Source of the DNA: Candidatus Sumerlaea chitinivorans
GTDB taxonomy: Bacteria; Sumerlaeota; Sumerlaeia; Sumerlaeales; Sumerlaeaceae
Length of the DNA: 64,000 bases
Direction: 5' to 3'
Assembly (NCBI GenBank): GCA_003290465.1
Contig: CP030759.1
Span: 3,050,572-3,114,571, forward strand
Shown: piece after piece, positions 1-64,000 of the stretch
Layout: each line of letters begins with the position of its first letter
How positions within the stretch are numbered: position 1 is the first letter of the stretch
Program-made: the position numbers and the translations under genes
Notes under the pieces: generated by a model
What the model was told of the DNA's origin: nothing
What the model saw: only the letters and a program-made list of their open reading frames with translations
The model's database searches: none

Positions 1-816
1 TCGCGTTTTTCGTGCTGTAGCTCCAACACTCGCAGACTATGCACAGTACATCGAGGCCATATGCAACCCAAGGGCGCAGCACAACACCAGACGTTCAGGG
101 ACGGCCGCCCTCCTTGGCGACGCCCAAATTCCGGTTACGTTCCGCGCCCGCTCCTATTCAGCTCCTTTTAGTCCGCAGACTCCGGGGGTTCGCGAACAAT
201 TCAGAAAAAAACGAATCAGTGTTGACAGAGTACCGATTTGGTACCATATACTGTGGGCGTTGCGGGTAATGATCGCAGAGAACGCGGCGTACCCATACCT
301 TTTGCGTGGGAGAGTTGGGTCGTGGTATGAGACAGAAATGTGAAATTAGATTTGTAGGCAGATTCGGTTTGACTTTTGCCAACGAAGGCCCCTTTTACGT
401 AAAACCGAAAGGGGTAAAGTTAATAGGGTAAGGACGCACAACGCGTCGCTGATAAAATAAAGCAGCAACCGGGAGATGTGGCAGGTACGCTGGGTGATAC
501 CATCTCGCAACTCGATCATTCCCGCATAGGATGATTACTGCAGACGATACGGCGCGAGGTCGTCGCACTTTTTTGAGCGAGTACCTCGTGCCGGATCGGA
601 CCGAAAGGCCGACGGCATGAGAGAGTGAGGATGGTTTTGGGTATGGTGAGTGGGTCAAGCAGGCGGAAACACCGCGCTGGAGTGAATAAGAACCGTTTTC
701 AAACCGAGGGGTCTCCCCATCTCTGGCCATCGCCGTTCAGAGAATTCCCATCTTTTTCTCCATCCATGTCCTCTCACACACTGACGCAAGACGAAATCCA
801 TTCAGGGAGCGGAGCA
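1..816. other. Leader region without a recognisable gene
   Basis: No open frame here looks like a known protein; the short frames at 39-269 (+), 158-382 (-) and 395-730 (-) overlap each other and have no family resemblance. The stretch holds a possible promoter at 222-252. A weak GC-rich hairpin with a run of six T follows at about 550-577, which could be an attenuator or terminator. I looked for the conserved cores of common riboswitches and saw none. The open frame of the giant gene extends upstream to a GTG at 625, but residues coded by 625-816 have no signal peptide or domain character. Confidence 0.5.
222..252 (+). promoter_or_regulatory. Possible sigma70-type promoter
   Basis: TTGACA lies at 222-227 and TATACT at 247-252, separated by 19 bases; reading CATATA at 245-250 as the -10 box gives 17. 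A GGTACC palindrome sits between the boxes. If used, it would give the giant gene an untranslated leader of more than 550 bases. The 19-base spacing is longer than ideal, so this is only a candidate. Confidence 0.3.
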
Positions 817-3800
817 ATGATCGCGAAAGGACATTCCAAGGATATGAAGGGGCAAATCGGACGCAGAGGTTCGTGGCGTACGCTTTGGGCGACACTTGCA
901 GTGTTTGCGGGTTTAGCGGCGCCGTGGCCCCTCCAGGCGGCCCAACCGGGTAAGGATGGCGATGCTGTAATTACGTCTGCGAACACAATTGTGAATGCCG
1001 TCTCTGCCCTAAGTCAGAGCGCCTCGGCCGGCGACACGTTTCTTCGCGTTACGAATCTTCCCGCTCTGCTCCCTCTTTCGCCCGGAGATCTTTTGCTTGT
1101 CTCCCAAGCACAGGGCGCTAACATAGATACGAGCGATTCTCCCTCTTACGGCGCGATCACAGCGATCAATGGGGCCGGGCAATATGAGTTTGTGACGGTG
1201 GTTTCCACCCAAAATCCTAACCGGGTCTATATTGTGACTTCGTGTGGTGGTCTGCGCAACAGTTACGTCGCGAGCGCTGGTAGCCAAGTGGTGAAGGTTC
1301 CGCAGTACCGGAATCTGACCGTCCAGTCTGGTGCCAGCATTACCGCACCACCGTGGAATGGGTCCGAAGGCGGTATCGTCGCCCTTTCGGTTCGTGACAC
1401 ACTTGAGCTGAACGGTACTATTGATGTGAGCGCGAAGGGGTTCCGTGGCGGCGCGATTCACAACTCGAGTTCCACCCCAACCAACAATTACCTTGGCTAT
1501 AGAACGGGAAACGCTGCGCAAGGCGCGGCAAAGGGAGAAAGCATTGCTGATCCCTCAACAGTTTCCGGAAATGGCCAATATGGACGTGGTGCTCCGGCCA
1601 ACGGCGGCGGCGGAGGCAACTCCTTTAATGCCGGCGGTGGTGGTGGCGCCAACGGCGATAACGGGGGAAGTTGGTTTGTTGCCGATGGTATCCGCGGTGG
1701 TCAGGGTGTGATGGAAACCGACGTGACCTCGTGGCTGCAAGCTTGGCAATTGGATCCCGCTTATACTGCGAATGGCAATCAACTCACGAACTGTGCCGGT
1801 GGCGGACGCGGTGGTTATTCATTTTCGGCGAACGATCAAAATGCACTGACCGTGGAGCCCGGGAACGCGTCTTGGGGCGGAAATCTCCGGCGTGAAAAAG
1901 GTGGTTGGGGAGGTCGGCCGCTTCCCAACAATCCTGCCACGCGGGTCTTTTTTGGTGGCGGCGGTGGCGCTGGCGACGGAAACGACTCAGTTGCCGGTCG
2001 AGGCGGAAATGGTGGTGGTCTCGTATTTATCATTGCTGGGCACATTACTGGCACAGGTGAGATCCTTGCGGATGGCGAAAACGGGGGTTGGAGCGGCGAA
2101 AACGCAACATCCGACAGCGCTGGCGGTGGTGGTGCTGGCGGGAGCATTGTGATCCTCGCGGGTAGTGCAAGCGGTTCCGTAGCGCTTCGCGCCCGCGGTG
2201 GAGAGGGTGGTTGGCAGCCTCTACGCCAACTCCCCACGAACCAAGCTTACGGTCCCGGTGGCGGTGGCGGTGGTGGCTATATTGCGTATAATGTCACGGG
2301 ATTTTCCACGGTGGCCGTGGATGGAGGCAAAGGTGGCCGTACAACCGCAACGGCGGTTTCCGAGTTCCCACCGAATGGCGCAACGGCCGGTAGCCCCGGC
2401 GCGACCTTGTCGAGTTTCACTACTATCGCCTCGTGCGATGCGTTTGTTTCTGGACTTGTCTTTAATGATCTGAACAATGACGGAATTCGCCAAGGTGGCG
2501 AGCCGGGCTTAAGCGGCGTTCCGGTCGTCCTGACCCTCAGCGACTCCTCAACCACAACAGTTCTAACCGCGTCGGATGGCTCCTTTTTCTACATGGCTCC
2601 CTCCGGCTCAACAACGGTGAATGTCGATGAATCTGGCTTCCCGTTTGGGTGGGTGCTTACGACGGGAAATGATCCGCAGGCGCTGAGCTTGAGTGCGGGG
2701 GTGAATTCCTCAGCTGGGTTGATTGGATATTATTTCCCGCCTCTCGCGGACCTCTCGATTGAGAAGACCGACGATCCCGATCCTGTTTATGCGGGGGATT
2801 TGCTCACTTACACTGTTGTCGTGACCAACAATGGGCCAGATCCGGCCAATAACGTATTGATTACGGATACGCTACCGAGCGGAGTGAATTTTGTGTCCGC
2901 GTCCGTGCCGTGTACCCCGAGTGGGGGGCTGGTCTCCTGCAGTCTTGGGACAATTCCTGCGGGTGCGAGTACGACGGTCACCATTGTGGTCCAGCCCATG
3001 GTGGCGGGGACGATTGTGAACACCGCTGATGTGACGTCGGACGAAGTGGATCCAAATCCAAGTAACAATTCGTCGGGCGACATCTCGACAGATGTTCTCC
3101 CCGCGGCTGACCTCGTGATTACGAAAAGTGCGGATCCAGCAGTTGTTCTGACCGGCCAGCCGGTAGTCTATACGATTGTTGTCTCCAATGCGGGGCCGTC
3201 CGATGCCTCCAATGTCGTGGTGAGTGACACATTGGATCCGTCGTTTACAATCACCAGCGTTTCAAGCGGGTGCACACCATCCGGAAACACGGTTACATGC
3301 AGCGTGGCAACGCTTGCTGCTGGCGACTCAACGACGTTCACTGTCACCGCGGTTCCAAGTGCGACGGGGACCTATTTGAATGGCGCCTCCGTCGTTGCTG
3401 ATGAGTATGACCCAGACACGGGAAACAATGCCGATTCCGTGTTGGTGACCGTGGATCCCGCAGCGAATCTCTCAGTTACGAAAACCGCGAGCGTGGATCC
3501 AGTCGCCATTGGTGCCAACTTTACCTACGAAATCGTGGTGACCAATGCTGGGCCGGATACGTGTACCTCGGCAACCGTGACCGACTATCTGCCGGCAGGC
3601 GTGCAGTTTGTGAGCGCCTCAAGTGGCTGTGCGGAATCGTTCGGGGTCGTCGCATGTGACGTTGGTCCGCTGGCTGGCGGCGAGTCCACGACCGTAACTA
3701 TCACAGTATTGGCACAGACCCTTGGGCCGATTCAAAACACCGCTAACGTCGTGGGTGCCGAAGGGGATCCCAATGGCGGCGATAACGTAGTCACACTGGA

Positions 3801-6800
3801 TGGAACGATCGAACCCGACTGCAACGCCAATGGAGTCGCCGACTCGCTCGATATTGCGAACGGCACTTCAGAGGATTGCAACACGAACGGCATCCCGGAC
3901 GAGTGCGATATTTCGAGCGGTGCGTCCGAGGACTGCAATGGTAACGGGATCCCGGATGAGTGCGAGACCGAGTGCAACGGCAACGGCATCCCGGACGATT
4001 GCGACATTTTGAATGGCACATCTGAGGACTGCAATGGCAATGGCGTGCCAGATGAATGTGACATGCAGAGGGGATCTTCCGAAGACTGCAATACGAACGG
4101 CGTTCCTGACGAGTGTGATCTGAGCCTTGGAACATCGCAGGACTGCAACTCGAACAACATCCCCGACGAGTGCGACATAGCACAGGGGACCGCGCAGGAT
4201 TGCAATAGCAACGGCATTCCGGACGATTGCGATATTGAGAGTGGTGCTTCCCAAGACTGCAACACGAACGGCATCCCCGACGAGTGTGACCTGCAACCGC
4301 AAGTTGGTGCGCTTGTGTGGTCGGAAGACTTCGAGTCTGGGTTAAGCAATTGGAGCACGTCGGGCCTGTGGCGCTTGGAAGTTGGTCACGAGTGTCTGAG
4401 TGAAGACGGGTCGCTGACGACGGTGACGCGTGCGGCTTACAATGATCCATCGCTGTGCACGTATAACGTTGGCAGTACCGCGGGGGCACTGGAGCTGACG
4501 ACGGATGTTGTGGTGCCAGCTACGGGCGGAGCGCTGCGCTGGTACAACTGGGTTCAGACGGAGGATTTGCCACCGTACGATGTGTGGCGGGTAGAGGTGT
4601 CGTCGGACGGCGGGTTGACTTGGCAGGAGGTGTTTGATGGCCAGGGGCTGAGCCAGCCGTACTGGCAGGATTTGTGGGCGGACTTAAGCGCGTATGCTGG
4701 GCAAGCGATTCGTGTCCGTTTTGTCTTCGATAGTATAGACGGGGCCGCCAATGCGTATCTTGGCTGGTATGTTGACGATGTTCGCCTGTTTGAGCTCGTT
4801 GCCCCGGCGTTTAGCAGCGACTGCAACTCGAACGGTGTTCCGGATGAATGTGATTTGGCAAGCGGTAGCTCGCAAGACTGCAACTCGAACACCGTGCCGG
4901 ATGAATGTGATATCTCAAGTGGGGCGAGTGATGACTGCGACGGCAATGGTGTGCCGGATGAGTGCGAGCCGGACTGCAATGGGAACGGGCAAAACGACGT
5001 CTGTGACATCGGGTTTGGGTTCAGCTTCGACTGCAATGGCAACCAAGTTCCCGACGAGTGCGAGTCGGACTGCAACGGAAATGGTGTGCTCGATACGTGC
5101 GATATTCTTTATGGGATAAGTGGTGACTGCAACATTAACGGAGTGCCCGACGAGTGCGATTTGAACGACGGGACTTCCGAGGACTGCAACGCGAACGCGA
5201 TTCCGGATGAGTGCGAGCTCTACGTTCAGTATGGAGATAGTTCCCCAGCTCTTGAGCCGTGGTACGCGGGTAGTCCGCAGAGTTATACCTTCAGCGGGGT
5301 GCCCGATGCAGCCAGCACCGTGGCCGTCGTCTTGGCCTCTAACTCTGATTTAGGTAATCAGACATTCGAGTATGCCGAAGTCTATCTTGGTGGTACGTTC
5401 CTCGGTAATGTCTGGTTTGCCAATGGGGGAAATGATTGCGCGGATGCACCCGGAATCTTGTACGTGGATGCATCGCAGTTCAACAGTCTTGTGGCATTAG
5501 GGGGAGGGGACGCAGCATTTGATTTAATTGCTTCGCCGGCCGTAGACTCGTTCTGTGCAGATCCCTATATTGCCATCTCGCTGGATTATCTAACGACTCA
5601 GCCGTTCAACGACTGCAATTCCAATGGGGTTCTCGATGAATGTGACATTACGAGCGGCACTTCCCAGGACTGCAACGGGAACGGAATCCCAGATGAATGC
5701 GACATCGCGGACGGCACTTCTGAGGATTGCAATGGCAACGGGGTTCCAGACGAGTGTGACATCCAGAGTGGTGTGTCTGAGGATTGTAATGGCAACGGAA
5801 TCCCCGACGAGTGTGATCTTGCGAATGGTAGCTCGGAAGACTGCAACTTGAACAACATTCCCGACGAGTGCGACCTGAGCAGTGGGACGTCGCAGGACTG
5901 CAACGCCAACAATATCCCGGATGAGTGCGACCTTGCGGACGGCACGTCCGAGGACTGCAATGGTAACGGGATTCCGGACGAGTGCGACATCCAGAGTGGT
6001 GTGTCTGAGGATTGCAACGGGAACGGGATTCCCGATGAGTGTGATCTTGCGAATGGTAGCTCGGAAGACTGCAACTTGAACAACATTCCCGACGAGTGCG
6101 ACCTGAGCAGTGGGACGTCGCAGGACTGCAACGCCAACAATATCCCGGATGAGTGCGACCTTGCGGACGGCACGTCCGAGGACTGCAATGGTAACGGGAT
6201 TCCGGACGAGTGTGACATCCAGAGTGGTGTGTCCGAGGACTGCAATGGCAACGGTAGTCCGGACGAGTGTGATCTGAGCCTTGGGACGTCGCAGGACTGC
6301 AACTCGAACAACATCCCGGACGAGTGCGACGTGCGTCCGGAGGTGGGTTTACTTGTGTGGTCCGAGGACTTTGAGTCTGGGTTGGGCAATTGGAGCGCGT
6401 CGGGTCTGTGGCGGCTGGAGGTTGGACACGAGTGTCTGAGTGAAGACGGGTCTCTGACGACGGTGACGCGTGCGGCGTACAATGATTCGTCGCAGTGCTC
6501 GTATGATGTTGGCGAGACCTCTGGAGTGTTGGAGCTGCAGACGGACGTTTCGGTGCCGGTTGGTGGCGGAGCGCTGCGCTGGTACAACTGGGTTGAGACG
6601 GAGGATTTGCCGCCGTACGATGTGTGGCGGGTAGAGGTGTCGTCGGATGGCGGGTTGACTTGGCAGGAGGTGTTTGATGGCCAGGGGCTGAGCCGTCCGT
6701 ACTGGCAGGAGCTGTGGGCGGACGTGAGTGCGTATGCGGGTCAGTCGATCCGTGTACGGTTTGTGTTCGAGACGTTGGATGATGAGTTCAATGACTACCT

Positions 6801-9800
6801 TGGATGGTATGTTGACGATGTTCGGCTGTACGAGCTGACGGGGGCGGCCACGAGTTCGGACTGCAACATCAACGGGATTCCGGACGAGTGCGAGGTGGAC
6901 TGCAACGGCAATGGTGTGCCGGATGACTGTGACCTCGTGGATGGGACGTCAGAGGATTGCAATGGCAACGCCGTTCCGGACGAGTGCGATATTCAGAGCG
7001 GTACCTCTGAGGATTGCAATACCAACGGGATCCCGGATGAGTGCGATCTGAGCAGTGGTACATCGCAGGATTGTAACGCGAACGGGATTCCGGATGAGTG
7101 CGATATCGCGAGTGGCGCTTCGGAGGATTGTAACGGCAACGGGATTCCCGACGAGTGTGACCTTGCGAATGGGACCTCTGAAGACTGCAACTTGAACAAC
7201 ATTCCCGACGAGTGCGACCTGAGCGGTGGGACATCGCAGGATTGCAACGCGAACAATATCCCGGATGAGTGTGACATTGCGGCCGGCACGTCCGAGGACT
7301 GCAATGGCAACGGAGTCCCGGACGAGTGTGACATCCAGAGCGGTGCCTCCGACGACTGCAATGTTAACAGCGTTCCGGATGAATGTGATATCGCAAATGG
7401 CACCTCGGAAGACTGCAACGCGAATGGTGTTCCGGATGAGTGCGACTTGAGCAGCGGCGCGTCGCAGGATTGCAATGCGAACAATATCCCTGACGAGTGC
7501 GACATTGCGTCAGGAACATCCCAAGATTGCAACTCTGATGGTTTGCCGGATGAGTGCGGATTGGTGTCGGTAGCGGTCGCTGGTTCGGATGAATGTTCCT
7601 CGGCGCCTCTCGTCCTGCCTGGACTGATTTACAACGGCGATACAACAACGGCAACCCAAGACGGTTCGGAGTCGTGTACGGGCTACGATAGCCCTGACGT
7701 ATGGTATCGGTATATCCCTGCCGTGAGCGGAACCCTCACGATCTCGCTATGCGGCAGCTCTTATGATACGGCGCTGTCCGTACATACGGGCTGTCCGGGC
7801 GATACAACAAACGAGATCGCTTGCAACGATGATTCGTGTGACTTGTCCTCCGAGGTCACATTAAGTGTGACCGCGGGCGAGGAGTATCTGATCCGCATTG
7901 GCGGGTATGACTCAGATGTGGGGACCTATCGGATGCAATTGTTTGGGCCTCCGGCGTTGGGTCTCGTCCCGGATTGTAACGCCAACGGCACTCCAGACGA
8001 GTGCGACATCACAAGTGGCACGTCGCAGGACTGCAATGCCAACGGCATCCCTGATGAGTGCGAGCCGGATTGCAATGGAAACGGCATCGCCGATGAGTGC
8101 GACATCAGCAGTGGCTCTTCGGAGGACTGCAACGAGAATGGAGTTCCAGACGAGTGCGATCTCCAGAGCGGTGCATCTGAGGATTGCAACGCAAATGGTA
8201 TCCCGGATGAGTGCGATATCGCAGACGGCGTTAGCGACGATTGCGATGAGAATGGGGTGCCGGATGAGTGCGAGCCCGACTGCAATGGCAACGGGCAGAG
8301 CGATCTTTGCGATATTTGGATGGGATTTAGCGAAGACTGTAATTGGAATGCCGTTCCGGACGAGTGTGAACCGGATTGCAACGGCAACGGTGTTGCCGAT
8401 AATTGCGACATACTCTTTGCAACAAGCGCGGATTGTAACACGAATGGGGTGCCCGATGAGTGCGACATCCAGAGCGGCAACTCAACGGACTGCAATGCGA
8501 ACGGGATTCCGGATGAGTGCGAGCTTTACGTTGCCTACGGCCCCAGTTCGCCTGCCCTTGCGCCTTGGTACTACGGTAGCCCACAGAGCTACACGTTCAC
8601 GAGCGTACCTGACGCGCTCAGCTCCGTGACGATTGTCTTAGTATCGAACTCCGATTTAGGTGATGCGTACTACGAGTACGCTGGGGTTTATCTGGGTAGC
8701 ACGTACCTCGGGGATGTGCGGTTTGCGAATGGCGGCAACGACTGTGTCGACGCGATTGGAGTGTTGTACCTGAGTGCAGCGCAATTCAACAGCCTGGTAG
8801 CAGCAGGAGGCGGCGACGCAGCATTTGATCTGATTGCAACGCCCGATGTCGGAGGCTTCTGTCCAGATCCGTACATTGCAATCTCCCTCAACTATCTGAC
8901 GACCGAAACGCTAAGCGACTGTAATTCCAACGGTGTGTTGGACGAGTGCGAGACGGACTGCAATGGGAACGGCGTGCCAGACGACTGCGATCTGAGCAGT
9001 GGCACCTCGGAGGATTGCAACTCGAACGGTGTTCCGGATGAATGCGATATCCAAAGTGGGACATCCGAAGACTGTAACACGAACAACATTCCTGACGAGT
9101 GTGACCTCGCAAATGGAACGTCACAGGATTGCAACCTGAACAGTGTGCCCGACGAGTGTGACATTGCCAGCGGCGCGAGCGAAGATCTGAATGGCAATGG
9201 CGTTCCCGACGAGTGTGATCCAGACTGCAACTCAAACGGTGTGCCGGATGACTTGGACATCGGAGCGCCGTTTGAAGCTGATTCTGGATTGCTCGCTCCG
9301 TGGTATGCTGGGTCACCGCAGAGCTACTTGATCGTGTCACCACCTCCGGCTGCAACAGCTGTTCAGATTTCTCTGACGGCCCTATCGGATCTTGGAGATA
9401 TCGATTTTGAGTACGCCACTGTCAACGTGAATGGCGTACCCGTTGGCGATGCGAAGTTTGTAAGCGACGGGGATTGTACCACGGGAACCGCCACTCTGAC
9501 CATGAGCGCGGCTGCATTCAATGCCGCTGTAGCGGGTGGGGACGCTTTGATTGGACTCACCCCCTCTCCAGATGTGGGCGGATTCTGCGACGACTCATTC
9601 ATCTCAGTCCATGTGATGTACGTGCCGGTGGGTGTATCATTGGATTGCAACGCCAATGGCATCCCCGACGAGTGTGATATTGCCGAGGGCACCAGTCAGG
9701 ATTGCAACGCCAATGGCATCCCCGACGAGTGTGATTCGGATTGCAACGACAATGGGGTCGCGGATGATTGCGATCTCACGTCTGGCACGTCGCAAGATTG

Positions 9801-12800
9801 CAATTCCAACGCCATCCCCGACGAATGCGACATTGCAAGCGGGTTCAGCGAGGATTGCAATTCCGACGATATCCCCGACGAATGCCAGCTTGTGGACGTC
9901 GTGACGCAGATTGCGGCGGCACCAAATCCGGGGATTGTCGGTCAGCCGCTTGATCTGACGGTGACATTCAGCAACTCCTTCGGCACTGCTACCCAGGTTA
10001 GCGCCTTCATTGTCGTGCCGGGGATCCTGCCAGTGACAAATATCACGACAACGATGGGGACCGTAACCGACCTTGGCGGCGGTCTCTATCAGCTCGACGT
10101 ACCGTCGCTGCCGGGGATGGGCGCAGCTGTCGTCACCATCTCAACGCTACCGTCTGCCACCGGAGCGGTCCAAGTCTTAGCGAGTGCTTCCACATGTATC
10201 TTCGACTTCGATCCAGAGAACAACGTGGATGCCTTGTTCATGAGAATTGGCCTCGACTGCAACACCAATGGGATCGAGGATGAGGATGAAGTTAGCCCAA
10301 CGGAAGGGGCGGTCTTATTCCACGAGGACTTCGAGAGCGGGCTTGGGCTCTGGAATGCGAGCGGCCTCTGGCATGCCGCGCCGACGCTTGATTGCCTCAC
10401 CACGACTGGCTCGCTCACGCCAGCCACGGCCGCTGCCTATAACACCGGTAGCCCCGACTGCAACTATGACGTTGGCATTACCCAAGGGGCGCTTGAGCTG
10501 ACCACCGATGTGGTCGTGCCGGCGCCGTGGGGCGCTCGCCTCAAGTGGTTCAACTTCGTCGAGACGGAGAATAGCTATCCGTATGACAACTGGCTGGTGC
10601 AGGTCTCATCAGATGGCGGCACCAATTGGCAAACGGTGTACGATGGCCGAGGTGCCTCGCGGCCGGGCTGGCAGGAGCTTAGCGCTGACCTTACCCAGTT
10701 CGCTGGGCAGGCGGTCCGAATCCGGTTCGTGTTCGACAGCCTCGATGCGGGATTTAACGCTTTCTTCGGATGGTATGTGGACGACGTGCGCCTCATCGCG
10801 CTCGACGCGCCGCTATCGCCCGACTGCAACCAGAACCACATCCCCGACGAGTGCGACATCACAGGTGGGACGAGCACGGATTGCAACGCGAACTCGATCC
10901 CGGATGAGTGTGAACTTGACCAAGTGGTTGCGTTTGCGTCGGGCGTGCTTGAGCCGTTCGATGGCACAACCTCCCAGTCGTTTGTAGTGAGCTCGGTGCC
11001 GCCGGCCATCGGCATGGTCACCCTCCATCTCACAGCGTATGGAGATTTCGGTGACCCGCTACTTGAGACCGTAGATTTCTACCTCAATGGGACGTGGATT
11101 GCCACGACACCCATTTACACGGGGGGCCAAGACTGCACGTATGGCACCGCGGTGGTGCATATCCCGCAGGCGACCTACAACGCACTTACCAGTGGTGGAT
11201 TTGCCCAGTTCGATTTCGTCGCGAACCCGAACGTGAACGCATGCGCCGGGTCCTTTATCACGGCCATGTTCGATTACTTGGTTCTCGACCCTGCGAAGGA
11301 CTGCAACTCGAACGGTATTCTGGACGAGTGTGAGACCGACTGCAACGAGAACGGTGTGCCCGACGACTGCGATCTGAGCGGCGGTGTGTCGCAGGATTGC
11401 AATGCTAACAATGTTCCTGATGAATGCGACATCTCCCAGGGAACGTCGCAAGACTGCAATTCAAATAGTGTTCCTGACGAGTGCGACCTACAGAGCGGTG
11501 CTTCGCAAGACTGCAACGACAACAATGTGCCAGATGAATGCGATATCGCAAGTGGCGCGTCCGAGGACTGCAACGCGAACGGTGTACCGGATGAGTGCGA
11601 TCTGAGTGGCGGCGTGTCGCAGGATTGCAACGGAAACGGCGTGCCCGACGAGTGCGACATTTCGGATGGCACGTCCGAAGACTGCAACTCGAACAATATC
11701 CCCGACGAGTGCGACCTGCAGAGTGGTGCGTCGCAAGACTGCAACAGCAACAGTGTACCTGATGAATGTGACATCGCGAGTGGCACGTCAGAGGACTGCA
11801 ACGGTAACGGGATTCCGGATGAATGCGATGTGGCAAGTGGAGCCTCCGAGGATTGCAACGAAAATGGTATCCCTGACGAGTGTGAGACCGATTGCAACTC
11901 GAACGGAGTTCCGGATGACTGCGATATCGCCGGCGGCTCGTCCGAGGATTGCAACTCGAACAACATCCCCGACGAGTGTGACATCCAGAGTGGTGCGTCT
12001 GAGGATTGTAACGGCAACGGGATTCCCGACGAGTGTGATCTTGCGAATGGTAGCTCGGAAGACTGCAACTCGAACAACATTCCCGACGAGTGCGACCTGA
12101 GCGGTGGGACATCGCAGGATTGTAACGCGAACAATATCCCAGATGAGTGTGACATTGTGGACGGCACGTCTGAGGACTGCAATGGCAACGGAGTTCCGGA
12201 CGAGTGTGACATCCAGAGTGGTGTGTCTGAGGATTGTAACGGCAACGGGATTCCCGACGAGTGCGATCTGAGCCTTGGGACGTCGCAGGACTGCAACTCG
12301 AACAACATCCCGGACGAGTGCGACGTGCGGCCGGAGGTGGGTGCTCTGGTGTGGTCCGAGGACTTTGAATCTGGGTTGGGCAATTGGAGCACATCGGGCC
12401 TGTGGCGGTTGGAGGTTGGACACGAGTGTCTGAGTGAAGACGGGTCTCTGACGACGGTGACGCGTGCGGCTTACAATGATCCGTCGCAGTGCTCGTATGA
12501 TGTTGGCGAGACCTCTGGAGTGTTGGAGCTGCAGACGGACGTTTCGGTGCCGGTTGGTGGCGGAGTTCTGTTCTGGTACAACTGGGTAGAGACGGAGGAT
12601 CTGCCGCCGTACGATGGCTGGCGGCTCGAGGTTTCGTCGGATGGCGGGTCGACTTGGCAGGAGGTGTTTGATGGCAAGGGGCTGAGCCGTCCGTACTGGC
12701 AGGAGCTGTGGGCGGACGTGAGTGCCTATGCGGGTCAGTCGATCCGTGTTCGGTTTGTGTTCGATTCGCTGGACGATGAGTTCAACGACTACCTTGGGTG

Positions 12801-15693
12801 GTATGTTGACGATGTTCGGCTGTATGAGCTGGCGGGCGCGGCCACGAGTTCGGACTGCAACATCAACGGGATTCCAGACGAGTGCGAGGTGGACTGCAAC
12901 GGCAATGGTGTGCCGGATGACTGTGACCTCGTGGATGGGACGTCAGAGGATTGCAATGGCAACGCCGTTCCGGACGAGTGCGATATTTCCAGTGGCACTT
13001 CGGAAGACTGCAATTCGAACAATGTGCCCGACGAGTGCGATATCTTGACTGGCACGTCACAGGATTGTAACGCGAATAGTCGTCCAGATGAATGTGACGT
13101 CCAGAGCGGCGCTTCACAGGATTGCAACGAGAATGGGGTGCCAGATGAGTGCGAGGCGGATTGCAACGTCAACGGTGTCCCCGACGACTGTGACATTGCT
13201 GAAGGCACGTCGGAGGATTGCAATGCCAACGGCGTACCAGATGAGTGTGACATCCAGTCCGGTACCTCACAGGATTGCAACTCGAACAACGTTCCGGATG
13301 AATGCGACCTGAGCAGTGGGTCGTCGCAGGATTGCAATGACAACAGTGTTCCAGATGAGTGCGACGTTCAGTCCGGCACTTCGCAAGACTGCAACTCGAA
13401 CGGCGTGCCCGACGAGTGCGACATCAAGAGCGGCACTTCCGAGGATTGCAACGTGAACAACATCCCGGACGAGTGCGACATCGCCACCGGTGCGTCTGAG
13501 GATTGCAACGAGAATGGCACTCCGGACGAGTGCGAGACGGATTGCAACGAGAACGGTGTGCCGGATGACTGCGATATCGCAGAGGGAACATCTGGCGACT
13601 GCAACGCGAACAGCATCCCAGACGAGTGCGATCTGGCGAATGGCACCTCAGAGGATTGCAACTCGAATGGTATTCCAGATGAGTGCGATATCTCGGACGG
13701 CACCTCCGAGGATTGCAATGAGAACGGAGTGCCAGACGAGTGCGATCTGACCAGTGGACTGTCGCAGGATTGCAATGAAAACGGCATTCCTGACGAGTGT
13801 GAGACGGATTGCAACGAGAACGGAGTGCCGGATGACTGCGATATCGGCGAAGGCAATAGCCGCGACGACAACTTTGACGGAGTGCCAGACGAGTGTCAGT
13901 CGGCGGACCTTGCGATCTCAAAGCGTGGTGAGATCAACCCGGCTCAAGCAGGATATCAGCTGGTCTACACGCTCGTGGTGCACAACCTCGGGCCCGCTGC
14001 CGCTCCGAATGTGGTGGTGGTGGATCCGCTGCCGGCGGGCGTGACTTTTGTCTCCGCGTCGTCTACAAAAGGCACGTGCTCGTATGTGCCGCATACCGTG
14101 ACCTGCACGGTTGGGCTGCTGGCGGTGGATGAGGTGGCCACGGTCACAATTACGACCATCCCGATGACACCCGGCACGTACGACAACACGGCCAGTGTCG
14201 CCTCAAGCATCACAGACACTGTGACTGCGAACGATTCGTCGTTCGTCAGCAATGATGTGTGCGATCCGTTCACGCCAATCATCATTGACACCTTGGATCC
14301 GCTGACGGGTGGCGACTCAGGTTGGCGTCCGTTCGCCTTCCAGATCCCAGACTTTGCGGACCAGATCTACGACACAACCAACACAGCCCTTGTCGCACGC
14401 ATTACCGCAGATCCGACACGATTCCGGACGGCCGGTCATGTGACGCTCCAAAGCATGTGGCTGCCGTACTCGGCGGTTGGCTCAGAACACTATGTGCGAG
14501 GCAAATTCTACGTCTTCGCCAAGGGCATCACAGACTGGTCGACAATGACGGAAGGCACCGATTGGACGACGACGGGTGCAATGCCGAACGTGCGTCTCCG
14601 CCTGTCGCATCGCTTCGCTCAGAACTCGATGCTTGAGGTCTTCAACCACCGGAACATTGACCCAGAAGCCTCCGACGCGGTGGGTGCGGACATTCGTCCA
14701 TCCACTGACCCGTCGAATCCGTCGCTCTACCGCGTGGACTTTGACCCCGTGGATACGCCGTACTTGCGCGATAGCGGGACGACGGAAGGCATCTGGGCAG
14801 CTTACGAGGCCTACTCAGTTGATCCACAAGATCAAGGCATCGTCGGTCTAACCGAGGTGCAGCTGGGTGTGTATCCGGCGTCGCTCCTGCCCGACAGCGT
14901 GGCGCCTGTGAAAGTCTATGCACCAAGCTCATCGGATGCGGGCACGCTGGCAGTGGTCTTGCCGACGGACCTGCAGCTTGAGACTCGTTATCCGATTTCT
15001 GGACCGGGCGACGTGCCAGATCTTGACCCATCAGCGCCGCTACCGCAGCACTTCGAGGGTCCCGAGGGGATCACGCTGAGTACAGTGGGTATCCCGGCGG
15101 ATCGATTAGCAATCGCAGTGCGCGAGTTTGACGCAGGGTCCGACCTGACGCAGCGGGTGCGCGTCGAGGCGAACAAGATCTACAAGGTCCGGTTCCATGT
15201 CACCTCGACCAAACCGACGAATGTCCAGCCGCAGTTCCGCGGGCGCACTCGAACCGCACGGTTCTTGTGGAGCCAGAAGATGGAGGTAGGCGGTGCATGG
15301 AATGCTGGACCTGAGTCGAATGCGGACGCACAGCAGGCGCTGCCGGGTGTTGGCTGCCTGAACCCAGACCGGGCGCCGGGCGTCACCACTGGTGGTTGGT
15401 ACACTCTGTTGTTCCATTCGCCGCTGAATCCGGATATCCGACCCGAATTTGCACCGGGGACACCGGTCGAGACACGGATGCCGGGCCTCGCGGCACAACC
15501 GGGACCGGGTGTAAATGCCGCTTCGCTGCGCGACCTGCGGGTGGGCTTCGACGTGCTCGATACTCTCTCGGGCAGCGCGTTGAGCGGACTTGAAGAGGGT
15601 GAATTCACGCTCGACCGCATCGAAATCCGTGTATACGACGAACCGGGTGACGTGGGTCTATGTCCGCCGTTCGGCGGTCCAGCCGTAAAATAG
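817..15693 (+). CDS. Giant secreted multidomain protein with Cys-rich calcium-loop repeats (4958 aa)
   Basis: Start 817 is chosen because AGGGAG precedes it and a signal peptide follows (hydrophobic run ending WPLQAAQ); the frame stays open up to a GTG at 625. Domain order by base position: Gly-rich segment about 1560-2430; SdrD-B-like domain 2440-2745; three DUF11-like domains 2749-3815; 108 units of the pattern DCNxNGxPDECD plus a short linker (hand count) between 3817 and 13899, in 11 blocks. The blocks alternate with four copies of a MAM/immune-inhibitor-A-like beta-sandwich (4305-4812, 6331-6855, 10285-10818, 12325-12855), four copies of a second beta-rich module (about 5215-5610, 8521-8920, 9260-9640, 10908-11298), one PPC-like domain (7558-7960) and one further DUF11-like domain (9884-10250). 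A fifth DUF11-like domain (13900-14255) and a 480-residue C-terminal module follow. A calcium-rigidified surface stalk or adhesin is inferred; no enzyme domain was seen. Confidence 0.9.
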   Translation: MIAKGHSKDMKGQIGRRGSWRTLWATLAVFAGLAAPWPLQAAQPGKDGDAVITSANTIVNAVSALSQSASAGDTFLRVTNLPALLPLSPGDLLLVSQAQGANIDTSDSPSYGAITAINGAGQYEFVTVVSTQNPNRVYIVTSCGGLRNSYVASAGSQVVKVPQYRNLTVQSGASITAPPWNGSEGGIVALSVRDTLELNGTIDVSAKGFRGGAIHNSSSTPTNNYLGYRTGNAAQGAAKGESIADPSTVSGNGQYGRGAPANGGGGGNSFNAGGGGGANGDNGGSWFVADGIRGGQGVMETDVTSWLQAWQLDPAYTANGNQLTNCAGGGRGGYSFSANDQNALTVEPGNASWGGNLRREKGGWGGRPLPNNPATRVFFGGGGGAGDGNDSVAGRGGNGGGLVFIIAGHITGTGEILADGENGGWSGENATSDSAGGGGAGGSIVILAGSASGSVALRARGGEGGWQPLRQLPTNQAYGPGGGGGGGYIAYNVTGFSTVAVDGGKGGRTTATAVSEFPPNGATAGSPGATLSSFTTIASCDAFVSGLVFNDLNNDGIRQGGEPGLSGVPVVLTLSDSSTTTVLTASDGSFFYMAPSGSTTVNVDESGFPFGWVLTTGNDPQALSLSAGVNSSAGLIGYYFPPLADLSIEKTDDPDPVYAGDLLTYTVVVTNNGPDPANNVLITDTLPSGVNFVSASVPCTPSGGLVSCSLGTIPAGASTTVTIVVQPMVAGTIVNTADVTSDEVDPNPSNNSSGDISTDVLPAADLVITKSADPAVVLTGQPVVYTIVVSNAGPSDASNVVVSDTLDPSFTITSVSSGCTPSGNTVTCSVATLAAGDSTTFTVTAVPSATGTYLNGASVVADEYDPDTGNNADSVLVTVDPAANLSVTKTASVDPVAIGANFTYEIVVTNAGPDTCTSATVTDYLPAGVQFVSASSGCAESFGVVACDVGPLAGGESTTVTITVLAQTLGPIQNTANVVGAEGDPNGGDNVVTLDGTIEPDCNANGVADSLDIANGTSEDCNTNGIPDECDISSGASEDCNGNGIPDECETECNGNGIPDDCDILNGTSEDCNGNGVPDECDMQRGSSEDCNTNGVPDECDLSLGTSQDCNSNNIPDECDIAQGTAQDCNSNGIPDDCDIESGASQDCNTNGIPDECDLQPQVGALVWSEDFESGLSNWSTSGLWRLEVGHECLSEDGSLTTVTRAAYNDPSLCTYNVGSTAGALELTTDVVVPATGGALRWYNWVQTEDLPPYDVWRVEVSSDGGLTWQEVFDGQGLSQPYWQDLWADLSAYAGQAIRVRFVFDSIDGAANAYLGWYVDDVRLFELVAPAFSSDCNSNGVPDECDLASGSSQDCNSNTVPDECDISSGASDDCDGNGVPDECEPDCNGNGQNDVCDIGFGFSFDCNGNQVPDECESDCNGNGVLDTCDILYGISGDCNINGVPDECDLNDGTSEDCNANAIPDECELYVQYGDSSPALEPWYAGSPQSYTFSGVPDAASTVAVVLASNSDLGNQTFEYAEVYLGGTFLGNVWFANGGNDCADAPGILYVDASQFNSLVALGGGDAAFDLIASPAVDSFCADPYIAISLDYLTTQPFNDCNSNGVLDECDITSGTSQDCNGNGIPDECDIADGTSEDCNGNGVPDECDIQSGVSEDCNGNGIPDECDLANGSSEDCNLNNIPDECDLSSGTSQDCNANNIPDECDLADGTSEDCNGNGIPDECDIQSGVSEDCNGNGIPDECDLANGSSEDCNLNNIPDECDLSSGTSQDCNANNIPDECDLADGTSEDCNGNGIPDECDIQSGVSEDCNGNGSPDECDLSLGTSQDCNSNNIPDECDVRPEVGLLVWSEDFESGLGNWSASGLWRLEVGHECLSEDGSLTTVTRAAYNDSSQCSYDVGETSGVLELQTDVSVPVGGGALRWYNWVETEDLPPYDVWRVEVSSDGGLTWQEVFDGQGLSRPYWQELWADVSAYAGQSIRVRFVFETLDDEFNDYLGWYVDDVRLYELTGAATSSDCNINGIPDECEVDCNGNGVPDDCDLVDGTSEDCNGNAVPDECDIQSGTSEDCNTNGIPDECDLSSGTSQDCNANGIPDECDIASGASEDCNGNGIPDECDLANGTSEDCNLNNIPDECDLSGGTSQDCNANNIPDECDIAAGTSEDCNGNGVPDECDIQSGASDDCNVNSVPDECDIANGTSEDCNANGVPDECDLSSGASQDCNANNIPDECDIASGTSQDCNSDGLPDECGLVSVAVAGSDECSSAPLVLPGLIYNGDTTTATQDGSESCTGYDSPDVWYRYIPAVSGTLTISLCGSSYDTALSVHTGCPGDTTNEIACNDDSCDLSSEVTLSVTAGEEYLIRIGGYDSDVGTYRMQLFGPPALGLVPDCNANGTPDECDITSGTSQDCNANGIPDECEPDCNGNGIADECDISSGSSEDCNENGVPDECDLQSGASEDCNANGIPDECDIADGVSDDCDENGVPDECEPDCNGNGQSDLCDIWMGFSEDCNWNAVPDECEPDCNGNGVADNCDILFATSADCNTNGVPDECDIQSGNSTDCNANGIPDECELYVAYGPSSPALAPWYYGSPQSYTFTSVPDALSSVTIVLVSNSDLGDAYYEYAGVYLGSTYLGDVRFANGGNDCVDAIGVLYLSAAQFNSLVAAGGGDAAFDLIATPDVGGFCPDPYIAISLNYLTTETLSDCNSNGVLDECETDCNGNGVPDDCDLSSGTSEDCNSNGVPDECDIQSGTSEDCNTNNIPDECDLANGTSQDCNLNSVPDECDIASGASEDLNGNGVPDECDPDCNSNGVPDDLDIGAPFEADSGLLAPWYAGSPQSYLIVSPPPAATAVQISLTALSDLGDIDFEYATVNVNGVPVGDAKFVSDGDCTTGTATLTMSAAAFNAAVAGGDALIGLTPSPDVGGFCDDSFISVHVMYVPVGVSLDCNANGIPDECDIAEGTSQDCNANGIPDECDSDCNDNGVADDCDLTSGTSQDCNSNAIPDECDIASGFSEDCNSDDIPDECQLVDVVTQIAAAPNPGIVGQPLDLTVTFSNSFGTATQVSAFIVVPGILPVTNITTTMGTVTDLGGGLYQLDVPSLPGMGAAVVTISTLPSATGAVQVLASASTCIFDFDPENNVDALFMRIGLDCNTNGIEDEDEVSPTEGAVLFHEDFESGLGLWNASGLWHAAPTLDCLTTTGSLTPATAAAYNTGSPDCNYDVGITQGALELTTDVVVPAPWGARLKWFNFVETENSYPYDNWLVQVSSDGGTNWQTVYDGRGASRPGWQELSADLTQFAGQAVRIRFVFDSLDAGFNAFFGWYVDDVRLIALDAPLSPDCNQNHIPDECDITGGTSTDCNANSIPDECELDQVVAFASGVLEPFDGTTSQSFVVSSVPPAIGMVTLHLTAYGDFGDPLLETVDFYLNGTWIATTPIYTGGQDCTYGTAVVHIPQATYNALTSGGFAQFDFVANPNVNACAGSFITAMFDYLVLDPAKDCNSNGILDECETDCNENGVPDDCDLSGGVSQDCNANNVPDECDISQGTSQDCNSNSVPDECDLQSGASQDCNDNNVPDECDIASGASEDCNANGVPDECDLSGGVSQDCNGNGVPDECDISDGTSEDCNSNNIPDECDLQSGASQDCNSNSVPDECDIASGTSEDCNGNGIPDECDVASGASEDCNENGIPDECETDCNSNGVPDDCDIAGGSSEDCNSNNIPDECDIQSGASEDCNGNGIPDECDLANGSSEDCNSNNIPDECDLSGGTSQDCNANNIPDECDIVDGTSEDCNGNGVPDECDIQSGVSEDCNGNGIPDECDLSLGTSQDCNSNNIPDECDVRPEVGALVWSEDFESGLGNWSTSGLWRLEVGHECLSEDGSLTTVTRAAYNDPSQCSYDVGETSGVLELQTDVSVPVGGGVLFWYNWVETEDLPPYDGWRLEVSSDGGSTWQEVFDGKGLSRPYWQELWADVSAYAGQSIRVRFVFDSLDDEFNDYLGWYVDDVRLYELAGAATSSDCNINGIPDECEVDCNGNGVPDDCDLVDGTSEDCNGNAVPDECDISSGTSEDCNSNNVPDECDILTGTSQDCNANSRPDECDVQSGASQDCNENGVPDECEADCNVNGVPDDCDIAEGTSEDCNANGVPDECDIQSGTSQDCNSNNVPDECDLSSGSSQDCNDNSVPDECDVQSGTSQDCNSNGVPDECDIKSGTSEDCNVNNIPDECDIATGASEDCNENGTPDECETDCNENGVPDDCDIAEGTSGDCNANSIPDECDLANGTSEDCNSNGIPDECDISDGTSEDCNENGVPDECDLTSGLSQDCNENGIPDECETDCNENGVPDDCDIGEGNSRDDNFDGVPDECQSADLAISKRGEINPAQAGYQLVYTLVVHNLGPAAAPNVVVVDPLPAGVTFVSASSTKGTCSYVPHTVTCTVGLLAVDEVATVTITTIPMTPGTYDNTASVASSITDTVTANDSSFVSNDVCDPFTPIIIDTLDPLTGGDSGWRPFAFQIPDFADQIYDTTNTALVARITADPTRFRTAGHVTLQSMWLPYSAVGSEHYVRGKFYVFAKGITDWSTMTEGTDWTTTGAMPNVRLRLSHRFAQNSMLEVFNHRNIDPEASDAVGADIRPSTDPSNPSLYRVDFDPVDTPYLRDSGTTEGIWAAYEAYSVDPQDQGIVGLTEVQLGVYPASLLPDSVAPVKVYAPSSSDAGTLAVVLPTDLQLETRYPISGPGDVPDLDPSAPLPQHFEGPEGITLSTVGIPADRLAIAVREFDAGSDLTQRVRVEANKIYKVRFHVTSTKPTNVQPQFRGRTRTARFLWSQKMEVGGAWNAGPESNADAQQALPGVGCLNPDRAPGVTTGGWYTLLFHSPLNPDIRPEFAPGTPVETRMPGLAAQPGPGVNAASLRDLRVGFDVLDTLSGSALSGLEEGEFTLDRIEIRVYDEPGDVGLCPPFGGPAVK
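3817..13899 (+). repeat. Array of 57-bp units coding 19-residue Cys/Asp/Asn repeats
   Basis: The usual unit is 19 residues, DCNGNGIPDECD followed by a variable loop such as IxxGTSE; shorter 13-residue units end in ECET, ECEP or ECEV. I counted 108 units in 11 blocks of 9, 8, 13, 13, 11, 7, 5, 1, 2, 19 and 20. Asp1, Asn3, Asn5, Asp9 and Asp12 match the spacing of calcium loops in thrombospondin type 3 and dockerin repeats, and two Cys per unit could form disulfides. A few units lose a Cys (DLNGNG near 9190, DDNFDG near 13865). Calcium binding is inferred from the pattern. Confidence 0.9.
5761..6216 (+). repeat. Two tandem 228-bp higher-order repeats
   Basis: Four consecutive 57-bp units (IQSGVSE, LANGSSE, LSSGTSQ and LADGTSE types) are repeated as a block with a period of exactly 228 bases: ATCCAGAGTGGTGTGTC recurs at 5761 and 5989, and the next copy begins at 6217 before diverging. 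The two blocks differ at only a few bases, mostly synonymous. This indicates recent duplication or gene conversion inside the array. Confidence 0.85.
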
Positions 15694-15706
15694 TGGATGG
15701 AAAAAT

Positions 15707-15736
15707 GGGTCGCCGGCGAAGCGGTGTCGGCGACCC
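15707..15736 (+). terminator. Hairpin after the giant gene
   Basis: GGGTCGCCG at 15707-15715 pairs perfectly with CGGCGACCC at 15728-15736 around a 12-base loop, 13 bases after the stop codon. A pyrimidine-rich stretch (TCTCCCTCCCC) follows instead of a clean T run, so termination efficiency is uncertain. The rest of 15737-15995, up to the next gene, shows nothing else I can name. Confidence 0.6.
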
Positions 15737-15995
15737 TCTCCCTCCCCAAAGATGAGAGGCGGTGGCAAGTCATTCAATACACGGGTGTGTGCGCAAGTAG
15801 CGCAACGCCCGTGATTTCTTTGTTGCACATTTCATGCATCCCAAGCGCACGATAAAACAGTGCGCAGGGCAGGCCTACGCGTCGAAATGTGGAATCAACA
15901 TTCAGTGAAGTGTGCCAAGTTGGGAGAGAACAAAGTCTACAGGCAAAACGAGGAAACGATACCTTGATAAGTTGTTCCGTCGTGGGATGTGCGGA

Positions 15996-17018
15996 ATGAG
16001 TGATAGCGAGCGAGAAACGATTTTTAACCCAGATGATGACTCCGACGCAGCCGAAGCCACGCTTATGGGTGCGCTGCACCAACGGGCTCATCCACGGCAC
16101 CTAACATTCACGCCCCTCTTGATTTGTCTCGAGGGTGGGCATCGTGGCATGCGTTATACGCTCAAGGCCAAGGAGCAGATTATTGGACGAAGCCGCGATG
16201 CGGAGATCCACCTCGACGACGAACTGGTTTCACGGCAGCATGCGCGCATCATCTGGCACAACTTTGAAACTCCTCAAGTACCTCCGTACTGCACGATAGA
16301 GGACCTTGGAAGCCGCAATGGGACTGAGCTTAATGGGGCTCCTCTGCTTGCTCCTACCCAGTTGCGAGAAAGAGACCGAATCCTTGTCGGGACCACCCTG
16401 CTCGGATTTTTCTTGCGCGATGCCACGGAAGCCGAGCTTGAGCGATCGCTTTATGATTTGGCGACGAAAGATGCGCTGACCGGCCTCGACAATCGCCACC
16501 AGTTCAATGCCATGTTGGTCCACCACGTTGAGCGTGCGCGCCGCTACGAAAGGCCCCTCGCACTGCTTGTCATCGACGCGGATCGCTTCAAACGCATCAA
16601 TGATGAATTTGGTCACGACGTTGGCGACAGAGCTCTCGTTCAGCTTGCACGAGTCATCTCGACGTCCTGTCGCTCGAGTGAGATTTGCGCCCGCTGGGGT
16701 GGCGAGGAGTTTGCGGTACTTTGCCCAGAAACAACAGCCGAAGGAGCCATCACGTTAGCGGAGCGCATTCGCCAAAGAGTGCAGATCTTTCCACTCGAGC
16801 ATGATGACCGCCTGATTCCGCTGAGCGTGAGTATTGGGGGCGCCATGCTTCAAGCAGAGGACAACGCAGATACTCTCTTCCGCAGAGCAGACCAATCCCT
16901 CCTCCGTGCCAAAGAAATTGGTCGGAATCGTACTGTATTTGAGAATAAGCCTGTGGGTCTTGATCACACAGCGACCTTCACCGGTAGGCTCCCTAAAGAG
17001 AATCCACCAAATGAGTGA
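15996..17018 (+). CDS. FHA domain - GGDEF diguanylate cyclase
   Basis: The 340-residue protein begins with an acidic N-terminus followed by an FHA domain carrying GRSRDAEI, SRQHA and GSRNGT, the phosphothreonine-binding signature. A GGDEF domain follows, with DALTGLDNR, a DADRFKRIND metal/GTP motif and GGEEF at the active site. It should make cyclic di-GMP from two GTP, with the FHA domain coupling activity to a phosphorylated partner. The position of the usual RxxD inhibitory site reads RSSE, so product inhibition may be weak or absent. There is no membrane segment, so it is cytoplasmic. The start is ambiguous: GTG 15912, ATG 15987 and ATG 15996 are all in frame; I prefer 15996 because the residues from there look like a normal N-terminus, although its ribosome-binding site is weak. 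Confidence 0.88.
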   Translation: MSDSERETIFNPDDDSDAAEATLMGALHQRAHPRHLTFTPLLICLEGGHRGMRYTLKAKEQIIGRSRDAEIHLDDELVSRQHARIIWHNFETPQVPPYCTIEDLGSRNGTELNGAPLLAPTQLRERDRILVGTTLLGFFLRDATEAELERSLYDLATKDALTGLDNRHQFNAMLVHHVERARRYERPLALLVIDADRFKRINDEFGHDVGDRALVQLARVISTSCRSSEICARWGGEEFAVLCPETTAEGAITLAERIRQRVQIFPLEHDDRLIPLSVSIGGAMLQAEDNADTLFRRADQSLLRAKEIGRNRTVFENKPVGLDHTATFTGRLPKENPPNE

Positions 17019-17212
17019 CTTTCATTGCCCTTGCTTGCGGAGTCCGGGCACGCTTCCGTCCAGCTTTGGTTCGCAGATTTGTACGTTCCCTCCCACCGAT
17101 TTTCCGTGAGTGAGAAGACGCGCCACGAGACTTCTGAATCCCCTACCGTGCGATAAGGTGCCGTCGGCTGCCAAGCATGGGCAACAATAAAAGGCTAAGC
17201 CGGAATAAGAAG

Positions 17213-17244
17213 GAGCGCCAGTCCCTTCCATGGGACTGGCGCTC
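17213..17244 (-). terminator. Terminator of the chitinase gene
   Basis: GAGCGCCAGTCCC at 17213-17225 pairs perfectly over 13 bases with GGGACTGGCGCTC at 17232-17244 around a 6-base loop. Read on the minus strand, it lies about 50 bases after the chitinase stop and is followed by a T-rich stretch (CTTCTTATT). Confidence 0.75.
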
Positions 17245-17291
17245 AAGTACATACGACGTTTCGGTTGCCTTCCCACTCAACGGTGGGGGTA

Positions 17292-20200
17292 TCAGTAGAG
17301 CTCCCAACTGCTGACCGCAGTATTCATTGGCGAGATGGTGACATTGTCAATCCACGTGCCTTCGTTGGCAGCAGGTGCACCCGTGTGGTTCTCGCGGAAG
17401 CCAATTTGGAAGGCACCTTTCGTGCGTCCTTCCGCAGGAATGGGGCCACGGTACACATCCACGTTGTTGATCTGAGCAATGAGTTGGTTTCCCGAACTGC
17501 CGTTCGGGTCGATCGCCAGTCGGAAGGTTGTCCATGTCCCACCGGTGACACCCACTTGGGCGAGGGTCTTGCTTCCAAGGAAGACCGTCGGCGACGCGTG
17601 ATTTCCATCATTCACCGCCTGCACAAATTCGAATGTGCCGGGATGATCTGGTCGCCCATCGTTGAGGCCCACGCCGCTGGCGTTTTCAAAAATGAGCCAA
17701 TAGCCGTTTTCGTAGCTCGACACGCCGGGCGAAGCGGTTGGGAAGAAGCGGCTCCCCTGTGTGCCACAGATCCCGATGCCGATGGCCTGTGCAGGTTCGC
17801 CTGAGCCGGGGATGTAGATCTCGCCCGTCACTTGATACCCGTTGCCATTTGCGCCCAACGAAGAGTCGCCGATCACACCTATCACACCGCCTCCGCTTGT
17901 ATCCACGCAACGATACACTTTTCCATGCGGGTTGCCCGGATCCACTGAAGCGGGCGGAGTGACGACAGCGAATGTCTGGAAGGTCTGGAATCCTTGGGGC
18001 GGTGCGCTTTCAAAGTTAAAGCTCACCGGTAATGTGAGTCCGGCGCCGTTCGGCAGCCCCGGCGTGGCGACCATGAAGGAGAAATCGTTGCCGTTCACCC
18101 ATGTCGTTGCCCCATCCGGGTAGCGTCCAGCGGAGTAGGGATCGCCCAAGCTGCTTGTGCCCGAGGCCACTTCGCCGAGCCATGGGGGGCCAAAGTCCGC
18201 CACGATGGGGCATCCCGGTCCATCCAAGCCATTTAAACCACCTGCGGCTTGATAAACCACGCTGTCGTACGTAATCCCAGTATTGGGGTCGTAGAGCTGA
18301 ATCGCGTTTGGTGCGCCGTTCCGCAACATCCCGTCTGGAAGCGCCTGATTGCGTACGGCAGCAAGGTCGGAAGCCCCCACCAGATACAGCCCCGATGCTG
18401 GAATCGTGTTCCCGCCAACGACGACCGTGTCCACGACTTGGCCGCTGAATCCGCTGACGGTGCGCAGCTCAAGGCCTGCAGGCATGGTCACGCCAGCCGG
18501 CCCCGCAATTTCTACAAACTGTTTGGAAGCGGTCGCATAGCGGAACTCGTTGATCACGAATTGGCGGTTGTTGGGCATCGAGGGTTGGTAAAGAATTCGG
18601 TCGAAGTTGATTGTGCCGGTTGCCCCACTAAAGCCAGTCGAGGAAATCTCGAAGCCCGCAAAGGTGATGTCACGTGCTCCGCCCCCTGCCGTATCAATGA
18701 CACCATTCCCTGATGAGTAAGCACCTTCACTGGTGGTGTAGGCCGTCACAGGATCGTTTGCGAGATCGAATGAAATCTGGCGCCAGCCAGCGCTGGTCAA
18801 ATTGAAGGCAGGTCCTTTCTCGAGCTGGTTGTTTGCATCGCGTACCACCATGCGGATGGTTGTTCCAGCATATGCGCTCGGAACGTGGATATCGGCCAAG
18901 AACTTTGTGTTCTTGCTCACGTGCACAAGGGCATTGCCCCAGTCCACGCTATAAGGCGTGTTGGTTCCCATGAGGGGCTGATGCTTGAAGAAGAAGCGCC
19001 CCGGCAGTGCTGTGAAGCGGAACGACACCGCCAGCACACGGTTGCTACCCGACGGCGCGCCTGCTGGTGCAGCAGCAGGTGCACGTGTCGAAGCGGTTGC
19101 ATCCACATTTTGATCGTCCGGTCCATCCTCAGGTTCCCGCCAGCGCGCATTGAAACCAGTGTTGGTGTCCGAAGAGATATGTTCAAAGCTTTCGGCGAAG
19201 TAAGTACGCACCCCGGGCGTGGCAAAGAGTTCTTCCATCAGCGTGTACGGGAAGCCCAAAGTACGCGTCAGGCTTTGCGGCCCCGCGCCCGTGTTATTCG
19301 GGTCCACCGATTGTGTTTCAATGAGCCACAACAGGCTCCAGAAGGCCACGCCTCCAAGCTGCTTACCGCGGGAATTTGCCCCTTTCCATGCCTTCACTAA
19401 GCGGAACTTGTATTCGAGCGTTTCCCAATCGTCGAATGTGGTCAGGCGGTAAGTGGTGCCGCTAATCAGTCGTTTGTACCACTTCGTGTGGTGATTTGTG
19501 GGGTTGCTGTAGTATTTGGTGTAGGGTGGATTTCGGTAGAGCGTGTCGTAATTTGCTTGAAGGAGGCTATCGGCCCCGACCTCGGTTCCTGTCCCGCCAT
19601 AGGTCCCTGAGGCGTCCGTATCCCAGCTCTTGGTGTAGAACGGGAGACCCAGAACGAGGTGTTCTGGTGGAATGCCTGCTGCGATGTAGTCATCGAGATT
19701 CCCAACAATGCTGTAGGTGCTGGTTGTCCCGTATTCGCCCACCGACTGCATTGTGGTACCGGAAGCAAAGTCGTAGCCGCTATAGATCACGTAGTCTGTG
19801 TAGTTCGTCAGGTTTGAGGCGATATACTGCGTGCTACTCCAACTTGGAATGGTGTAGATACTTAGCTCGCGCGGTGGCGTCAGCGCCTTTAGGGCTGTAT
19901 AGAGACCTTGAATAAACGCAGCAATTCCATCGCGCGTCGAAGTTCCCCAGCTAAATTCGAAATCGAGATTGACGCCATCGCATCCGGTGGTTGGGTTGCT
20001 CACCACCGCCACGACGTTGTCGATTAACTTTTGCCGCAGCGTCGCGCTCGTCATGACGGTGGAAAGAATTGACTCGTCAAAATTCTGGTTCGCGAGGACG
20101 ATCACCACCTTCACGCCATTGTTCGAGGCCACACCACCCGGTTTTAGCTCAGCACTCCGGTTGTTGAATGATGTGACCCCACCAAGATTCGCGTCTGCAT

Positions 20201-20393
20201 CGAATGTGATGAAGCTCCAGCCAATGTGGGTGAGAGCGTGCCAACGAACGCCACGAATATCATTACTCGTGGGACTTTGTAGGTAGGCAAAAACGATCTT
20301 ATCCCGATCAGGCCGACCCTCAATCGCACCGAAACTACTTGCACTCACGATGAGTGCTAAAAATCCGCATAAGCTCAAAACTTTATTTTTCAT
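17292..20393 (-). CDS. Secreted GH18 chitinase-like glycosidase with lamin-tail and C-terminal beta modules (1033 aa)
   Basis: Start 20393 gives a clear signal peptide (MKNKVLSLCGFLALIVS) and a GAAGGGG ribosome-binding site; the frame itself is open to 20438. Residues about 25-385 form a GH18 barrel with DGVNLDFE at 139-146; Glu146 is the expected proton donor and Asp144 its partner, with Asn142 replacing the middle Asp, a variation seen in GH18 members. An Ala/Pro-rich linker follows (near residue 435), then a carbohydrate-binding-like beta domain, a lamin-tail domain (VINEFRY start, about residues 610-770) and a LamG-like C-terminal domain with WIDNVTISP near the end. It probably hydrolyses chitin or a related beta-1,4-linked amino sugar polymer outside the cell. 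It is flanked by its own terminator and appears monocistronic. Confidence 0.87.
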   Translation of the reverse strand: MKNKVLSLCGFLALIVSASSFGAIEGRPDRDKIVFAYLQSPTSNDIRGVRWHALTHIGWSFITFDADANLGGVTSFNNRSAELKPGGVASNNGVKVVIVLANQNFDESILSTVMTSATLRQKLIDNVVAVVSNPTTGCDGVNLDFEFSWGTSTRDGIAAFIQGLYTALKALTPPRELSIYTIPSWSSTQYIASNLTNYTDYVIYSGYDFASGTTMQSVGEYGTTSTYSIVGNLDDYIAAGIPPEHLVLGLPFYTKSWDTDASGTYGGTGTEVGADSLLQANYDTLYRNPPYTKYYSNPTNHHTKWYKRLISGTTYRLTTFDDWETLEYKFRLVKAWKGANSRGKQLGGVAFWSLLWLIETQSVDPNNTGAGPQSLTRTLGFPYTLMEELFATPGVRTYFAESFEHISSDTNTGFNARWREPEDGPDDQNVDATASTRAPAAAPAGAPSGSNRVLAVSFRFTALPGRFFFKHQPLMGTNTPYSVDWGNALVHVSKNTKFLADIHVPSAYAGTTIRMVVRDANNQLEKGPAFNLTSAGWRQISFDLANDPVTAYTTSEGAYSSGNGVIDTAGGGARDITFAGFEISSTGFSGATGTINFDRILYQPSMPNNRQFVINEFRYATASKQFVEIAGPAGVTMPAGLELRTVSGFSGQVVDTVVVGGNTIPASGLYLVGASDLAAVRNQALPDGMLRNGAPNAIQLYDPNTGITYDSVVYQAAGGLNGLDGPGCPIVADFGPPWLGEVASGTSSLGDPYSAGRYPDGATTWVNGNDFSFMVATPGLPNGAGLTLPVSFNFESAPPQGFQTFQTFAVVTPPASVDPGNPHGKVYRCVDTSGGGVIGVIGDSSLGANGNGYQVTGEIYIPGSGEPAQAIGIGICGTQGSRFFPTASPGVSSYENGYWLIFENASGVGLNDGRPDHPGTFEFVQAVNDGNHASPTVFLGSKTLAQVGVTGGTWTTFRLAIDPNGSSGNQLIAQINNVDVYRGPIPAEGRTKGAFQIGFRENHTGAPAANEGTWIDNVTISPMNTAVSSWELY

Positions 20394-20666
20394 TGCCCCT
20401 TCCAACCTTCCTTTCTCCAACTGTGTTTGTCCAGCCAATCACGCTGCTCGAAGAAAGTCAAGACGAGACGGGGCGTTCGGAGTCTTCTAAGAGCGAAAAT
20501 GGGGTTCTCGCGATACTATGGAATGGGCGCGTGGCAATGACCAACGACCGTAGGGCGTTGCGTTCCTCTTCCACGACAGACAAGTTTGCCATCACCCAAC
20601 CATAGTAAACTCGCTCAAAGCGCTGTCCTAAGCGGGGCGAGTCGGCAATGTGTGGGGCGGAAGTGC

Positions 20667-22127
20667 TCAAACTCCCGGCGGTGGCCACATTCCGCTTCGC
20701 TCGCGCAGCTCGGCGATTGCAGCGTCCATTGCGGGAATCTTGGCAAACTCTTCGTCCCAAAACGCCTGCGACTTCATGCGGTCGAGGTATTCTTTCGAGT
20801 ATTCGAAGCGGAGCCACGTCTCCTCTTTCATGCGGAAGAGGCGCTCTTTTTGCTCCTTCGGACGGACATCCAAGAAATCCTTTGGATCCCAGCGACAGAA
20901 GATTTCCTCGTACCATTGGGTTAGTCGTGCGTCATCAATGGGTCCGTCTGTGCGGCGCTCCAAATCTGCCATAACGCTGGGGTAGCGATCGAAGCCATCC
21001 GTCGCAATCGTGACCACATTGTCGTCCTCGCCAAGGCCCAAGTAGTGAGCCGTTCGGATGGCGCCCATGATATTGCAAATGGACGAAATGCCAAAGCACT
21101 TGCGATAGAGATCAAACTCCCCACAGTCCGCCAGCTCTTCGCAATTGAAGCACAAATCATTCTTTGGGCGACTGCCGTCAATTTTTGCTCCACAGATTCG
21201 CGATAAACCCTCGGCGCCTGCTTGGTGAAACACCCGCAGGCCTTTCACGGTGTCGTCGTCGTGCACCGCCAGCACGTAGTCGGTGTTCAGAACATTGTGG
21301 ATGAGCGTCACCATCTTGTCGCCGATACCTTCAATTCGGTGCGTCCCCATCCCGCCGTTTGTCAGCGTGGAGCACTCTTTGGGCTCCACCGCCACCACAG
21401 CTGCGTCTGCGTACTTTTCTTTCACGGCGTCGGCGGCTGCGATGGTGCCGGCGCTCCCCGGTGCGCTCACGAATGCCGCGATGCGGCCATTGCCCACTTC
21501 CGAGGCAGCTTCGATCGCTGCCTGCCCCGTGGTGAGGCGGTGAAAGCGATAATTCGGCAAGAGTTCGAACTGGCCGAGGACAAGTTTGGTAGGGTCATGC
21601 TTGAACTCCACAACACGCTCGAGGACGAGGATGACATCGCTCTCAGAACCGGGCGTAAGGATGAGATCCCCGCCGTATTTGCGAATCCGCTCGTAGCGTT
21701 CGGCGCTCATGCCTTCTGGCATGACCACGATGCTCTTGAAACCTTTGAGCCGAGATATGTATGCCGTCCCGATTCCGAAATTGCCTGTGGAGGGGCCAAT
21801 AATCGTCATGTCGTGGGTCACACAGCCCGTTGCCTCTGCTTCCGCCATTGTTGCGTAGGCTGGCCCCACCTTGTGGCTCCCGCTCGGGAAGCTGCAGGCG
21901 GTGAGCACGATGATGTTCGCTTTGGTGCGCGTGAGGGCTTTCGGGAGTACGACGTAACGAGGCTTCAGGTTCGGGCCGCGCCACGTGATGTTGAAAAGGT
22001 TCAGCGCATCCAACTCGTTTGCGCGCGCACGAAGGGCAGCCTCGCGCACGTTTGCCGGTAGTTTCCCCGGATTCTCCATTTCTGCGTAGGTTGGGCCGGG
22101 TGTGTATTTCAATTCGTAGTCGGTCAT
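20667..22127 (-). CDS. Fold-type II PLP-dependent enzyme, cysteine/threonine synthase-like
   Basis: The 486-residue protein has the fold-type II PLP enzyme pattern. SGSHKVGPA places the Schiff-base lysine at Lys86, GPSTGNFGIG (111-120) is the substrate Asn loop, and SAPGSAGTIAA (221-231) is the Gly-rich PLP phosphate loop. It is longer than a typical cysteine synthase (about 310 aa). The extra C-terminal part carries Cys312, Cys326, Cys329, Cys335, Cys344 and Cys351, spaced like a possible metal or Fe-S site. Substrate cannot be assigned from sequence; a beta-replacement or beta-elimination on an amino acid is the safest class-level statement. It is transcribed alone, divergent from dnaN. There is no signal peptide. 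Confidence 0.75.
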   Translation of the reverse strand: MTDYELKYTPGPTYAEMENPGKLPANVREAALRARANELDALNLFNITWRGPNLKPRYVVLPKALTRTKANIIVLTACSFPSGSHKVGPAYATMAEAEATGCVTHDMTIIGPSTGNFGIGTAYISRLKGFKSIVVMPEGMSAERYERIRKYGGDLILTPGSESDVILVLERVVEFKHDPTKLVLGQFELLPNYRFHRLTTGQAAIEAASEVGNGRIAAFVSAPGSAGTIAAADAVKEKYADAAVVAVEPKECSTLTNGGMGTHRIEGIGDKMVTLIHNVLNTDYVLAVHDDDTVKGLRVFHQAGAEGLSRICGAKIDGSRPKNDLCFNCEELADCGEFDLYRKCFGISSICNIMGAIRTAHYLGLGEDDNVVTIATDGFDRYPSVMADLERRTDGPIDDARLTQWYEEIFCRWDPKDFLDVRPKEQKERLFRMKEETWLRFEYSKEYLDRMKSQAFWDEEFAKIPAMDAAIAELRERSGMWPPPGV

Positions 22128-22552
22128 GGCAGCCTTTTGTGACTCAACTTTCTGTAAGATTTAGCAAAAACGAAACTATGCTATAGAAGCGGAAACAGAA
22201 AAGTGCGCAAGTGAAAAAACTACGTGGGGCCGCCGACTCGCTTCTATCCAGAGAACACAACAAGCCTAACCAAGGGACAGAGCGCACTTTGTGAAAAGGA
22301 TGCTTCGCCGCGGTAAGGAAGCCCCCACTCCTTGTGGCCACCGCGCCTCTTTCAACACTCGAAGGTGGATCGTGCTGTCATTAGCTGAGTGTCCGGAAAC
22401 CGAGAGACGTTTTTAGAAAATTTCGCTTGTGTTTGTGTCTCGCAATGAGACGTCATTTTTGCGTTTGATAACACGCTTGAGGGAACAAAACGGGGCGCGG
22501 CAGCAATCCCGTACCACCGAAATTTTCCGACACGATGAAGGAGCTGTGTCCA
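22128..22552. other. Intergenic region between the PLP enzyme gene and dnaN
   Basis: This 425-base stretch separates two divergent genes and should hold both promoters. TATGCT/TATAGA-like boxes occur near 22175-22190 but no clear -35 partner was found. I saw no cluster of TTATCCACA-type DnaA boxes and no dnaA, so there is no support for a replication origin here. The short frame starting at 22429 is not convincing. Confidence 0.5.
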
Positions 22553-23725
22553 ATGCGCATCCATTTCAAAAAGTCAGATCTTGTCGAAGCAGCCGCTGTG
22601 GCCCAAAGTGTGGCGAGCCCACAAAGCACGGTGGCAATTCTATCGCACATTCTTATCAAGGGCGAGCACGAGAATGTCGCAACTTTGACTGCGACCGATT
22701 TCGACACACGGGTGCGCGTGGAAGTGCCCGCAGAAGTCTCTGCCAAGGGAAGTGTTACCGTACCTGCCCGCACTTTTTACGATCTCGTGAAAGAGCTGCC
22801 CGAGGATGCTGACATAGTCGTCGAAGCCAACGGCAGAGGTGTGGAGGTGCGCTGTCGCGATATCCGTTGCGAGCTCGCTGCCATGCCCGCGGATGACTTC
22901 CCGCTGTGGCCAGAGATGGAGCCCAAAATCTCCTTCGAAATGCCGCAAAAGCAGATGAAAAGCGTGCTGGACCGCGTGCTCTTTGCGATTGCACTGCGTG
23001 ACCCGCGCAAGGCCCTCCAAGGCGCACTCTTCGAGATCCGCAAGAATAACCTGACGGTGGTTTCAACCGACGGAAAAATCTTGGCCTGTATTAAGAACGA
23101 GATCGCCGTAGAAAAACCCCCAAAGGAGTTCTCGGCGATCGTCCCACGCAAGCTTTTGGATGAGCTTGATCGAAACCTCAATGACGAGGGGACTGTGGCG
23201 GTCGCGCTCAACGATAAGCAGGTGGCCTTTCGCTTAAGCTCCATTGAGTATCTTTCCAATCAAATCGAGGGCAAGTACCCCGACTACGAAGTGGTGATCC
23301 CCAAGCAATTCGCTCGTAAGTTCCGCATTCAGAAGCCACCACTGCTCGCGGCCATTCGCCGTGCGGCCATTTTTACCGACCAAAAGCAAAACTCGATTCT
23401 CTTTCATTTCAAGGGCGACAAACTCGAGCTCTCGGCTGAAACGTACGACCGAGGGAAATTCATGGAAGAGCTGCCGGCGGTTCAGGAGGGCGGCGAAGAG
23501 TTCAAGATCGGCTTCAATTACCGTTTCCTGCTGGATGTGCTAAAAGTACTGGATGCAGAAGAAATCCTCTTGCAAGCAAACCAGAGCCATTTGCCCGCCG
23601 TTGTCCAAGTGGAAGACCGGCGAGATTGTCTATATGTGATCATGCCGATTCGTCTGCCCGATCCGGTCACCGTGTCGGCAACTGGAGGCGATGCCGAGGA
23701 TGAAGAGGAAGAGTCGGGCAAGTAA
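22553..23725 (+). CDS. dnaN: DNA polymerase III beta subunit (sliding clamp)
   Basis: The 390-residue product matches the bacterial beta clamp over its length: three similar domains starting MRIHFKKSDL, with ILSHILIKG and the FDTRVRVEVP strand in domain 1, SSIEYLSNQIEGKYPDYE in domain 2, and a C-terminal LYVIMPIRLP, the usual clamp ending, followed here by a short acidic tail (DAEDEEEES). It forms a dimeric ring on DNA that tethers DNA polymerase. Start 22553 is favoured over 22535 because AAGGAG lies 8 bases before it and the family begins with this methionine. The gene stands alone rather than beside dnaA, recF or gyrB. It ends before a strong shared terminator. Confidence 0.95.
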   Translation: MRIHFKKSDLVEAAAVAQSVASPQSTVAILSHILIKGEHENVATLTATDFDTRVRVEVPAEVSAKGSVTVPARTFYDLVKELPEDADIVVEANGRGVEVRCRDIRCELAAMPADDFPLWPEMEPKISFEMPQKQMKSVLDRVLFAIALRDPRKALQGALFEIRKNNLTVVSTDGKILACIKNEIAVEKPPKEFSAIVPRKLLDELDRNLNDEGTVAVALNDKQVAFRLSSIEYLSNQIEGKYPDYEVVIPKQFARKFRIQKPPLLAAIRRAAIFTDQKQNSILFHFKGDKLELSAETYDRGKFMEELPAVQEGGEEFKIGFNYRFLLDVLKVLDAEEILLQANQSHLPAVVQVEDRRDCLYVIMPIRLPDPVTVSATGGDAEDEEEESGK

Positions 23726-23811
23726 CGACTTTTAAAGATACTTCCCAATCGGCGCAGCCTTCAATCCCCAACACAAAGATGTTGGGAACATTCGGGTGAG
23801 AAACAAAAAAG

Positions 23812-23841
23812 ACCGGTCGGTGGTTTGCACCACCGACCGGT
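23812..23841. terminator. Bidirectional terminator between dnaN and the pilin gene
   Basis: ACCGGTCGGTGG at 23812-23823 pairs perfectly with CCACCGACCGGT at 23830-23841 around a 6-base loop. A6 precedes it and TTTTCCTCTTT follows, so it can terminate the plus-strand dnaN transcript and the minus-strand pilin transcript that converge here. Confidence 0.85.
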
Positions 23842-23867
23842 TTTCCTCTTTCAGCAGAAGCTCGAGA

Positions 23868-24506
23868 TTAGAACTGCCCCTTGCCCGTGCGCACTACGTC
23901 TCCGCCGGAAACCGTACCGTTCGTCGGATCGTAGAAGAAGTCCAATTGTTCCTTCGTCGTGAGCGATTCAACCGCTCGCTGGAAGCTCGAAGGCGGGGAG
24001 GCGAGAGCAAAGTTGATCTGGTCAGGGCCTACGCTCTGAAGCAGCCAGAGGTGCTCAAGCAGCATCTGCTTTTGAGTCGCCGTCGCGGCGCCACCTGTTG
24101 CCAAAGCGACGTCACCGGAGTCCACGGCTGCCTTCATGTTGGCATACCCAAAGAATTTTGTCGAGGTGGAACCGACCGCGAACGCATCAATGGGCAAGCC
24201 ACTGGAGATGTAGGCCACAGGCGTGGAGAGAAGCACCAAACACGCGCGAGAATAGGGGATGCCCAGCTTCATGGGGATGCCCGGGGATGGCGTAGGTACA
24301 TCCGGATAACGGTTGTTATCCACCGCGTAGGACTCAAGTGCGGTGGCTAAGCTACGCATGTCCGATTTGACGCGCGAAACTTTGGACCGTACCTGCGCCT
24401 CGAGGAAGTTGGGGACCGCAATCGCGGCAAGAATGGCGATAATCGCCACCACGATCAAAAGCTCGATGAGCGTGAAGCCGGTCGAGCGAGCAGTTCTCTG
24501 CCTCAT
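23868..24506 (-). CDS. Type IV pilin-like / type II secretion pseudopilin (212 aa)
   Basis: The N-terminus carries a classic class III prepilin signal: a basic leader ending in Gly10, then FTLIELLIVVAIIAILAAI with Glu at +5 of the mature protein, and a hydrophobic alpha-helical stem. A prepilin peptidase would cut after Gly10. The C-terminal head contains SYAVDNNRYP and YDPTNGTVSGGD, a type II secretion GspG-like pattern seen in pilin-like proteins of several environmental phyla. AAGGAG lies upstream of ATG 24506. It is paralogous to the pilin at 41716-42483, with an almost identical first 50 residues and a shared DPTNGTVS motif. Whether it builds a pilus or a secretion pseudopilus cannot be decided here. 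Confidence 0.88.
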   Translation of the reverse strand: MRQRTARSTGFTLIELLIVVAIIAILAAIAVPNFLEAQVRSKVSRVKSDMRSLATALESYAVDNNRYPDVPTPSPGIPMKLGIPYSRACLVLLSTPVAYISSGLPIDAFAVGSTSTKFFGYANMKAAVDSGDVALATGGAATATQKQMLLEHLWLLQSVGPDQINFALASPPSSFQRAVESLTTKEQLDFFYDPTNGTVSGGDVVRTGKGQF

Positions 24507-24837
24507 GACAACGTTCTCCTTATCCGTGTGATTTTAAGAACCCGATTGTTGCTCGCCCAAAACATCAGGTTTCGCGCATCGTATAAAAAAAGCCGATTTC
24601 GCGACCGAAGTGTTCGGGCGACGCAACAAAAGGTCTGCGCAACCTAAAATCGTTTCAGCCGTTGGTCAAACAAAAAAACGAAAAAAGTATTCTCATTCAA
24701 ACGTACCAAAGAAGAAAATGGTGTACGACAAGAAGCAAAGCCGGGACAGGACGGTCCTTGCGGATCGAGCTATCCCCGCATCCCCTTTGCTAAATACGAA
24801 CGGTCAGAGGAATGGCCAATGTGATGGGTTTAGGGGG
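24507..24837. other. Intergenic region upstream of the pilin gene
   Basis: This 331-base AT-richer stretch should hold the promoter of the minus-strand pilin gene; a TATACGAT box lies on the minus strand near 24580-24590 without a convincing -35 element. The 122-codon plus-strand frame at 24610-24978 runs antisense into the next gene and shows no protein-like features. Confidence 0.4.
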
Positions 24838-25533
24838 CTACGGCGTTGTGGCGATTGTCAGTCCATAGACCCACACCGGAGCATTGACGGCCTCCGCCCC
24901 CTCTCCTTCGTCTGGCGTATCGAGGATCCGCACAGCTTTCAGGGTTCTCTTGGGAAAAGCGTGGTAGAGTACGGTTAAATTGTAGCGCGCAAGGCGCCCG
25001 TTAACGGTGGTGTACCGAGCTGTGGGTTCAGATTCTGACTCGGCTATCTCCAGACCCTGCAATGCGTCGGAATCGAGCACTTCGTAATGGTCCCTCGCAA
25101 GGATATTCCCCGTCAAAGTGGAGCCGTCCGTAAATTCATACTCGACCTTGCCAATGCTGGTGAGCATGCGGTTCAACGTTCCAGTGGTAGCCACCAACAA
25201 AAACACTCCTGTTGCGTTCGGAATGTTTGTCGTGAGCAAATCCGCGCTCACGGTCTCTTCGGTATTGTTTGTCGCATCGGGCTGGCTCTTGAAGACTCCC
25301 TTGCGGCCATGGAGGAAAAATGGGACGCCGCCGCGCCAATACACGCCTGCTTTCTTGAAGACCGCCGCGTCGTCCGGATCGGCGTTGTAAAAATTTGGAT
25401 CATCGGGGCTCCCGAGGTGGGTAAGGACGTATCGAATATTCATACGATCCGGTGCAGCCTGGGCTCCGCTGCCGACAAAGCTAATCAAGGCCACCATTGC
25501 TACTCCAACTACTAAAAGGCGCATCAAACGCAT
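24838..25533 (-). CDS. Secreted protein of unknown function (231 aa)
   Basis: I do not recognise the family. Start 25533 is chosen because GGAG lies 8 bases upstream and the following residues (MRLMRLLVVGVAMVALISF, then GAQAAPDR) form a signal peptide; the frame is open further upstream to 25764 but that part has no such character and overlaps the end of kdsB. The mature protein is about 205 residues with alternating hydrophobic and polar strands (GKVEYEFTDGSTLTGNI, RYNLTVLYHAF), which suggests a beta-sandwich, possibly carbohydrate-binding. No cysteine, membrane anchor or catalytic motif is obvious. It lies between kdsB and a pilin gene on the same strand, with gaps over 200 bases, so it is probably transcribed alone. 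Confidence 0.65.
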   Translation of the reverse strand: MRLMRLLVVGVAMVALISFVGSGAQAAPDRMNIRYVLTHLGSPDDPNFYNADPDDAAVFKKAGVYWRGGVPFFLHGRKGVFKSQPDATNNTEETVSADLLTTNIPNATGVFLLVATTGTLNRMLTSIGKVEYEFTDGSTLTGNILARDHYEVLDSDALQGLEIAESESEPTARYTTVNGRLARYNLTVLYHAFPKRTLKAVRILDTPDEGEGAEAVNAPVWVYGLTIATTP

Positions 25534-25760
25534 CGTTTTGCTCCAATCAGAGGCTCTTCGTCTCACTATCTTTACCGATTTTGAGAATGCAAGAGCGCGT
25601 TTGACCTTCATGGCTGGAGCAGTCGCCTCTGGAGGCTCGGTCGCTTGCGATGCGAATGGTTGCATCATTCGGCCTCGGTCAAAATGGAGCGGCCCACGTG
25701 GCCATTCGGGATACTTGTTTTTTTCCTCCGCTTCAAATGTGCCCTTTCCGTACTTGTGCC

Positions 25761-26507
25761 TCACTCCTCTTCTTGAAGAAGCCGGGAGACCGCCGCCGCA
25801 TCCTCGGGCGTATCCACGCCAATCGAGTCGTGCGCCACTTCCACCATGCGGATGCGGTAACCCGCTTCAAGAAAGCGCAACTGCTCGAGTTTCTCCACGA
25901 GCTCATACCGGCTGGGCGGCATCGTGACAAAGGCTTCGAGCGCCGCCCGTCGGTAAACGTATAACCCGAGGTGCTTCATGGGGCGGGGAGCCTGCTCGCG
26001 CTCGGATGCACTGAGTCGAGACCAATCCGGAATGGGTGCGCGGGAGAAATAGAGCGCGTACCCCCGAGCATCATAAACCACTTTCACAACGTGCGGGACG
26101 ACGAAATCATCGAGGCTTTTCAACGGCACCATGGGGGTGGCCACGGCAGCGTCCGCATCGGCGAGAAGAGCCTCGACACACGCATCAATGTTTTCTGCGG
26201 CCATGAGCGGCTCATCACCTTGGATGTTCACCACCACGTCAGCCGCGCGATCTTTCACCGCGCACGCGATGCGATCGGTTCCGCCGGGACACTCCGGTGG
26301 CGTCATTACGGCCTTGCCCCCAAAGGCCTCGACCACCCGTGCAATGCGTTCGTCGTCCGTGGCGACAAGCAGTTCATTCAGTGAGCGCGCACGGGAAGCT
26401 GCCTCCCACACCCATTGCACGAGGGGTTTGCCAGCAATCTCGACCAGCGGCTTGGCTGGCAACCGCACAGACGCATAACGCGACGGAATCACACCAATCA
26501 CTCTCAT
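25761..26507 (-). CDS. kdsB: 3-deoxy-manno-octulosonate cytidylyltransferase
   Basis: The 248-residue product matches KdsB throughout: IPSRYASVRLPAKPL is the CTP-binding loop, ATDDERIA follows, then PECPGGTDRIA and NIQGDEPLM with the metal-binding Asp, and later YFSRAPIP, HLGLYVYRRAAL, and GVDTPED at the C-terminus. It activates KDO with CTP to CMP-KDO, the donor for lipopolysaccharide inner core synthesis. Start 26507 is the normal KdsB methionine (MRVIGVIPSR); 15 further codons are open upstream. The other KDO genes are not in this window, but lptD, lptF/G and gmhA elsewhere support a lipopolysaccharide outer membrane. Confidence 0.95.
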   Translation of the reverse strand: MRVIGVIPSRYASVRLPAKPLVEIAGKPLVQWVWEAASRARSLNELLVATDDERIARVVEAFGGKAVMTPPECPGGTDRIACAVKDRAADVVVNIQGDEPLMAAENIDACVEALLADADAAVATPMVPLKSLDDFVVPHVVKVVYDARGYALYFSRAPIPDWSRLSASEREQAPRPMKHLGLYVYRRAALEAFVTMPPSRYELVEKLEQLRFLEAGYRIRMVEVAHDSIGVDTPEDAAAVSRLLQEEE

Positions 26508-26650
26508 AATGCCCTTGACCCGAAAGAAATTCGCTGTAGCGTGCAACCCCAAAAATAAGCCAATGCCCGGTCATGCGGCTATGTGTGTTGAAACTGTGGA
26601 CGGCTCAATTGAGAGGCGTGTGCCCCCTCTCCACGAACGACAAACGTTCT

Positions 26651-26725
26651 TCAGAAAACTCGAGGCTTTAGAATCGCCCGAACAAAAAATCCCACGAATC
26701 CCATAGAGAACAGAAACGCTGGCAT
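26651..26725 (-). pseudogene. Fragment coding a single membrane helix (24 codons)
   Basis: The minus strand reads MPAFLFSMGFVGFFVRAI and ends in LKPRVF before a TGA. It looks like the C-terminal membrane anchor of a longer protein, a helix followed by basic residues. The frame is closed by a stop a few codons before the methionine. A small independent membrane protein cannot be excluded, but no ribosome-binding site is evident. Confidence 0.25.
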
Positions 26726-26844
26726 TAGATACCCCTTGTCCGCATTCAATCAGTTCGAGCCAAACGTCCGGCTCTCGACGCAATCGCGCTGAGGCTACAA
26801 GTCATGCTTGGCATGCTGCTTTCTTCGCCCTTGAGAGTTGATTG

Positions 26845-26964
26845 CTACCGTACGCGAAGGCGCCGAAAAAGGAAAACTCCTAAGAAGAGCCCTAACGAAA
26901 TACCGATCCAATGACCAACGGTAAGTTTCGACTTTCTGGCTGCGGTTGAACAAGCTAAGCTCAT
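26845..26964 (-). pseudogene. Fragment with C-terminal membrane anchor (39 codons)
   Basis: From the ATG at 26964 the minus strand codes MSLACSTAARKSK, then a hydrophobic helix WIGISLGLFLGVFLF and a basic end RRLRVR before TAG. The frame is open for about 30 codons before that ATG, to a TAG near 27051. A neighbouring frame (26795-27229) also reads plausibly into LFNRSQKVE just before this helix, so one frameshift near 26930 would join them. I read this as the tail of a decayed membrane-anchored protein. Confidence 0.3.
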
Positions 26965-27244
26965 AAAACAGTCGTTGGTATAGGGGTGCAATCTTGCAGT
27001 TAATGAGGTGGCAAGAGCGCGGATTCGTTTCTGAAGGAATTGGGCCCCGCTCTAGGACTGAGATCAAAGCGTGAAGGGTAGCGTAACGTTGACCGCCGTG
27101 TGGCCCTAACACGGTATGGTTCTTAGAGTAGCACTCAAGGATGTTGGGAAGATGCCAAGCTGAATCTAATCTGCTGAAAAGGACGCAAGGGGATGGAGAT
27201 TTCTGAAGAGTGGTGGAGCGCGAGAACACAGGAAGAGGCGCACT

Positions 27245-27700
27245 CTAATCCACCACAAAGTTCACTTCATTGCCCGGTGGGCCATCCTGATTGGTTACGC
27301 GAAGTACCGTGCCCCCCGTGCTTGAGAGATCCGTTCGGCTCGTCGCTGGAAACACACTTTTGAGCAACGCCGCCCCGTGCGGGATGATGTCCCAATTGCG
27401 AACGCTGGATGAGTAAGCCTGTAACCGCGGGATGGCTTTGAAGACCATATAGGACTTCTGAATGTGACCGAGCGTCGTGGCTGCCCCATCAGAGTAGGAT
27501 ACGGGATCCGGGGACTGCTAAGAGTAACGCGGGAGCCACGCAAAGTAGGAAAAGGAGAGCCTAATGAAAGCATGTTCCCCAGACGGACGCCACGGTCCCA
27601 TCCTTACGGCGACTACTTTGAATCGAACGGTTTCGCATTTCCGCCTCCCAGAGTTGTGGTGGAGTAGCGCGAGGCACTACCAGCTTTCACAGTAGCCCAA
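27245..27700 (-). pseudogene. Broken remnant of a minus-strand gene
   Basis: Between 27517 and 27245 the minus strand has 90 open codons with protein-like composition (DPVSYSDGAATTLGH, AYSSSVRNWDIIPHGAAL, TGGTVLRVTNQDGPPGNE) ending NFVVD and TAA/TAG-type stop, but it begins directly after a stop codon. Another frame further upstream (about 27613-27700) reads SGDWATVKAGSAS and LGGGNAKPFDSK before its own stop. This suggests one gene for a secreted or pilin-like protein broken by frameshifts. The family is not recognised. Confidence 0.35.
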
Positions 27701-27785
27701 TCCCCCGACCATCCGCAAAGTAAACGATTTGGGGCCAATCTTCGCGCTTGTATGCGTTCTGCGCAGAAGTAAAGTGGGCTGAGTG

Positions 27786-30218
27786 ATGAAAACAGATAGC
27801 GCGTTCCAACGACTCCACCTGTCAATCCGCGGCACCGTCCAAGGCGTGGGCTTTCGGCCATTTGTGTATCGGCTCGCCACCGAACTGGGCCTGACGGGGT
27901 GGGTCGTGAACGACTCCCAAGGCGTAGAGGTAGAGGTCGAGGGGCGCCCGGCCGCCTTGGCCGAATTCCGCTCGCGGCTCCACAGCGAATTGCCCCCTCG
28001 CGCCACGATCCTGAGCGAGGAGGCGCGCCTGTTGGATCCGGTGGGGTACCCAAGTTTTGAAATTCGCGAAAGCCAGCAACAAGGGCCTCCAACTGCACTT
28101 GTTTTGCCCGACATCGCCACGTGTCCTGATTGCTTGCGTGAGGTTTTCAATCCGTCGGATCGGCGCTATCTTTACCCGTTCACAAACTGCACGAATTGCG
28201 GCCCGCGGTATTCAATTATTCGCCGTCTGCCCTACGACCGCCCGAACACAACCATGGCGGGCTTTGCGATGTGCCCCGAATGTCGCCGGGAGTACGAGGA
28301 TCCCACCGACCGGCGTTTTCATGCGCAACCGATTGCGTGCCCGCAATGTGGCCCGCAACTCGAGTTGCTCGATGCGAGCGGAAAGGTTCTTGCCCAACGT
28401 CACGACGCGCTTTTGGCCGCGGCTCACGCCATTCGTGAAGGTCGAATTGTGGCTTTGAAGGGGTTGGGTGGCTTTCAACTCCTTGTGGACGCCCGCAACG
28501 ACGATGCCGTCCGCCGCTTGCGCGCGCGTAAACGGCGTGAGGAAAAACCATTTGCGCTCATGGTGCCAACTTTGAGCGAAGCCGCAGCTATTGCAGTAGT
28601 TGGAGAGGTTGAGGCGCAAATCCTGACTTCCCCAGCGAGCCCAATTCTTCTGCTTCCACGACGAGATGAGGTGGCACAGTCCGAGGCTGCAAGTTCGTCC
28701 CAGCGGTCGACGAGTGAGGATGCTGGTTCTTTGGGCGTTGATGCAACACGCTGGCGGATCGCGCCTTCCGTGGCCCCCAACAACCCCGAGCTGGGAATTA
28801 TGTTGCCGTATACCCCGCTCCATCATCTCCTCATGTGCGAGCTGGCGTTCCCAGTTGTCGCCACCAGTGGCAATTTGACCGACGAACCGATCTGTATCGC
28901 GACAGAAGAGGCGTTGGAACGGCTTGGCGATGTGGCGGATTTCTTCCTGACGCACGATCGTCCGATCGAGCGCTACGTGGACGACAGTGTGGTTCGCGTG
29001 ATGGCCGGACGCGAGGTGGTGTTGCGTCGCGCCCGCGGATACGCGCCGCTCCCGATTCCATCCCCTTTCCCAATCGGGCGAACCGTCTTTGCCACGGGGG
29101 CGCATCTTAAGAACACGGTAGCGCTGGTTCACGGAGGACACATCTTCGTGAGTCAGCACATTGGCGACTTGGAGACCGAGCCCGCGCAGCGAGCCCATCG
29201 CGAGGCCATTCGAGCATTGACCCAGCTTTACGACTCGAAGCCAGAAGTGATCGCATGCGATTTGCATCCGGACTATGCCTCCACGCGCTCTGCCCGAGAA
29301 ATTGCCCAAGGGAGAACGCTCCTCCTCGTGCAGCATCACCGCGCGCACGTATGGGCTTGCCTTGCGGAGAATGAGCTTCTGCACGAACCCGTGCTCGGCG
29401 TGGCATGGGACGGGACGGGGCTGGGCGACGACGGCCAGATCTGGGGGAGCGAGTTTTTCTTGGTGGATCCACCCGAGCCCCGCCGGATTGCCCATTTTCG
29501 GCCTATCCCCATTCCCGGTGGTGACGCCGCAATGCGCGAACCACGTCGCGTGGCATTCGGTGTCCTCTGGGAAATGGCGGCGGAGGAGTGGTCAGCGCTT
29601 TTTCCACATTGCGCCCCTCTTGTTTCCCCGGAGGAGGCGCGCGTGTGGGGACGCATGATTGCGCAGCGGTTAAATTCGCCGCTCACCTGCGGCGCCGGTC
29701 GGCTATTCGATGCAGTCGCAGCATTGCTCGGTTTGCGCGCTGTCGCAGCGTACGAAGGACAGGCGGCAATGATTGTCGAGTGGGCAGCGCGGCGTAGCCC
29801 CACGCGCGAAGCCTATCCCCTCGCATGGCGAATAGAGAACGCAGGGGGTGCCGTAGAAAAAATCGAAGGCGCCCTCCCTGCGAGCGTCTCGTCCGAGCGC
29901 CCCATCCAGTTCGACTGGGAGCCGATGATCCGGGCCATTCTCGCCGATGTTTCGGCTGGCGAGGAGCCCGCCGTGTGTGCCGCAAAATTCCACAACACCT
30001 TAGTTCGGATAATTGTCGAGATCGCTGGGTGGGCCCGCAGGGACCGTGTCGCACTCTCGGGGGGATGTTTTCAAAATCGTTTACTTGTGGAAAGCGCCAT
30101 GGAAGCCTTGCAGGCAAATGGATTTCGTGTGTACATCCATCAGCGCATACCTCCGAACGATGGGGGTATTGCCTTAGGACAGGCAGTCGCAGCCTGTCTC
30201 CAAGCGAGCGAAAGGTGA
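27786..30218 (+). CDS. hypF: Carbamoyltransferase HypF, [NiFe]-hydrogenase maturation
   Basis: The roughly 810-residue product has all HypF parts in order: an N-terminal acylphosphatase domain (GTVQGVGFRPFVYRLA); two zinc fingers, each with paired CxxC motifs (CPDC/CTNC and CPEC/CPQC, about residues 105-180); a YrdC-like domain (KGLGGFQLLVDA, about 200-400); and a Kae1-like domain with QHHRAHVWAC, WDGTGLGDDG and SGGCFQNRLL. HypF uses carbamoyl phosphate and ATP to make the thiocarbamate on HypE from which the cyanide ligands of the hydrogenase iron come. GTG 27783 and ATG 27786 are adjacent starts; I use the ATG. It is the first gene of a tight hypF-C-D-E operon, with 7 bases to hypC. Confidence 0.95.
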   Translation: MKTDSAFQRLHLSIRGTVQGVGFRPFVYRLATELGLTGWVVNDSQGVEVEVEGRPAALAEFRSRLHSELPPRATILSEEARLLDPVGYPSFEIRESQQQGPPTALVLPDIATCPDCLREVFNPSDRRYLYPFTNCTNCGPRYSIIRRLPYDRPNTTMAGFAMCPECRREYEDPTDRRFHAQPIACPQCGPQLELLDASGKVLAQRHDALLAAAHAIREGRIVALKGLGGFQLLVDARNDDAVRRLRARKRREEKPFALMVPTLSEAAAIAVVGEVEAQILTSPASPILLLPRRDEVAQSEAASSSQRSTSEDAGSLGVDATRWRIAPSVAPNNPELGIMLPYTPLHHLLMCELAFPVVATSGNLTDEPICIATEEALERLGDVADFFLTHDRPIERYVDDSVVRVMAGREVVLRRARGYAPLPIPSPFPIGRTVFATGAHLKNTVALVHGGHIFVSQHIGDLETEPAQRAHREAIRALTQLYDSKPEVIACDLHPDYASTRSAREIAQGRTLLLVQHHRAHVWACLAENELLHEPVLGVAWDGTGLGDDGQIWGSEFFLVDPPEPRRIAHFRPIPIPGGDAAMREPRRVAFGVLWEMAAEEWSALFPHCAPLVSPEEARVWGRMIAQRLNSPLTCGAGRLFDAVAALLGLRAVAAYEGQAAMIVEWAARRSPTREAYPLAWRIENAGGAVEKIEGALPASVSSERPIQFDWEPMIRAILADVSAGEEPAVCAAKFHNTLVRIIVEIAGWARRDRVALSGGCFQNRLLVESAMEALQANGFRVYIHQRIPPNDGGIALGQAVAACLQASER

Positions 30219-30225
30219 GAACATC

Positions 30226-30495
30226 ATGTGTCTGGCGGTTCCCGGGCGAATCGAAAGCATTACGAATGAAGATCCGGTTATGCGCACCGGTCGAGTAAAC
30301 TTTGGCGGAGTGGTACGCGAGGTCAACTTAGCGTACGTTCCTGAGGCGCAGGTGGGCGACTACGTGATCGTGCATGTGGGATTTGCGATCAACCGCCTCG
30401 ACGAAGAGGAAGCAAACCGCGTGCTGGCCTACCTGCGCGAAATTGGCGAGAGTGCCGAGAGCGAACTTGCCGAAGAGGAGACGCGACCGTCATGA
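30226..30495 (+). CDS. hypC: Hydrogenase maturation chaperone HypC
   Basis: The 89-residue protein begins MCLAVPGRI, the HypC/HybG signature in which Cys2 binds the iron centre after methionine removal, and continues with [32 protein letters not shown], typical of the OB-like fold, shown here only as a guide: the key blocks are [11 protein letters not shown] and the final LREIGE helix. It carries the Fe(CN)2CO unit from HypD to the hydrogenase large subunit precursor. Its stop overlaps the hypD start by 4 bases (ATGA), indicating translational coupling. Confidence 0.95.
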
Positions 30496-31610
30496 AATAT
30501 CTCGAAGAATACCGGGATGCGCGGGCGGCGCGTCACTACAGTCGGCTCCTGCGTAAAATGGTCACACGCCCGTGGACCATCATGGAAGTGTGTGGGGGGC
30601 AAACTCACGCGATAGTGCGTTTCGGGGTGGATGAGCTTCTTCCGCCGGAGATTATGCTCGTGCACGGCCCGGGATGTCCTGTGTGCGTCACCCCGGTCGA
30701 GCTTATTGATAAGGCTGTGGAAATAGCTGCTCGGCCGAACGTGATCTTCTGTTCCTTCGGGGACATGTTGCGGGTCCCGGGGTCGAATTCAGACCTTTTC
30801 AGTGTCAAGGCTCGCGGCGGCGATGTGCGCATTGTCTACTCGCCGCTCGATGCGCTCAAAATTGCGCGCGAAAACCCCAGCCGCGAGGTCGTATTTTTCG
30901 CGGTCGGCTTCGAAACCACGGCGCCTGCGAATGCGATGGCGGTTTATCAAGCCAAGCAACTTGGGGTGAAGAACTTCTCCATCTTGGTTTCTCACGTCCT
31001 CGTGCCGCCGGCGATGGAAGCGATTCTTTCCTCGCCCACGAATCGCGTGAATGGGTTTCTTGCTGCCGGACATGTGTGTACGGTCATGGGCTACCATGAG
31101 TATGAGCCAATCTCTCGAAAATACCGTGTGCCCATCGTGGTGACGGGGTTTGAGCCCGTGGATATCCTGCAAGGGCTTGTGATGTGTGTCCGCCAGCTCG
31201 AGGAGGGCCGCGCAGAAGTGGAAAACCAGTACACGCGCGCCGTAAAGCGAGAGGGCAACACGAGTGCGCAAAAGCTGATCCAAGAAGTGTTCCAAGTAGT
31301 GGCGCGCAAATGGCGGGGGATTGGCGAGATTCCGTCGAGCGGATTGGGCTTGCGTGAGCCGTATAGGGAATTCGACGCGGAAGAACGTTTCGGCGTCGCC
31401 TCGCAGTGCGTCGAAGAGTCGCCCGAGTGCATCAGTGGCTTGATTCTGCAGGGCGTGAAGAAGCCCCACGAATGTCCGGCCTTTGCGAGCCGATGCACAC
31501 CGGAGCATCCGCTTGGGGCAACCATGGTTTCGAGCGAGGGCGCCTGTGCGGCGTATTATCGCTATCGGCGTCCTCAAGCCACATCCCCAGCCCGGAGCGA
31601 CGAAGCGTGA
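30492..31610 (+). CDS. hypD: Hydrogenase formation protein HypD
   Basis: The 372-residue product matches HypD with [43 protein letters not shown] and the C-terminal cysteine cluster (ECPAFASRC ... GACAAYYRY) that ligates the [4Fe-4S] cluster. With HypC it forms the scaffold on which CN and CO ligands are attached to iron. It overlaps hypC by 4 bases at its start and hypE by 4 bases at its end (GTGA), so the operon is translationally coupled throughout. Confidence 0.96.
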
Positions 31611-32668
31611 GCGAGTCTGGCAATTTTATCCTCACTTGTCCGATCCCAATTCGCGACTATCCCCAAGTGGTTCTCGCCCATGGTGGCGGCGGCCGCCTGA
31701 TGCACGACCTCATCGAGAAAATGTTTGTGGCCAGCTTTGGAAGCGCTCCGGCTTCGGAGCGGCATGACGGTGCCATCCTTGAGCCTCCCGCGGGTGCACG
31801 GCTCGCCTTCACGACGGATTCCTACGTGGTGCGGCCCCTGTTTTTTCCGGGCGGGGACATCGCCACGTTGGCGGTCAACGGCACCGTCAACGACTTAGCA
31901 ATGTGTGGGGCGCGACCAAAATGGCTGAGCGTCGGCTTCATCCTCGAAGAGGGCCTGCCCATGGAGACTTTGTGGCGTGTGGTTCAATCGCTTGCTCAAG
32001 CCGCACGCGCCGCCGAAGTGCAGATAGTGACCGGCGATACAAAGGTCGTGGACCGTGGCAAAGGCGATGGCGTGTTCATCAATACAGCCGGAGTGGGAAT
32101 CGTTGAAGCACCTCGCCCAATTGGCCCGGGCGCCGTCCGCGAAGGCGATGCGATCATCGTGAACGGGGATTTAGGGCGCCACGGTATTGCGATTATGGCC
32201 GTGCGAGAGGGATTGGAGTTTGAGACGCAGATTCAAAGTGATTGCGCCCCGTTGTGGGGGGCGGTCGAGGCTTTGCTGCGTGAAGGAATCGAAGTGCACT
32301 GTTTGCGCGATTTGACACGCGGCGGCCTCGCCAGCGCTCTCAATGAAATTGCGGAAAGCGCGGGGGTGCACATCCACGTAAACGAGGAGATGGTCCCAGT
32401 GACGCCGGAAGTGCGGGCGGCGTGCGAACTGCTTGGTTTCGATCCACTCTACGTGGCAAACGAAGGGCGGTTCGTAGCGTTTGTTCCGGAAGCACACGCA
32501 GACCGAGCAGTGCAAGCGCTCCAACGCCTTCCGGTGGCCGCCAATGCAACAGTTGTTGGGAAAGTGCTGTCTGCTGCTGGAGAAGGGCGTGTCACCCTTC
32601 GGAGCGTCATCGGTGCCACTCGCATCCTCGATATGCTCAGTGGTGAACAACTTCCGCGCATTTGCTAA
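31607..32668 (+). CDS. hypE: Carbamoyl-dehydratase HypE
   Basis: Start GTG 31607 overlaps the hypD stop and gives 353 residues, the usual HypE length; the frame is open upstream to 31406 inside hypD but that part is not HypE-like. AIR-synthase-like features are seen: [14 protein letters not shown] near the N-terminus, [45 protein letters not shown], and [15 protein letters not shown]. The protein ends in PRIC; the terminal cysteine is the residue that carries the thiocarbamate and is dehydrated to thiocyanate. It completes hypF-C-D-E. hypA, hypB and the hydrogenase structural genes are not in this window. Confidence 0.96.
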
Positions 32669-32729
32669 GGCGTGCGCCCAAAGGAAGTGACTGCGCAACG
32701 GTCCTCACTTGGGGATGGTCGTGGGTGAG

Positions 32730-33125
32730 CTAAATGCGGAAGTCTTGCGAGTCCGAGATCGCCAATTTCACTTTGCTGACGAGGTCGTTGAGCTCGAACG
32801 GCTTCACAATGTAGTAGTCAATGCCGGAACTTAAAGCATCGCGGATTTTTTCTCGATCGGAGAGGCCCGTCAGCATGATCACCGGAATGCGCTCCGTCGC
32901 CTCGTTTTGCCGCAACGCCTGCAAAACTTCAAATCCAGACATCTCGGGCATCATGATGTCGAGGATGATGAGGTCGGGTCGCTCATCCTCTGCCAGTGCC
33001 AACGCGTCGTAACCGTTTGTCGCGGTAATGACGAAGTAACCTTCATTGGACAACGCGGTTTTGACGATTAGCAGAAGATCGTTCTCGTCGTCCACTGCGA
33101 GGATTTTCGGTTTTTGTCCGCTCAT
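32730..33125 (-). CDS. Single-domain response regulator (CheY-like receiver)
   Basis: The 131-residue protein is a receiver domain only. AVDDENDLL supplies the acidic pair, Asp56 in LIILDIMMPEMSGFE is the phosphorylation site, Thr86 in MLTGLSD is the conserved switch residue, and Lys108 in YYIVKPF completes the site. There is no output domain, so it must act by binding a partner. It lies 34 bases after lptD on the same strand, behind lptF/G, and is probably the last gene of that operon. Its cognate kinase is not adjacent; a cytoplasmic histidine kinase is coded at 62423-63685 but nothing in the sequence links them. Confidence 0.9.
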   Translation of the reverse strand: MSGQKPKILAVDDENDLLLIVKTALSNEGYFVITATNGYDALALAEDERPDLIILDIMMPEMSGFEVLQALRQNEATERIPVIMLTGLSDREKIRDALSSGIDYYIVKPFELNDLVSKVKLAISDSQDFRI

Positions 33126-33159
33126 GATGACTCTTTATTGCACGTTCTTGGGCGTTGCG

Positions 33160-36100
33160 TCAACCACCGGTTTCGAAGGCGCCAAGTTTTGATCGGCTGA
33201 AGAGCGTGTCGGTTTTGCGGATGGGTGTCGGCCCCTTCTCGCCCGCCATCTTCAGGCGGAAGTGGAGTCGTACCTGATAATCCTTCTTTGTACTCGACTC
33301 CTTGTCGGGGTCGAGTCCTTTGTCGTCCACTCGCAATTCCAAACCAGCCACAAGGTCGTGGAAGTCGCGGGTGACACGCAGATATTGTTCGGTCACGCCA
33401 CTCTCGCGGGACCGATAGCGATTGGAATACTCGACCATGTATTTCGAGCCGATGCGCCGACCGTAGGTGAAGTCCACCACCGTTTCATCCCGCAGGTCAA
33501 GCGTATCCTTGCCGCTAATGCCGAGCGGATCATTGTTTTGCGGGCTGGTCTGATACAGTGTCAGGCGTGTGTAATAGCGATTATGCACCGGCCGATAGGT
33601 TCCCCCAATGTAGGTGGACAGTGAGCTCTGCTGGAACTCGTTCGGGTCGGTCGGATCGCGCATTTGCCGCTCCTGCAAGCTGATGCCGCCGTTGACGGTG
33701 AGCGTATTGCGAGCGTTCGTCCATCCCATCCCAAGGTTTGCGTAGCGGAGCAATTCGTTGGGGGTAATGTCGCTGCGTCCTTGCAAGTTATGCCCGATGG
33801 AGAAAGTTGCGTTGAGGTTGGGCCGATAGACCAAATAATTGAGCCCCGCTTCGATCCAGTGCTCGCGCAAACGGAACGGATAGAGATCGTCGCGCGTCTT
33901 TCGGCTACCGATTCCTTCGTAAAACTCGCCCAAGCTATCTTTGGTGCCTTCACGATAGCGGTAGCGGATCCATGCGGTCAGCGCATCGGTGATGCGGGCG
34001 TTGAAACGGCTGTCAATGTCCCCGTACACAAATGCTGGTTGGACGTTCTTGAGGCTAAACTTGCGCCTGCCGACGAGGAAGGTGTCGCGGTCGAGGAAGG
34101 TCACCCCCGTAATGGTATCCCCAATGCGTTGCCCATCGTACACGAATGGGAAAGTGGCGCCAGCGGGGAAATCCAGATTGAATGAATCATCGTTGCGTTC
34201 GGCGACTCCCACTCCGAGCCCCACCTTCGTCAGAAGCGTGTAGCGCTCGCAGAATTTCAGGAGGTGGCTGAGCGATTGATAGAGATCGAACCCGGTGACG
34301 AAGCTGTCGTCCTTCGTACTGACGGTGTTGAGTCCCTTATCGAGATTATTGAAGACGTTGAGGTCCACGTGATACCAGAGGGGCAGAGTCCACAACCGCA
34401 TGCGGTTGGAGGAGATCGTCACCTGCGGCATGCGCTGGGTTACCCGGCCGTAGCGCTTGGGGTCGAGACCGTCGTCGAGATTCTCGTCTTTAATTGAAGT
34501 CGGATCCGTGTACAGTCCGTCCGAAGGGACTGGCACAGTGCCGATGGTTGCCGGCGGAGCAAGACGCACGAAGCGCTCGTCATTGTAGCCACGATCGTAA
34601 TCGTAGTCATTGTCCAGCGGCTCCGCAAAATTCGTGACGCGGTCGCGTCCGATGCGGTCCTTGATCTCCACCAGCAGGCCCGCGAAGAAGTTGTCGGTTG
34701 TGTATTCGAGTCCGGTACTGAAGCGCCGCTCGGGCAGGCGGTCGCGTCGGCGGTCCGTTGCCGCACGCATGCGGTCAATCACATCAAAGAACAGATCCGG
34801 ATCGCTCTGCCAGTCTACGTCGAGTAGCCACGAGAGACGCTCGGTCAGGCGAGTGCGGTTGTACCAATCAATGCTGTAACGGCTGGTGGGATCCACGTTG
34901 CGGTCATTATCGCTAAGGCCGTAGACCTTGAGCTTACCTTGGTGGCGACCGTAATCGAGCGAGTATGTGTAGTTGAGTCCCAGCCCCTTGCCCCGTTTGG
35001 AGAACCAATCCACGTAGAGCCTGGCCCGCTGTTTGTCCTCGGCCACCATCGTGTCGTCGTCAATTTTACTTGGGGCATAGGTAGCGTGGTAATAGTCGTA
35101 CCATACGCGCAAGAACGCCCCTAATTTGCTGTCACTGCCGAGCGTGAAGCCCCATGGGTTCGACTCGCGCAACGCCATCGTAAAATATGGCAGCCAAAGA
35201 ACCGGCTTTTCCATGATGTAGAGCACGACGTTGCGCCCAAACACGCGGTCGTTGTTGTACACCACAAACTCGCGCGCGCGGAGCCGATAGTGGGGAACAG
35301 GGAAATCGCAGGTGGTGAATGAGGCATTTTTCAAAAGGCTTTCATCCTTACTCAGCTGACGGAACGTGACCTTTCCGTCGCCTTTGAACGGCTCGCCAAG
35401 AAAATAGAACGGGCCAGAGCGACCCCGCGCGCCATAGGCCACACCTTGCCCCGTTTCAGTGCTAATCCACATGGATTCCGCTTCCACGTGGTCGCTGAGG
35501 GTGGTGAGTACCACATTGCCGTAGGCTTGCACTTCCTTGAGAAGCGTGTCCACGAGCATGCGGTCGGCTTCGAGTTTATACGCGCCGTAGCGCGCGGTGA
35601 CGCGACCACTCCCATAGATCTGATGGTGCTCTTCGTCGAAATCCAGGTAGTCCGTGGACTCTACGATTATTTGGCCAGGCGGAAGCGGAGCAAATTCGCG
35701 TACCGCCCGTTCAAAATTCTTCTTCGGGTCGCCGTAAGACCCTTTCGGCAAGAGGTATGTGACGTCTTGTTCCGGGCGATTTGCCGCCAGCAGTTCCTCA
35801 AGCGAGAGCGGCTTGGCCGGTGGCGTAACGAAGCCGGGCGGGAGCGCCGCCAGAACGTCGCTTGTCGCCAGTGCGTCCTGACGCAACAGTTCGTATTCAT
35901 CCGGGTTCCATTTCACCCCGCCGGGTGCTGGGGGCGTCAGCCGCGCCATGGAAGTTTCTTCGGCAGGCAGCTCACCGGACTCCGATTCCTGAGGTTGGGT
36001 GGGGGATGGGGTAACGGAAGAATCTGGCGGTGCTGGCGGCGTAAGCTTCGTCGCGTCGGTCTCTGCCGGTATTCGATCCGGGGAGGCACTCACATTTTGC

Positions 36101-36354
36101 TTTTCGGCGTCTGGGGTGACGGTGGCGTCCGCCGATTCACTCGAGGTTGGTGGAGCGGGGTACCCTTCCTGCAAAGCAACGTTAAAGGGGGAGAACTGCT
36201 TTAGGGGGGGAAAGGTTGGGTGTGGGGCACGCAACGGCGACCAGAGCGCAACGCAAGCCCCACCGACGACGCCGAGCAGCAAAGAGCTTTTCAGCACAAA
36301 TCCGCCGATCTGGCGCGCTGTCTTCTTCAGCCACCGTCTACAGTTCTGCGTCAT
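33160..36354 (-). CDS. lptD: LPS assembly outer membrane protein LptD
   Basis: This 1064-residue protein starts with a basic segment and a hydrophobic helix (VLKSSLLLGVVGGACVALW), then a Pro/Ser/Thr-rich linker to about residue 160. An OstA/LptA-like beta-jellyroll domain follows (about 225-340; DEEHHQIYGSGRVTARYG, LEADRMLVDT, QAYGNVVL). The C-terminal beta-barrel has the LptD motifs SFTTCDFPVPHYRLRA, YIMEKPVLWLPYF and many alternating strands with aromatic ends. It inserts lipopolysaccharide into the outer leaflet of the outer membrane. The long disordered linker and about 1060 residues make it larger than the E. coli protein (784 aa). The 4-base overlap with the upstream permease (ATGA) indicates coupling to LPS export. 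Confidence 0.9.
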   Translation of the reverse strand: MTQNCRRWLKKTARQIGGFVLKSSLLLGVVGGACVALWSPLRAPHPTFPPLKQFSPFNVALQEGYPAPPTSSESADATVTPDAEKQNVSASPDRIPAETDATKLTPPAPPDSSVTPSPTQPQESESGELPAEETSMARLTPPAPGGVKWNPDEYELLRQDALATSDVLAALPPGFVTPPAKPLSLEELLAANRPEQDVTYLLPKGSYGDPKKNFERAVREFAPLPPGQIIVESTDYLDFDEEHHQIYGSGRVTARYGAYKLEADRMLVDTLLKEVQAYGNVVLTTLSDHVEAESMWISTETGQGVAYGARGRSGPFYFLGEPFKGDGKVTFRQLSKDESLLKNASFTTCDFPVPHYRLRAREFVVYNNDRVFGRNVVLYIMEKPVLWLPYFTMALRESNPWGFTLGSDSKLGAFLRVWYDYYHATYAPSKIDDDTMVAEDKQRARLYVDWFSKRGKGLGLNYTYSLDYGRHQGKLKVYGLSDNDRNVDPTSRYSIDWYNRTRLTERLSWLLDVDWQSDPDLFFDVIDRMRAATDRRRDRLPERRFSTGLEYTTDNFFAGLLVEIKDRIGRDRVTNFAEPLDNDYDYDRGYNDERFVRLAPPATIGTVPVPSDGLYTDPTSIKDENLDDGLDPKRYGRVTQRMPQVTISSNRMRLWTLPLWYHVDLNVFNNLDKGLNTVSTKDDSFVTGFDLYQSLSHLLKFCERYTLLTKVGLGVGVAERNDDSFNLDFPAGATFPFVYDGQRIGDTITGVTFLDRDTFLVGRRKFSLKNVQPAFVYGDIDSRFNARITDALTAWIRYRYREGTKDSLGEFYEGIGSRKTRDDLYPFRLREHWIEAGLNYLVYRPNLNATFSIGHNLQGRSDITPNELLRYANLGMGWTNARNTLTVNGGISLQERQMRDPTDPNEFQQSSLSTYIGGTYRPVHNRYYTRLTLYQTSPQNNDPLGISGKDTLDLRDETVVDFTYGRRIGSKYMVEYSNRYRSRESGVTEQYLRVTRDFHDLVAGLELRVDDKGLDPDKESSTKKDYQVRLHFRLKMAGEKGPTPIRKTDTLFSRSKLGAFETGG

Positions 36355-37631
36355 TTCATCACCATGCGATACAACAGGAACGAACCCACCAGCGCCAAAA
36401 GTATATTCGGGAAGAAGATCGCAAACCCAGCCATTGTGCTACCCGTTCTTCCCAACGAAATGCCGTAATTTAGCAATCCGTAGTATAAAAGGATAAGAAA
36501 AAATGAAATTGCAAATGCAATCGCTTTTCCCGTGGGCTTGACATACACGGCAAGGGGAAAGCCGATCAAGACAAACGCGATGCACGCCAAGGGGATCGAA
36601 AAGCGCTGGAGCAGCTCCGTGTAGTAGCGGCCCGGCTTTGTCGAGTTGATCATCTCGGTGCGTAGCTCCGCAGTACTCATTTCCCGGGGCGCCTTTTCGT
36701 AAGCCCCCTCTTCGGTGCGCGTCATGCGGGGCCGGATGCCTTTGCGCATTTCATCGAAGCGGATGATGTTGTAAGCGGTGGGGCGGTCCGGGTCCACAAA
36801 ATGAATTGAACCGGTGGTTAGGTGGATCGAGATCATGCGGGCTGCCAAATCGGCCTCAATACGGCCCTGATTTGCGCAAATGAGCGACTCGTTTACCTTG
36901 CGGTCTTTGCGAGCTTGCTCGAGTTTCTGAAGTTCTTTGCGCAAGGCAGCGAGCGTCCTTTTGTCGTTACTCTTGATCGCTGTCTTCATACGTTCGCGTA
37001 GCTGTTTTTCGCGCGCTTTTTCCGTTTCGTCGGTCTTGGGCTCAATCGTGGTCTTGATGTTGATGTGCTTCATGTCGCCGGTGACCGGGTCGCGCTTCTC
37101 ATAGAAGAACACGCTCGATTGCCCCTCTGCGGCCGTATCGAGCTCGAAAAAGCGGTTGGGCGGGATGCTCGACAGAACGTCGAATTCGATTTGGATCGCG
37201 AGGTCCGTACTCTTCAGGTTAAGGAAGGGAACCAGCTTCTGATTGCCCAAGATCATCAGGATGGCAGCCGTAGCCGCAACTCCCAACACAGGCCAGAAAA
37301 TGTGCACAAGGTTGACCCCGCTCATGCGAATCGCAAGGATTTCGCGGTCGGCAGCCAGACGACCCACGGAGAGGAGGACCGCCACCAATAGGGCCATGGG
37401 AATGGTCAGCGACAAGATGCCCGGCAGCAGGGCAAGGATCAGCTCGATCACCACCAGCGGTCTCACCGACTGGTTCATCAGCAGGTCCAGAATGCGGTAG
37501 AGTTGCCCCACAAGGAACACAAACGTAAACACGCCGAGCCCCAGACCAAAGGGTTCGAGCAACTCCCTAAGCATGTAGCGCTGAAGAATCGTCACTCTCG
37601 ATACTTCCAACCTTCCTAAAGTCGGTCCCAT
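36351..37631 (-). CDS. LPS export permease of the LptF/LptG family
   Basis: The 426-residue membrane protein has the YjgP/YjgQ layout: three N-terminal helices after ILQRYMLRELLEPF, including LSLTIPMALLVAVLLSVGRL and ADREILAIRMSGV, a large periplasmic beta-jellyroll domain (about 120-330), and three C-terminal helices beginning PLACIAFVLIGFPLAV. LptF and LptG form the transmembrane part of the LptB2FG transporter that extracts lipopolysaccharide from the inner membrane. Whether this is LptF or LptG cannot be told from one gene. The periplasmic domain contains a lysine/glutamate-rich helical insert (EKAREKQLRERMKTAIKS onward) that is unusual. The upstream start may lie at 37598 (MLREL methionine region) rather than 37631. 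Confidence 0.85.
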   Translation of the reverse strand: MGPTLGRLEVSRVTILQRYMLRELLEPFGLGLGVFTFVFLVGQLYRILDLLMNQSVRPLVVIELILALLPGILSLTIPMALLVAVLLSVGRLAADREILAIRMSGVNLVHIFWPVLGVAATAAILMILGNQKLVPFLNLKSTDLAIQIEFDVLSSIPPNRFFELDTAAEGQSSVFFYEKRDPVTGDMKHINIKTTIEPKTDETEKAREKQLRERMKTAIKSNDKRTLAALRKELQKLEQARKDRKVNESLICANQGRIEADLAARMISIHLTTGSIHFVDPDRPTAYNIIRFDEMRKGIRPRMTRTEEGAYEKAPREMSTAELRTEMINSTKPGRYYTELLQRFSIPLACIAFVLIGFPLAVYVKPTGKAIAFAISFFLILLYYGLLNYGISLGRTGSTMAGFAIFFPNILLALVGSFLLYRMVMK

Positions 37632-38006
37632 TCACATCGTGGCAACACTGCATGGCAAGAACTCTTGTCGCGTTGTTCCCTCATTAAGAGGTCCTCCCCG
37701 AACGCACTTTGTCTGGCTTGGACGAAAGGACACAGCCAAATGCATCTGCCGGGTCCAGTGCAGTGGACAAGCACACGGATAAGCAAAACCCCGCTGCTGG
37801 ATTTCTATGCACTAATGTGGTAGGCAATGAATGGCAGAGAACGAACCCGGCCTCAGAGTTGTTCGAAGTGTGCTTTCATAGAATACTCATCTAATAGCTG
37901 GTGAAGCCAACAGTTGACTGCGCACCAAAAGTAGCTTACCACCAAAGCATAGTTCAAATCGAGGGTTCCGCGCTCTTGGGGCGGTGACTCCCCGAGAGCG
38001 AAATCG
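37632..38006. other. Divergent promoter region between lptF/G and the pilus genes
   Basis: This 375-base stretch separates the minus-strand lptF/G-lptD-receiver operon from the plus-strand PilB-like/pilT/pilU genes and must carry both promoters. I found no convincing promoter boxes, hairpins or small genes in it; the 61-codon frame at 37709 has no protein-like features. Confidence 0.4.
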
Positions 38007-39386
38007 ATGGGGATGGTGAGAAGCGTGTTCAATGCAGCGGATCGGTCATCGGTGTCACCCTTGTCAAAAGTGTCGAACAAAGCGCTTGGGCAGCTCTTGG
38101 TGGAGCGGGGTTTCATCACCGCGGAACAATGTGAGCAGGCTCTTCAGTATGCGCGCTCCAACGGCATGCGTTTGGGCGAGGCGCTGATTGCCCTCGAATT
38201 TATCACGCCAAGCCTTCTCTCCTCGGCTTTGGCCGAGCAGTTCGGGACGCTTGCCATGGTAATTGAGCCCTCGATGCTCGACATAGATCTTGTCCGCCGT
38301 TTCCCTTTGGAGTTTCTGCACAAACACAAACTCTTGCCGCTCTTGGAAATCGAATCTCAGCTCATCGTGGCCGTTGGAGACCCGAACGACACCGAGGGTC
38401 TGCGCGAGCTGAGCGCGTTCGTGCCGGGCAAGGAACTCGTAGTCCAACTGGCCGATGCTTTCCAGATCGAGAAAGCCCTCGAGTTTGCCGCCGCGCGGCT
38501 CCTTAGCGTCGAAGCACTTTCGTCTCCCCCTGAACGAGTGGATTCGGAAACCGCCGAGACCCACGAGCTTCTTGAATCGTGTTTGGAGAGAGTGTTTGAA
38601 GAACCCAACGCCGATGTGGTGTTGCGGACTTCCGGGGACCACGCGTTTGTTGTTCGCGAGAAGCTCGCCGGCGACTTGCAGCGTTTGCCGCTGCGAGTGA
38701 TTTCAGTGGATGTTGCAGGAGGCCTTGTCGAGGCTTTGCGCGCACGAACGGTCTGGTGGGGGCACCCGCTGGATGCGGTCGGGCACCTTGAGTTGCCTGT
38801 CAAGTTTCAAGGGCGAGGTTTTCGCGTTCAGGCGGCCTATCTTTTGGACGGCAACGGCGCTGTTGTGCGACTCCGAGCACTTTCGCAGAGCCCGCCCTCC
38901 CCTTGCGCGGAGCATATTTCTGTGGCGGAACGCCTCCGCTGTCCTTTGACAGTTATTCGCTATGAGGACGCCTCGCCACTTGCCCAATTCTTCTCGTCCT
39001 TGTGCAGTACACACGCTGGGGACTGCGTCGTGCTGTTCACAGATGTCGTGCGGTGCCTGTTCCCTCGCGCCATACAATTTTCTGCACTTGCGAGCGATCC
39101 AGTGGTGCTTGTGCGTCGCCTGACGCCTTCGGTTGTGGCTTTTGATGTGCTCTGCGCCCGTGAGGTCTTCGAACGGCTGCGGGCAGAGTTCCCCCGTTCC
39201 CCCCGCGTCATTCTCGCTGCGCCACTTGGCGCGGAAGACAAGTCACTTCCCACATGGATGGAGCAGTTCATCCGAGATGGGCAAGCAGCCGTCGTCCGGC
39301 TGACAGCTTCCACATGCTCTCTGGAAGTGTTGCCCCCTGCGGTTGCGGCTCAACCCGAGATTCCGGAGGAACAGCGATGGACTTAG
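38007..39386 (+). CDS. PilB/GspE-like protein with MshEN domain and degenerate ATPase
   Basis: Residues about 24-165 form an MshEN/T2SSE-N domain (LGQLLVERGFITAEQ, LGEALIALEFITPS, LLPLLEIESQLIVAVGDP), the N-terminal domain of GspE/PilB ATPases that often binds c-di-GMP. The remaining 290 residues occupy the place of the ATPase domain and keep its length and strand pattern, but where the Walker A motif should be (about residue 337) the sequence reads THAGDCVVLF, with no GxxxxGK[ST]. The Walker B/Asp box is also changed (SVVAFDVLCARE, about 375-386). It is therefore predicted to bind no ATP. The stop overlaps the start of pilT by 10 bases, so the two are probably made together. ATG 38007 and ATG 38013 are both possible starts. 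Confidence 0.75.
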   Translation: MGMVRSVFNAADRSSVSPLSKVSNKALGQLLVERGFITAEQCEQALQYARSNGMRLGEALIALEFITPSLLSSALAEQFGTLAMVIEPSMLDIDLVRRFPLEFLHKHKLLPLLEIESQLIVAVGDPNDTEGLRELSAFVPGKELVVQLADAFQIEKALEFAAARLLSVEALSSPPERVDSETAETHELLESCLERVFEEPNADVVLRTSGDHAFVVREKLAGDLQRLPLRVISVDVAGGLVEALRARTVWWGHPLDAVGHLELPVKFQGRGFRVQAAYLLDGNGAVVRLRALSQSPPSPCAEHISVAERLRCPLTVIRYEDASPLAQFFSSLCSTHAGDCVVLFTDVVRCLFPRAIQFSALASDPVVLVRRLTPSVVAFDVLCAREVFERLRAEFPRSPRVILAAPLGAEDKSLPTWMEQFIRDGQAAVVRLTASTCSLEVLPPAVAAQPEIPEEQRWT

Positions 39387-40597
39387 CGGACCTGCTCATT
39401 GATACGCGCGACAAAGGCGCTTCGGATCTTCATCTCACGGTCGGTGCACCGCCCTGCCAGCGTATCCATGGCCGGATCGTCCCGATGGAGGCTCCGATCT
39501 TGGATCGCGACATGCTCCACACGATGATCTACGATATCCTTACGGACGACCAGAAGAAGCGCCTCGAGCGGGACCTTGAGTTGGATTTTGCGCTCGAGTT
39601 CGGTGAGGCAGTGCGGTTCCGCGCCAACGTTTACTTCAACCGGAGGGGCGAAGGCGCCGTTTTCCGAGTCATCCCCACAAAGATCAAGACGCTTGATGAG
39701 CTCGGGATGCCGCCGGTCCTCAAAGAGCTTTGCCATCGCCCCCGCGGGCTCATCTTAGTGACGGGTCCGACAGGAAGCGGCAAATCCACTACGCTCGCCG
39801 CGATGATTGATTATATCAACGAGACCCGCGAAGACCATATCATTACGATTGAGGACCCGATCGAGTTTGTCCATCAGCACAAGAAGTGTCTCGTGAATCA
39901 ACGCGAGGTGGGCGTCCACACCCACAGTTTTGCCAACGCCCTACGCAGCGCGCTGCGTGAGGACCCCGATATCATTTTGGTGGGGGAGCTGCGAGATCTT
40001 GAAACCATTTCACTCGCTCTGACGGCTGCCGAGACTGGCCACTTAGTGTTTGGCACACTCCACACCAGTAGCGCACCCAAAACGGTGGACCGACTCATTG
40101 ATGTTTTCCCGCCAGAACAGCAAGAGCAGGTGCGGGTGATGTTTTCGGAGAGTGTGCAGGGCGTCATTTGTCAGACCCTGATCCCACGTTTGGATGGACG
40201 CGGCCGAGTCTGTGCAATGGAGATCATGGTGGCGACGCCCGCCGTCCGATCCCTGATCCGAGAAGCAAAAACCCATCAGCTCCCGTCCATTCTCCAAGTG
40301 AGCGCAAAATACGGCATGCAGACTCTCGATCAGGTTTTGAAGCAACTAGTGTACGAAGGGGTCATTTCCAAGGAGCAGGCCATTACGCACGCAAACAACA
40401 AATTCTTGTTCGACGCTGATGAGGGGTTTGCCCCGATTGGCCAAGCTGGAACACCGGGAGGCACAAGCACACCTTCCGCAAGCGCCACCCCAACAACATC
40501 TCGTCCCACTCCCGCAGCAGCTCGCCGCGAAAGTTCGACGCCACCACCGCCCCAAGACGAAGAAGATTGGATGAAGGTGTTCGGCAAGCGGAAGTGA
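39377..40597 (+). CDS. pilT: Type IV pilus retraction ATPase PilT
   Basis: Start 39377 has GGAGGA 6 bases upstream and gives the canonical PilT N-terminus (MDLADLLIDTRDKGASDLHL). A PAS-like N-terminal domain is followed by the ATPase core: GPTGSGKST Walker A, ITIEDPIEF Asp box, VGELRDLETISLALTAAETG Walker B region, GTLHTSSAP His box, and the retraction-linked AVRSLIREAK motif. The protein is 406 residues; PilT is usually about 345, and the difference is a Thr/Pro/Ala-rich tail ending EEDWMKVFGKRK. It powers pilus retraction by depolymerising the pilin fibre at the inner membrane. It follows the degenerate PilB-like gene and precedes a pilU-like gene. Confidence 0.92.
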   Translation: MDLADLLIDTRDKGASDLHLTVGAPPCQRIHGRIVPMEAPILDRDMLHTMIYDILTDDQKKRLERDLELDFALEFGEAVRFRANVYFNRRGEGAVFRVIPTKIKTLDELGMPPVLKELCHRPRGLILVTGPTGSGKSTTLAAMIDYINETREDHIITIEDPIEFVHQHKKCLVNQREVGVHTHSFANALRSALREDPDIILVGELRDLETISLALTAAETGHLVFGTLHTSSAPKTVDRLIDVFPPEQQEQVRVMFSESVQGVICQTLIPRLDGRGRVCAMEIMVATPAVRSLIREAKTHQLPSILQVSAKYGMQTLDQVLKQLVYEGVISKEQAITHANNKFLFDADEGFAPIGQAGTPGGTSTPSASATPTTSRPTPAAARRESSTPPPPQDEEDWMKVFGKRK

Positions 40598-40682
40598 ACG
40601 CCGCTCTCCGCCGTGATGTTCGGGCCAATGGAAATTGAGTTTTCACTGGAATGCAATAACCTTGGGTTAGAGGAGGGAACAG

Positions 40683-41762
40683 ATGACTTACCAGCTTGAA
40701 GCACTTTTGGCAGAAGTGGTGCGACACGACGCCTCGGACCTCTATCTCACTGCCGAGGCTAAACCTATGATTGCGGTCCATGGTCAACTGACTGCAATCG
40801 GTGAATTGCCTCTGACTCCTGAAGATACCGTCCGATTAGCTCAGGAGGCTATGACTCCAGAACAGTGGGACGAATTTCGTCATCGGCGAGATTTGAATTT
40901 TGCCATTAAGGTCGCAGGTCACCGCTTCCGGTTCAACGCCTACTATCAGCGCTCAACAGTGGCAATGGTAGCGCGCCTCATTCGGCAAGAAATTCGCTCT
41001 TTCGAAGAATTAGGGTTGCCGCAAGTGTTGGCCGATCTTGTGATGAGTCCGCGGGGGATTATCCTCGTCACGGGTGCGACGGGGACAGGCAAGTCCACCA
41101 CGCTTGCAACGATGATTGATTGGCGCAACCGCAACTCCTCGGGCCACATCGTCACCATTGAGGATCCAATCGAGTTTACGCATGAACACAAGGGCTGTGT
41201 GGTGAGCCAACGGGAGGTGGGCATTGATACGGAAAGTTTTCATGAGGCCTTGCGAAGCGCGTTGCGCCAAGCACCGCAAGTGATTCTTATTGGGGAGATT
41301 CGGGATACCGAAACGGCTATGTTCGCCCTCCACGCGAGCGAAACGGGGCATTTGGTGCTCTCGACTCTACATACGAACAATGCCAATCAAACCCTTGAGC
41401 GCCTCCTGAATCTATTTCCTAAAGAGCTGGAACGGCAGTTACTCACCCAGCTCTCCCTCAATCTGCGGGCGATTGTGAGCCAGCGGCTGGTACCACGCAT
41501 TGGCGGTGGACGTGTGGTGGTGGTCGAGATCCTTCTCAATACTCCGCGCGTGCAAGAACTCATTGCGCAAGGGGATGTCGAGGAGCTCAAAGGTGTGATG
41601 GCAAAAAGCGCAAAGGACGGGATGCAGACGTTCGACATGCACCTGTACGAGCTGGTCAAGGCCGGCATTGTGGAAGAGGAAGTGGCTTTGCGGTACGCAG
41701 ATTCTGCAAACGATCTTAAGCTCCGGCTACGCGGAATTGGGGGAAGTGGCTTCGGCCGGTGA
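40683..41762 (+). CDS. PilT/PilU-family twitching motility ATPase
   Basis: The 359-residue protein is a second intact retraction-type ATPase with GATGTGKST (Walker A), VTIEDPIEF, IGEIRDTETAMFALHASETG and STLHTNNANQTLERLLNLFP. The AIRNL-type region reads RVQELIAQGD, which is closer to PilU than to PilT. A GAGGAGG ribosome-binding site precedes ATG 40683. It lies 85 bases after pilT, so both are probably on one transcript. PilU usually works as an accessory of PilT in retraction; the assignment to PilU is inferred from position and the changed motif. The 3' end overlaps the 3' end of the convergent pilin open frame by 47 bases. Confidence 0.85.
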   Translation: MTYQLEALLAEVVRHDASDLYLTAEAKPMIAVHGQLTAIGELPLTPEDTVRLAQEAMTPEQWDEFRHRRDLNFAIKVAGHRFRFNAYYQRSTVAMVARLIRQEIRSFEELGLPQVLADLVMSPRGIILVTGATGTGKSTTLATMIDWRNRNSSGHIVTIEDPIEFTHEHKGCVVSQREVGIDTESFHEALRSALRQAPQVILIGEIRDTETAMFALHASETGHLVLSTLHTNNANQTLERLLNLFPKELERQLLTQLSLNLRAIVSQRLVPRIGGGRVVVVEILLNTPRVQELIAQGDVEELKGVMAKSAKDGMQTFDMHLYELVKAGIVEEEVALRYADSANDLKLRLRGIGGSGFGR

Positions 41763-42483
41763 GTGGAAGAACGGGATTCTCGCATGTAAGAGAAAAAGGA
41801 GGAGAAAGAAACATTCTTCTCTCTCCTCCTTCCCTCTCTGACTTAGCAGAGAACCACGGCCACAGGAACGTGCCCGTGACAGGGTTGACCGGCGTCCCAT
41901 CCACGTTGCGCTGGCAGCGCACGATGTTGCCCGGGCTCACCGTGCCGTTCGTGGGGTCGTAAGGAAGCAGAGTGGCTTTTGCCCCTTGGAACGGAGTTCG
42001 GTCCGGACCATAGCCATACATCGCCCACTTGCCAAGCCACGGAACGAGCGTTCCACCCCAGAAATCCCCGAGGTTCTGGACCATGCCTTCGGTCTCGTAG
42101 TAGACGTAACGTTTACCCACCTGCGTGGAATCTGGGTACGTGGCGCTTGTAAACGTGTTATTCTGGGTAACAAATGGGTCTTGGTACAGTGCGGTCACGT
42201 ACGCCACCGGCGTCGTCAGGTAGTTGGGAATGCGGGAATGGAAATGTGTTCCCCACGCATCTGCGCTCGTGTAGACCGCCGTGTCTGCCGGCGGTGGATA
42301 CTTGTTGTTGTCCACCGCGTAGGACTCGAGGGCTGTGACCAAGCTACGCATGTCCGCCTTGCACCGCGAGACCTTCGAACGGGTCTGAGCTTCTAAGAAA
42401 TTAGGGACCGCAATCGCGGCCAAAATAGCAATAATTGCGACGACGATCAGAAGCTCGATGAGAGTGAATCCCTTCTTTTGCAT
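41716..42483 (-). CDS. Type IV pilin-like protein, C-terminus doubtful
   Basis: The N-terminus MQKKGFTLIELLIVVAIIA is a class III prepilin signal with cleavage after the Gly that precedes Phe and Glu at +5; the next 30 residues are nearly identical to the pilin at 23868-24506. The head domain carries SYAVDNNKYPPP, AMYGYGPDRTP and YDPTNGTVSPGN. A perfect AAAGGAGGTGA lies before ATG 42483. The open frame does not stop where its paralogue does: it runs through a terminator hairpin (41796-41831) and 47 bases into the convergent pilU-like gene, giving an unlikely tail (SEREGGERRMFLS and on). In the adjacent frame a TAA at 41843-41845 sits just before that hairpin, so a frameshift near 41850-41950 or a lost stop is suspected. 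Confidence 0.8.
   Translation of the reverse strand: MQKKGFTLIELLIVVAIIAILAAIAVPNFLEAQTRSKVSRCKADMRSLVTALESYAVDNNKYPPPADTAVYTSADAWGTHFHSRIPNYLTTPVAYVTALYQDPFVTQNNTFTSATYPDSTQVGKRYVYYETEGMVQNLGDFWGGTLVPWLGKWAMYGYGPDRTPFQGAKATLLPYDPTNGTVSPGNIVRCQRNVDGTPVNPVTGTFLWPWFSAKSEREGGERRMFLSPPFSLTCENPVLPLTGRSHFPQFRVAGA
41796..41831 (-). terminator. Terminator for the second pilin gene
   Basis: AAGGAGGAGA at 41796-41805 pairs with TCTCCTCCTT at 41822-41831; four more pairs follow after one mismatch and the loop is 6 bases. Read on the minus strand the hairpin is followed by TTTTTCTCTT. It lies inside the annotated pilin open frame, which argues that the true stop is upstream of it. Confidence 0.65.
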
Positions 42484-42489
42484 CACGAT

Positions 42490-42500
42490 TCACCTCCTTT
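42490..42500 (-). promoter_or_regulatory. Strong Shine-Dalgarno site of the second pilin gene
   Basis: The minus strand reads AAAGGAGGTGA, fully complementary to the 16S rRNA tail, 6 bases before ATG 42483. It is the strongest ribosome-binding site I noticed in the window and fits a highly expressed structural pilin. It also decides the start in favour of ATG 42483 over the GTG at 42486. Confidence 0.8.
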
Positions 42501-42940
42501 CCCCATTTGCTTTGCTCAGGAAAATAATCGCACTCCAACCTCCCTGTGCAGAAAAATCTCTTATTTTCCTAACACCACTGTGCCTAACATCTTTCCTTTC
42601 TCAATGGCAAGAAGTTTCATCCAGAACTCAAGACGAGAATAATCCAATAATCCCTGCAGAGCTTTTTCTTACGCCCCCGTCAAATAGGCCCCGGCCGTGA
42701 TGGGTTCATCTCGCGACCCCAGTGTTGCTTATATCGCTTGGTGAGCCGCAAGGGCTCCATCCTCGCAGCAGAGACGAAACTTGCGGTCCAGCACGCCCAG
42801 CCGTCTGGTGCAAGCTTCAAACTCCGGCGGGTCCGCGATCGCGTGGGGTGGAAAAGGATGCGTCGCTACAGGAAGTTTAGCCCCAACAACTGACCTTCTA
42901 AGCATGATTCGAGTTAGCTGAACCCAGTGAGGCGCCGAGA
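42501..42940. other. Intergenic region upstream of the second pilin gene
   Basis: About 440 bases hold no credible gene; the frame at 42458-42700 (+) is an antisense shadow of the pilin start. The stretch should contain the minus-strand promoter of the pilin. On the minus strand TTGACG occurs near 42680 but no -10 box at a normal distance was seen. No clear terminator of the upstream membrane gene was found either. Confidence 0.4.
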
Positions 42941-44506
42941 TTACTTCTGTGGGACTAAGGGGGGCTGACGGTACTCTACGCGATAGAGTGTCCACACTCC
43001 ATCGTCGGCCTCGCGGTAGAGCCGGACGCCCGACGCAGCGGCCCCGGGATGAGCGCGCAGCCAATCTTCCTCTGTCTTATTGGTCACAACCCACGCAACT
43101 TCGCGTTGCGCAAAAAGCTTTTCTGCTTCGGGCAGACGTCGGTAGAAAAATGGTTCGTCTCGGTCAAAGATCGTACGGCCCTGAAAGTAGTAGGCGAATT
43201 CGGGCCCAATTTCGATCCACGCAGTGCGCGGGTTGGTATTCGCAAGCTCTGCCAGCTCCCGTGGTCGTCCGGTATTTTCTCTGAGGGCCCGAATGTGATC
43301 CTCGAGAACCACGGGCGTGTAGAGCCACTGCGTTAGACAAATCGCACTGACCAGCACAAGAAAAGCCCCCGCGCGCCCCGCCGTTGTCTTATCCACCGTT
43401 CGCTCCGAGTCGCACCACCACTCCAACCAACGGGCCAAAAGGAACGCCGTTGGTGGTAAAGCCAAAAGATTAAAGCGCTCGGAGGAATATTGCCAGAAAC
43501 TGTGGAGTACCAGAAACCCCACGACGCCACCGGTCGCGACGGCTGCGGACTTGCCCAGGTACCCGCGTCCACCAAGCAGCCATGAGGTGAATTGGAAGAT
43601 TTGCAAAACTACCAGCCCTGCGTTGAGTAGCGCACTTGGGGGATCTACTTGGCGCAGACCGTAAAATTGCATAAGTGAACCCAGAAAGCGTGTGATCGGA
43701 CTTTCCTGTGACGGACGAACAATGAGCTCGGCCGCGTAGGGGAGTGGGTGGGTGCCGGCTATGCCCCGCCAACCAAGGTACAGGCTGGGCAGAAGCACCG
43801 CAGGCACAACAAACCATAAGAACTGCCGTATGCGTGAATGAGGTGCCATCGCGCGCGGATAGGTCAACGTCGCGGTCGCTGCAAAAAGAACCCACCACGC
43901 TGCTGTAGGGCGCGTGAGAATTGCAAAACCTGCAACGATGCCAGCCAAAAGCCAGCGAAGCGCGCGACTTGGCTCGCGCATAGCCCAAACGAGCGCCGGC
44001 ACCATCCCCACACACAAGAGCGTTGCCTGCAATTCTGCGTAGGGGAGCGAGGCCCACTTCAAAAAAACGCTTGAACCGAGGGTCAGGGCGCATGTGGCCC
44101 ACGCCACCTCCTCACTGCCCCCAATGCTACGGACAGCTAGGGGAATTAGGAACAACAGGAGAAAAAGGTACACTGAGTGGAGCCCTTGCCAAACGACGTG
44201 GGGTGGTGCGAAAAGGCTCGGAAGGGCGAGAGCGAGGGGATAGCCGACGAAGAATTTATTGGGCACTCCTTGCTCAAAGCGTACAATAGGCCCCCGGCCA
44301 GCGGCCACGTTTCGCGCCATTTCCATGTAGTAGTAGGCGTCAATGGGAAACTTCGGGTAGCGGTGGGGCGTAAGCCAAACGCATAGGAGAGCCAATGTGC
44401 ACGCAAGCACCGCGATGCCCCGAATGAGTATCACGCGTGTTTGGACTCCGCGTTGCGTGGGCGGTGCGGAACCCGCCGGTGTTGTGCCATTGGATGCGTC
44501 AGTCAT
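42941..44506 (-). CDS. Polytopic membrane glycosyltransferase, GT39/ArnT-like
   Basis: About 521 residues with roughly ten hydrophobic helices (first: LIRGIAVLACTLALLCVWL). The loop after helix 1 reads FPIDAYYYMEMARNVAAGRG, matching the acidic residue and Tyr pattern of PMT/ArnT-type GT39 and related GT-C enzymes that use polyprenyl-phosphate sugars. The final 100 residues are soluble and probably periplasmic (GPEFAYYFQGRTIFDRDE). It likely transfers a sugar to lipid A, a glycan or a protein outside the inner membrane; acceptor unknown. The start is uncertain: ATG 44506 gives a plausible N-terminus, while a TTG at 44545 is also in frame; neither has a strong ribosome-binding site. Confidence 0.7.
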   Translation of the reverse strand: MTDASNGTTPAGSAPPTQRGVQTRVILIRGIAVLACTLALLCVWLTPHRYPKFPIDAYYYMEMARNVAAGRGPIVRFEQGVPNKFFVGYPLALALPSLFAPPHVVWQGLHSVYLFLLLFLIPLAVRSIGGSEEVAWATCALTLGSSVFLKWASLPYAELQATLLCVGMVPALVWAMREPSRALRWLLAGIVAGFAILTRPTAAWWVLFAATATLTYPRAMAPHSRIRQFLWFVVPAVLLPSLYLGWRGIAGTHPLPYAAELIVRPSQESPITRFLGSLMQFYGLRQVDPPSALLNAGLVVLQIFQFTSWLLGGRGYLGKSAAVATGGVVGFLVLHSFWQYSSERFNLLALPPTAFLLARWLEWWCDSERTVDKTTAGRAGAFLVLVSAICLTQWLYTPVVLEDHIRALRENTGRPRELAELANTNPRTAWIEIGPEFAYYFQGRTIFDRDEPFFYRRLPEAEKLFAQREVAWVVTNKTEEDWLRAHPGAAASGVRLYREADDGVWTLYRVEYRQPPLVPQK

Positions 44507-44820
44507 TCGCTTTTGACTTGTCTTGGGAGCACCTTCATCATGCAAGCAGAAGTTGTAGGAAGGCGAGTTGGCCTACGTCTCCGTCGCTTACCGCCCCCGC
44601 AACGCTGCGAAGCCGTTTTCCCACATTGTGAGTCAGTGAGAGGGCACGCAGTCCTACCGCTTTTTCGGTGACCACAAAAAGGGCGCAACGAGCCAGTGCC
44701 AGCACCAATGTAAGTTCTCGTTTGGGGCTATGGGGAGACGGACAGCTCGTGAAGTCACGAGAGTTTAGTTGCCCAAAAGACAGGAACAGAAATCGGTGGC
44801 ACCACTGGCAGAAAGAAAAG

Positions 44821-44897
44821 TGGTAGCGACGAGTGGACTCGAACCACTGACCTAGGGATTATGAGACCCTCGCTCTAACCACCTGAGCTACGTCGCC
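44821..44897 (-). tRNA. Elongator tRNA-Met (CAT)
   Basis: Folds as a full cloverleaf on the minus strand: acceptor GGCGACG with CGTCGCT (a G1-U72 wobble at the end), D-arm GCTCAGGTGGTTAGAGC, anticodon loop CTCATAA, T-arm AGTGG/CCACT with TTCGAGT, and an encoded 3' ACCA. The D-arm and the lack of three consecutive G-C pairs next to the loop make it the elongator rather than the initiator. A CAT anticodon could also be tRNA-Ile2 with lysidine; the close match to elongator Met makes that less likely. Confidence 0.85.
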
Positions 44898-44966
44898 ACC
44901 CTGTGTGCGCACTCTCGGGCTGCGTCGGTGCGTGGGGAATTGAGGCGCTTGCCTTTCAAGCCAGGT

Positions 44967-45042
<76 letters not shown>

Positions 45043-45134
45043 TCAATCCAACCTACGCTTGCGTTGCCGAACCAAGTTCATCGCTCGGCAACCATGCCCA
45101 CTGCGGTCACCGACGTCCCGCAGCGCATTGTTTA

Positions 45135-45593
45135 TTACTTTCGCTTCGTGGATTTCTTCACCTTTGTGGAAGCAGAACTTTTTTGAGCAGAATTCGAGTC
45201 GGAACTCTCGGAGGGTGGCTCTGGCTCAGTTTCAACATTCCTCGCCGAGGCTGGAGAAGTTGTCTCCAGTTCGCCAATAAAGTTGCGGACGGTGGCTGAC
45301 GTCTCCTGTTCGCTGGCCAAGTAGATTACCTTTTCGCCGGGGCGCACCATGCCGTAATATTCTCGGAGCTGCCGCTCCATTTCTACCCCACTGAATTCAA
45401 GGCTTTTGCGTTGGCGTTCCAAGAGGCGGATGCGTTCTTCCAGCATCTCCACTTGTTCGCGCTCACGGTTGCGCTCCTGATAAGCTTGCAAGAGTTCTTG
45501 GAGCGAGCGGAGGCTTAGCAGCACCCATGCGAGAACCGCGGCTACAAGCAGGAGCAGCACTTTGAAAAAAGTAAATCGCTTCTTCCCCGCCAT
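45135..45593 (-). CDS. FtsB/DivIC-like septum formation protein
   Basis: The 152-residue protein has a short basic N-terminus, one membrane helix (FFKVLLLLVAAVLAWVLLSL, residues about 9-28), a coiled coil rich in Glu and Arg (about 30-75; NREREQVEMLEERIRLLERQ), and REYYGMVRPGEKVIYL, the conserved end of the FtsB/DivIC family. The tail after residue 100 is Ser/Glu/Lys-rich and disordered. Such proteins bridge FtsL and FtsQ in the divisome at midcell. The upstream ribosome-binding site (AGGTGC) is weak. It lies between the tRNAs and a PilT-family gene on the same strand. Confidence 0.8.
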   Translation of the reverse strand: MAGKKRFTFFKVLLLLVAAVLAWVLLSLRSLQELLQAYQERNREREQVEMLEERIRLLERQRKSLEFSGVEMERQLREYYGMVRPGEKVIYLASEQETSATVRNFIGELETTSPASARNVETEPEPPSESSDSNSAQKSSASTKVKKSTKRK

Positions 45594-45779
45594 CGCACCT
45601 ACCGTGGTCCGCAGTCGCTTTGAGTAATGAAGCCCGCTTCTGTTCCGAACAAGAGTACATATTGGCAGCGCGTGCGATTTGTGCCAAGGTGAAATTCTCT
45701 CATTTCGTGGACACGAAACAGGTTTTGTCGCCGCCCGATTTGGACGTCTTTAATCTTCTCGTTGCACGCGCCCCGCCAG

Positions 45780-46895
45780 TTATCCGTAGATGCTGCCCAT
45801 TTCTCGGGCCTTGACCCCCGAAGCAATGCCCTCCGCCATGAGCCGGAATTCGTCCGGACTGCTTGCGTAGAGGAGAGCATCCTCCATTCGAATTTTTTTC
45901 ATGCGGTAGAGCTGCAGGAGGGATTGATTGAACGTTTGCATCCCTACATGTCCACCGGCCTCAATGTGTACCGGTAACTCGAGGGTTTTGCCTTCGTGGA
46001 GGAGCTTGCGAATCGTTGGGGTGGAGACGAGGATCTCAACCGCAGGGATTCGGCCGCGGCCCGAAGCCAAAGGCAAAAGCCGCTGGCAGATGACACCTTG
46101 CAAGCAGAGCGCCAACTCCATCCGGATTTGTGGGTGTAAGTACGCAGGGAAGTAATTGATGATGCGTTCGACCGTCTGAACGGCGTCAATCGTGTGCAAA
46201 GTCGAGAGCACGAGGTGACCCGTCTCGGCTGCCGCGATCGCCGTCGAGATGGTCTCCAAGTCGCGCATTTCGCCAATAAGAATGACGTCTGGCGATTGGC
46301 GCATCACGTGCTTGAGCGCATCGCTGAAGCTCTTGGTGTCAAAGCCCACTTCGCGCTGATTGATGATTGCCAGCTCATCCTGATGGAGGAATTCAATCGG
46401 ATCTTCGATCGTCACAATGTGGCATCGGCGGGTGTGGTTGATGTGATTGATCATCGCCGCCAAAGTGGTGGATTTGCCGCTGCCCGTCGTACCTGTCACG
46501 AGAATGAGCCCACGACGTTTCTCAGCGAGCGTGCGCACGACGGGCGGAAGGTTGAGATCATCGAAGGAAAACGTGGGGTTGGAGATGTATCGGAAAACGA
46601 GGCCCACCGAACCGCGTTGTCGGAAGATATTGACGCGAAAGCGCCCAACGCCCCGCACACCGACCGCCAAGTCCATCTCGGGAATCCGCGCAAAATATTC
46701 GGCCTGTTCGGGGGTCATGAGTTGCAATGCGATGGCCTGAGTCTCATCCATCGTCATTTCGCCGTAGTCGGTGAGCACAATTTCACCGTCAATGCGCATG
46801 GCGGGGCGCGAACCAGCTTTTAGGAACAGGTCCGAAGCGCCACGGTCCACCATTTCCTGCAGGAGGTCTTCAAGTTTTTCGACGCGTTCCACCAT
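45780..46895 (-). CDS. Third PilT-family ATPase
   Basis: The 371-residue protein has the full PilT layout: RGASDLFLKAGSRPAMRI in the N-terminal domain, GTTGSGKST Walker A, VTIEDPIEFLHQ, IGEMRDLETISTAIAAAETG and STLHTIDAVQTVERIINYFP. The region matching the retraction motif reads TIRKLLHEGK and ends in GMQTFNQSL as in PilT. GGAGGG lies before ATG 46895. It is transcribed apart from the other pilus ATPases and is probably a paralogue with its own role; such extra copies can serve a different pilus or regulate retraction. This cannot be told from sequence. Confidence 0.9.
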   Translation of the reverse strand: MVERVEKLEDLLQEMVDRGASDLFLKAGSRPAMRIDGEIVLTDYGEMTMDETQAIALQLMTPEQAEYFARIPEMDLAVGVRGVGRFRVNIFRQRGSVGLVFRYISNPTFSFDDLNLPPVVRTLAEKRRGLILVTGTTGSGKSTTLAAMINHINHTRRCHIVTIEDPIEFLHQDELAIINQREVGFDTKSFSDALKHVMRQSPDVILIGEMRDLETISTAIAAAETGHLVLSTLHTIDAVQTVERIINYFPAYLHPQIRMELALCLQGVICQRLLPLASGRGRIPAVEILVSTPTIRKLLHEGKTLELPVHIEAGGHVGMQTFNQSLLQLYRMKKIRMEDALLYASSPDEFRLMAEGIASGVKAREMGSIYG

Positions 46896-47072
46896 CGCTG
46901 TGCCCTCCGTTTGGACTTGTTGCAGCTACTATTCTTTTCTGTACGAACTGCGCTCAAGTGTTATCTTCATATTGGCAACTCCGATTTACTTAAAAAGAAA
47001 GAAACTACGGAAATCCTTGCGTTGCGGATATCAAAATCGCTGCAATACTTATAAAGCCAACACACAAAGCTT

Positions 47073-48530
47073 ATGGAAGAATTTCTATCCACGATTGGGC
47101 GACTGGTCGCCGTTATATTCCTTCTACTCCTGAACGGTTTCTTTGTCGCGGCGGAATTTGCCATCGTTCGGGTCCGAGGCACCACGGTTGAGAAACTCCT
47201 GAAGCGAGGTTCGCGTCGCGCGAAGATCCTCGACCACCTCGTCAAGCACTTGGATGCTTATCTGAGCGCTTGCCAGCTGGGGGTGACCATTGCCTCCATT
47301 CTGCTTGGTTGGGTGGGCGAGGAAACAATGCGGCGCATCTTCGTGGAACCTGTTTTTCGTGCATTCTCGATTCACAACGAAACAGCGATGCGTTGGACCT
47401 CCTTTTTCTTTGGGACAGGGTTAGTTGTTTATCTCCATGTGGTGGTTGGCGAGTTGGCTCCCAAGAGTCTGGCGATCCGCAAGGCGGAGCCCACGGCGAT
47501 GTGGATTGCCTATCCTCTTTATTTCTTTGATTTGGTTTTTAAGCCCGCGATTGCGCTGCTGAATCGCAGTTCGGACGCGCTCTTGCGGATTTTTGGCATT
47601 CAGCCGGTGTCGGGCGAAGAGATGGTGCACACCTTGGAAGAGCTGCGGATGCTTGTGGCGGCCTCTGAGCGATCGGGAGTCTTACCGACCGAAAAGCACG
47701 ACCTGCTGGAGAACGTGTTTGAGCTATCCTCGCGCACGGTGCGGCAGATCATGGTTCCCCGAACCGAAGTCGCGTTTTTCAACATTCAGAAGCCGCTCGC
47801 TTACAACCTTATGATTGCAGAACAAACGGCCCACAGCCGCTATCCACTCGTGGATGGCGACTTGGATCACGTGCTCGGCATCGTCCACATGAAGGACCTT
47901 TTCTGGCAGATGAAGGACCTTGAGGCAATTGCGGCGGGGCAAGGCGAGCCAGAATATCGCAATCCCATGATCGCCGGAGGCGATCTTGAGGCGAATCCAC
48001 CCGCCTCGGGGGCAGAGTTCTTGAAACATATCGCGCGTGAAACGTTTTTTGTGCCCGAGACCATGCGCATTGATGCCCTCCTGCGCGAGTTTCAGCAACG
48101 GCGCCTTCACATGGCGATTGTGGTCGACGAATATGGTGGGACTGCCGGCCTCGTGACCTTCGAAAACGTGATTGAAGCCATCGTCGGCCAAATTCAGGAT
48201 GAGTTTGATCAGGAAGCCCCACGCATCCGCGAAATTGGAGAACGAGAGTACTTGGTCGATGGAGTCACCTTACTCGATGAAGTGAACGATGCTCTTGGCA
48301 CCTCCTTTACCTCGGAGGAGGTGGATACCATTGGCGGCTTGCTGTTGAATGCGTTGGGCCGCATGCCGAAAGCTGGCGACTCAGTCACAATTGACGGCGT
48401 CGAGCTCATCGTCAGCGAAATGCGCCAGCATCGGATTCACCGAGTACACGTCAAACTGCCGCCTCCCGAAACGCCCGAGACCGACCAAGAGGAGACGCCA
48501 GAGAATGCCGAGGGAAGCGGCGAGGAGTAG
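47073..48530 (+). CDS. CNNM/CBS membrane protein with CorC_HlyC domain
   Basis: Residues about 1-190 form the DUF21/CNNM membrane domain with LLLLNGFFVAAEFAIVRVRGT, LDAYLSACQLGVTIASILLG and VVGELAPKSLAIR. Two CBS motifs follow (about 215-355; QIMVPRTEVAFF, GIVHMKDLF, MAIVVDEYGGTAGLVTFE), then a CorC_HlyC domain (about 370-455; EYLVDGVTLLDEVNDALG, DTIGGLLLNALGRMPKAGD). The acidic tail is disordered. Members are called hemolysin-like or magnesium/cobalt efflux proteins and bind nucleotides on the CBS pair to gate cation transport; hemolysis is not implied. The gene is divergent from the third pilT and appears monocistronic. Confidence 0.9.
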   Translation: MEEFLSTIGRLVAVIFLLLLNGFFVAAEFAIVRVRGTTVEKLLKRGSRRAKILDHLVKHLDAYLSACQLGVTIASILLGWVGEETMRRIFVEPVFRAFSIHNETAMRWTSFFFGTGLVVYLHVVVGELAPKSLAIRKAEPTAMWIAYPLYFFDLVFKPAIALLNRSSDALLRIFGIQPVSGEEMVHTLEELRMLVAASERSGVLPTEKHDLLENVFELSSRTVRQIMVPRTEVAFFNIQKPLAYNLMIAEQTAHSRYPLVDGDLDHVLGIVHMKDLFWQMKDLEAIAAGQGEPEYRNPMIAGGDLEANPPASGAEFLKHIARETFFVPETMRIDALLREFQQRRLHMAIVVDEYGGTAGLVTFENVIEAIVGQIQDEFDQEAPRIREIGEREYLVDGVTLLDEVNDALGTSFTSEEVDTIGGLLLNALGRMPKAGDSVTIDGVELIVSEMRQHRIHRVHVKLPPPETPETDQEETPENAEGSGEE

Positions 48531-48658
48531 GAATTGCCCCAGTACTCGGCAGTCCTCGCCGTGGACTTTCCGGGGAGCTTGGTCCTAACGGCCGCATGCG
48601 TAACTAGGCCACACACCCCTTGCAATGGCGCGCTCAAGTAACGCACGAAATTCACACG

Positions 48659-49753
48659 ATGGAATTCGAATTCAAACAACCTTTGCTTACGCTGAAACCC
48701 GTGGCGGGTCATTTTGATAGCTTAGAATGGCGCGACGGCACGTTGCGCGGGCACGGCTGGCTTTTTGCGCTCGGGAAGCGACCTGAAAGTGCGACCCTTT
48801 TTGTCAACGGGCAAGCGGTGGGTGTGGTTCGTCCCGAGAGCCGGCCGGATGTGGAGGAAGCATGTCGATGGGCTAATGATTCGCAGCCCCTCGGTTTCCG
48901 GTTTGAATTGAGTAACGCAGCGCTTGCTCCTAAACGGGTGGACGTGGTGGCTATTTCCAACAAGCGGCCGATTGGGCGACTCAGCAGCTATGTGCTTCAA
49001 CCTCAAGATCGAGAGTTGCCTCTTCCCCCTTCCGCTTTAGCAGAACGCGTTTCGGGCGTTTCCGGCGAGCACTTCCTTGTTCAAGGCCTGAAGATGTTCA
49101 CGGATCTCACGGACGTGTTTCTCCGCTATGGGATCCCGACCACCGGCCAGCTTCTGGACTGGGGATGTGGTTGCGGTCGGGTAGCCCGGTACTTTCTTTC
49201 GCGATTGCCAGCGTTTCGCCTGACTGGTTGCGACATTGATCCCGAGGCTATTGAGTGGTGTGGCGAGAATCTGCCTGGCGGTGTTTTTCTGAAAGTTAAA
49301 CTTTCGCCCCCTACCCCGTTCGAAGACAACACATTTCAGGTCATACTGGCGTGCTCGGTTCTGACGCATCTCGATCGAGAGGCTCAAGCCGCTTGGTTAG
49401 CCGAAATCCAGCGACTCCTCGCGCCCGGCGGGTATTTCCTTGCTTCCACCAATGCCGAATTCGCTTATCGACTAAAGCACCCGGACGTTCGGCCGACCGG
49501 CTGGCGGAGATGGCTTGAGCGTGTCGTTGGAACCTCTCGCGCGCCGGGGCTCCTGCGGGACATCGACGACTCGATGCCAGATCCCAACATGCGGTGGTTT
49601 GTGCCGGAGACAGTTTATCGGATGGTATTCCAGCCGAAACGTTATACCGTCCAGCTTTGCTCGCGCTATTTACGAGTGGTTGCCTATGTGCCGTGCGGCC
49701 TCGACGGTTTCCAAGACCTGATTGTTTGCCAAAAGCCGAAAACTGGCGTCTGA
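48659..49753 (+). CDS. SAM-dependent methyltransferase with N-terminal beta domain
   Basis: The C-terminal half is a class I SAM methyltransferase: LLDWGCGCGRVARYF is motif I for SAM binding, GCDIDPEAIEWC follows as the acidic motif II, FQVILACSVLTHLDREAQ is motif III and LLAPGGYFLAST motif IV. The N-terminal about 110 residues are predicted beta-rich (WRDGTLRGHGWLFALGKRP, SATLFVNGQAVG) and unlike the usual methyltransferase; they look like a substrate- or partner-binding domain. The residue set resembles glycan or polyketide methyltransferases but the substrate is unknown. Start ATG 48659 has no clear ribosome-binding site; the frame is open upstream to a TTG at 48620. Confidence 0.75.
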   Translation: MEFEFKQPLLTLKPVAGHFDSLEWRDGTLRGHGWLFALGKRPESATLFVNGQAVGVVRPESRPDVEEACRWANDSQPLGFRFELSNAALAPKRVDVVAISNKRPIGRLSSYVLQPQDRELPLPPSALAERVSGVSGEHFLVQGLKMFTDLTDVFLRYGIPTTGQLLDWGCGCGRVARYFLSRLPAFRLTGCDIDPEAIEWCGENLPGGVFLKVKLSPPTPFEDNTFQVILACSVLTHLDREAQAAWLAEIQRLLAPGGYFLASTNAEFAYRLKHPDVRPTGWRRWLERVVGTSRAPGLLRDIDDSMPDPNMRWFVPETVYRMVFQPKRYTVQLCSRYLRVVAYVPCGLDGFQDLIVCQKPKTGV

Positions 49754-49912
49754 GGCACGCGCTGAGGGCTAGCGACCTTCGCAAGTTTTTCGACCGACAA
49801 AAAGCGCCAGCAAGTTAGATAGCGCTTGAAATAATTCGAGCCCTCTAAGCCGGATGCACTCAACAAAGAATTCGTAGATCGAGAGAAATCTGTTGGGAGG
49901 AGAGAGAACTCC

Positions 49913-51037
49913 ATGGGTGTCCGAAAAGCTCAGAAGGTTGCGGTTGGAGTCGCTGCAGTTCATTTGGCATGTCTGGGGCAACCCGCCATGGGAGGGAGTG
50001 TAACGCCCCTGCCGCTGTCCGCAGCGGATCGTCCCGCGACCTCATCGTTTGCGTGGTACGATGCGCGCCTGCTTACGGTGGAGGGGAAGGGCTACAATGA
50101 CACGGAGCAATTCTGGCAACGTCTTCCCGCGCGAGCCAAGGGTAAAGTGCCGCCCGCGGTGTGGGATCTCAGCAAGCACACAGCGGGCATCTGTGTACGG
50201 TTCGTTACCGATTCTACGACTATCGCCGCGGAATGGGATGGAGTCACGGCCCTGAAAATGAACCACATGGCTTTCAGCGGAAGTGCTGGGCTGGATCTTT
50301 ATCGGCGAACGGGGCGGGGTTGGCGATACGTGGCCACGGGTCGGCCTCAGGATCATCGTACCTCTCAGGTGCTCATCTCGAAAGCGCCTGCGGGCTTCTC
50401 GGAGTATCTCCTGCACCTACCGCCATACCATCCCACCACGAGCTTGCGGATTGGCATTGATCCCGCTGCCAAACTGGCCCCCGCTGCCCCTCGTTCCCCA
50501 GAGCGAGCCAAGCCCATTGTGTTTTACGGCACGAGCATTACCCAAGGCGGGTGTGCCTCGCGTGCGGGCATGGGGCATGTGATGATTCTCGGCCGATGGC
50601 TCGATCGTCCAGTGATCAACTTAGGCTTTTCCGGTTCCGGCAAAGGCGAGCCGGAGGTATTGGACCTCGTCAATGAGCTCGACGCCGCGGTCTTTGTTCT
50701 CGAGCCTCTTCCAAATATGACAACCGAGCAGGTGCGCGAGCGTCTCCCGATGTGGGTCGAGAAGCTGCGGACCAACCATCCGCAAACGCCGATTCTGCTC
50801 GTTGAGAACCCCCTGAAATCGCGCCGGGATGAGCAGAATCGTGCACTCCAAAAGGTGTTTGCTGACGCGCGTAAGAAAGGAATCGCGCGTCTTTATTTGC
50901 TTCCAGCGGACAAACAGCTCGCCGGCCGCGAAGAGGGCACAGTGGACGGCGTGCATCCCACGGACTTAGGGTTTGTCCGTATGGCGGAATGCTATGCGCC
51001 GGTACTTCGGCGCCTGCTGTCGCTGAGCGGCGAGTAA
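49913..51037 (+). CDS. Secreted SGNH/GDSL-family hydrolase
   Basis: The 374-residue protein starts with a hydrophobic N-terminus (VAVGVAAVHLACLGQPAMGG) that fits a signal peptide and follows GGAGGAGAG. An N-terminal beta domain (about 45-185) precedes an SGNH hydrolase fold: Ser208 in FYGTSITQGG, Gly in GFSGSGKG, Asn in EPLPNMTTEQV, and Asp345/His348 in VDGVHPTDLGF. Proteins with this layout are esterases acting on acylated polysaccharides, so deacetylation of an extracellular glycan is the best guess. It lies in the direction of the neighbouring secreted protein genes but is not closely linked to them. Confidence 0.8.
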   Translation: MGVRKAQKVAVGVAAVHLACLGQPAMGGSVTPLPLSAADRPATSSFAWYDARLLTVEGKGYNDTEQFWQRLPARAKGKVPPAVWDLSKHTAGICVRFVTDSTTIAAEWDGVTALKMNHMAFSGSAGLDLYRRTGRGWRYVATGRPQDHRTSQVLISKAPAGFSEYLLHLPPYHPTTSLRIGIDPAAKLAPAAPRSPERAKPIVFYGTSITQGGCASRAGMGHVMILGRWLDRPVINLGFSGSGKGEPEVLDLVNELDAAVFVLEPLPNMTTEQVRERLPMWVEKLRTNHPQTPILLVENPLKSRRDEQNRALQKVFADARKKGIARLYLLPADKQLAGREEGTVDGVHPTDLGFVRMAECYAPVLRRLLSLSGE

Positions 51038-51081
51038 GCCGTCCGCAAAACGATTGCAGGGAAGGCGCTTTCGATCCAGGA

Positions 51082-51120
51082 TAAGGGTGCTCTTCGCGCT
51101 CCCTTAGCCCCGATCGGGGC
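51082..51120. terminator. Two hairpins between convergent genes
   Basis: TAAGGG at 51082-51087 pairs with CCCTTA at 51101-51106, with a partial inner stem. Directly after it GCCCC pairs with GGGGC at 51107-51120 around GATC. They lie between the ends of the SGNH hydrolase (51037) and jag (51192) and could end both transcripts, but no T run follows. Confidence 0.45.
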
Positions 51121-51191
51121 GATACTACATTTAGGTGATCGCCGCGGAGTGTCTGCTGCGGCGCTCTATATTTATTGGCGAGTCCACCGGC

Positions 51192-52031
51192 TCACGAGTT
51201 GGGCTGTGAGGGAGAATCCGGCGAGGGGTTCTCACCCCCTGATTCAGAGTCCGCGGTTCCATTCCGCGCTGGTTGGCCCGAGGACTGCTGGAACTCTCGT
51301 CGCCCTTCGTGGGAGCCTCGCGAGCGCGGGTCATTGCGGCGCATCGGCCGCCGACCACGAATCACCCCCTTGGGTGGGGGAGCCCCTTGCTCGGGGGTGA
51401 TTACGACCCGCCGGTTTCCCTCTTCACCCCGGCTAATGGTGTGCACACCGCGGAAGCCCCGTAGGGCCAGATGAATGATTTTGCGATCGCTGGGCGGCAT
51501 GGGTTTGAGCGCGATTTCACGGCCCGTCCGCACCACCCGCTTTGCCGTCCGCCGGGCAAGTTCCTCCAGCTTTGTATAATGCCTTTCTCGGTAGTTTTCG
51601 GAGTCCACAATCAGGGGGACAATTTCCCGCCCCCCTTTCATAACAATGCGGTTGAGGACGTACTGTAAGGCATCGAGGTTCTGCCCATTTTTGCCGATAA
51701 TGAGTGAGCCATCGCCTTTGGAGATGATATTGAGGGTAAGGCCGCGGCGCTTGGTGAGCGCTTCCACGTGCGCCTCAATTCCCATGAGTTCAAGGATCCG
51801 CTCTAAGTGGCGCTTCGCGTGGTCGAGAAGAACGTCCATTTTGATGCGGAAACGCACCGTGACTCCCGGCAAAGGCTCTGCTCCCGGCAAGGTGTCGTCG
51901 TGGGCTTCCTCAAGTTGCTCGATTTCCACGGCATCGGCTGGGACTCCCAACTGACGCATTCCTTCCGCAACTGCTTCTTCGTAAGTGTTTGCTGAAATCG
52001 TTAGGTCTGGAATCTTGAGTTCGTCGTTCAT
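51192..52031 (-). CDS. Jag/KhpB RNA-binding protein (Jag-N, KH, R3H)
   Basis: The 279-residue product has a Jag N-terminal domain (about 8-60; SANTYEEAVAEGMRQLGVP), a KH domain (about 85-160) with GDGSLIIGKNGQNLDALQY as the GxxG RNA-binding loop, and an R3H domain (about 165-225; ELARRTAKRVVRTGR, PSDRKIIHLALRGFRGVHT). The last 60 residues are Arg/Gly/Ser-rich and disordered. KhpB/Jag proteins bind RNA and influence division and envelope genes; they are often coded next to yidC and rnpA, but here neither is present. Start 52031 is the family methionine. Confidence 0.92.
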   Translation of the reverse strand: MNDELKIPDLTISANTYEEAVAEGMRQLGVPADAVEIEQLEEAHDDTLPGAEPLPGVTVRFRIKMDVLLDHAKRHLERILELMGIEAHVEALTKRRGLTLNIISKGDGSLIIGKNGQNLDALQYVLNRIVMKGGREIVPLIVDSENYRERHYTKLEELARRTAKRVVRTGREIALKPMPPSDRKIIHLALRGFRGVHTISRGEEGNRRVVITPEQGAPPPKGVIRGRRPMRRNDPRSRGSHEGRREFQQSSGQPARNGTADSESGGENPSPDSPSQPNS

Positions 52032-52378
52032 GCCTGACTCTCTGACTTCATTCTTAGTGTTCGAGTTTCATCGTTTCACAGTTTGTGTGACGCTTCCTAT
52101 ACGAAACTTTGCCACAAAGTCACATTTTCGTGTTACGAATACCCCGTCTATCCTTTTCAATCTTCAGAAATAAAATGTCCGAACTTGGTTCCCGAAAGAG
52201 CGAAAATTCTGAATCGGGATTCGGAAAGACCCAAGTTGATTGCTTCAGATATCTTGTGCTTTCTTATTTTAACGACCATTGAGTCACGATCCATGCCTTC
52301 CTGACGGTCCTTCGGTATCTTTGGAAACACCCTTGGGAATGCCGGTTTTCGCGGAATAAATAGGCATGCAACTTTCGG
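52032..52378. other. Intergenic region between jag and the ACT-domain gene
   Basis: This 347-base stretch is AT-rich for the window and should hold the promoter of the minus-strand jag gene and the end of the ACT-domain transcript. Short frames on both strands are not protein-like. No hairpin or repeat was seen. Confidence 0.45.
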
Positions 52379-52942
52379 TTAGCTCCCGCCTGCGGCAAGT
52401 TCAATATCGATATTTTCGCGTAACCCCAATTCACCAAGTTCTGCGCGCAACGCCGGGATGTTCACCTCTGCCGGCACATCCACCACCATCTCGACATGAA
52501 AGATAGGCGCGCCGCTAAATGGTGCGTGGCCTGTATGCGTGACAAGCGAGACAATGTTTGCGCGCTTCCGGCAGAGGGTTTTCGAAATGGAATAAACAAT
52601 GCCCGGGTGATCGAGACTTGTGGCCTTCAGCACATAACGCAGCATGGCGGGCGCTACTGCTGCGGGAGCCTCCCGAGTCGGTTTTAGGTAGACACATTGA
52701 CCGGTACGGGCTTCGAAGGCGTCACGCGTCGCTTCCAAATCGGACAGAAGGCTGGGAGGGCCGGCAACAAGGATCAAGCCAGCAAAGTCGCCGCCAAGCT
52801 GTGCCATTCGGCTCTCCACTATGTTTCCCCCATGGTTCAAAAACCATTCTGCTAATTCCTCAACCAAACCCGGGCGGTCCTCGCCGACGCTCGTGACAAG
52901 AACGTAGGCTTGTGAGGCGCTCTTATCTACCGCTTTGTTCAT
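52379..52942 (-). CDS. Protein with two ACT domains, GcvR-like
   Basis: The 187-residue product from ATG 52942 contains two ACT domains in tandem. The first begins AYVLVTSVGEDRPGLVEELAEWF (about residues 12-75) and the second VLKATSLDHPGIVYSIS (about 105-185). There is no catalytic or DNA-binding domain, matching the GcvR/YneC-like group that regulates amino acid metabolism, often by binding glycine or a partner protein. The ligand is unknown. The start fits an AGGA box 7 bases upstream. It lies divergent from the second giant secreted protein gene. Confidence 0.8.
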   Translation of the reverse strand: MNKAVDKSASQAYVLVTSVGEDRPGLVEELAEWFLNHGGNIVESRMAQLGGDFAGLILVAGPPSLLSDLEATRDAFEARTGQCVYLKPTREAPAAVAPAMLRYVLKATSLDHPGIVYSISKTLCRKRANIVSLVTHTGHAPFSGAPIFHVEMVVDVPAEVNIPALRAELGELGLRENIDIELAAGGS

Positions 52943-53241
52943 CGCTATCCTGGCTTTCGTGTGTACTCTACTCTTTTGGTAGTAAGTTTGGCGGATCCCC
53001 CACAAGGATTTTTTGTCCCGAAGATTGCTGCCCGATGGGAGTGAGCGTTCGACAACCCAATTTGGCAGAAAGAACGAGGACGCGATTGGGCAAGTGGCCG
53101 AGAATTCGATGTGCCTTAGAACTGGCTGGGGGCCAAATTTCCCATTCCTCCCAACGGGCCTTACGGTTGCTCTTGCTTTTTGAAACTATGTGCCGATTTA
53201 GGTTGGCGAGGGTAAGCAAACTCTGTGTGGGAGAAGTTGGG

Positions 53242-56200
53242 ATGGGTTGCCGCTTCTTGAGTCAACGTTTCTTGGGCATCGTCGCCGCATTTCTCTTTGC
53301 GATCGGGGCAAGCTGGGCACGGTCCCCCGAATATCGCGTCATGTGGGTGTCGCGCTTTGAGTGGCCGAACGCTGACGAGGCCACGGCCAAAGCCAACATT
53401 GATAACATTATGCAACAGCTTGCCGACAACGGGTTCAATGCGGTGTTGTTTCAGGTGCGCGGGCAGTGCGACGTGCATTACCCCTCCCCATACGAACCGT
53501 GGGCCAGTACTTACGGTTGGACAAATCCCGGGTGGGACCCGTTGGCCTATGCGATCCAAGCTGCCCATGCGCGAGGCTTAGAATTCCACGCTTATATCAA
53601 CACGCACACACTCGCGCAGCAAATCCCCCCTGCAAACACGACTCCCCAACACCCCTACAATCTCCACGGGCCGAACGTCCCTCTGGAGCAGAGCTGGTTA
53701 ATTCGCGACACTTCAGGCGCGACGCTTGTCACCGACAATTACTACTGGATCAGTCCTGGGATTCCCGAGGCGAGCTGGTGGGTGCGCCGCGCCATCATGC
53801 ATGTCGTGGAAAACTACGATGTGGATGGCGTGCACTTTGACCGCATCCGCACGCCGGGCCCGGGTTTTAGCTACGATCCGATAACGGTCGCGCGTTTCAA
53901 TGGCGAGGGCAACCCCGATAACTTGGCGTGGGCGGACTTTATGCGCAGTCAGATAACTCGCGATTTGCGCAACATCTATGGGGAGATCCAGTGGAAGAAG
54001 AAAAAAGTCAAAGTCTCAGCGGCACCCTTTGGCATCGTTTATAAGGATGCGACCACCAGCTACCAAGGTACGGGAACCCAGAGCTACCATCAGTGGTATC
54101 AGGACAGTTGGGGATGGTTGGCCGCGCATGTTATGGATTTTATTGTTCCCCAAATCTATTGGGAAGTGGGGAGTTCTCATCCGTTCGAAGCCCTGCTCAA
54201 CGACTGGCAGCAGCATCGAGCTGGAAGATTCATTGTCGCGGGAAGCACCACAAATGGCGGCACAAAGGCGGCTTCTTCGCTGTTAGCAGAGTATCAGCAG
54301 ACGGTTCTCCAAAATGCCGCGGGGCACTGCATATTCTCGGTCAGCTCCATGGGACCCTACTGGAGCACGTTTGCCACAGGGCCGTACGCGCAGCCAGCGG
54401 CCATCCCCGATATGCCGTGGAAGAGTGCGCCGACGACAGGCAACATCGTCGGGTACGTTCGGGACAAGTTTGGCTATCCCGTTCTCGATGCGCGTGTGAA
54501 GCGAAGCGGTGATTCTTACACTTATCTCTCCGCGTTCGATGGATTTTTTGCAATTCTGGAAGTTCCAACGAGCGTGCCCATAACGCTCACCGCCACAAAA
54601 GCTGGCAAGGGCAGTGCGGTGCTTAACGGTATTCAGGTACAAGCCGGCGAGACGACCGTCGTCACGCTCACTCTGAGTTTTCGTACTGCTTCTCTGAGGT
54701 TTGATAAATCGCAATACACCTTCCAGGAACTGGTTCGCGTCACGTTGGTGGATGATGACCTCTCCGGTGCTGGATCGGTCCCGATTGTTGTGCGCAGTAC
54801 GAGCGAACCTACGGGCGAAACGGTAATGCTTGAAGAGGCGACCACTGCGGGAGTTTTCCAAGGCAGTGTTCTCTTGCGGTCGGTCGGGGCGCCTGTCCGG
54901 AATGGCGTTCTCCGTGTAGCCGCTGGTGACACGATTTCGGCGGAGTACTTCGATCCGGACGATGGCTCCGGAAATCCAACGACTGCAACCGCAACGGCCA
55001 CAGTGGTAGCCCCTCAAGACATTATTCTCGAAAGCCGGCGGGCAGATGGAACACTCACCCCATCGCCAGCCTACCAAGAAGTGCCCACGTCTACGAGCGC
55101 TTGGGCCAACACCACGGCGAAGAGTCTGGCGCCCGGGCTTGTCGCGCCGGGCAGCCGATTTGTTGGCACTGGATCCCTGGGGGCGTACGCGGTTTGGCGT
55201 CCCAATCTCCCGGTTGACGGCTATTACAACGTTTACATCACGCTCGCAAATGCTTCGCGCGGCCCGAACAACTACTCGCCGGGCGCAAGTTTCGAAATGA
55301 CGCAAGAGGGAGATGCTCCCGTTACAGGGACCTTCGACCTCTCCAAGACCAATACTGAGCTCACGGATAAGTGGTACTTGCTTGCCTCAGAGGTGAGCCT
55401 TGGTCGAGGCAATTTGAATTCGTTGACCATAAGGAATAACAACCCGAACTCCGCTTCTAACCAACGCTTCTGCATGGACGCGGTGAAGTTTGTGTTTGTG
55501 CGTGAGCGAGAAGCGAATCTTGGCACCGTGAGGTTCGACGCGCCCGTTTACCGCGGTGACGCACGGCCACGCATCACGCTCGTGGACGATGGTCTTGCGG
55601 GCCAAGGCAATGTGGCTGTAAGCGTCGCGAGCACCACTGAGCAGACCAGCGAAACCATCCTGTTACCTGAAACGGCCCTCGCAGGAGTTTTTGAAGGTTG
55701 GGTGCAGTTAGCGGTGGGTGACCCAAATCCCGGCGATGGTGTGCTTCAGGTGCACGATGGGGACCAGATCACAGTTGCGTATCTGGATGCGGACAACGGA
55801 TCTGGTTCTTCGCAACTCATCACCGCCACGGCGATGGTGGATGCGCGTCCTCCCCACATTTCAGAGGTTACTGTGGAAATGCTCGACCCCATAACGGCGC
55901 GTGTCACCTTCCTCGCGGATGAGCTTAGCTCAGCGGTAGTGGAGTATGGAACAGCCTGCGGCGAGTTTAGCGGATCGGTCTCAAGCGGGGCATCTGCCTA
56001 TTCGCACAATGTGCTCTTATCGCCGTTACTACCGACTACCACGTACTACTTCCGCATCATCGCGAGCGACGAAGTGCAAAACGTGAGTGTGAGTGACAAC
56101 GGCGGCGCCTGTTACTCGTTTCACACGCCCGAACTACCGTTCGGATTAGATGAGCACTTTGATAGTGACCCCGTTGCATGGAACGCCACAGGCCTGTGGC

Positions 56201-58998
56201 ATTTGGTTGGAGTCGGCAATCCGTGTGCGACACCTGCGACGCCGCCCAGAGCATATTACTATGGGCGTGACGACACCTGTACCTATAACACGGGTTCCGT
56301 GAATATGGGAACTTTGAGTTCTCCGCCGTTCGTGGTTCCGCCCCTTGGGGAACTCTCATTTTCCTCGATCGAGAAGACTGAAGGCAACAGCGCGTGGGAC
56401 ACCCGGAAAGTGTTTCTGAATTCGATCTCAACGGGAGAGCGTGTCTTAGTGCATCAATCCGGCGCGCAGGCCCCGTCATGGACGACGATAGGTCCCATCT
56501 CCTTGGAGGATTATGCCGGACAAGTCGTTTTCCTCGAGTTCGAATTCAATACCGTGGACAGCCTCTTCAACGACTATTTGGGATGGGCTATTGACGACGT
56601 GGTTGTCACCAGCGCGGACAAACTGCGGGTTGAGCCCAGCGAGGATTTCCTCTCTTGGGGCAACGAGGGCGGCCCATTTCATCCTCCAGCCAAAACCTAT
56701 TGGCTTGCGAACGAGGGCGATGTTGCCGTGAGCTGGACAACTACCGCGACCGCCAATTGGCTCGCGTTTTCACCCGCAGAAGGGGTTTTGGATCCCGGAG
56801 CTTCGACGACGGTGACGGTTCTGCTCGCCCCCCCTGCAACCGCATTGCCAACAGGGCTCCATGAGGCCACTTTCGCATTTACGAATGTGGCCTCGAATTG
56901 GCCACGAGAGCGCTGCGCTGTGCTCCTCATTGCGAATCCGCCCGCGGCGCCGTCGGAGCTTACGGTGACCGATCGCACCCGAACCAGCATCTCACTTGCT
57001 TGGCTCGACCAAGCCGACGACGAAACGACCTACATCGTTGAGCGGGACACCGGCGAGGGTTTTGAGTTGCTGGCTGAACTTCCAGCAAACGCAACGACGT
57101 TTACCGACGCAGGATTGTCTCCCGCGACCTGCGTCCGTTACCGCGTGGCGGCCCAAAATCCCTATGGCAGCTCACCTTATTCAAACGAAGTGGACGCCTG
57201 CACTCTACCAGCGATTCCGCAGACACCGACAGGTCTGGCTGCGGTAAGTGTCACGCAAACCCAAGTTGTGCTGACTTGGGAGGACAACTCGGACAACGAG
57301 ACAGGATTCCGAATCCAGCGGGACAGCGGAAGCGGATTCTCAACCATCGGAGAAGTTTCAGCGGATACGACAAGCTTCACGGATGATGGGCTGGAGCCAG
57401 ACTCGCTTGTGCGCTACCGTGTGTGTGCCTTCAACGAAAGTGGAGAATCGCCATACTCGGAGGAGTTGGAGGTTCGGACGTTGCCAAATCCGCCCGCAGC
57501 TCCCACCAATTTCAGCGCTCAGGCTCAGCCCGGCGGTACGGTGCACCTGACCTGGACGGATCAAGCGACAAACGAATCGAATTTCGAACTCGAGTATCGG
57601 AACGGCGAGAATTCATTTATGCCGCTTGCCACGCTGGCAGCCGATTCAACCTCGTGGCACCACGTGGGTGCACCGGGCTCGGCGCGCCTTTGCTACCGCA
57701 TACGTGCGGTCAATGCTGGAGGTGCCTCGGATTGGTCGGAAGTTTCATGTGTCGTAACCCCGCAACTCAGTGATTTCGAGACTGGGGCGGAGGGATGGTC
57801 ACTTGTCGGTGTGCCCGATGCGAACGTTTGGGGGGATCACGATCCCGCTACGGGTGCATTGCGTCTCACGGCGCGGGCTGCAAACTCTCCGCGCATTCTT
57901 GGGTGGCAATCACCGCGGCTTCCGATCTCCGAAGATCCGGCGACGATCTATCGGTTCAAAGCATTCGTGTATCGAACTGGTCAGACGGATTCGAACGACC
58001 AACGCCAAGTTCCCAACCTCCGCCTGCGCTGTGCTGTGCGCTATTCGATCAATAGTATGCTTGAGCTCTTCTTCCACAACGCGGCTGATCCGGCTTCCGA
58101 TCCAGATATGCTCGCAAATCTGCCCTCCACGGATCCTGCCAATCCGAGCATTTATCGCGTGGATTTGGACTTGGTAGACGTGCCGTACCTGCATCCAAGC
58201 ATTCATCCTGAAGAAGGTGTTCAGGCGATGTTCGAAATGTACGCGCTTGAACCTCAGGAGAATGGCTCCGTTGCACTCACCGAAGCCGTGCTGCTTACGA
58301 TGCCCGCTCCTTCGGAAGCTGAGCTTCGGCCTCTCAAAACCTACAAGACCACTTCACGCGACGCGGGAGATTTCAAGAACCCCACCATCCTGCGTTCTAC
58401 GCTTTACGGCTCAAATCCGTTGCCATTGGTTTATGCTCGGACGCCTTTGGGCCTTGTTCTGGACACCACGCGGTGTTCCCACCAAGACATAGGCATCGCC
58501 GTGGCGGAAATCAGCGCGGGCAACGACCTGACGAAACGTGTGCGCGTCGAACCGGGAAAAACGTATCGCTTGCGCTGGCATGTCACGAGCCCGCGTGCCA
58601 CAAACCTGCAAGCTCAGTTGCGCTTGCGGGCAAGAACTTTGCGTTTTGCCTGGTCCCAGAAATTCGAGTTGGGAGGGGCCTGGCCAACACCGACCTTGCC
58701 GGCGCAGACGATTGCGCAGCAAGCTTTGCCCGGCGTCGGTACCCTAAATCCCGACAAGCGTGGTGATGAGATTCCATCCCTGCGCGATGGTGGATGGTAC
58801 ACCATGTATTTCCATGCGCCGAATGTGGTGCCCGCGACGCAACCTCCGCCGGGATCGGCATCTTCTTCTCGGCGCGATCTGAAATGCGGTATTGACGTGA
58901 TTGACACGATCAGTTGCGGCCCCGGAGCTGCACTCGAAGGTGGCCTCTATATCCTCGATGCTATCGAGATCGCCGACTTTGACATGCTGCCGGATTGA
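53242..58998 (+). CDS. Giant secreted GHL10 glycosidase-like multidomain protein (1918 aa)
   Basis: Start 53242 gives a signal peptide (MGCRFLSQRFLGIVAAFLF) and a GGGAG box; the frame is open upstream to 52912. Residues about 28-395 form a GHL10/DUF187 glycoside hydrolase-like barrel (EYRVMWVSRFEWPNADE, FQVRGQCDVHYPS, DVDGVHFDRIRTPGPG, VSAAPFGIV, IVPQIYWEVG). Then follow a carboxypeptidase-regulatory-like beta domain (398-478), two related beta domains (484-590 and 758-868), a golvesin-like carbohydrate-binding domain (591-754), an FN3-like domain (872-965), a MAM/immune-inhibitor-A-like module (966-1130) of the same type as in the giant protein at 817-15693, a beta-sandwich (1127-1232), three FN3-like domains (1233-1510) and a C-terminal module (1511-1918) shared with that giant protein. 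A secreted or surface glycan-degrading role is likely; the catalytic residues of GHL10 were not individually verified. Confidence 0.88.
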   Translation: MGCRFLSQRFLGIVAAFLFAIGASWARSPEYRVMWVSRFEWPNADEATAKANIDNIMQQLADNGFNAVLFQVRGQCDVHYPSPYEPWASTYGWTNPGWDPLAYAIQAAHARGLEFHAYINTHTLAQQIPPANTTPQHPYNLHGPNVPLEQSWLIRDTSGATLVTDNYYWISPGIPEASWWVRRAIMHVVENYDVDGVHFDRIRTPGPGFSYDPITVARFNGEGNPDNLAWADFMRSQITRDLRNIYGEIQWKKKKVKVSAAPFGIVYKDATTSYQGTGTQSYHQWYQDSWGWLAAHVMDFIVPQIYWEVGSSHPFEALLNDWQQHRAGRFIVAGSTTNGGTKAASSLLAEYQQTVLQNAAGHCIFSVSSMGPYWSTFATGPYAQPAAIPDMPWKSAPTTGNIVGYVRDKFGYPVLDARVKRSGDSYTYLSAFDGFFAILEVPTSVPITLTATKAGKGSAVLNGIQVQAGETTVVTLTLSFRTASLRFDKSQYTFQELVRVTLVDDDLSGAGSVPIVVRSTSEPTGETVMLEEATTAGVFQGSVLLRSVGAPVRNGVLRVAAGDTISAEYFDPDDGSGNPTTATATATVVAPQDIILESRRADGTLTPSPAYQEVPTSTSAWANTTAKSLAPGLVAPGSRFVGTGSLGAYAVWRPNLPVDGYYNVYITLANASRGPNNYSPGASFEMTQEGDAPVTGTFDLSKTNTELTDKWYLLASEVSLGRGNLNSLTIRNNNPNSASNQRFCMDAVKFVFVREREANLGTVRFDAPVYRGDARPRITLVDDGLAGQGNVAVSVASTTEQTSETILLPETALAGVFEGWVQLAVGDPNPGDGVLQVHDGDQITVAYLDADNGSGSSQLITATAMVDARPPHISEVTVEMLDPITARVTFLADELSSAVVEYGTACGEFSGSVSSGASAYSHNVLLSPLLPTTTYYFRIIASDEVQNVSVSDNGGACYSFHTPELPFGLDEHFDSDPVAWNATGLWHLVGVGNPCATPATPPRAYYYGRDDTCTYNTGSVNMGTLSSPPFVVPPLGELSFSSIEKTEGNSAWDTRKVFLNSISTGERVLVHQSGAQAPSWTTIGPISLEDYAGQVVFLEFEFNTVDSLFNDYLGWAIDDVVVTSADKLRVEPSEDFLSWGNEGGPFHPPAKTYWLANEGDVAVSWTTTATANWLAFSPAEGVLDPGASTTVTVLLAPPATALPTGLHEATFAFTNVASNWPRERCAVLLIANPPAAPSELTVTDRTRTSISLAWLDQADDETTYIVERDTGEGFELLAELPANATTFTDAGLSPATCVRYRVAAQNPYGSSPYSNEVDACTLPAIPQTPTGLAAVSVTQTQVVLTWEDNSDNETGFRIQRDSGSGFSTIGEVSADTTSFTDDGLEPDSLVRYRVCAFNESGESPYSEELEVRTLPNPPAAPTNFSAQAQPGGTVHLTWTDQATNESNFELEYRNGENSFMPLATLAADSTSWHHVGAPGSARLCYRIRAVNAGGASDWSEVSCVVTPQLSDFETGAEGWSLVGVPDANVWGDHDPATGALRLTARAANSPRILGWQSPRLPISEDPATIYRFKAFVYRTGQTDSNDQRQVPNLRLRCAVRYSINSMLELFFHNAADPASDPDMLANLPSTDPANPSIYRVDLDLVDVPYLHPSIHPEEGVQAMFEMYALEPQENGSVALTEAVLLTMPAPSEAELRPLKTYKTTSRDAGDFKNPTILRSTLYGSNPLPLVYARTPLGLVLDTTRCSHQDIGIAVAEISAGNDLTKRVRVEPGKTYRLRWHVTSPRATNLQAQLRLRARTLRFAWSQKFELGGAWPTPTLPAQTIAQQALPGVGTLNPDKRGDEIPSLRDGGWYTMYFHAPNVVPATQPPPGSASSSRRDLKCGIDVIDTISCGPGAALEGGLYILDAIEIADFDMLPD

Positions 58999-59256
58999 GA
59001 AAGACGGGACTTAATCTTCTATGCCCGCACGAGCGCAACGTGAACTCTGGACTTGCGGATCGCGCTGGTGACAGGAGAGTGCCGCTCTCGGGCGAGACAA
59101 GACCATAAACACTTTGGATCGCGTCGTGCGTATCCTTCACCACAAGTTGGCACAGCTTCGTCCCTGTGATGCCTTAGCTGGGGCCAGTGGACTTTCAAGC
59201 TTGCGACTATGGCGTGATCCAAACCACTGTAGGCCTCGAAAACGAGGAAAGGGAGC

Positions 59257-59853
59257 ATGATGAACGCAGACCATGTCGAGCATGTTCGCGCGGTTCTTCG
59301 CGAAAGTGCCCAAGTCAAGCTTCGCGCTGCTGAGCTTTGCGCCGAGGAAATCGCGCGCGGGGCCGAGCTGCTTGCTCAAGCCTACGCCGCAAAGAAAAAG
59401 GCCATCGTTTTCGGAAACGGAGGAAGTGCGGCGGATGCCCAACATTTTGTGGCAGAACTTGTCGGCCGCTTCGTCCACAACCGTGCTGCGTTGCCAGCAC
59501 TTTCCCTAACTGCAAACCCCTCGACGGTGACATGTATTGCAAACGATTTTGGTTACGACGAGCTGTTCGCGCGGCAGTTGGATGCGTATGCGGAACCCGG
59601 CGACGTCGCGTTGGGCATCTCGACATCGGGCAAGAGTGAATCCGTTCTGCGAGCGCTCGCGCGAGCTCGTGAACTCGGCTGCGTGACGATTGGACTCACG
59701 GGACGCGACGGTGGGGGCATGCCCGCCTTGTGCGACGTGTGCGTGGTTGTGCCCAGTGATGCGACCGCACGAATTCAAGAAACGCACATCACAATCCTGC
59801 ATTTGTGGTGCGAGGCAATTGAAGCACGTTTGTTCGGGCTGATTTCGCGCTAA
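59257..59853 (+). CDS. gmhA: Sedoheptulose-7-phosphate isomerase
   Basis: The 198-residue protein is a SIS-domain phosphoheptose isomerase: IVFGNGGSAADAQHFVAEL is the phosphate-sugar loop, LPALSLTANPSTVTCIANDFGYD the substrate loop, ISTSGKSESVLRAL follows and HITILHLWCEAIE contains the catalytic His region. It makes D-glycero-D-manno-heptose 7-phosphate, the first step of the ADP-heptose pathway for the lipopolysaccharide inner core. With kdsB, lptD and lptF/G it supports a lipopolysaccharide-bearing outer membrane. GGAAAGGGAGC lies directly upstream of the start. It is followed by a hairpin at 59900-59931 and a convergent gene. Confidence 0.94.
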   Translation: MMNADHVEHVRAVLRESAQVKLRAAELCAEEIARGAELLAQAYAAKKKAIVFGNGGSAADAQHFVAELVGRFVHNRAALPALSLTANPSTVTCIANDFGYDELFARQLDAYAEPGDVALGISTSGKSESVLRALARARELGCVTIGLTGRDGGGMPALCDVCVVVPSDATARIQETHITILHLWCEAIEARLFGLISR

Positions 59854-59899
59854 TATCCTCACAGCTTCTCAGCGACACGGGATTCAAAGTTCCCACTCT

Positions 59900-59931
59900 A
59901 GCGGAAGCTCTTGGCTTTAGGGCTTTCCGCT
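59900..59931. terminator. Hairpin between gmhA and the convergent envelope gene
   Basis: AGCGGAAGC at about 59900-59908 pairs with GCTTTCCGCT at 59922-59931 with one bulged base and a 13-base loop. It overlaps the last base of the convergent gene's stop codon and lies 46 bases after the gmhA stop. There is no T run, so this is a moderate candidate for both directions. Confidence 0.45.
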
Positions 59932-62150
59932 CAGCGTTTCGCGGTCGTTTTTGAGCGGTTCCCATTTGTTTTGGAAGGGGAGCTCTTGGAGCTGTTCTTT
60001 GTCGAGGTGTTTTTATCCGAATCGGGGGAACCGCTTTGTGCGAGAGGACCAATTTTCGCCCGTAATGCCTCAGCCGCATCGATGAATTTCTCTTGGCGAG
60101 CAAGATCGTTAGGATTGCGTTTTGAGTACTCGCATAAGTCTTCCAGTACTTTGATTTCCGATTTGGAGAGTTTCTTGCGCGCCGACTCGTTTCCAAGTAC
60201 GGACTCGACATATGCTTGCGCGGAGACAATCTCGATGCCACGCCGGAAGCCGTCGCCCAGTTTGATGATTCTCTCGTAGCGACCTTTTTCGAAATCCTCT
60301 TTCATTGCTTTGAAGCCGGCCTCAACGCGGGCCACTTGCATTGCGGCAAGCCCTGTTTTGCGCGCGCCCACATTACGTTTGAGCTGCTGATAGGCTTGCT
60401 CCACCGCTTCGACTTTCTGCTTCGCCTCTTCGCGTGGTGTCGGCAGTTGGTTGCTCTTGAGCTCTTGCGCGAGGTCTTTAAGTTTGTCTTCGGGGCTGGG
60501 GGTGGGTGTGTTGGTTGTTTGTTCGCGTTGCAGTTTCTCGGCAAGTAACTGAGCCGCATTGGTATCCTTACCCACACTCTCGATTTGAACTTGAGCTGTC
60601 GGCGAAGCAACAGTTACAGGCGCAGATGCATAGGTGGAGCCGGCAGCCCCATTTTGCGGCGCGGTTTCGGGGAGGAGCGAGAGCTTGGGAGTCATCTGCT
60701 CGTGTGGATTTGGCATTGCCGTGGGGTTGGCGCTTGCCACTTCGGCTGATACAGGTGCTGGCGTAGCAAGGGGGGCGCCGTCGCTCGCTGCCGAATCTGG
60801 GTTTAGCTTAACGACAACCTCTTGAGCAGACTCCGGCTGTGCCGGCTGCTCGGCTTTGGCAAGCGTTTGCCCCTTGTCATCGCGCCCAGCAGATGCCACA
60901 TTCAGTGAGTCAGGCTCTTTCACGGATGGCGTTTGCCCCTCGGCGGTGTGGGACGCAACCTCCGCGGTCTGAGTGGGTTGGCTCTGCGGTGCGCTTTGGT
61001 TGGCCACGTTCGTCGCGTCTGTACCCATTGCCGGGGTAGCCACCGGAGCGGGGGAGTTCTCTGTCACCGGAGGGGAAACCGCACCCGCCGACGTTTTTGC
61101 GGTTCCTGTCGGACTTACTGCTGCAACTGTTTTTTGCTCTGTCGCGCGTGGCGCGGTGGGTTTCTGCGTCTGCGCTGCAATGGCGGATGGCGGCGTCGGC
61201 CCAGTCGCAGGCGACGGCGTGTACCATGCGAGTGTTCCCTTGAGAGGTGCTTTTTTCAAAACTTTTGACACAGGCGCAACTACGATCAGGTCTTCTTGCG
61301 GTGGCGGCGCATTCTTCTTGGAGATCTCGAAAAGCTTTTCCCACGTAGGCACATCCAGTTTTCCAGTTGGCGAGAGCTTGTGCTTTTTCTGGAAGTTCTT
61401 AATTGCCTCAAGCGTTTGTTTGCCGAACTTGCCGTCGATCTCCCCGTCGTAGACACCGGCAGTGGCGAGGGTTTTTTGCAGGTTCCGAACGGTATCCCGA
61501 TTGTCAAGCTTTGGCGGCGGACCCGCCTGCGTACGTGGTTTTCTGCCACGGAGAACGATGAGCTGAGGTTCAGCCAGTGGCGTGGGTTGTGCATTGGTTG
61601 CTACGCTCACGGCTGCCACTTTTTCGGCGGGCTCAGTAGTCGTTGGCCGGGTAGCGGCAAGCTGTTTCTCTCGGACCGCCTCTTCAAGCTTTTGCAAAGT
61701 GGTGGCGTCCACCTGTCCTGTGCGGCGCAGTCCCATTTGCTTTTGGAACTGCTCCAACGCCAGTTCGGTGCGCTGACCGAGCTTTCCGTCCACAGGACCA
61801 ACCTTGAAGCCAAGTTCGGCAAGTAGTTTCTGCGCCTGCTCCACCTCTTGCCGATAAGGAATCTCCGGCTTTGGTGTCGGAGTTGGAGTGGGCGTTGGGG
61901 TGGGTGCCGCTGGGGTTAAATTGGCTGCCACACTGCCCGGAATGGGTAAATTTGCGACCGGACGAGGAAAAGGAACGGTAGCGGGCGTTTTCGCAGGACT
62001 TTCCACCTCTTCTCTCGCCGACGCCACGGGCTGGGATGCCGGCTTGGGATCAGGAGAAATTGGTGTCGTCGCCAACTTAACCAGCGTGACGCTGATGAAT
62101 CCTACCGCAGCCAAGACACCAACAACCAACAACCACCGAATCAGCTTCAT
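59931..62150 (-). CDS. Envelope protein with peptidoglycan-binding repeats (739 aa)
   Basis: One N-terminal membrane helix (WLLVVGVLAAVGFISVTLV, residues 5-24) is followed by a Pro/Ala/Thr-rich linker with a TPTPTPTP run. Two PG_binding_1 domains follow, at about residues 100-165 (AQKLLAELGFKVGPVDGK, ALEQFQKQMGL) and about 217-280 (DTVRNLQKTLATAGVYDGE, AIKNFQKKHKLSPTGKL). Then comes a long disordered Ala/Pro/Thr/Gln-rich region and a helical C-terminal domain (about 590-700; VEQAYQQLKRNVGARKTG, EDFEKGRYERIIKLGDGF). It probably anchors the cell envelope or links the inner membrane to peptidoglycan. It is not recognised as a named family; no catalytic domain was seen. The downstream histidine kinase is divergent only in name: it lies upstream on the same strand, 273 bases away. 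Confidence 0.75.
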   Translation of the reverse strand: MKLIRWLLVVGVLAAVGFISVTLVKLATTPISPDPKPASQPVASAREEVESPAKTPATVPFPRPVANLPIPGSVAANLTPAAPTPTPTPTPTPKPEIPYRQEVEQAQKLLAELGFKVGPVDGKLGQRTELALEQFQKQMGLRRTGQVDATTLQKLEEAVREKQLAATRPTTTEPAEKVAAVSVATNAQPTPLAEPQLIVLRGRKPRTQAGPPPKLDNRDTVRNLQKTLATAGVYDGEIDGKFGKQTLEAIKNFQKKHKLSPTGKLDVPTWEKLFEISKKNAPPPQEDLIVVAPVSKVLKKAPLKGTLAWYTPSPATGPTPPSAIAAQTQKPTAPRATEQKTVAAVSPTGTAKTSAGAVSPPVTENSPAPVATPAMGTDATNVANQSAPQSQPTQTAEVASHTAEGQTPSVKEPDSLNVASAGRDDKGQTLAKAEQPAQPESAQEVVVKLNPDSAASDGAPLATPAPVSAEVASANPTAMPNPHEQMTPKLSLLPETAPQNGAAGSTYASAPVTVASPTAQVQIESVGKDTNAAQLLAEKLQREQTTNTPTPSPEDKLKDLAQELKSNQLPTPREEAKQKVEAVEQAYQQLKRNVGARKTGLAAMQVARVEAGFKAMKEDFEKGRYERIIKLGDGFRRGIEIVSAQAYVESVLGNESARKKLSKSEIKVLEDLCEYSKRNPNDLARQEKFIDAAEALRAKIGPLAQSGSPDSDKNTSTKNSSKSSPSKTNGNRSKTTAKR

Positions 62151-62422
62151 TCCGCCACTTCCTTCGCCAAAAGAGTCCGACTCTGACTCCTATCAACACG
62201 AAATTGTCGAATAAATGAGAACATTTTTCCGCGCAAGAACTTTCGCGGGAAATTTTTCCGCATGAGCAAAGAGTGCATCGTTTACCTAAGGTGAAGAGCT
62301 CTGGTTTTGGAAAACAGCGGTCACAACATCTGCGCACAAAGGGTGGCCGCTGCTCAAGAGCACACACCTGCTTTCCACTTTGAGCCCATGCCCACTTTCG
62401 CAGTATGCCGTGAGCGCAATAG

Positions 62423-63685
62423 TTATTCTTCTCTGCAGAACGGCAGGAGAACGGTAAACGTAGTTCCAACGCCAACCTCGGATTGAACCAAGATTTTTCC
62501 GCCGTGTTCGCGTATGACTTTGCGCGCAGCCGGTAGCCCGATTCCAGTGCCCTTTGTCCCCTTTGTACTGAAAAACAATTCCCACATCACCTTCTGTTGC
62601 TCTTCGGGAATGCCGGGGCCGTTGTCCGCAATTTCAAGCACCAACCATTCAGAGGCTTTGGCTGCATCCGGCGGCGCAAGAGGCAGTTGTTTTGCTGGTT
62701 GGCGAGCCGCTCGGAAACTCACTCGGGGTTGCTCACCGCTCGGATAGGGCTTGGTCGCACAAGCTTCGATCGCATTGAGAGCGAGATTCAGCATGGCCCG
62801 AGAAAGCTGATCCTTATCGCCCCAGAATTCGAGGTCGCTGGGTGCCTCAAGGATAAGCTCAATTCCTTGCTCTCGGGCGCGATGGCTGAGGATGTCCCCA
62901 AGATACGAGGCGAGTTCCGAAACCAGAAACATTTGCCGAAGGGGCTGGCGCTCTTTCGCGCAGTCGAGCAGATCCAACACAAGATTCGACATAAGCATCA
63001 CGTTGCGACGCAGCAGCTCAAAGTGCTGGCGGGCTTGCGCGATGTCATCCTGTTCCAAAGCAATTCTTAGAATTCCCAATCCCCCGTGAACTGCGGTCAG
63101 GACATTTTTCATGCAATGAGCGATGGAGGTCATCACCTGACCAATGGTCGCGAGGCGCTCCTGCTGAGCAATCTGCTCCTGCAACTGATGATTAGAAATC
63201 ACCATTGCTGCCTGTGCAGCCAGCATGCGAGCTGTCGCAAGATGGCGCTCGTCAAAGGGCTGACGATCAGGACGCGTGCGGTTGAGATTCAAGGTGCCAA
63301 TTGCTTTGCCTTGCACGACCAAAGGAGCACAGAGCGCCGACAGGATACGGCGCGGACGCAGCGGTGTGGGCAACTCGTCGCGCTGGGGATGCTCCCCGTT
63401 CACGATGACTGCGGCCATTTCGCGCATGACGCGCTCACTCAACGAACCTTTCCATGGTACATAGCCACGCGCGCGGATTTCTTCGGGAAGGCCACGGCTC
63501 GCCAGCATTTTGAGTGTCGGATCCTCCTCCCCAATGCGCAAGAGCAACGAGCCTTCGTCCGCGTCCAGCTCGCGCAGCGCCACCGCAAGGATGCAGTCAA
63601 GCATCTCCTCAAATCGCAGCGCACACGTCAAGCTGTGGAATATATCTTGGAAGGAAAACTTGGTGGCCCGTAAATCCCCACTCAC
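62423..63685 (-). CDS. GAF-domain histidine kinase
   Basis: The 420-residue cytoplasmic protein has a GAF domain (about 15-165; MLDCILAVALRELDADEGSL, ILSALCAPLVVQGKAIGTLN) and a histidine kinase core. The H-box is SIAHCMKNVLTAVHGG with His190 as the phosphate acceptor, close to the NtrB-type AHxxKN form; the ATPase domain carries NLALNAIEA (N box), IADNGPGIP (G1), LFFSTKGTKGTGIGL (F and G2 boxes). No membrane helix or receiver domain is present. It may sense a small ligand through GAF. The single-domain receiver at 32730-33125 is the only other two-component protein in the window but no linkage is seen. The stop is 272 bases from the envelope gene on the same strand. Confidence 0.9.
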   Translation of the reverse strand: MSGDLRATKFSFQDIFHSLTCALRFEEMLDCILAVALRELDADEGSLLLRIGEEDPTLKMLASRGLPEEIRARGYVPWKGSLSERVMREMAAVIVNGEHPQRDELPTPLRPRRILSALCAPLVVQGKAIGTLNLNRTRPDRQPFDERHLATARMLAAQAAMVISNHQLQEQIAQQERLATIGQVMTSIAHCMKNVLTAVHGGLGILRIALEQDDIAQARQHFELLRRNVMLMSNLVLDLLDCAKERQPLRQMFLVSELASYLGDILSHRAREQGIELILEAPSDLEFWGDKDQLSRAMLNLALNAIEACATKPYPSGEQPRVSFRAARQPAKQLPLAPPDAAKASEWLVLEIADNGPGIPEEQQKVMWELFFSTKGTKGTGIGLPAARKVIREHGGKILVQSEVGVGTTFTVLLPFCREE

Positions 63686-64000
63686 ATTCTCACCTCCCGA
63701 CGAACGGTCGGGGTCGCTTACATAAAATGACTGGCTAATGAACGATTAAAGCTCACACCCAACCTACACGACACCGACGCCCATTGCTCTGCAGGCATAT
63801 TTCTATATCAGGGTGGCCACACAACTGCCCGATAACGCAAGAAATGTTTGTCGCGATTCGTCACGCTGGACACGATGGCGAAGGCAGAATGTGGAGAGCT
63901 TTATCCTTGCGAGTTCTCGGCGCGAAGGAGCGGACGGTTCCCCGCTATTGGTGCCGTTGCGCAAACCCAAGAAAAGATGTCCCATGGTCAGCTACGGTGC
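63686..64000. other. Right end of the window without a recognisable gene
   Basis: This 315-base stretch lies upstream of the minus-strand histidine kinase gene and should contain its promoter. The minus-strand frame at 63803-63985 shows no family resemblance, and a gene may begin beyond the edge. No tRNA, hairpin or repeat was seen. Confidence 0.35.

Follow-up and report, generated by a model that had tools for sequence, protein, structure and literature searches.

What kind of protein does a 15-kb gene of "Candidatus Sumerlaea chitinivorans" encode, and do the many Cys-rich repeats of this protein belong to a known family of calcium-binding loops? The gene was found in strain BY40, which comes from a 2-km-deep Siberian aquifer (PMC8092238). 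In the window (the whole stretch of 64,000 nucleotides that was analyzed, to which all positions refer unless stated otherwise), the plus strand has no stop codon in frame from 577 to 15693. We place the start at ATG 817, which lies downstream of a GGGAG sequence and is followed by a signal-peptide-like N terminus (MIAKGH...LWATLAVFAGLAAPWPLQA; 817-939, as read from the sequence); the gene at 817-15693 (+) then encodes 4958 amino acids, and the mechanical ORF from GTG 625 encodes 5022. The first-pass annotation had described one gene for a secreted multidomain protein and had itself raised the objection that the gene might be split by sequencing errors or stop codons. The frame is open throughout, and because the BY40 genome consists of a single contig (3,289,105 bp), this objection is without support. 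Secretion is supported. Directly downstream of the giant gene, an FHA-GGDEF diguanylate cyclase is encoded (15912-17018, +), followed on the minus strand by a GH18 chitinase-type protein of 1048 amino acids (17292-20438). Farther on (38007-46895), there are three T2SSE-type ATPase genes and an MshEN protein gene, probably parts of a type IV pilus or of type II secretion.

An independent count of the unit D-C-N-x-N-x-x-x-D-x-C-[DE] (here, the DCN unit) gave exactly the number reported before, 108 units in 11 blocks. In order along the plus strand, the blocks delimited by this count comprise 9 (3817-4290), 8 (4819-5217), 13 (5611-6330), 13 (6859-7560), 11 (7972-8523), 7 (8917-9258), 5 (9643-9888), 1 (10255-10290, the single unit DCNTNGIEDEDE), 2 (10822-10914), 19 (11299-12324), and 20 (12853-13899) units. 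Spacing from unit to unit is 19 residues in 80 pairs and 13 residues, with a one-residue linker, in 15 pairs; linkers between units have the form [IL]xxG[TAS]S[EQ]. A strict pattern is matched by 106 units, in which D1 and D9 are invariant because the pattern itself fixes both; Cys2, Asn3, and Cys11 are each present in 104 of these units and Asn5 in 103. The strict Cys-Cys form of the unit was observed 102 times, compared to 0.01 times in shuffles of the same protein, and 208 of the 249 Cys residues of the protein sit inside units. Only two further ORFs with DCN units exist in the BY40 genome (1722 and 1246 amino acids), and both end in the C-terminal module described below.

The remainder of the protein consists of other domains, all encoded on the plus strand. 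Its N-terminal domain (946-1815; NF047640, E 2.3e-60) is similar to that of AgmC of myxobacteria, yet the score of 204.7 bits stays below the equivalog cutoff of 275 bits; a literature search for AgmC returned nothing. Gly-rich sequence extends from this AgmC_N-like domain to about 2450 and is followed by an SdrD_B-like domain (2455-2679; PF17210, E 3.8e-6, just under the cutoff) and three DUF11 domains (2749-3816; PF01345/TIGR01451). Between the repeat blocks, two types of module occur in four copies each, as the first-pass annotation had stated. The MAM-like modules (4291-4818, matching PF20773; 6331-6858; 10294-10821, matching NF038128 and PF20773; and 12325-12852) are 59 to 93% identical, the highest value being that between the second and the fourth copy. 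The four copies of module B (5218-5610, 8524-8916, 9259-9642, and 10915-11298) are 33 to 72% identical and match no Pfam family, which makes module B a second domain without a name. The PPC-, DUF11-, and SdrD_B-like domains named earlier were likewise recovered: there is one PPC-like module (7561-7971; PF23759 GBD_T9SS_assoc, E 3.6e-8), and a divergent DUF11-type segment recognized by position and sequence (9889-10254) and a DUF11 domain with a Pfam match (13900-14256) bring the DUF11-type stretches of the whole protein to five, with one SdrD_B-like stretch.

The first-pass annotation had included neither the AgmC_N-like N terminus nor the conserved module of about 440 amino acids with which the protein ends (14269-15690, +; core about 14305-15642). 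Pfam, NCBIfam, and PDB sequence searches gave no match to this module. A second copy in the window (57778-58995, +) forms the end of a 2028-amino-acid protein with GHL10, FN3, and MAM-like domains (52912-58998, +). Seven ORFs of the BY40 genome carry the module, and by profile search each of the eight genomes in the "Ca. Sumerlaea" family has 1 to 15 copies, at full length, with a partial score in the most incomplete of the eight. The full-length module is absent from 378 other genomes (32 of Sumerlaeota and the rest of 386 relatives), and the only matches outside the family are partial ones near E 5e-5 in two genomes. It was not found in viral contigs or in 30 unit-bearing Planctomycetota genomes, a set without a positive control. 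In 49 of 49 diverse ORFs the module is the extreme C terminus, usually with no residue after it (the maximum, 13, occurs in the giant protein itself), and 43 of these ORFs end in Asp. The carriers include subtilases, M4 proteases, GHL10 hydrolases, amidases, propellers, beta-helices, and others, many of which have a signal-peptide-like start according to a simple hydrophobicity rule.

Some carriers are neighbors. In BY40 locus L035, the gene for an M4 thermolysin-like protease adjoins that for a DCN-repeat protein (2-3520 and 3583-7320 of the locus), each protein having the module at its end, and two module-bearing ORFs likewise lie side by side in a genome of another genus, G029 (locus L145). 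The latter genome also encodes a protein similar to the GHL10-FN3 protein of the window, which again ends in the module (locus L175). In contig G030:C65 (locus L190, about 6270-7060), remnants of the module broken by stops lie beside DCN repeats and represent either a decayed copy or poor assembly.

Because the module is shared, strictly terminal, and attached to unrelated exported proteins, it looks like a sorting or anchoring domain. Tentatively, we propose an undescribed sorting system, limited to the "Ca. Sumerlaea" family, in which this module would serve for recognition or anchoring and which would bring proteases, glycosidases, and giant disulfide-ladder stalks to the cell surface. The Pfam and NCBIfam models of C-terminal sorting domains of type IX cargo do not match the module, and a search of the genome with TIGR04189 (SprA translocon) gave no match, its positive control being silent too. 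The main rival to sorting or anchoring is a module that binds a substrate or glycan and thereby directs its carriers to a polymer or the capsule of the cell itself, without being a signal for an export machinery; we regard this as possible but short of probable. It is favored by an AlphaFold2 prediction from the two window sequences that is beta-rich at low confidence (pLDDT 33), by a weak similarity between the halves of the module (P 0.0028), as in tandem beta-sandwich modules, and by the fact that several carriers are hydrolases. However, all 49 ORFs have it strictly at the C terminus, the last residue is conserved, and the carriers share no substrate, as is typical of sorting or anchoring domains.

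As for the repeats, the first-pass annotation had assigned them to calcium loops of the thrombospondin type 3 (TSP3) or dockerin type; the predicted fold fits this assignment, whereas the family models do not. The first six units of block 4 (6859-7161) were modeled by AlphaFold2 with a 27-row alignment (pLDDT 92.3, pTM 0.76), and the model places a helix of about seven residues after each loop (residues 22-28, 41-47, 60-66, and 79-85); of the five models, two reached a pLDDT of 92 and one only 43. The model fits the proposed loop; failure to obtain a calcium-loop model had been named beforehand as evidence against the assignment. Half of an EF-hand or of a dockerin is likewise built as a loop followed by a helix. 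Nevertheless, PF02412 (TSP_3), PF18884 (TSP3_bac), and PF00404 (Dockerin_1) match nowhere in the giant protein, so what the units share with these families is likeness and not membership; they form a separate sequence family, which may act like TSP3 or dockerin loops. No Pfam or NCBIfam model names the unit in scans of the whole protein and of single blocks, a PDB sequence search with a repeat block gave no match, Foldseek found nothing similar to the repeat model in PDB or BFVD at E values up to 10, and a literature search for the motif strings of the unit found nothing.

Like TSP3 repeats (PF02412 and PF18884), DCN units have the 12-residue loop D-x-[DN]-x-[DN]-G-x-x-D-x-C-D with Cys at position 11 and stand in tandem, in what would be rods, and they show all the residues of a TSP3-type loop (D1, D/N3, D/N5, D9, Cys11, and D/E12). 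They differ from TSP3 by the additional Cys2, by Asn in place of Asp at positions 3 and 5, and by the 19/13 period, and the giant protein has no L-lectin C-terminal domain. The Asn residues at 3 and 5 make the site less charged, which counts against calcium binding. Elsewhere in the BY40 genome, a 2260-amino-acid ORF (locus L036, 518-7297) has the only PF02412 matches of the genome, together with many FG-GAP-like DVDGDGDLD segments. With type I dockerins (PF00404), the units share the loop-then-helix plan of the AlphaFold2 model; unlike dockerins, they stand in long tandem arrays, with putative disulfides between units and no HMM match.

The loop-helix fold also allows a different role, namely that the units are half-dockerins of a scaffold that recruit cohesin-bearing enzymes, as in the proposed "planctosome," and thus are docking sites and not a spacer rod. 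An anchoring protein proposed for the planctosome of freshwater Planctomycetes, which has LTD, P-domains, and a cohesin, contains repeats termed TSP3 by its authors between the P-domains and cohesin (PMC6461901). Compared by description only, it is also giant and secreted with TSP3-type repeats between beta modules, but the modules of the "Ca. Sumerlaea" protein are different ones. Since Dockerin_1 has no match in the giant protein and since the tight spacing and the probably disulfide-coupled neighbors suit a rod better, we consider the scaffold unlikely and prefer a rod of linked units.

How the units of such a rod would be linked was assessed by covariation of the two Cys residues in 1684 units from 271 chains of 103 ORFs, in which Cys2 of unit i was compared to Cys11 of units i-4 to i+4. 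Loss or retention of Cys2 in a unit goes with that of Cys11 in the unit that follows (2 by 2 counts 83 and 25, 7 and 1298; odds ratio [OR] 616, p 2.3e-102, a Fisher p-value that, like the others here, assumes independent units, which related units are not). A shuffle within ORFs is the safer control because the units are related: the 83 joint losses, in 35 ORFs, compare to a mean of 18.8 and a maximum of 31 in 2000 such shuffles. The coupling at lag +1 holds for both spacings, with an OR of 1041 at 13 residues and of 2487, from eight informative pairs, at 19 residues. At lag -1, the OR is 1.2 (p 0.5). Smaller signals at lag +4 (OR 11) and lag -2 (OR 3) are possibly due to higher-order duplication. 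A disulfide between Cys2 and Cys11 of the same unit is not supported, as the OR is 1.5 (p 0.09; 3.4 with a narrower unit pattern) against 616 at lag +1. Thus, the two Cys residues that the first-pass annotation had offered for disulfides are probably used in this way, but the covariation places the bonds between neighboring units and not within one.

If Cys2 of each unit were bonded to Cys11 of its successor, the covariation, the exceptions in the window, and the losses at chain ends would all be explained. In the giant protein, both Cys residues are present in 96 of 97 neighbor pairs, and the sole inner loss is a coupled pair in block 6, DLNGNGVPDECD - DCNSNGVPDDLD (DLN...DEC followed by DCN...DDL); in addition, Cys11 is missing from the first unit of one chain and Cys2 from the final unit of block 11. 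At chain ends in general, the Cys without a partner is lost more often: Cys11 is kept in 76% of first units versus 95% inside chains, and Cys2 is kept in 68% of last units versus 93% inside chains. Judged from this sequence evidence, disulfides probably staple every unit to its neighbor, which would make the rod a ladder. Disulfides between type 3 repeats are known from animal thrombospondins. We consider it quite improbable that the units, rich in Cys as they are, bind a different metal or store redox equivalents, with no role for calcium: the concentration of Cys in the units would suit this, but their conserved Asp and Asn residues are arranged as in a 12-residue calcium loop, and the paired loss at lag +1, with joint replacements that are often hydrophobic pairs (L-L, V-V, and A-L), fits disulfides and not metal thiolates.

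Purifying selection acts on the units. Among the nine units that read DCNGNGIPDECD, no two have the same DNA sequence, indicating that their identity is not a recent DNA artifact and that the amino acids are conserved while the DNA drifts. A nonfunctional expansion of tandem repeats by unequal crossing over is therefore very hard to credit: longer-range copies do exist inside the gene (e.g., two 300-nucleotide stretches in block 3 with 93% identity), but identical units from different DNA, coevolving Cys pairs, 15 kb without a stop, and a related protein with 49 units in another genus (G029, where the contig ends inside the repeats) argue against it.

The DCN unit is not limited to this lineage. 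When species genomes were scanned with an alignment of unit quartets (14 rows), at least 573 loci were found to carry it, of which the best 79 belong to Planctomycetota by title apart from two, mostly to Phycisphaerae. It is present in 55 of 294 sampled Planctomycetota genomes, in frames of up to 4693 amino acids, and in 8 of 40 Sumerlaeota genomes. Giant genes are frequent in Planctomycetota (PMC11573180; PMC7717043). The Planctomycetota ORFs that were fetched, with the motif DCNxNG[IV]PDECD, have the same consensus, the same 19/13 spacing, and the same linkers as the giant protein, and among 94 of them module B occurs in 9, a PPC-like module in 6, and a MAM-like module in 2. Because the unit and its spacing are common there and some of the ORFs also carry these modules, the architecture is not unparalleled, and the earlier statement that the domain order resembles nothing known was too strong. 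The AgmC_N-like start and the C-terminal module, in contrast, were found in none of the Planctomycetota DCN ORFs tested.

Taken together, we favor, with some reserve, the reading that the gene product is a very large secreted protein of the surface or matrix, a disulfide-stapled stalk of calcium loops with beta modules that is sorted or anchored by its C-terminal module. Each unit would be a 12-residue calcium-type loop (ligands D1, N3, N5, the backbone at position 7, D9, and D/E12) followed by a short helix, and neighbors would be locked by the disulfide from Cys2 to Cys11 of the next unit, so that a block of n units would make a rod with about n-1 staples. The 11 rods would be spacers that hold the MAM-like, B, and PPC-like modules apart; these modules probably bind glycans or proteins, and the C-terminal module, which other exported proteins of the family also carry, would sort or anchor the whole. 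Calcium binding, rod shape, ligand binding, and sorting or anchoring are what we infer for the protein, and the earlier terms "calcium-stiffened," "stalk," and "adhesin" may be read in the same sense. As GH18 and GHL10 proteins are encoded nearby, the protein could plausibly help to attach the cell to particles or polymers.

What is new here is an unnamed look-alike of the TSP3 and dockerin loops that has a disulfide rule of its own, and the giant protein is a large member of this group with a lineage-specific end module. The repeat family has been overlooked by current domain libraries, though it is present in about a fifth of the sampled Planctomycetota genomes. It offers a testable rule for how its units are joined, by which Cys2 of each would be bonded to Cys11 of its successor, much as the repeats of animal thrombospondins are stapled. 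In the uncultured phylum to which "Ca. Sumerlaea" belongs, the family-wide C-terminal module marks a likely surface proteome.
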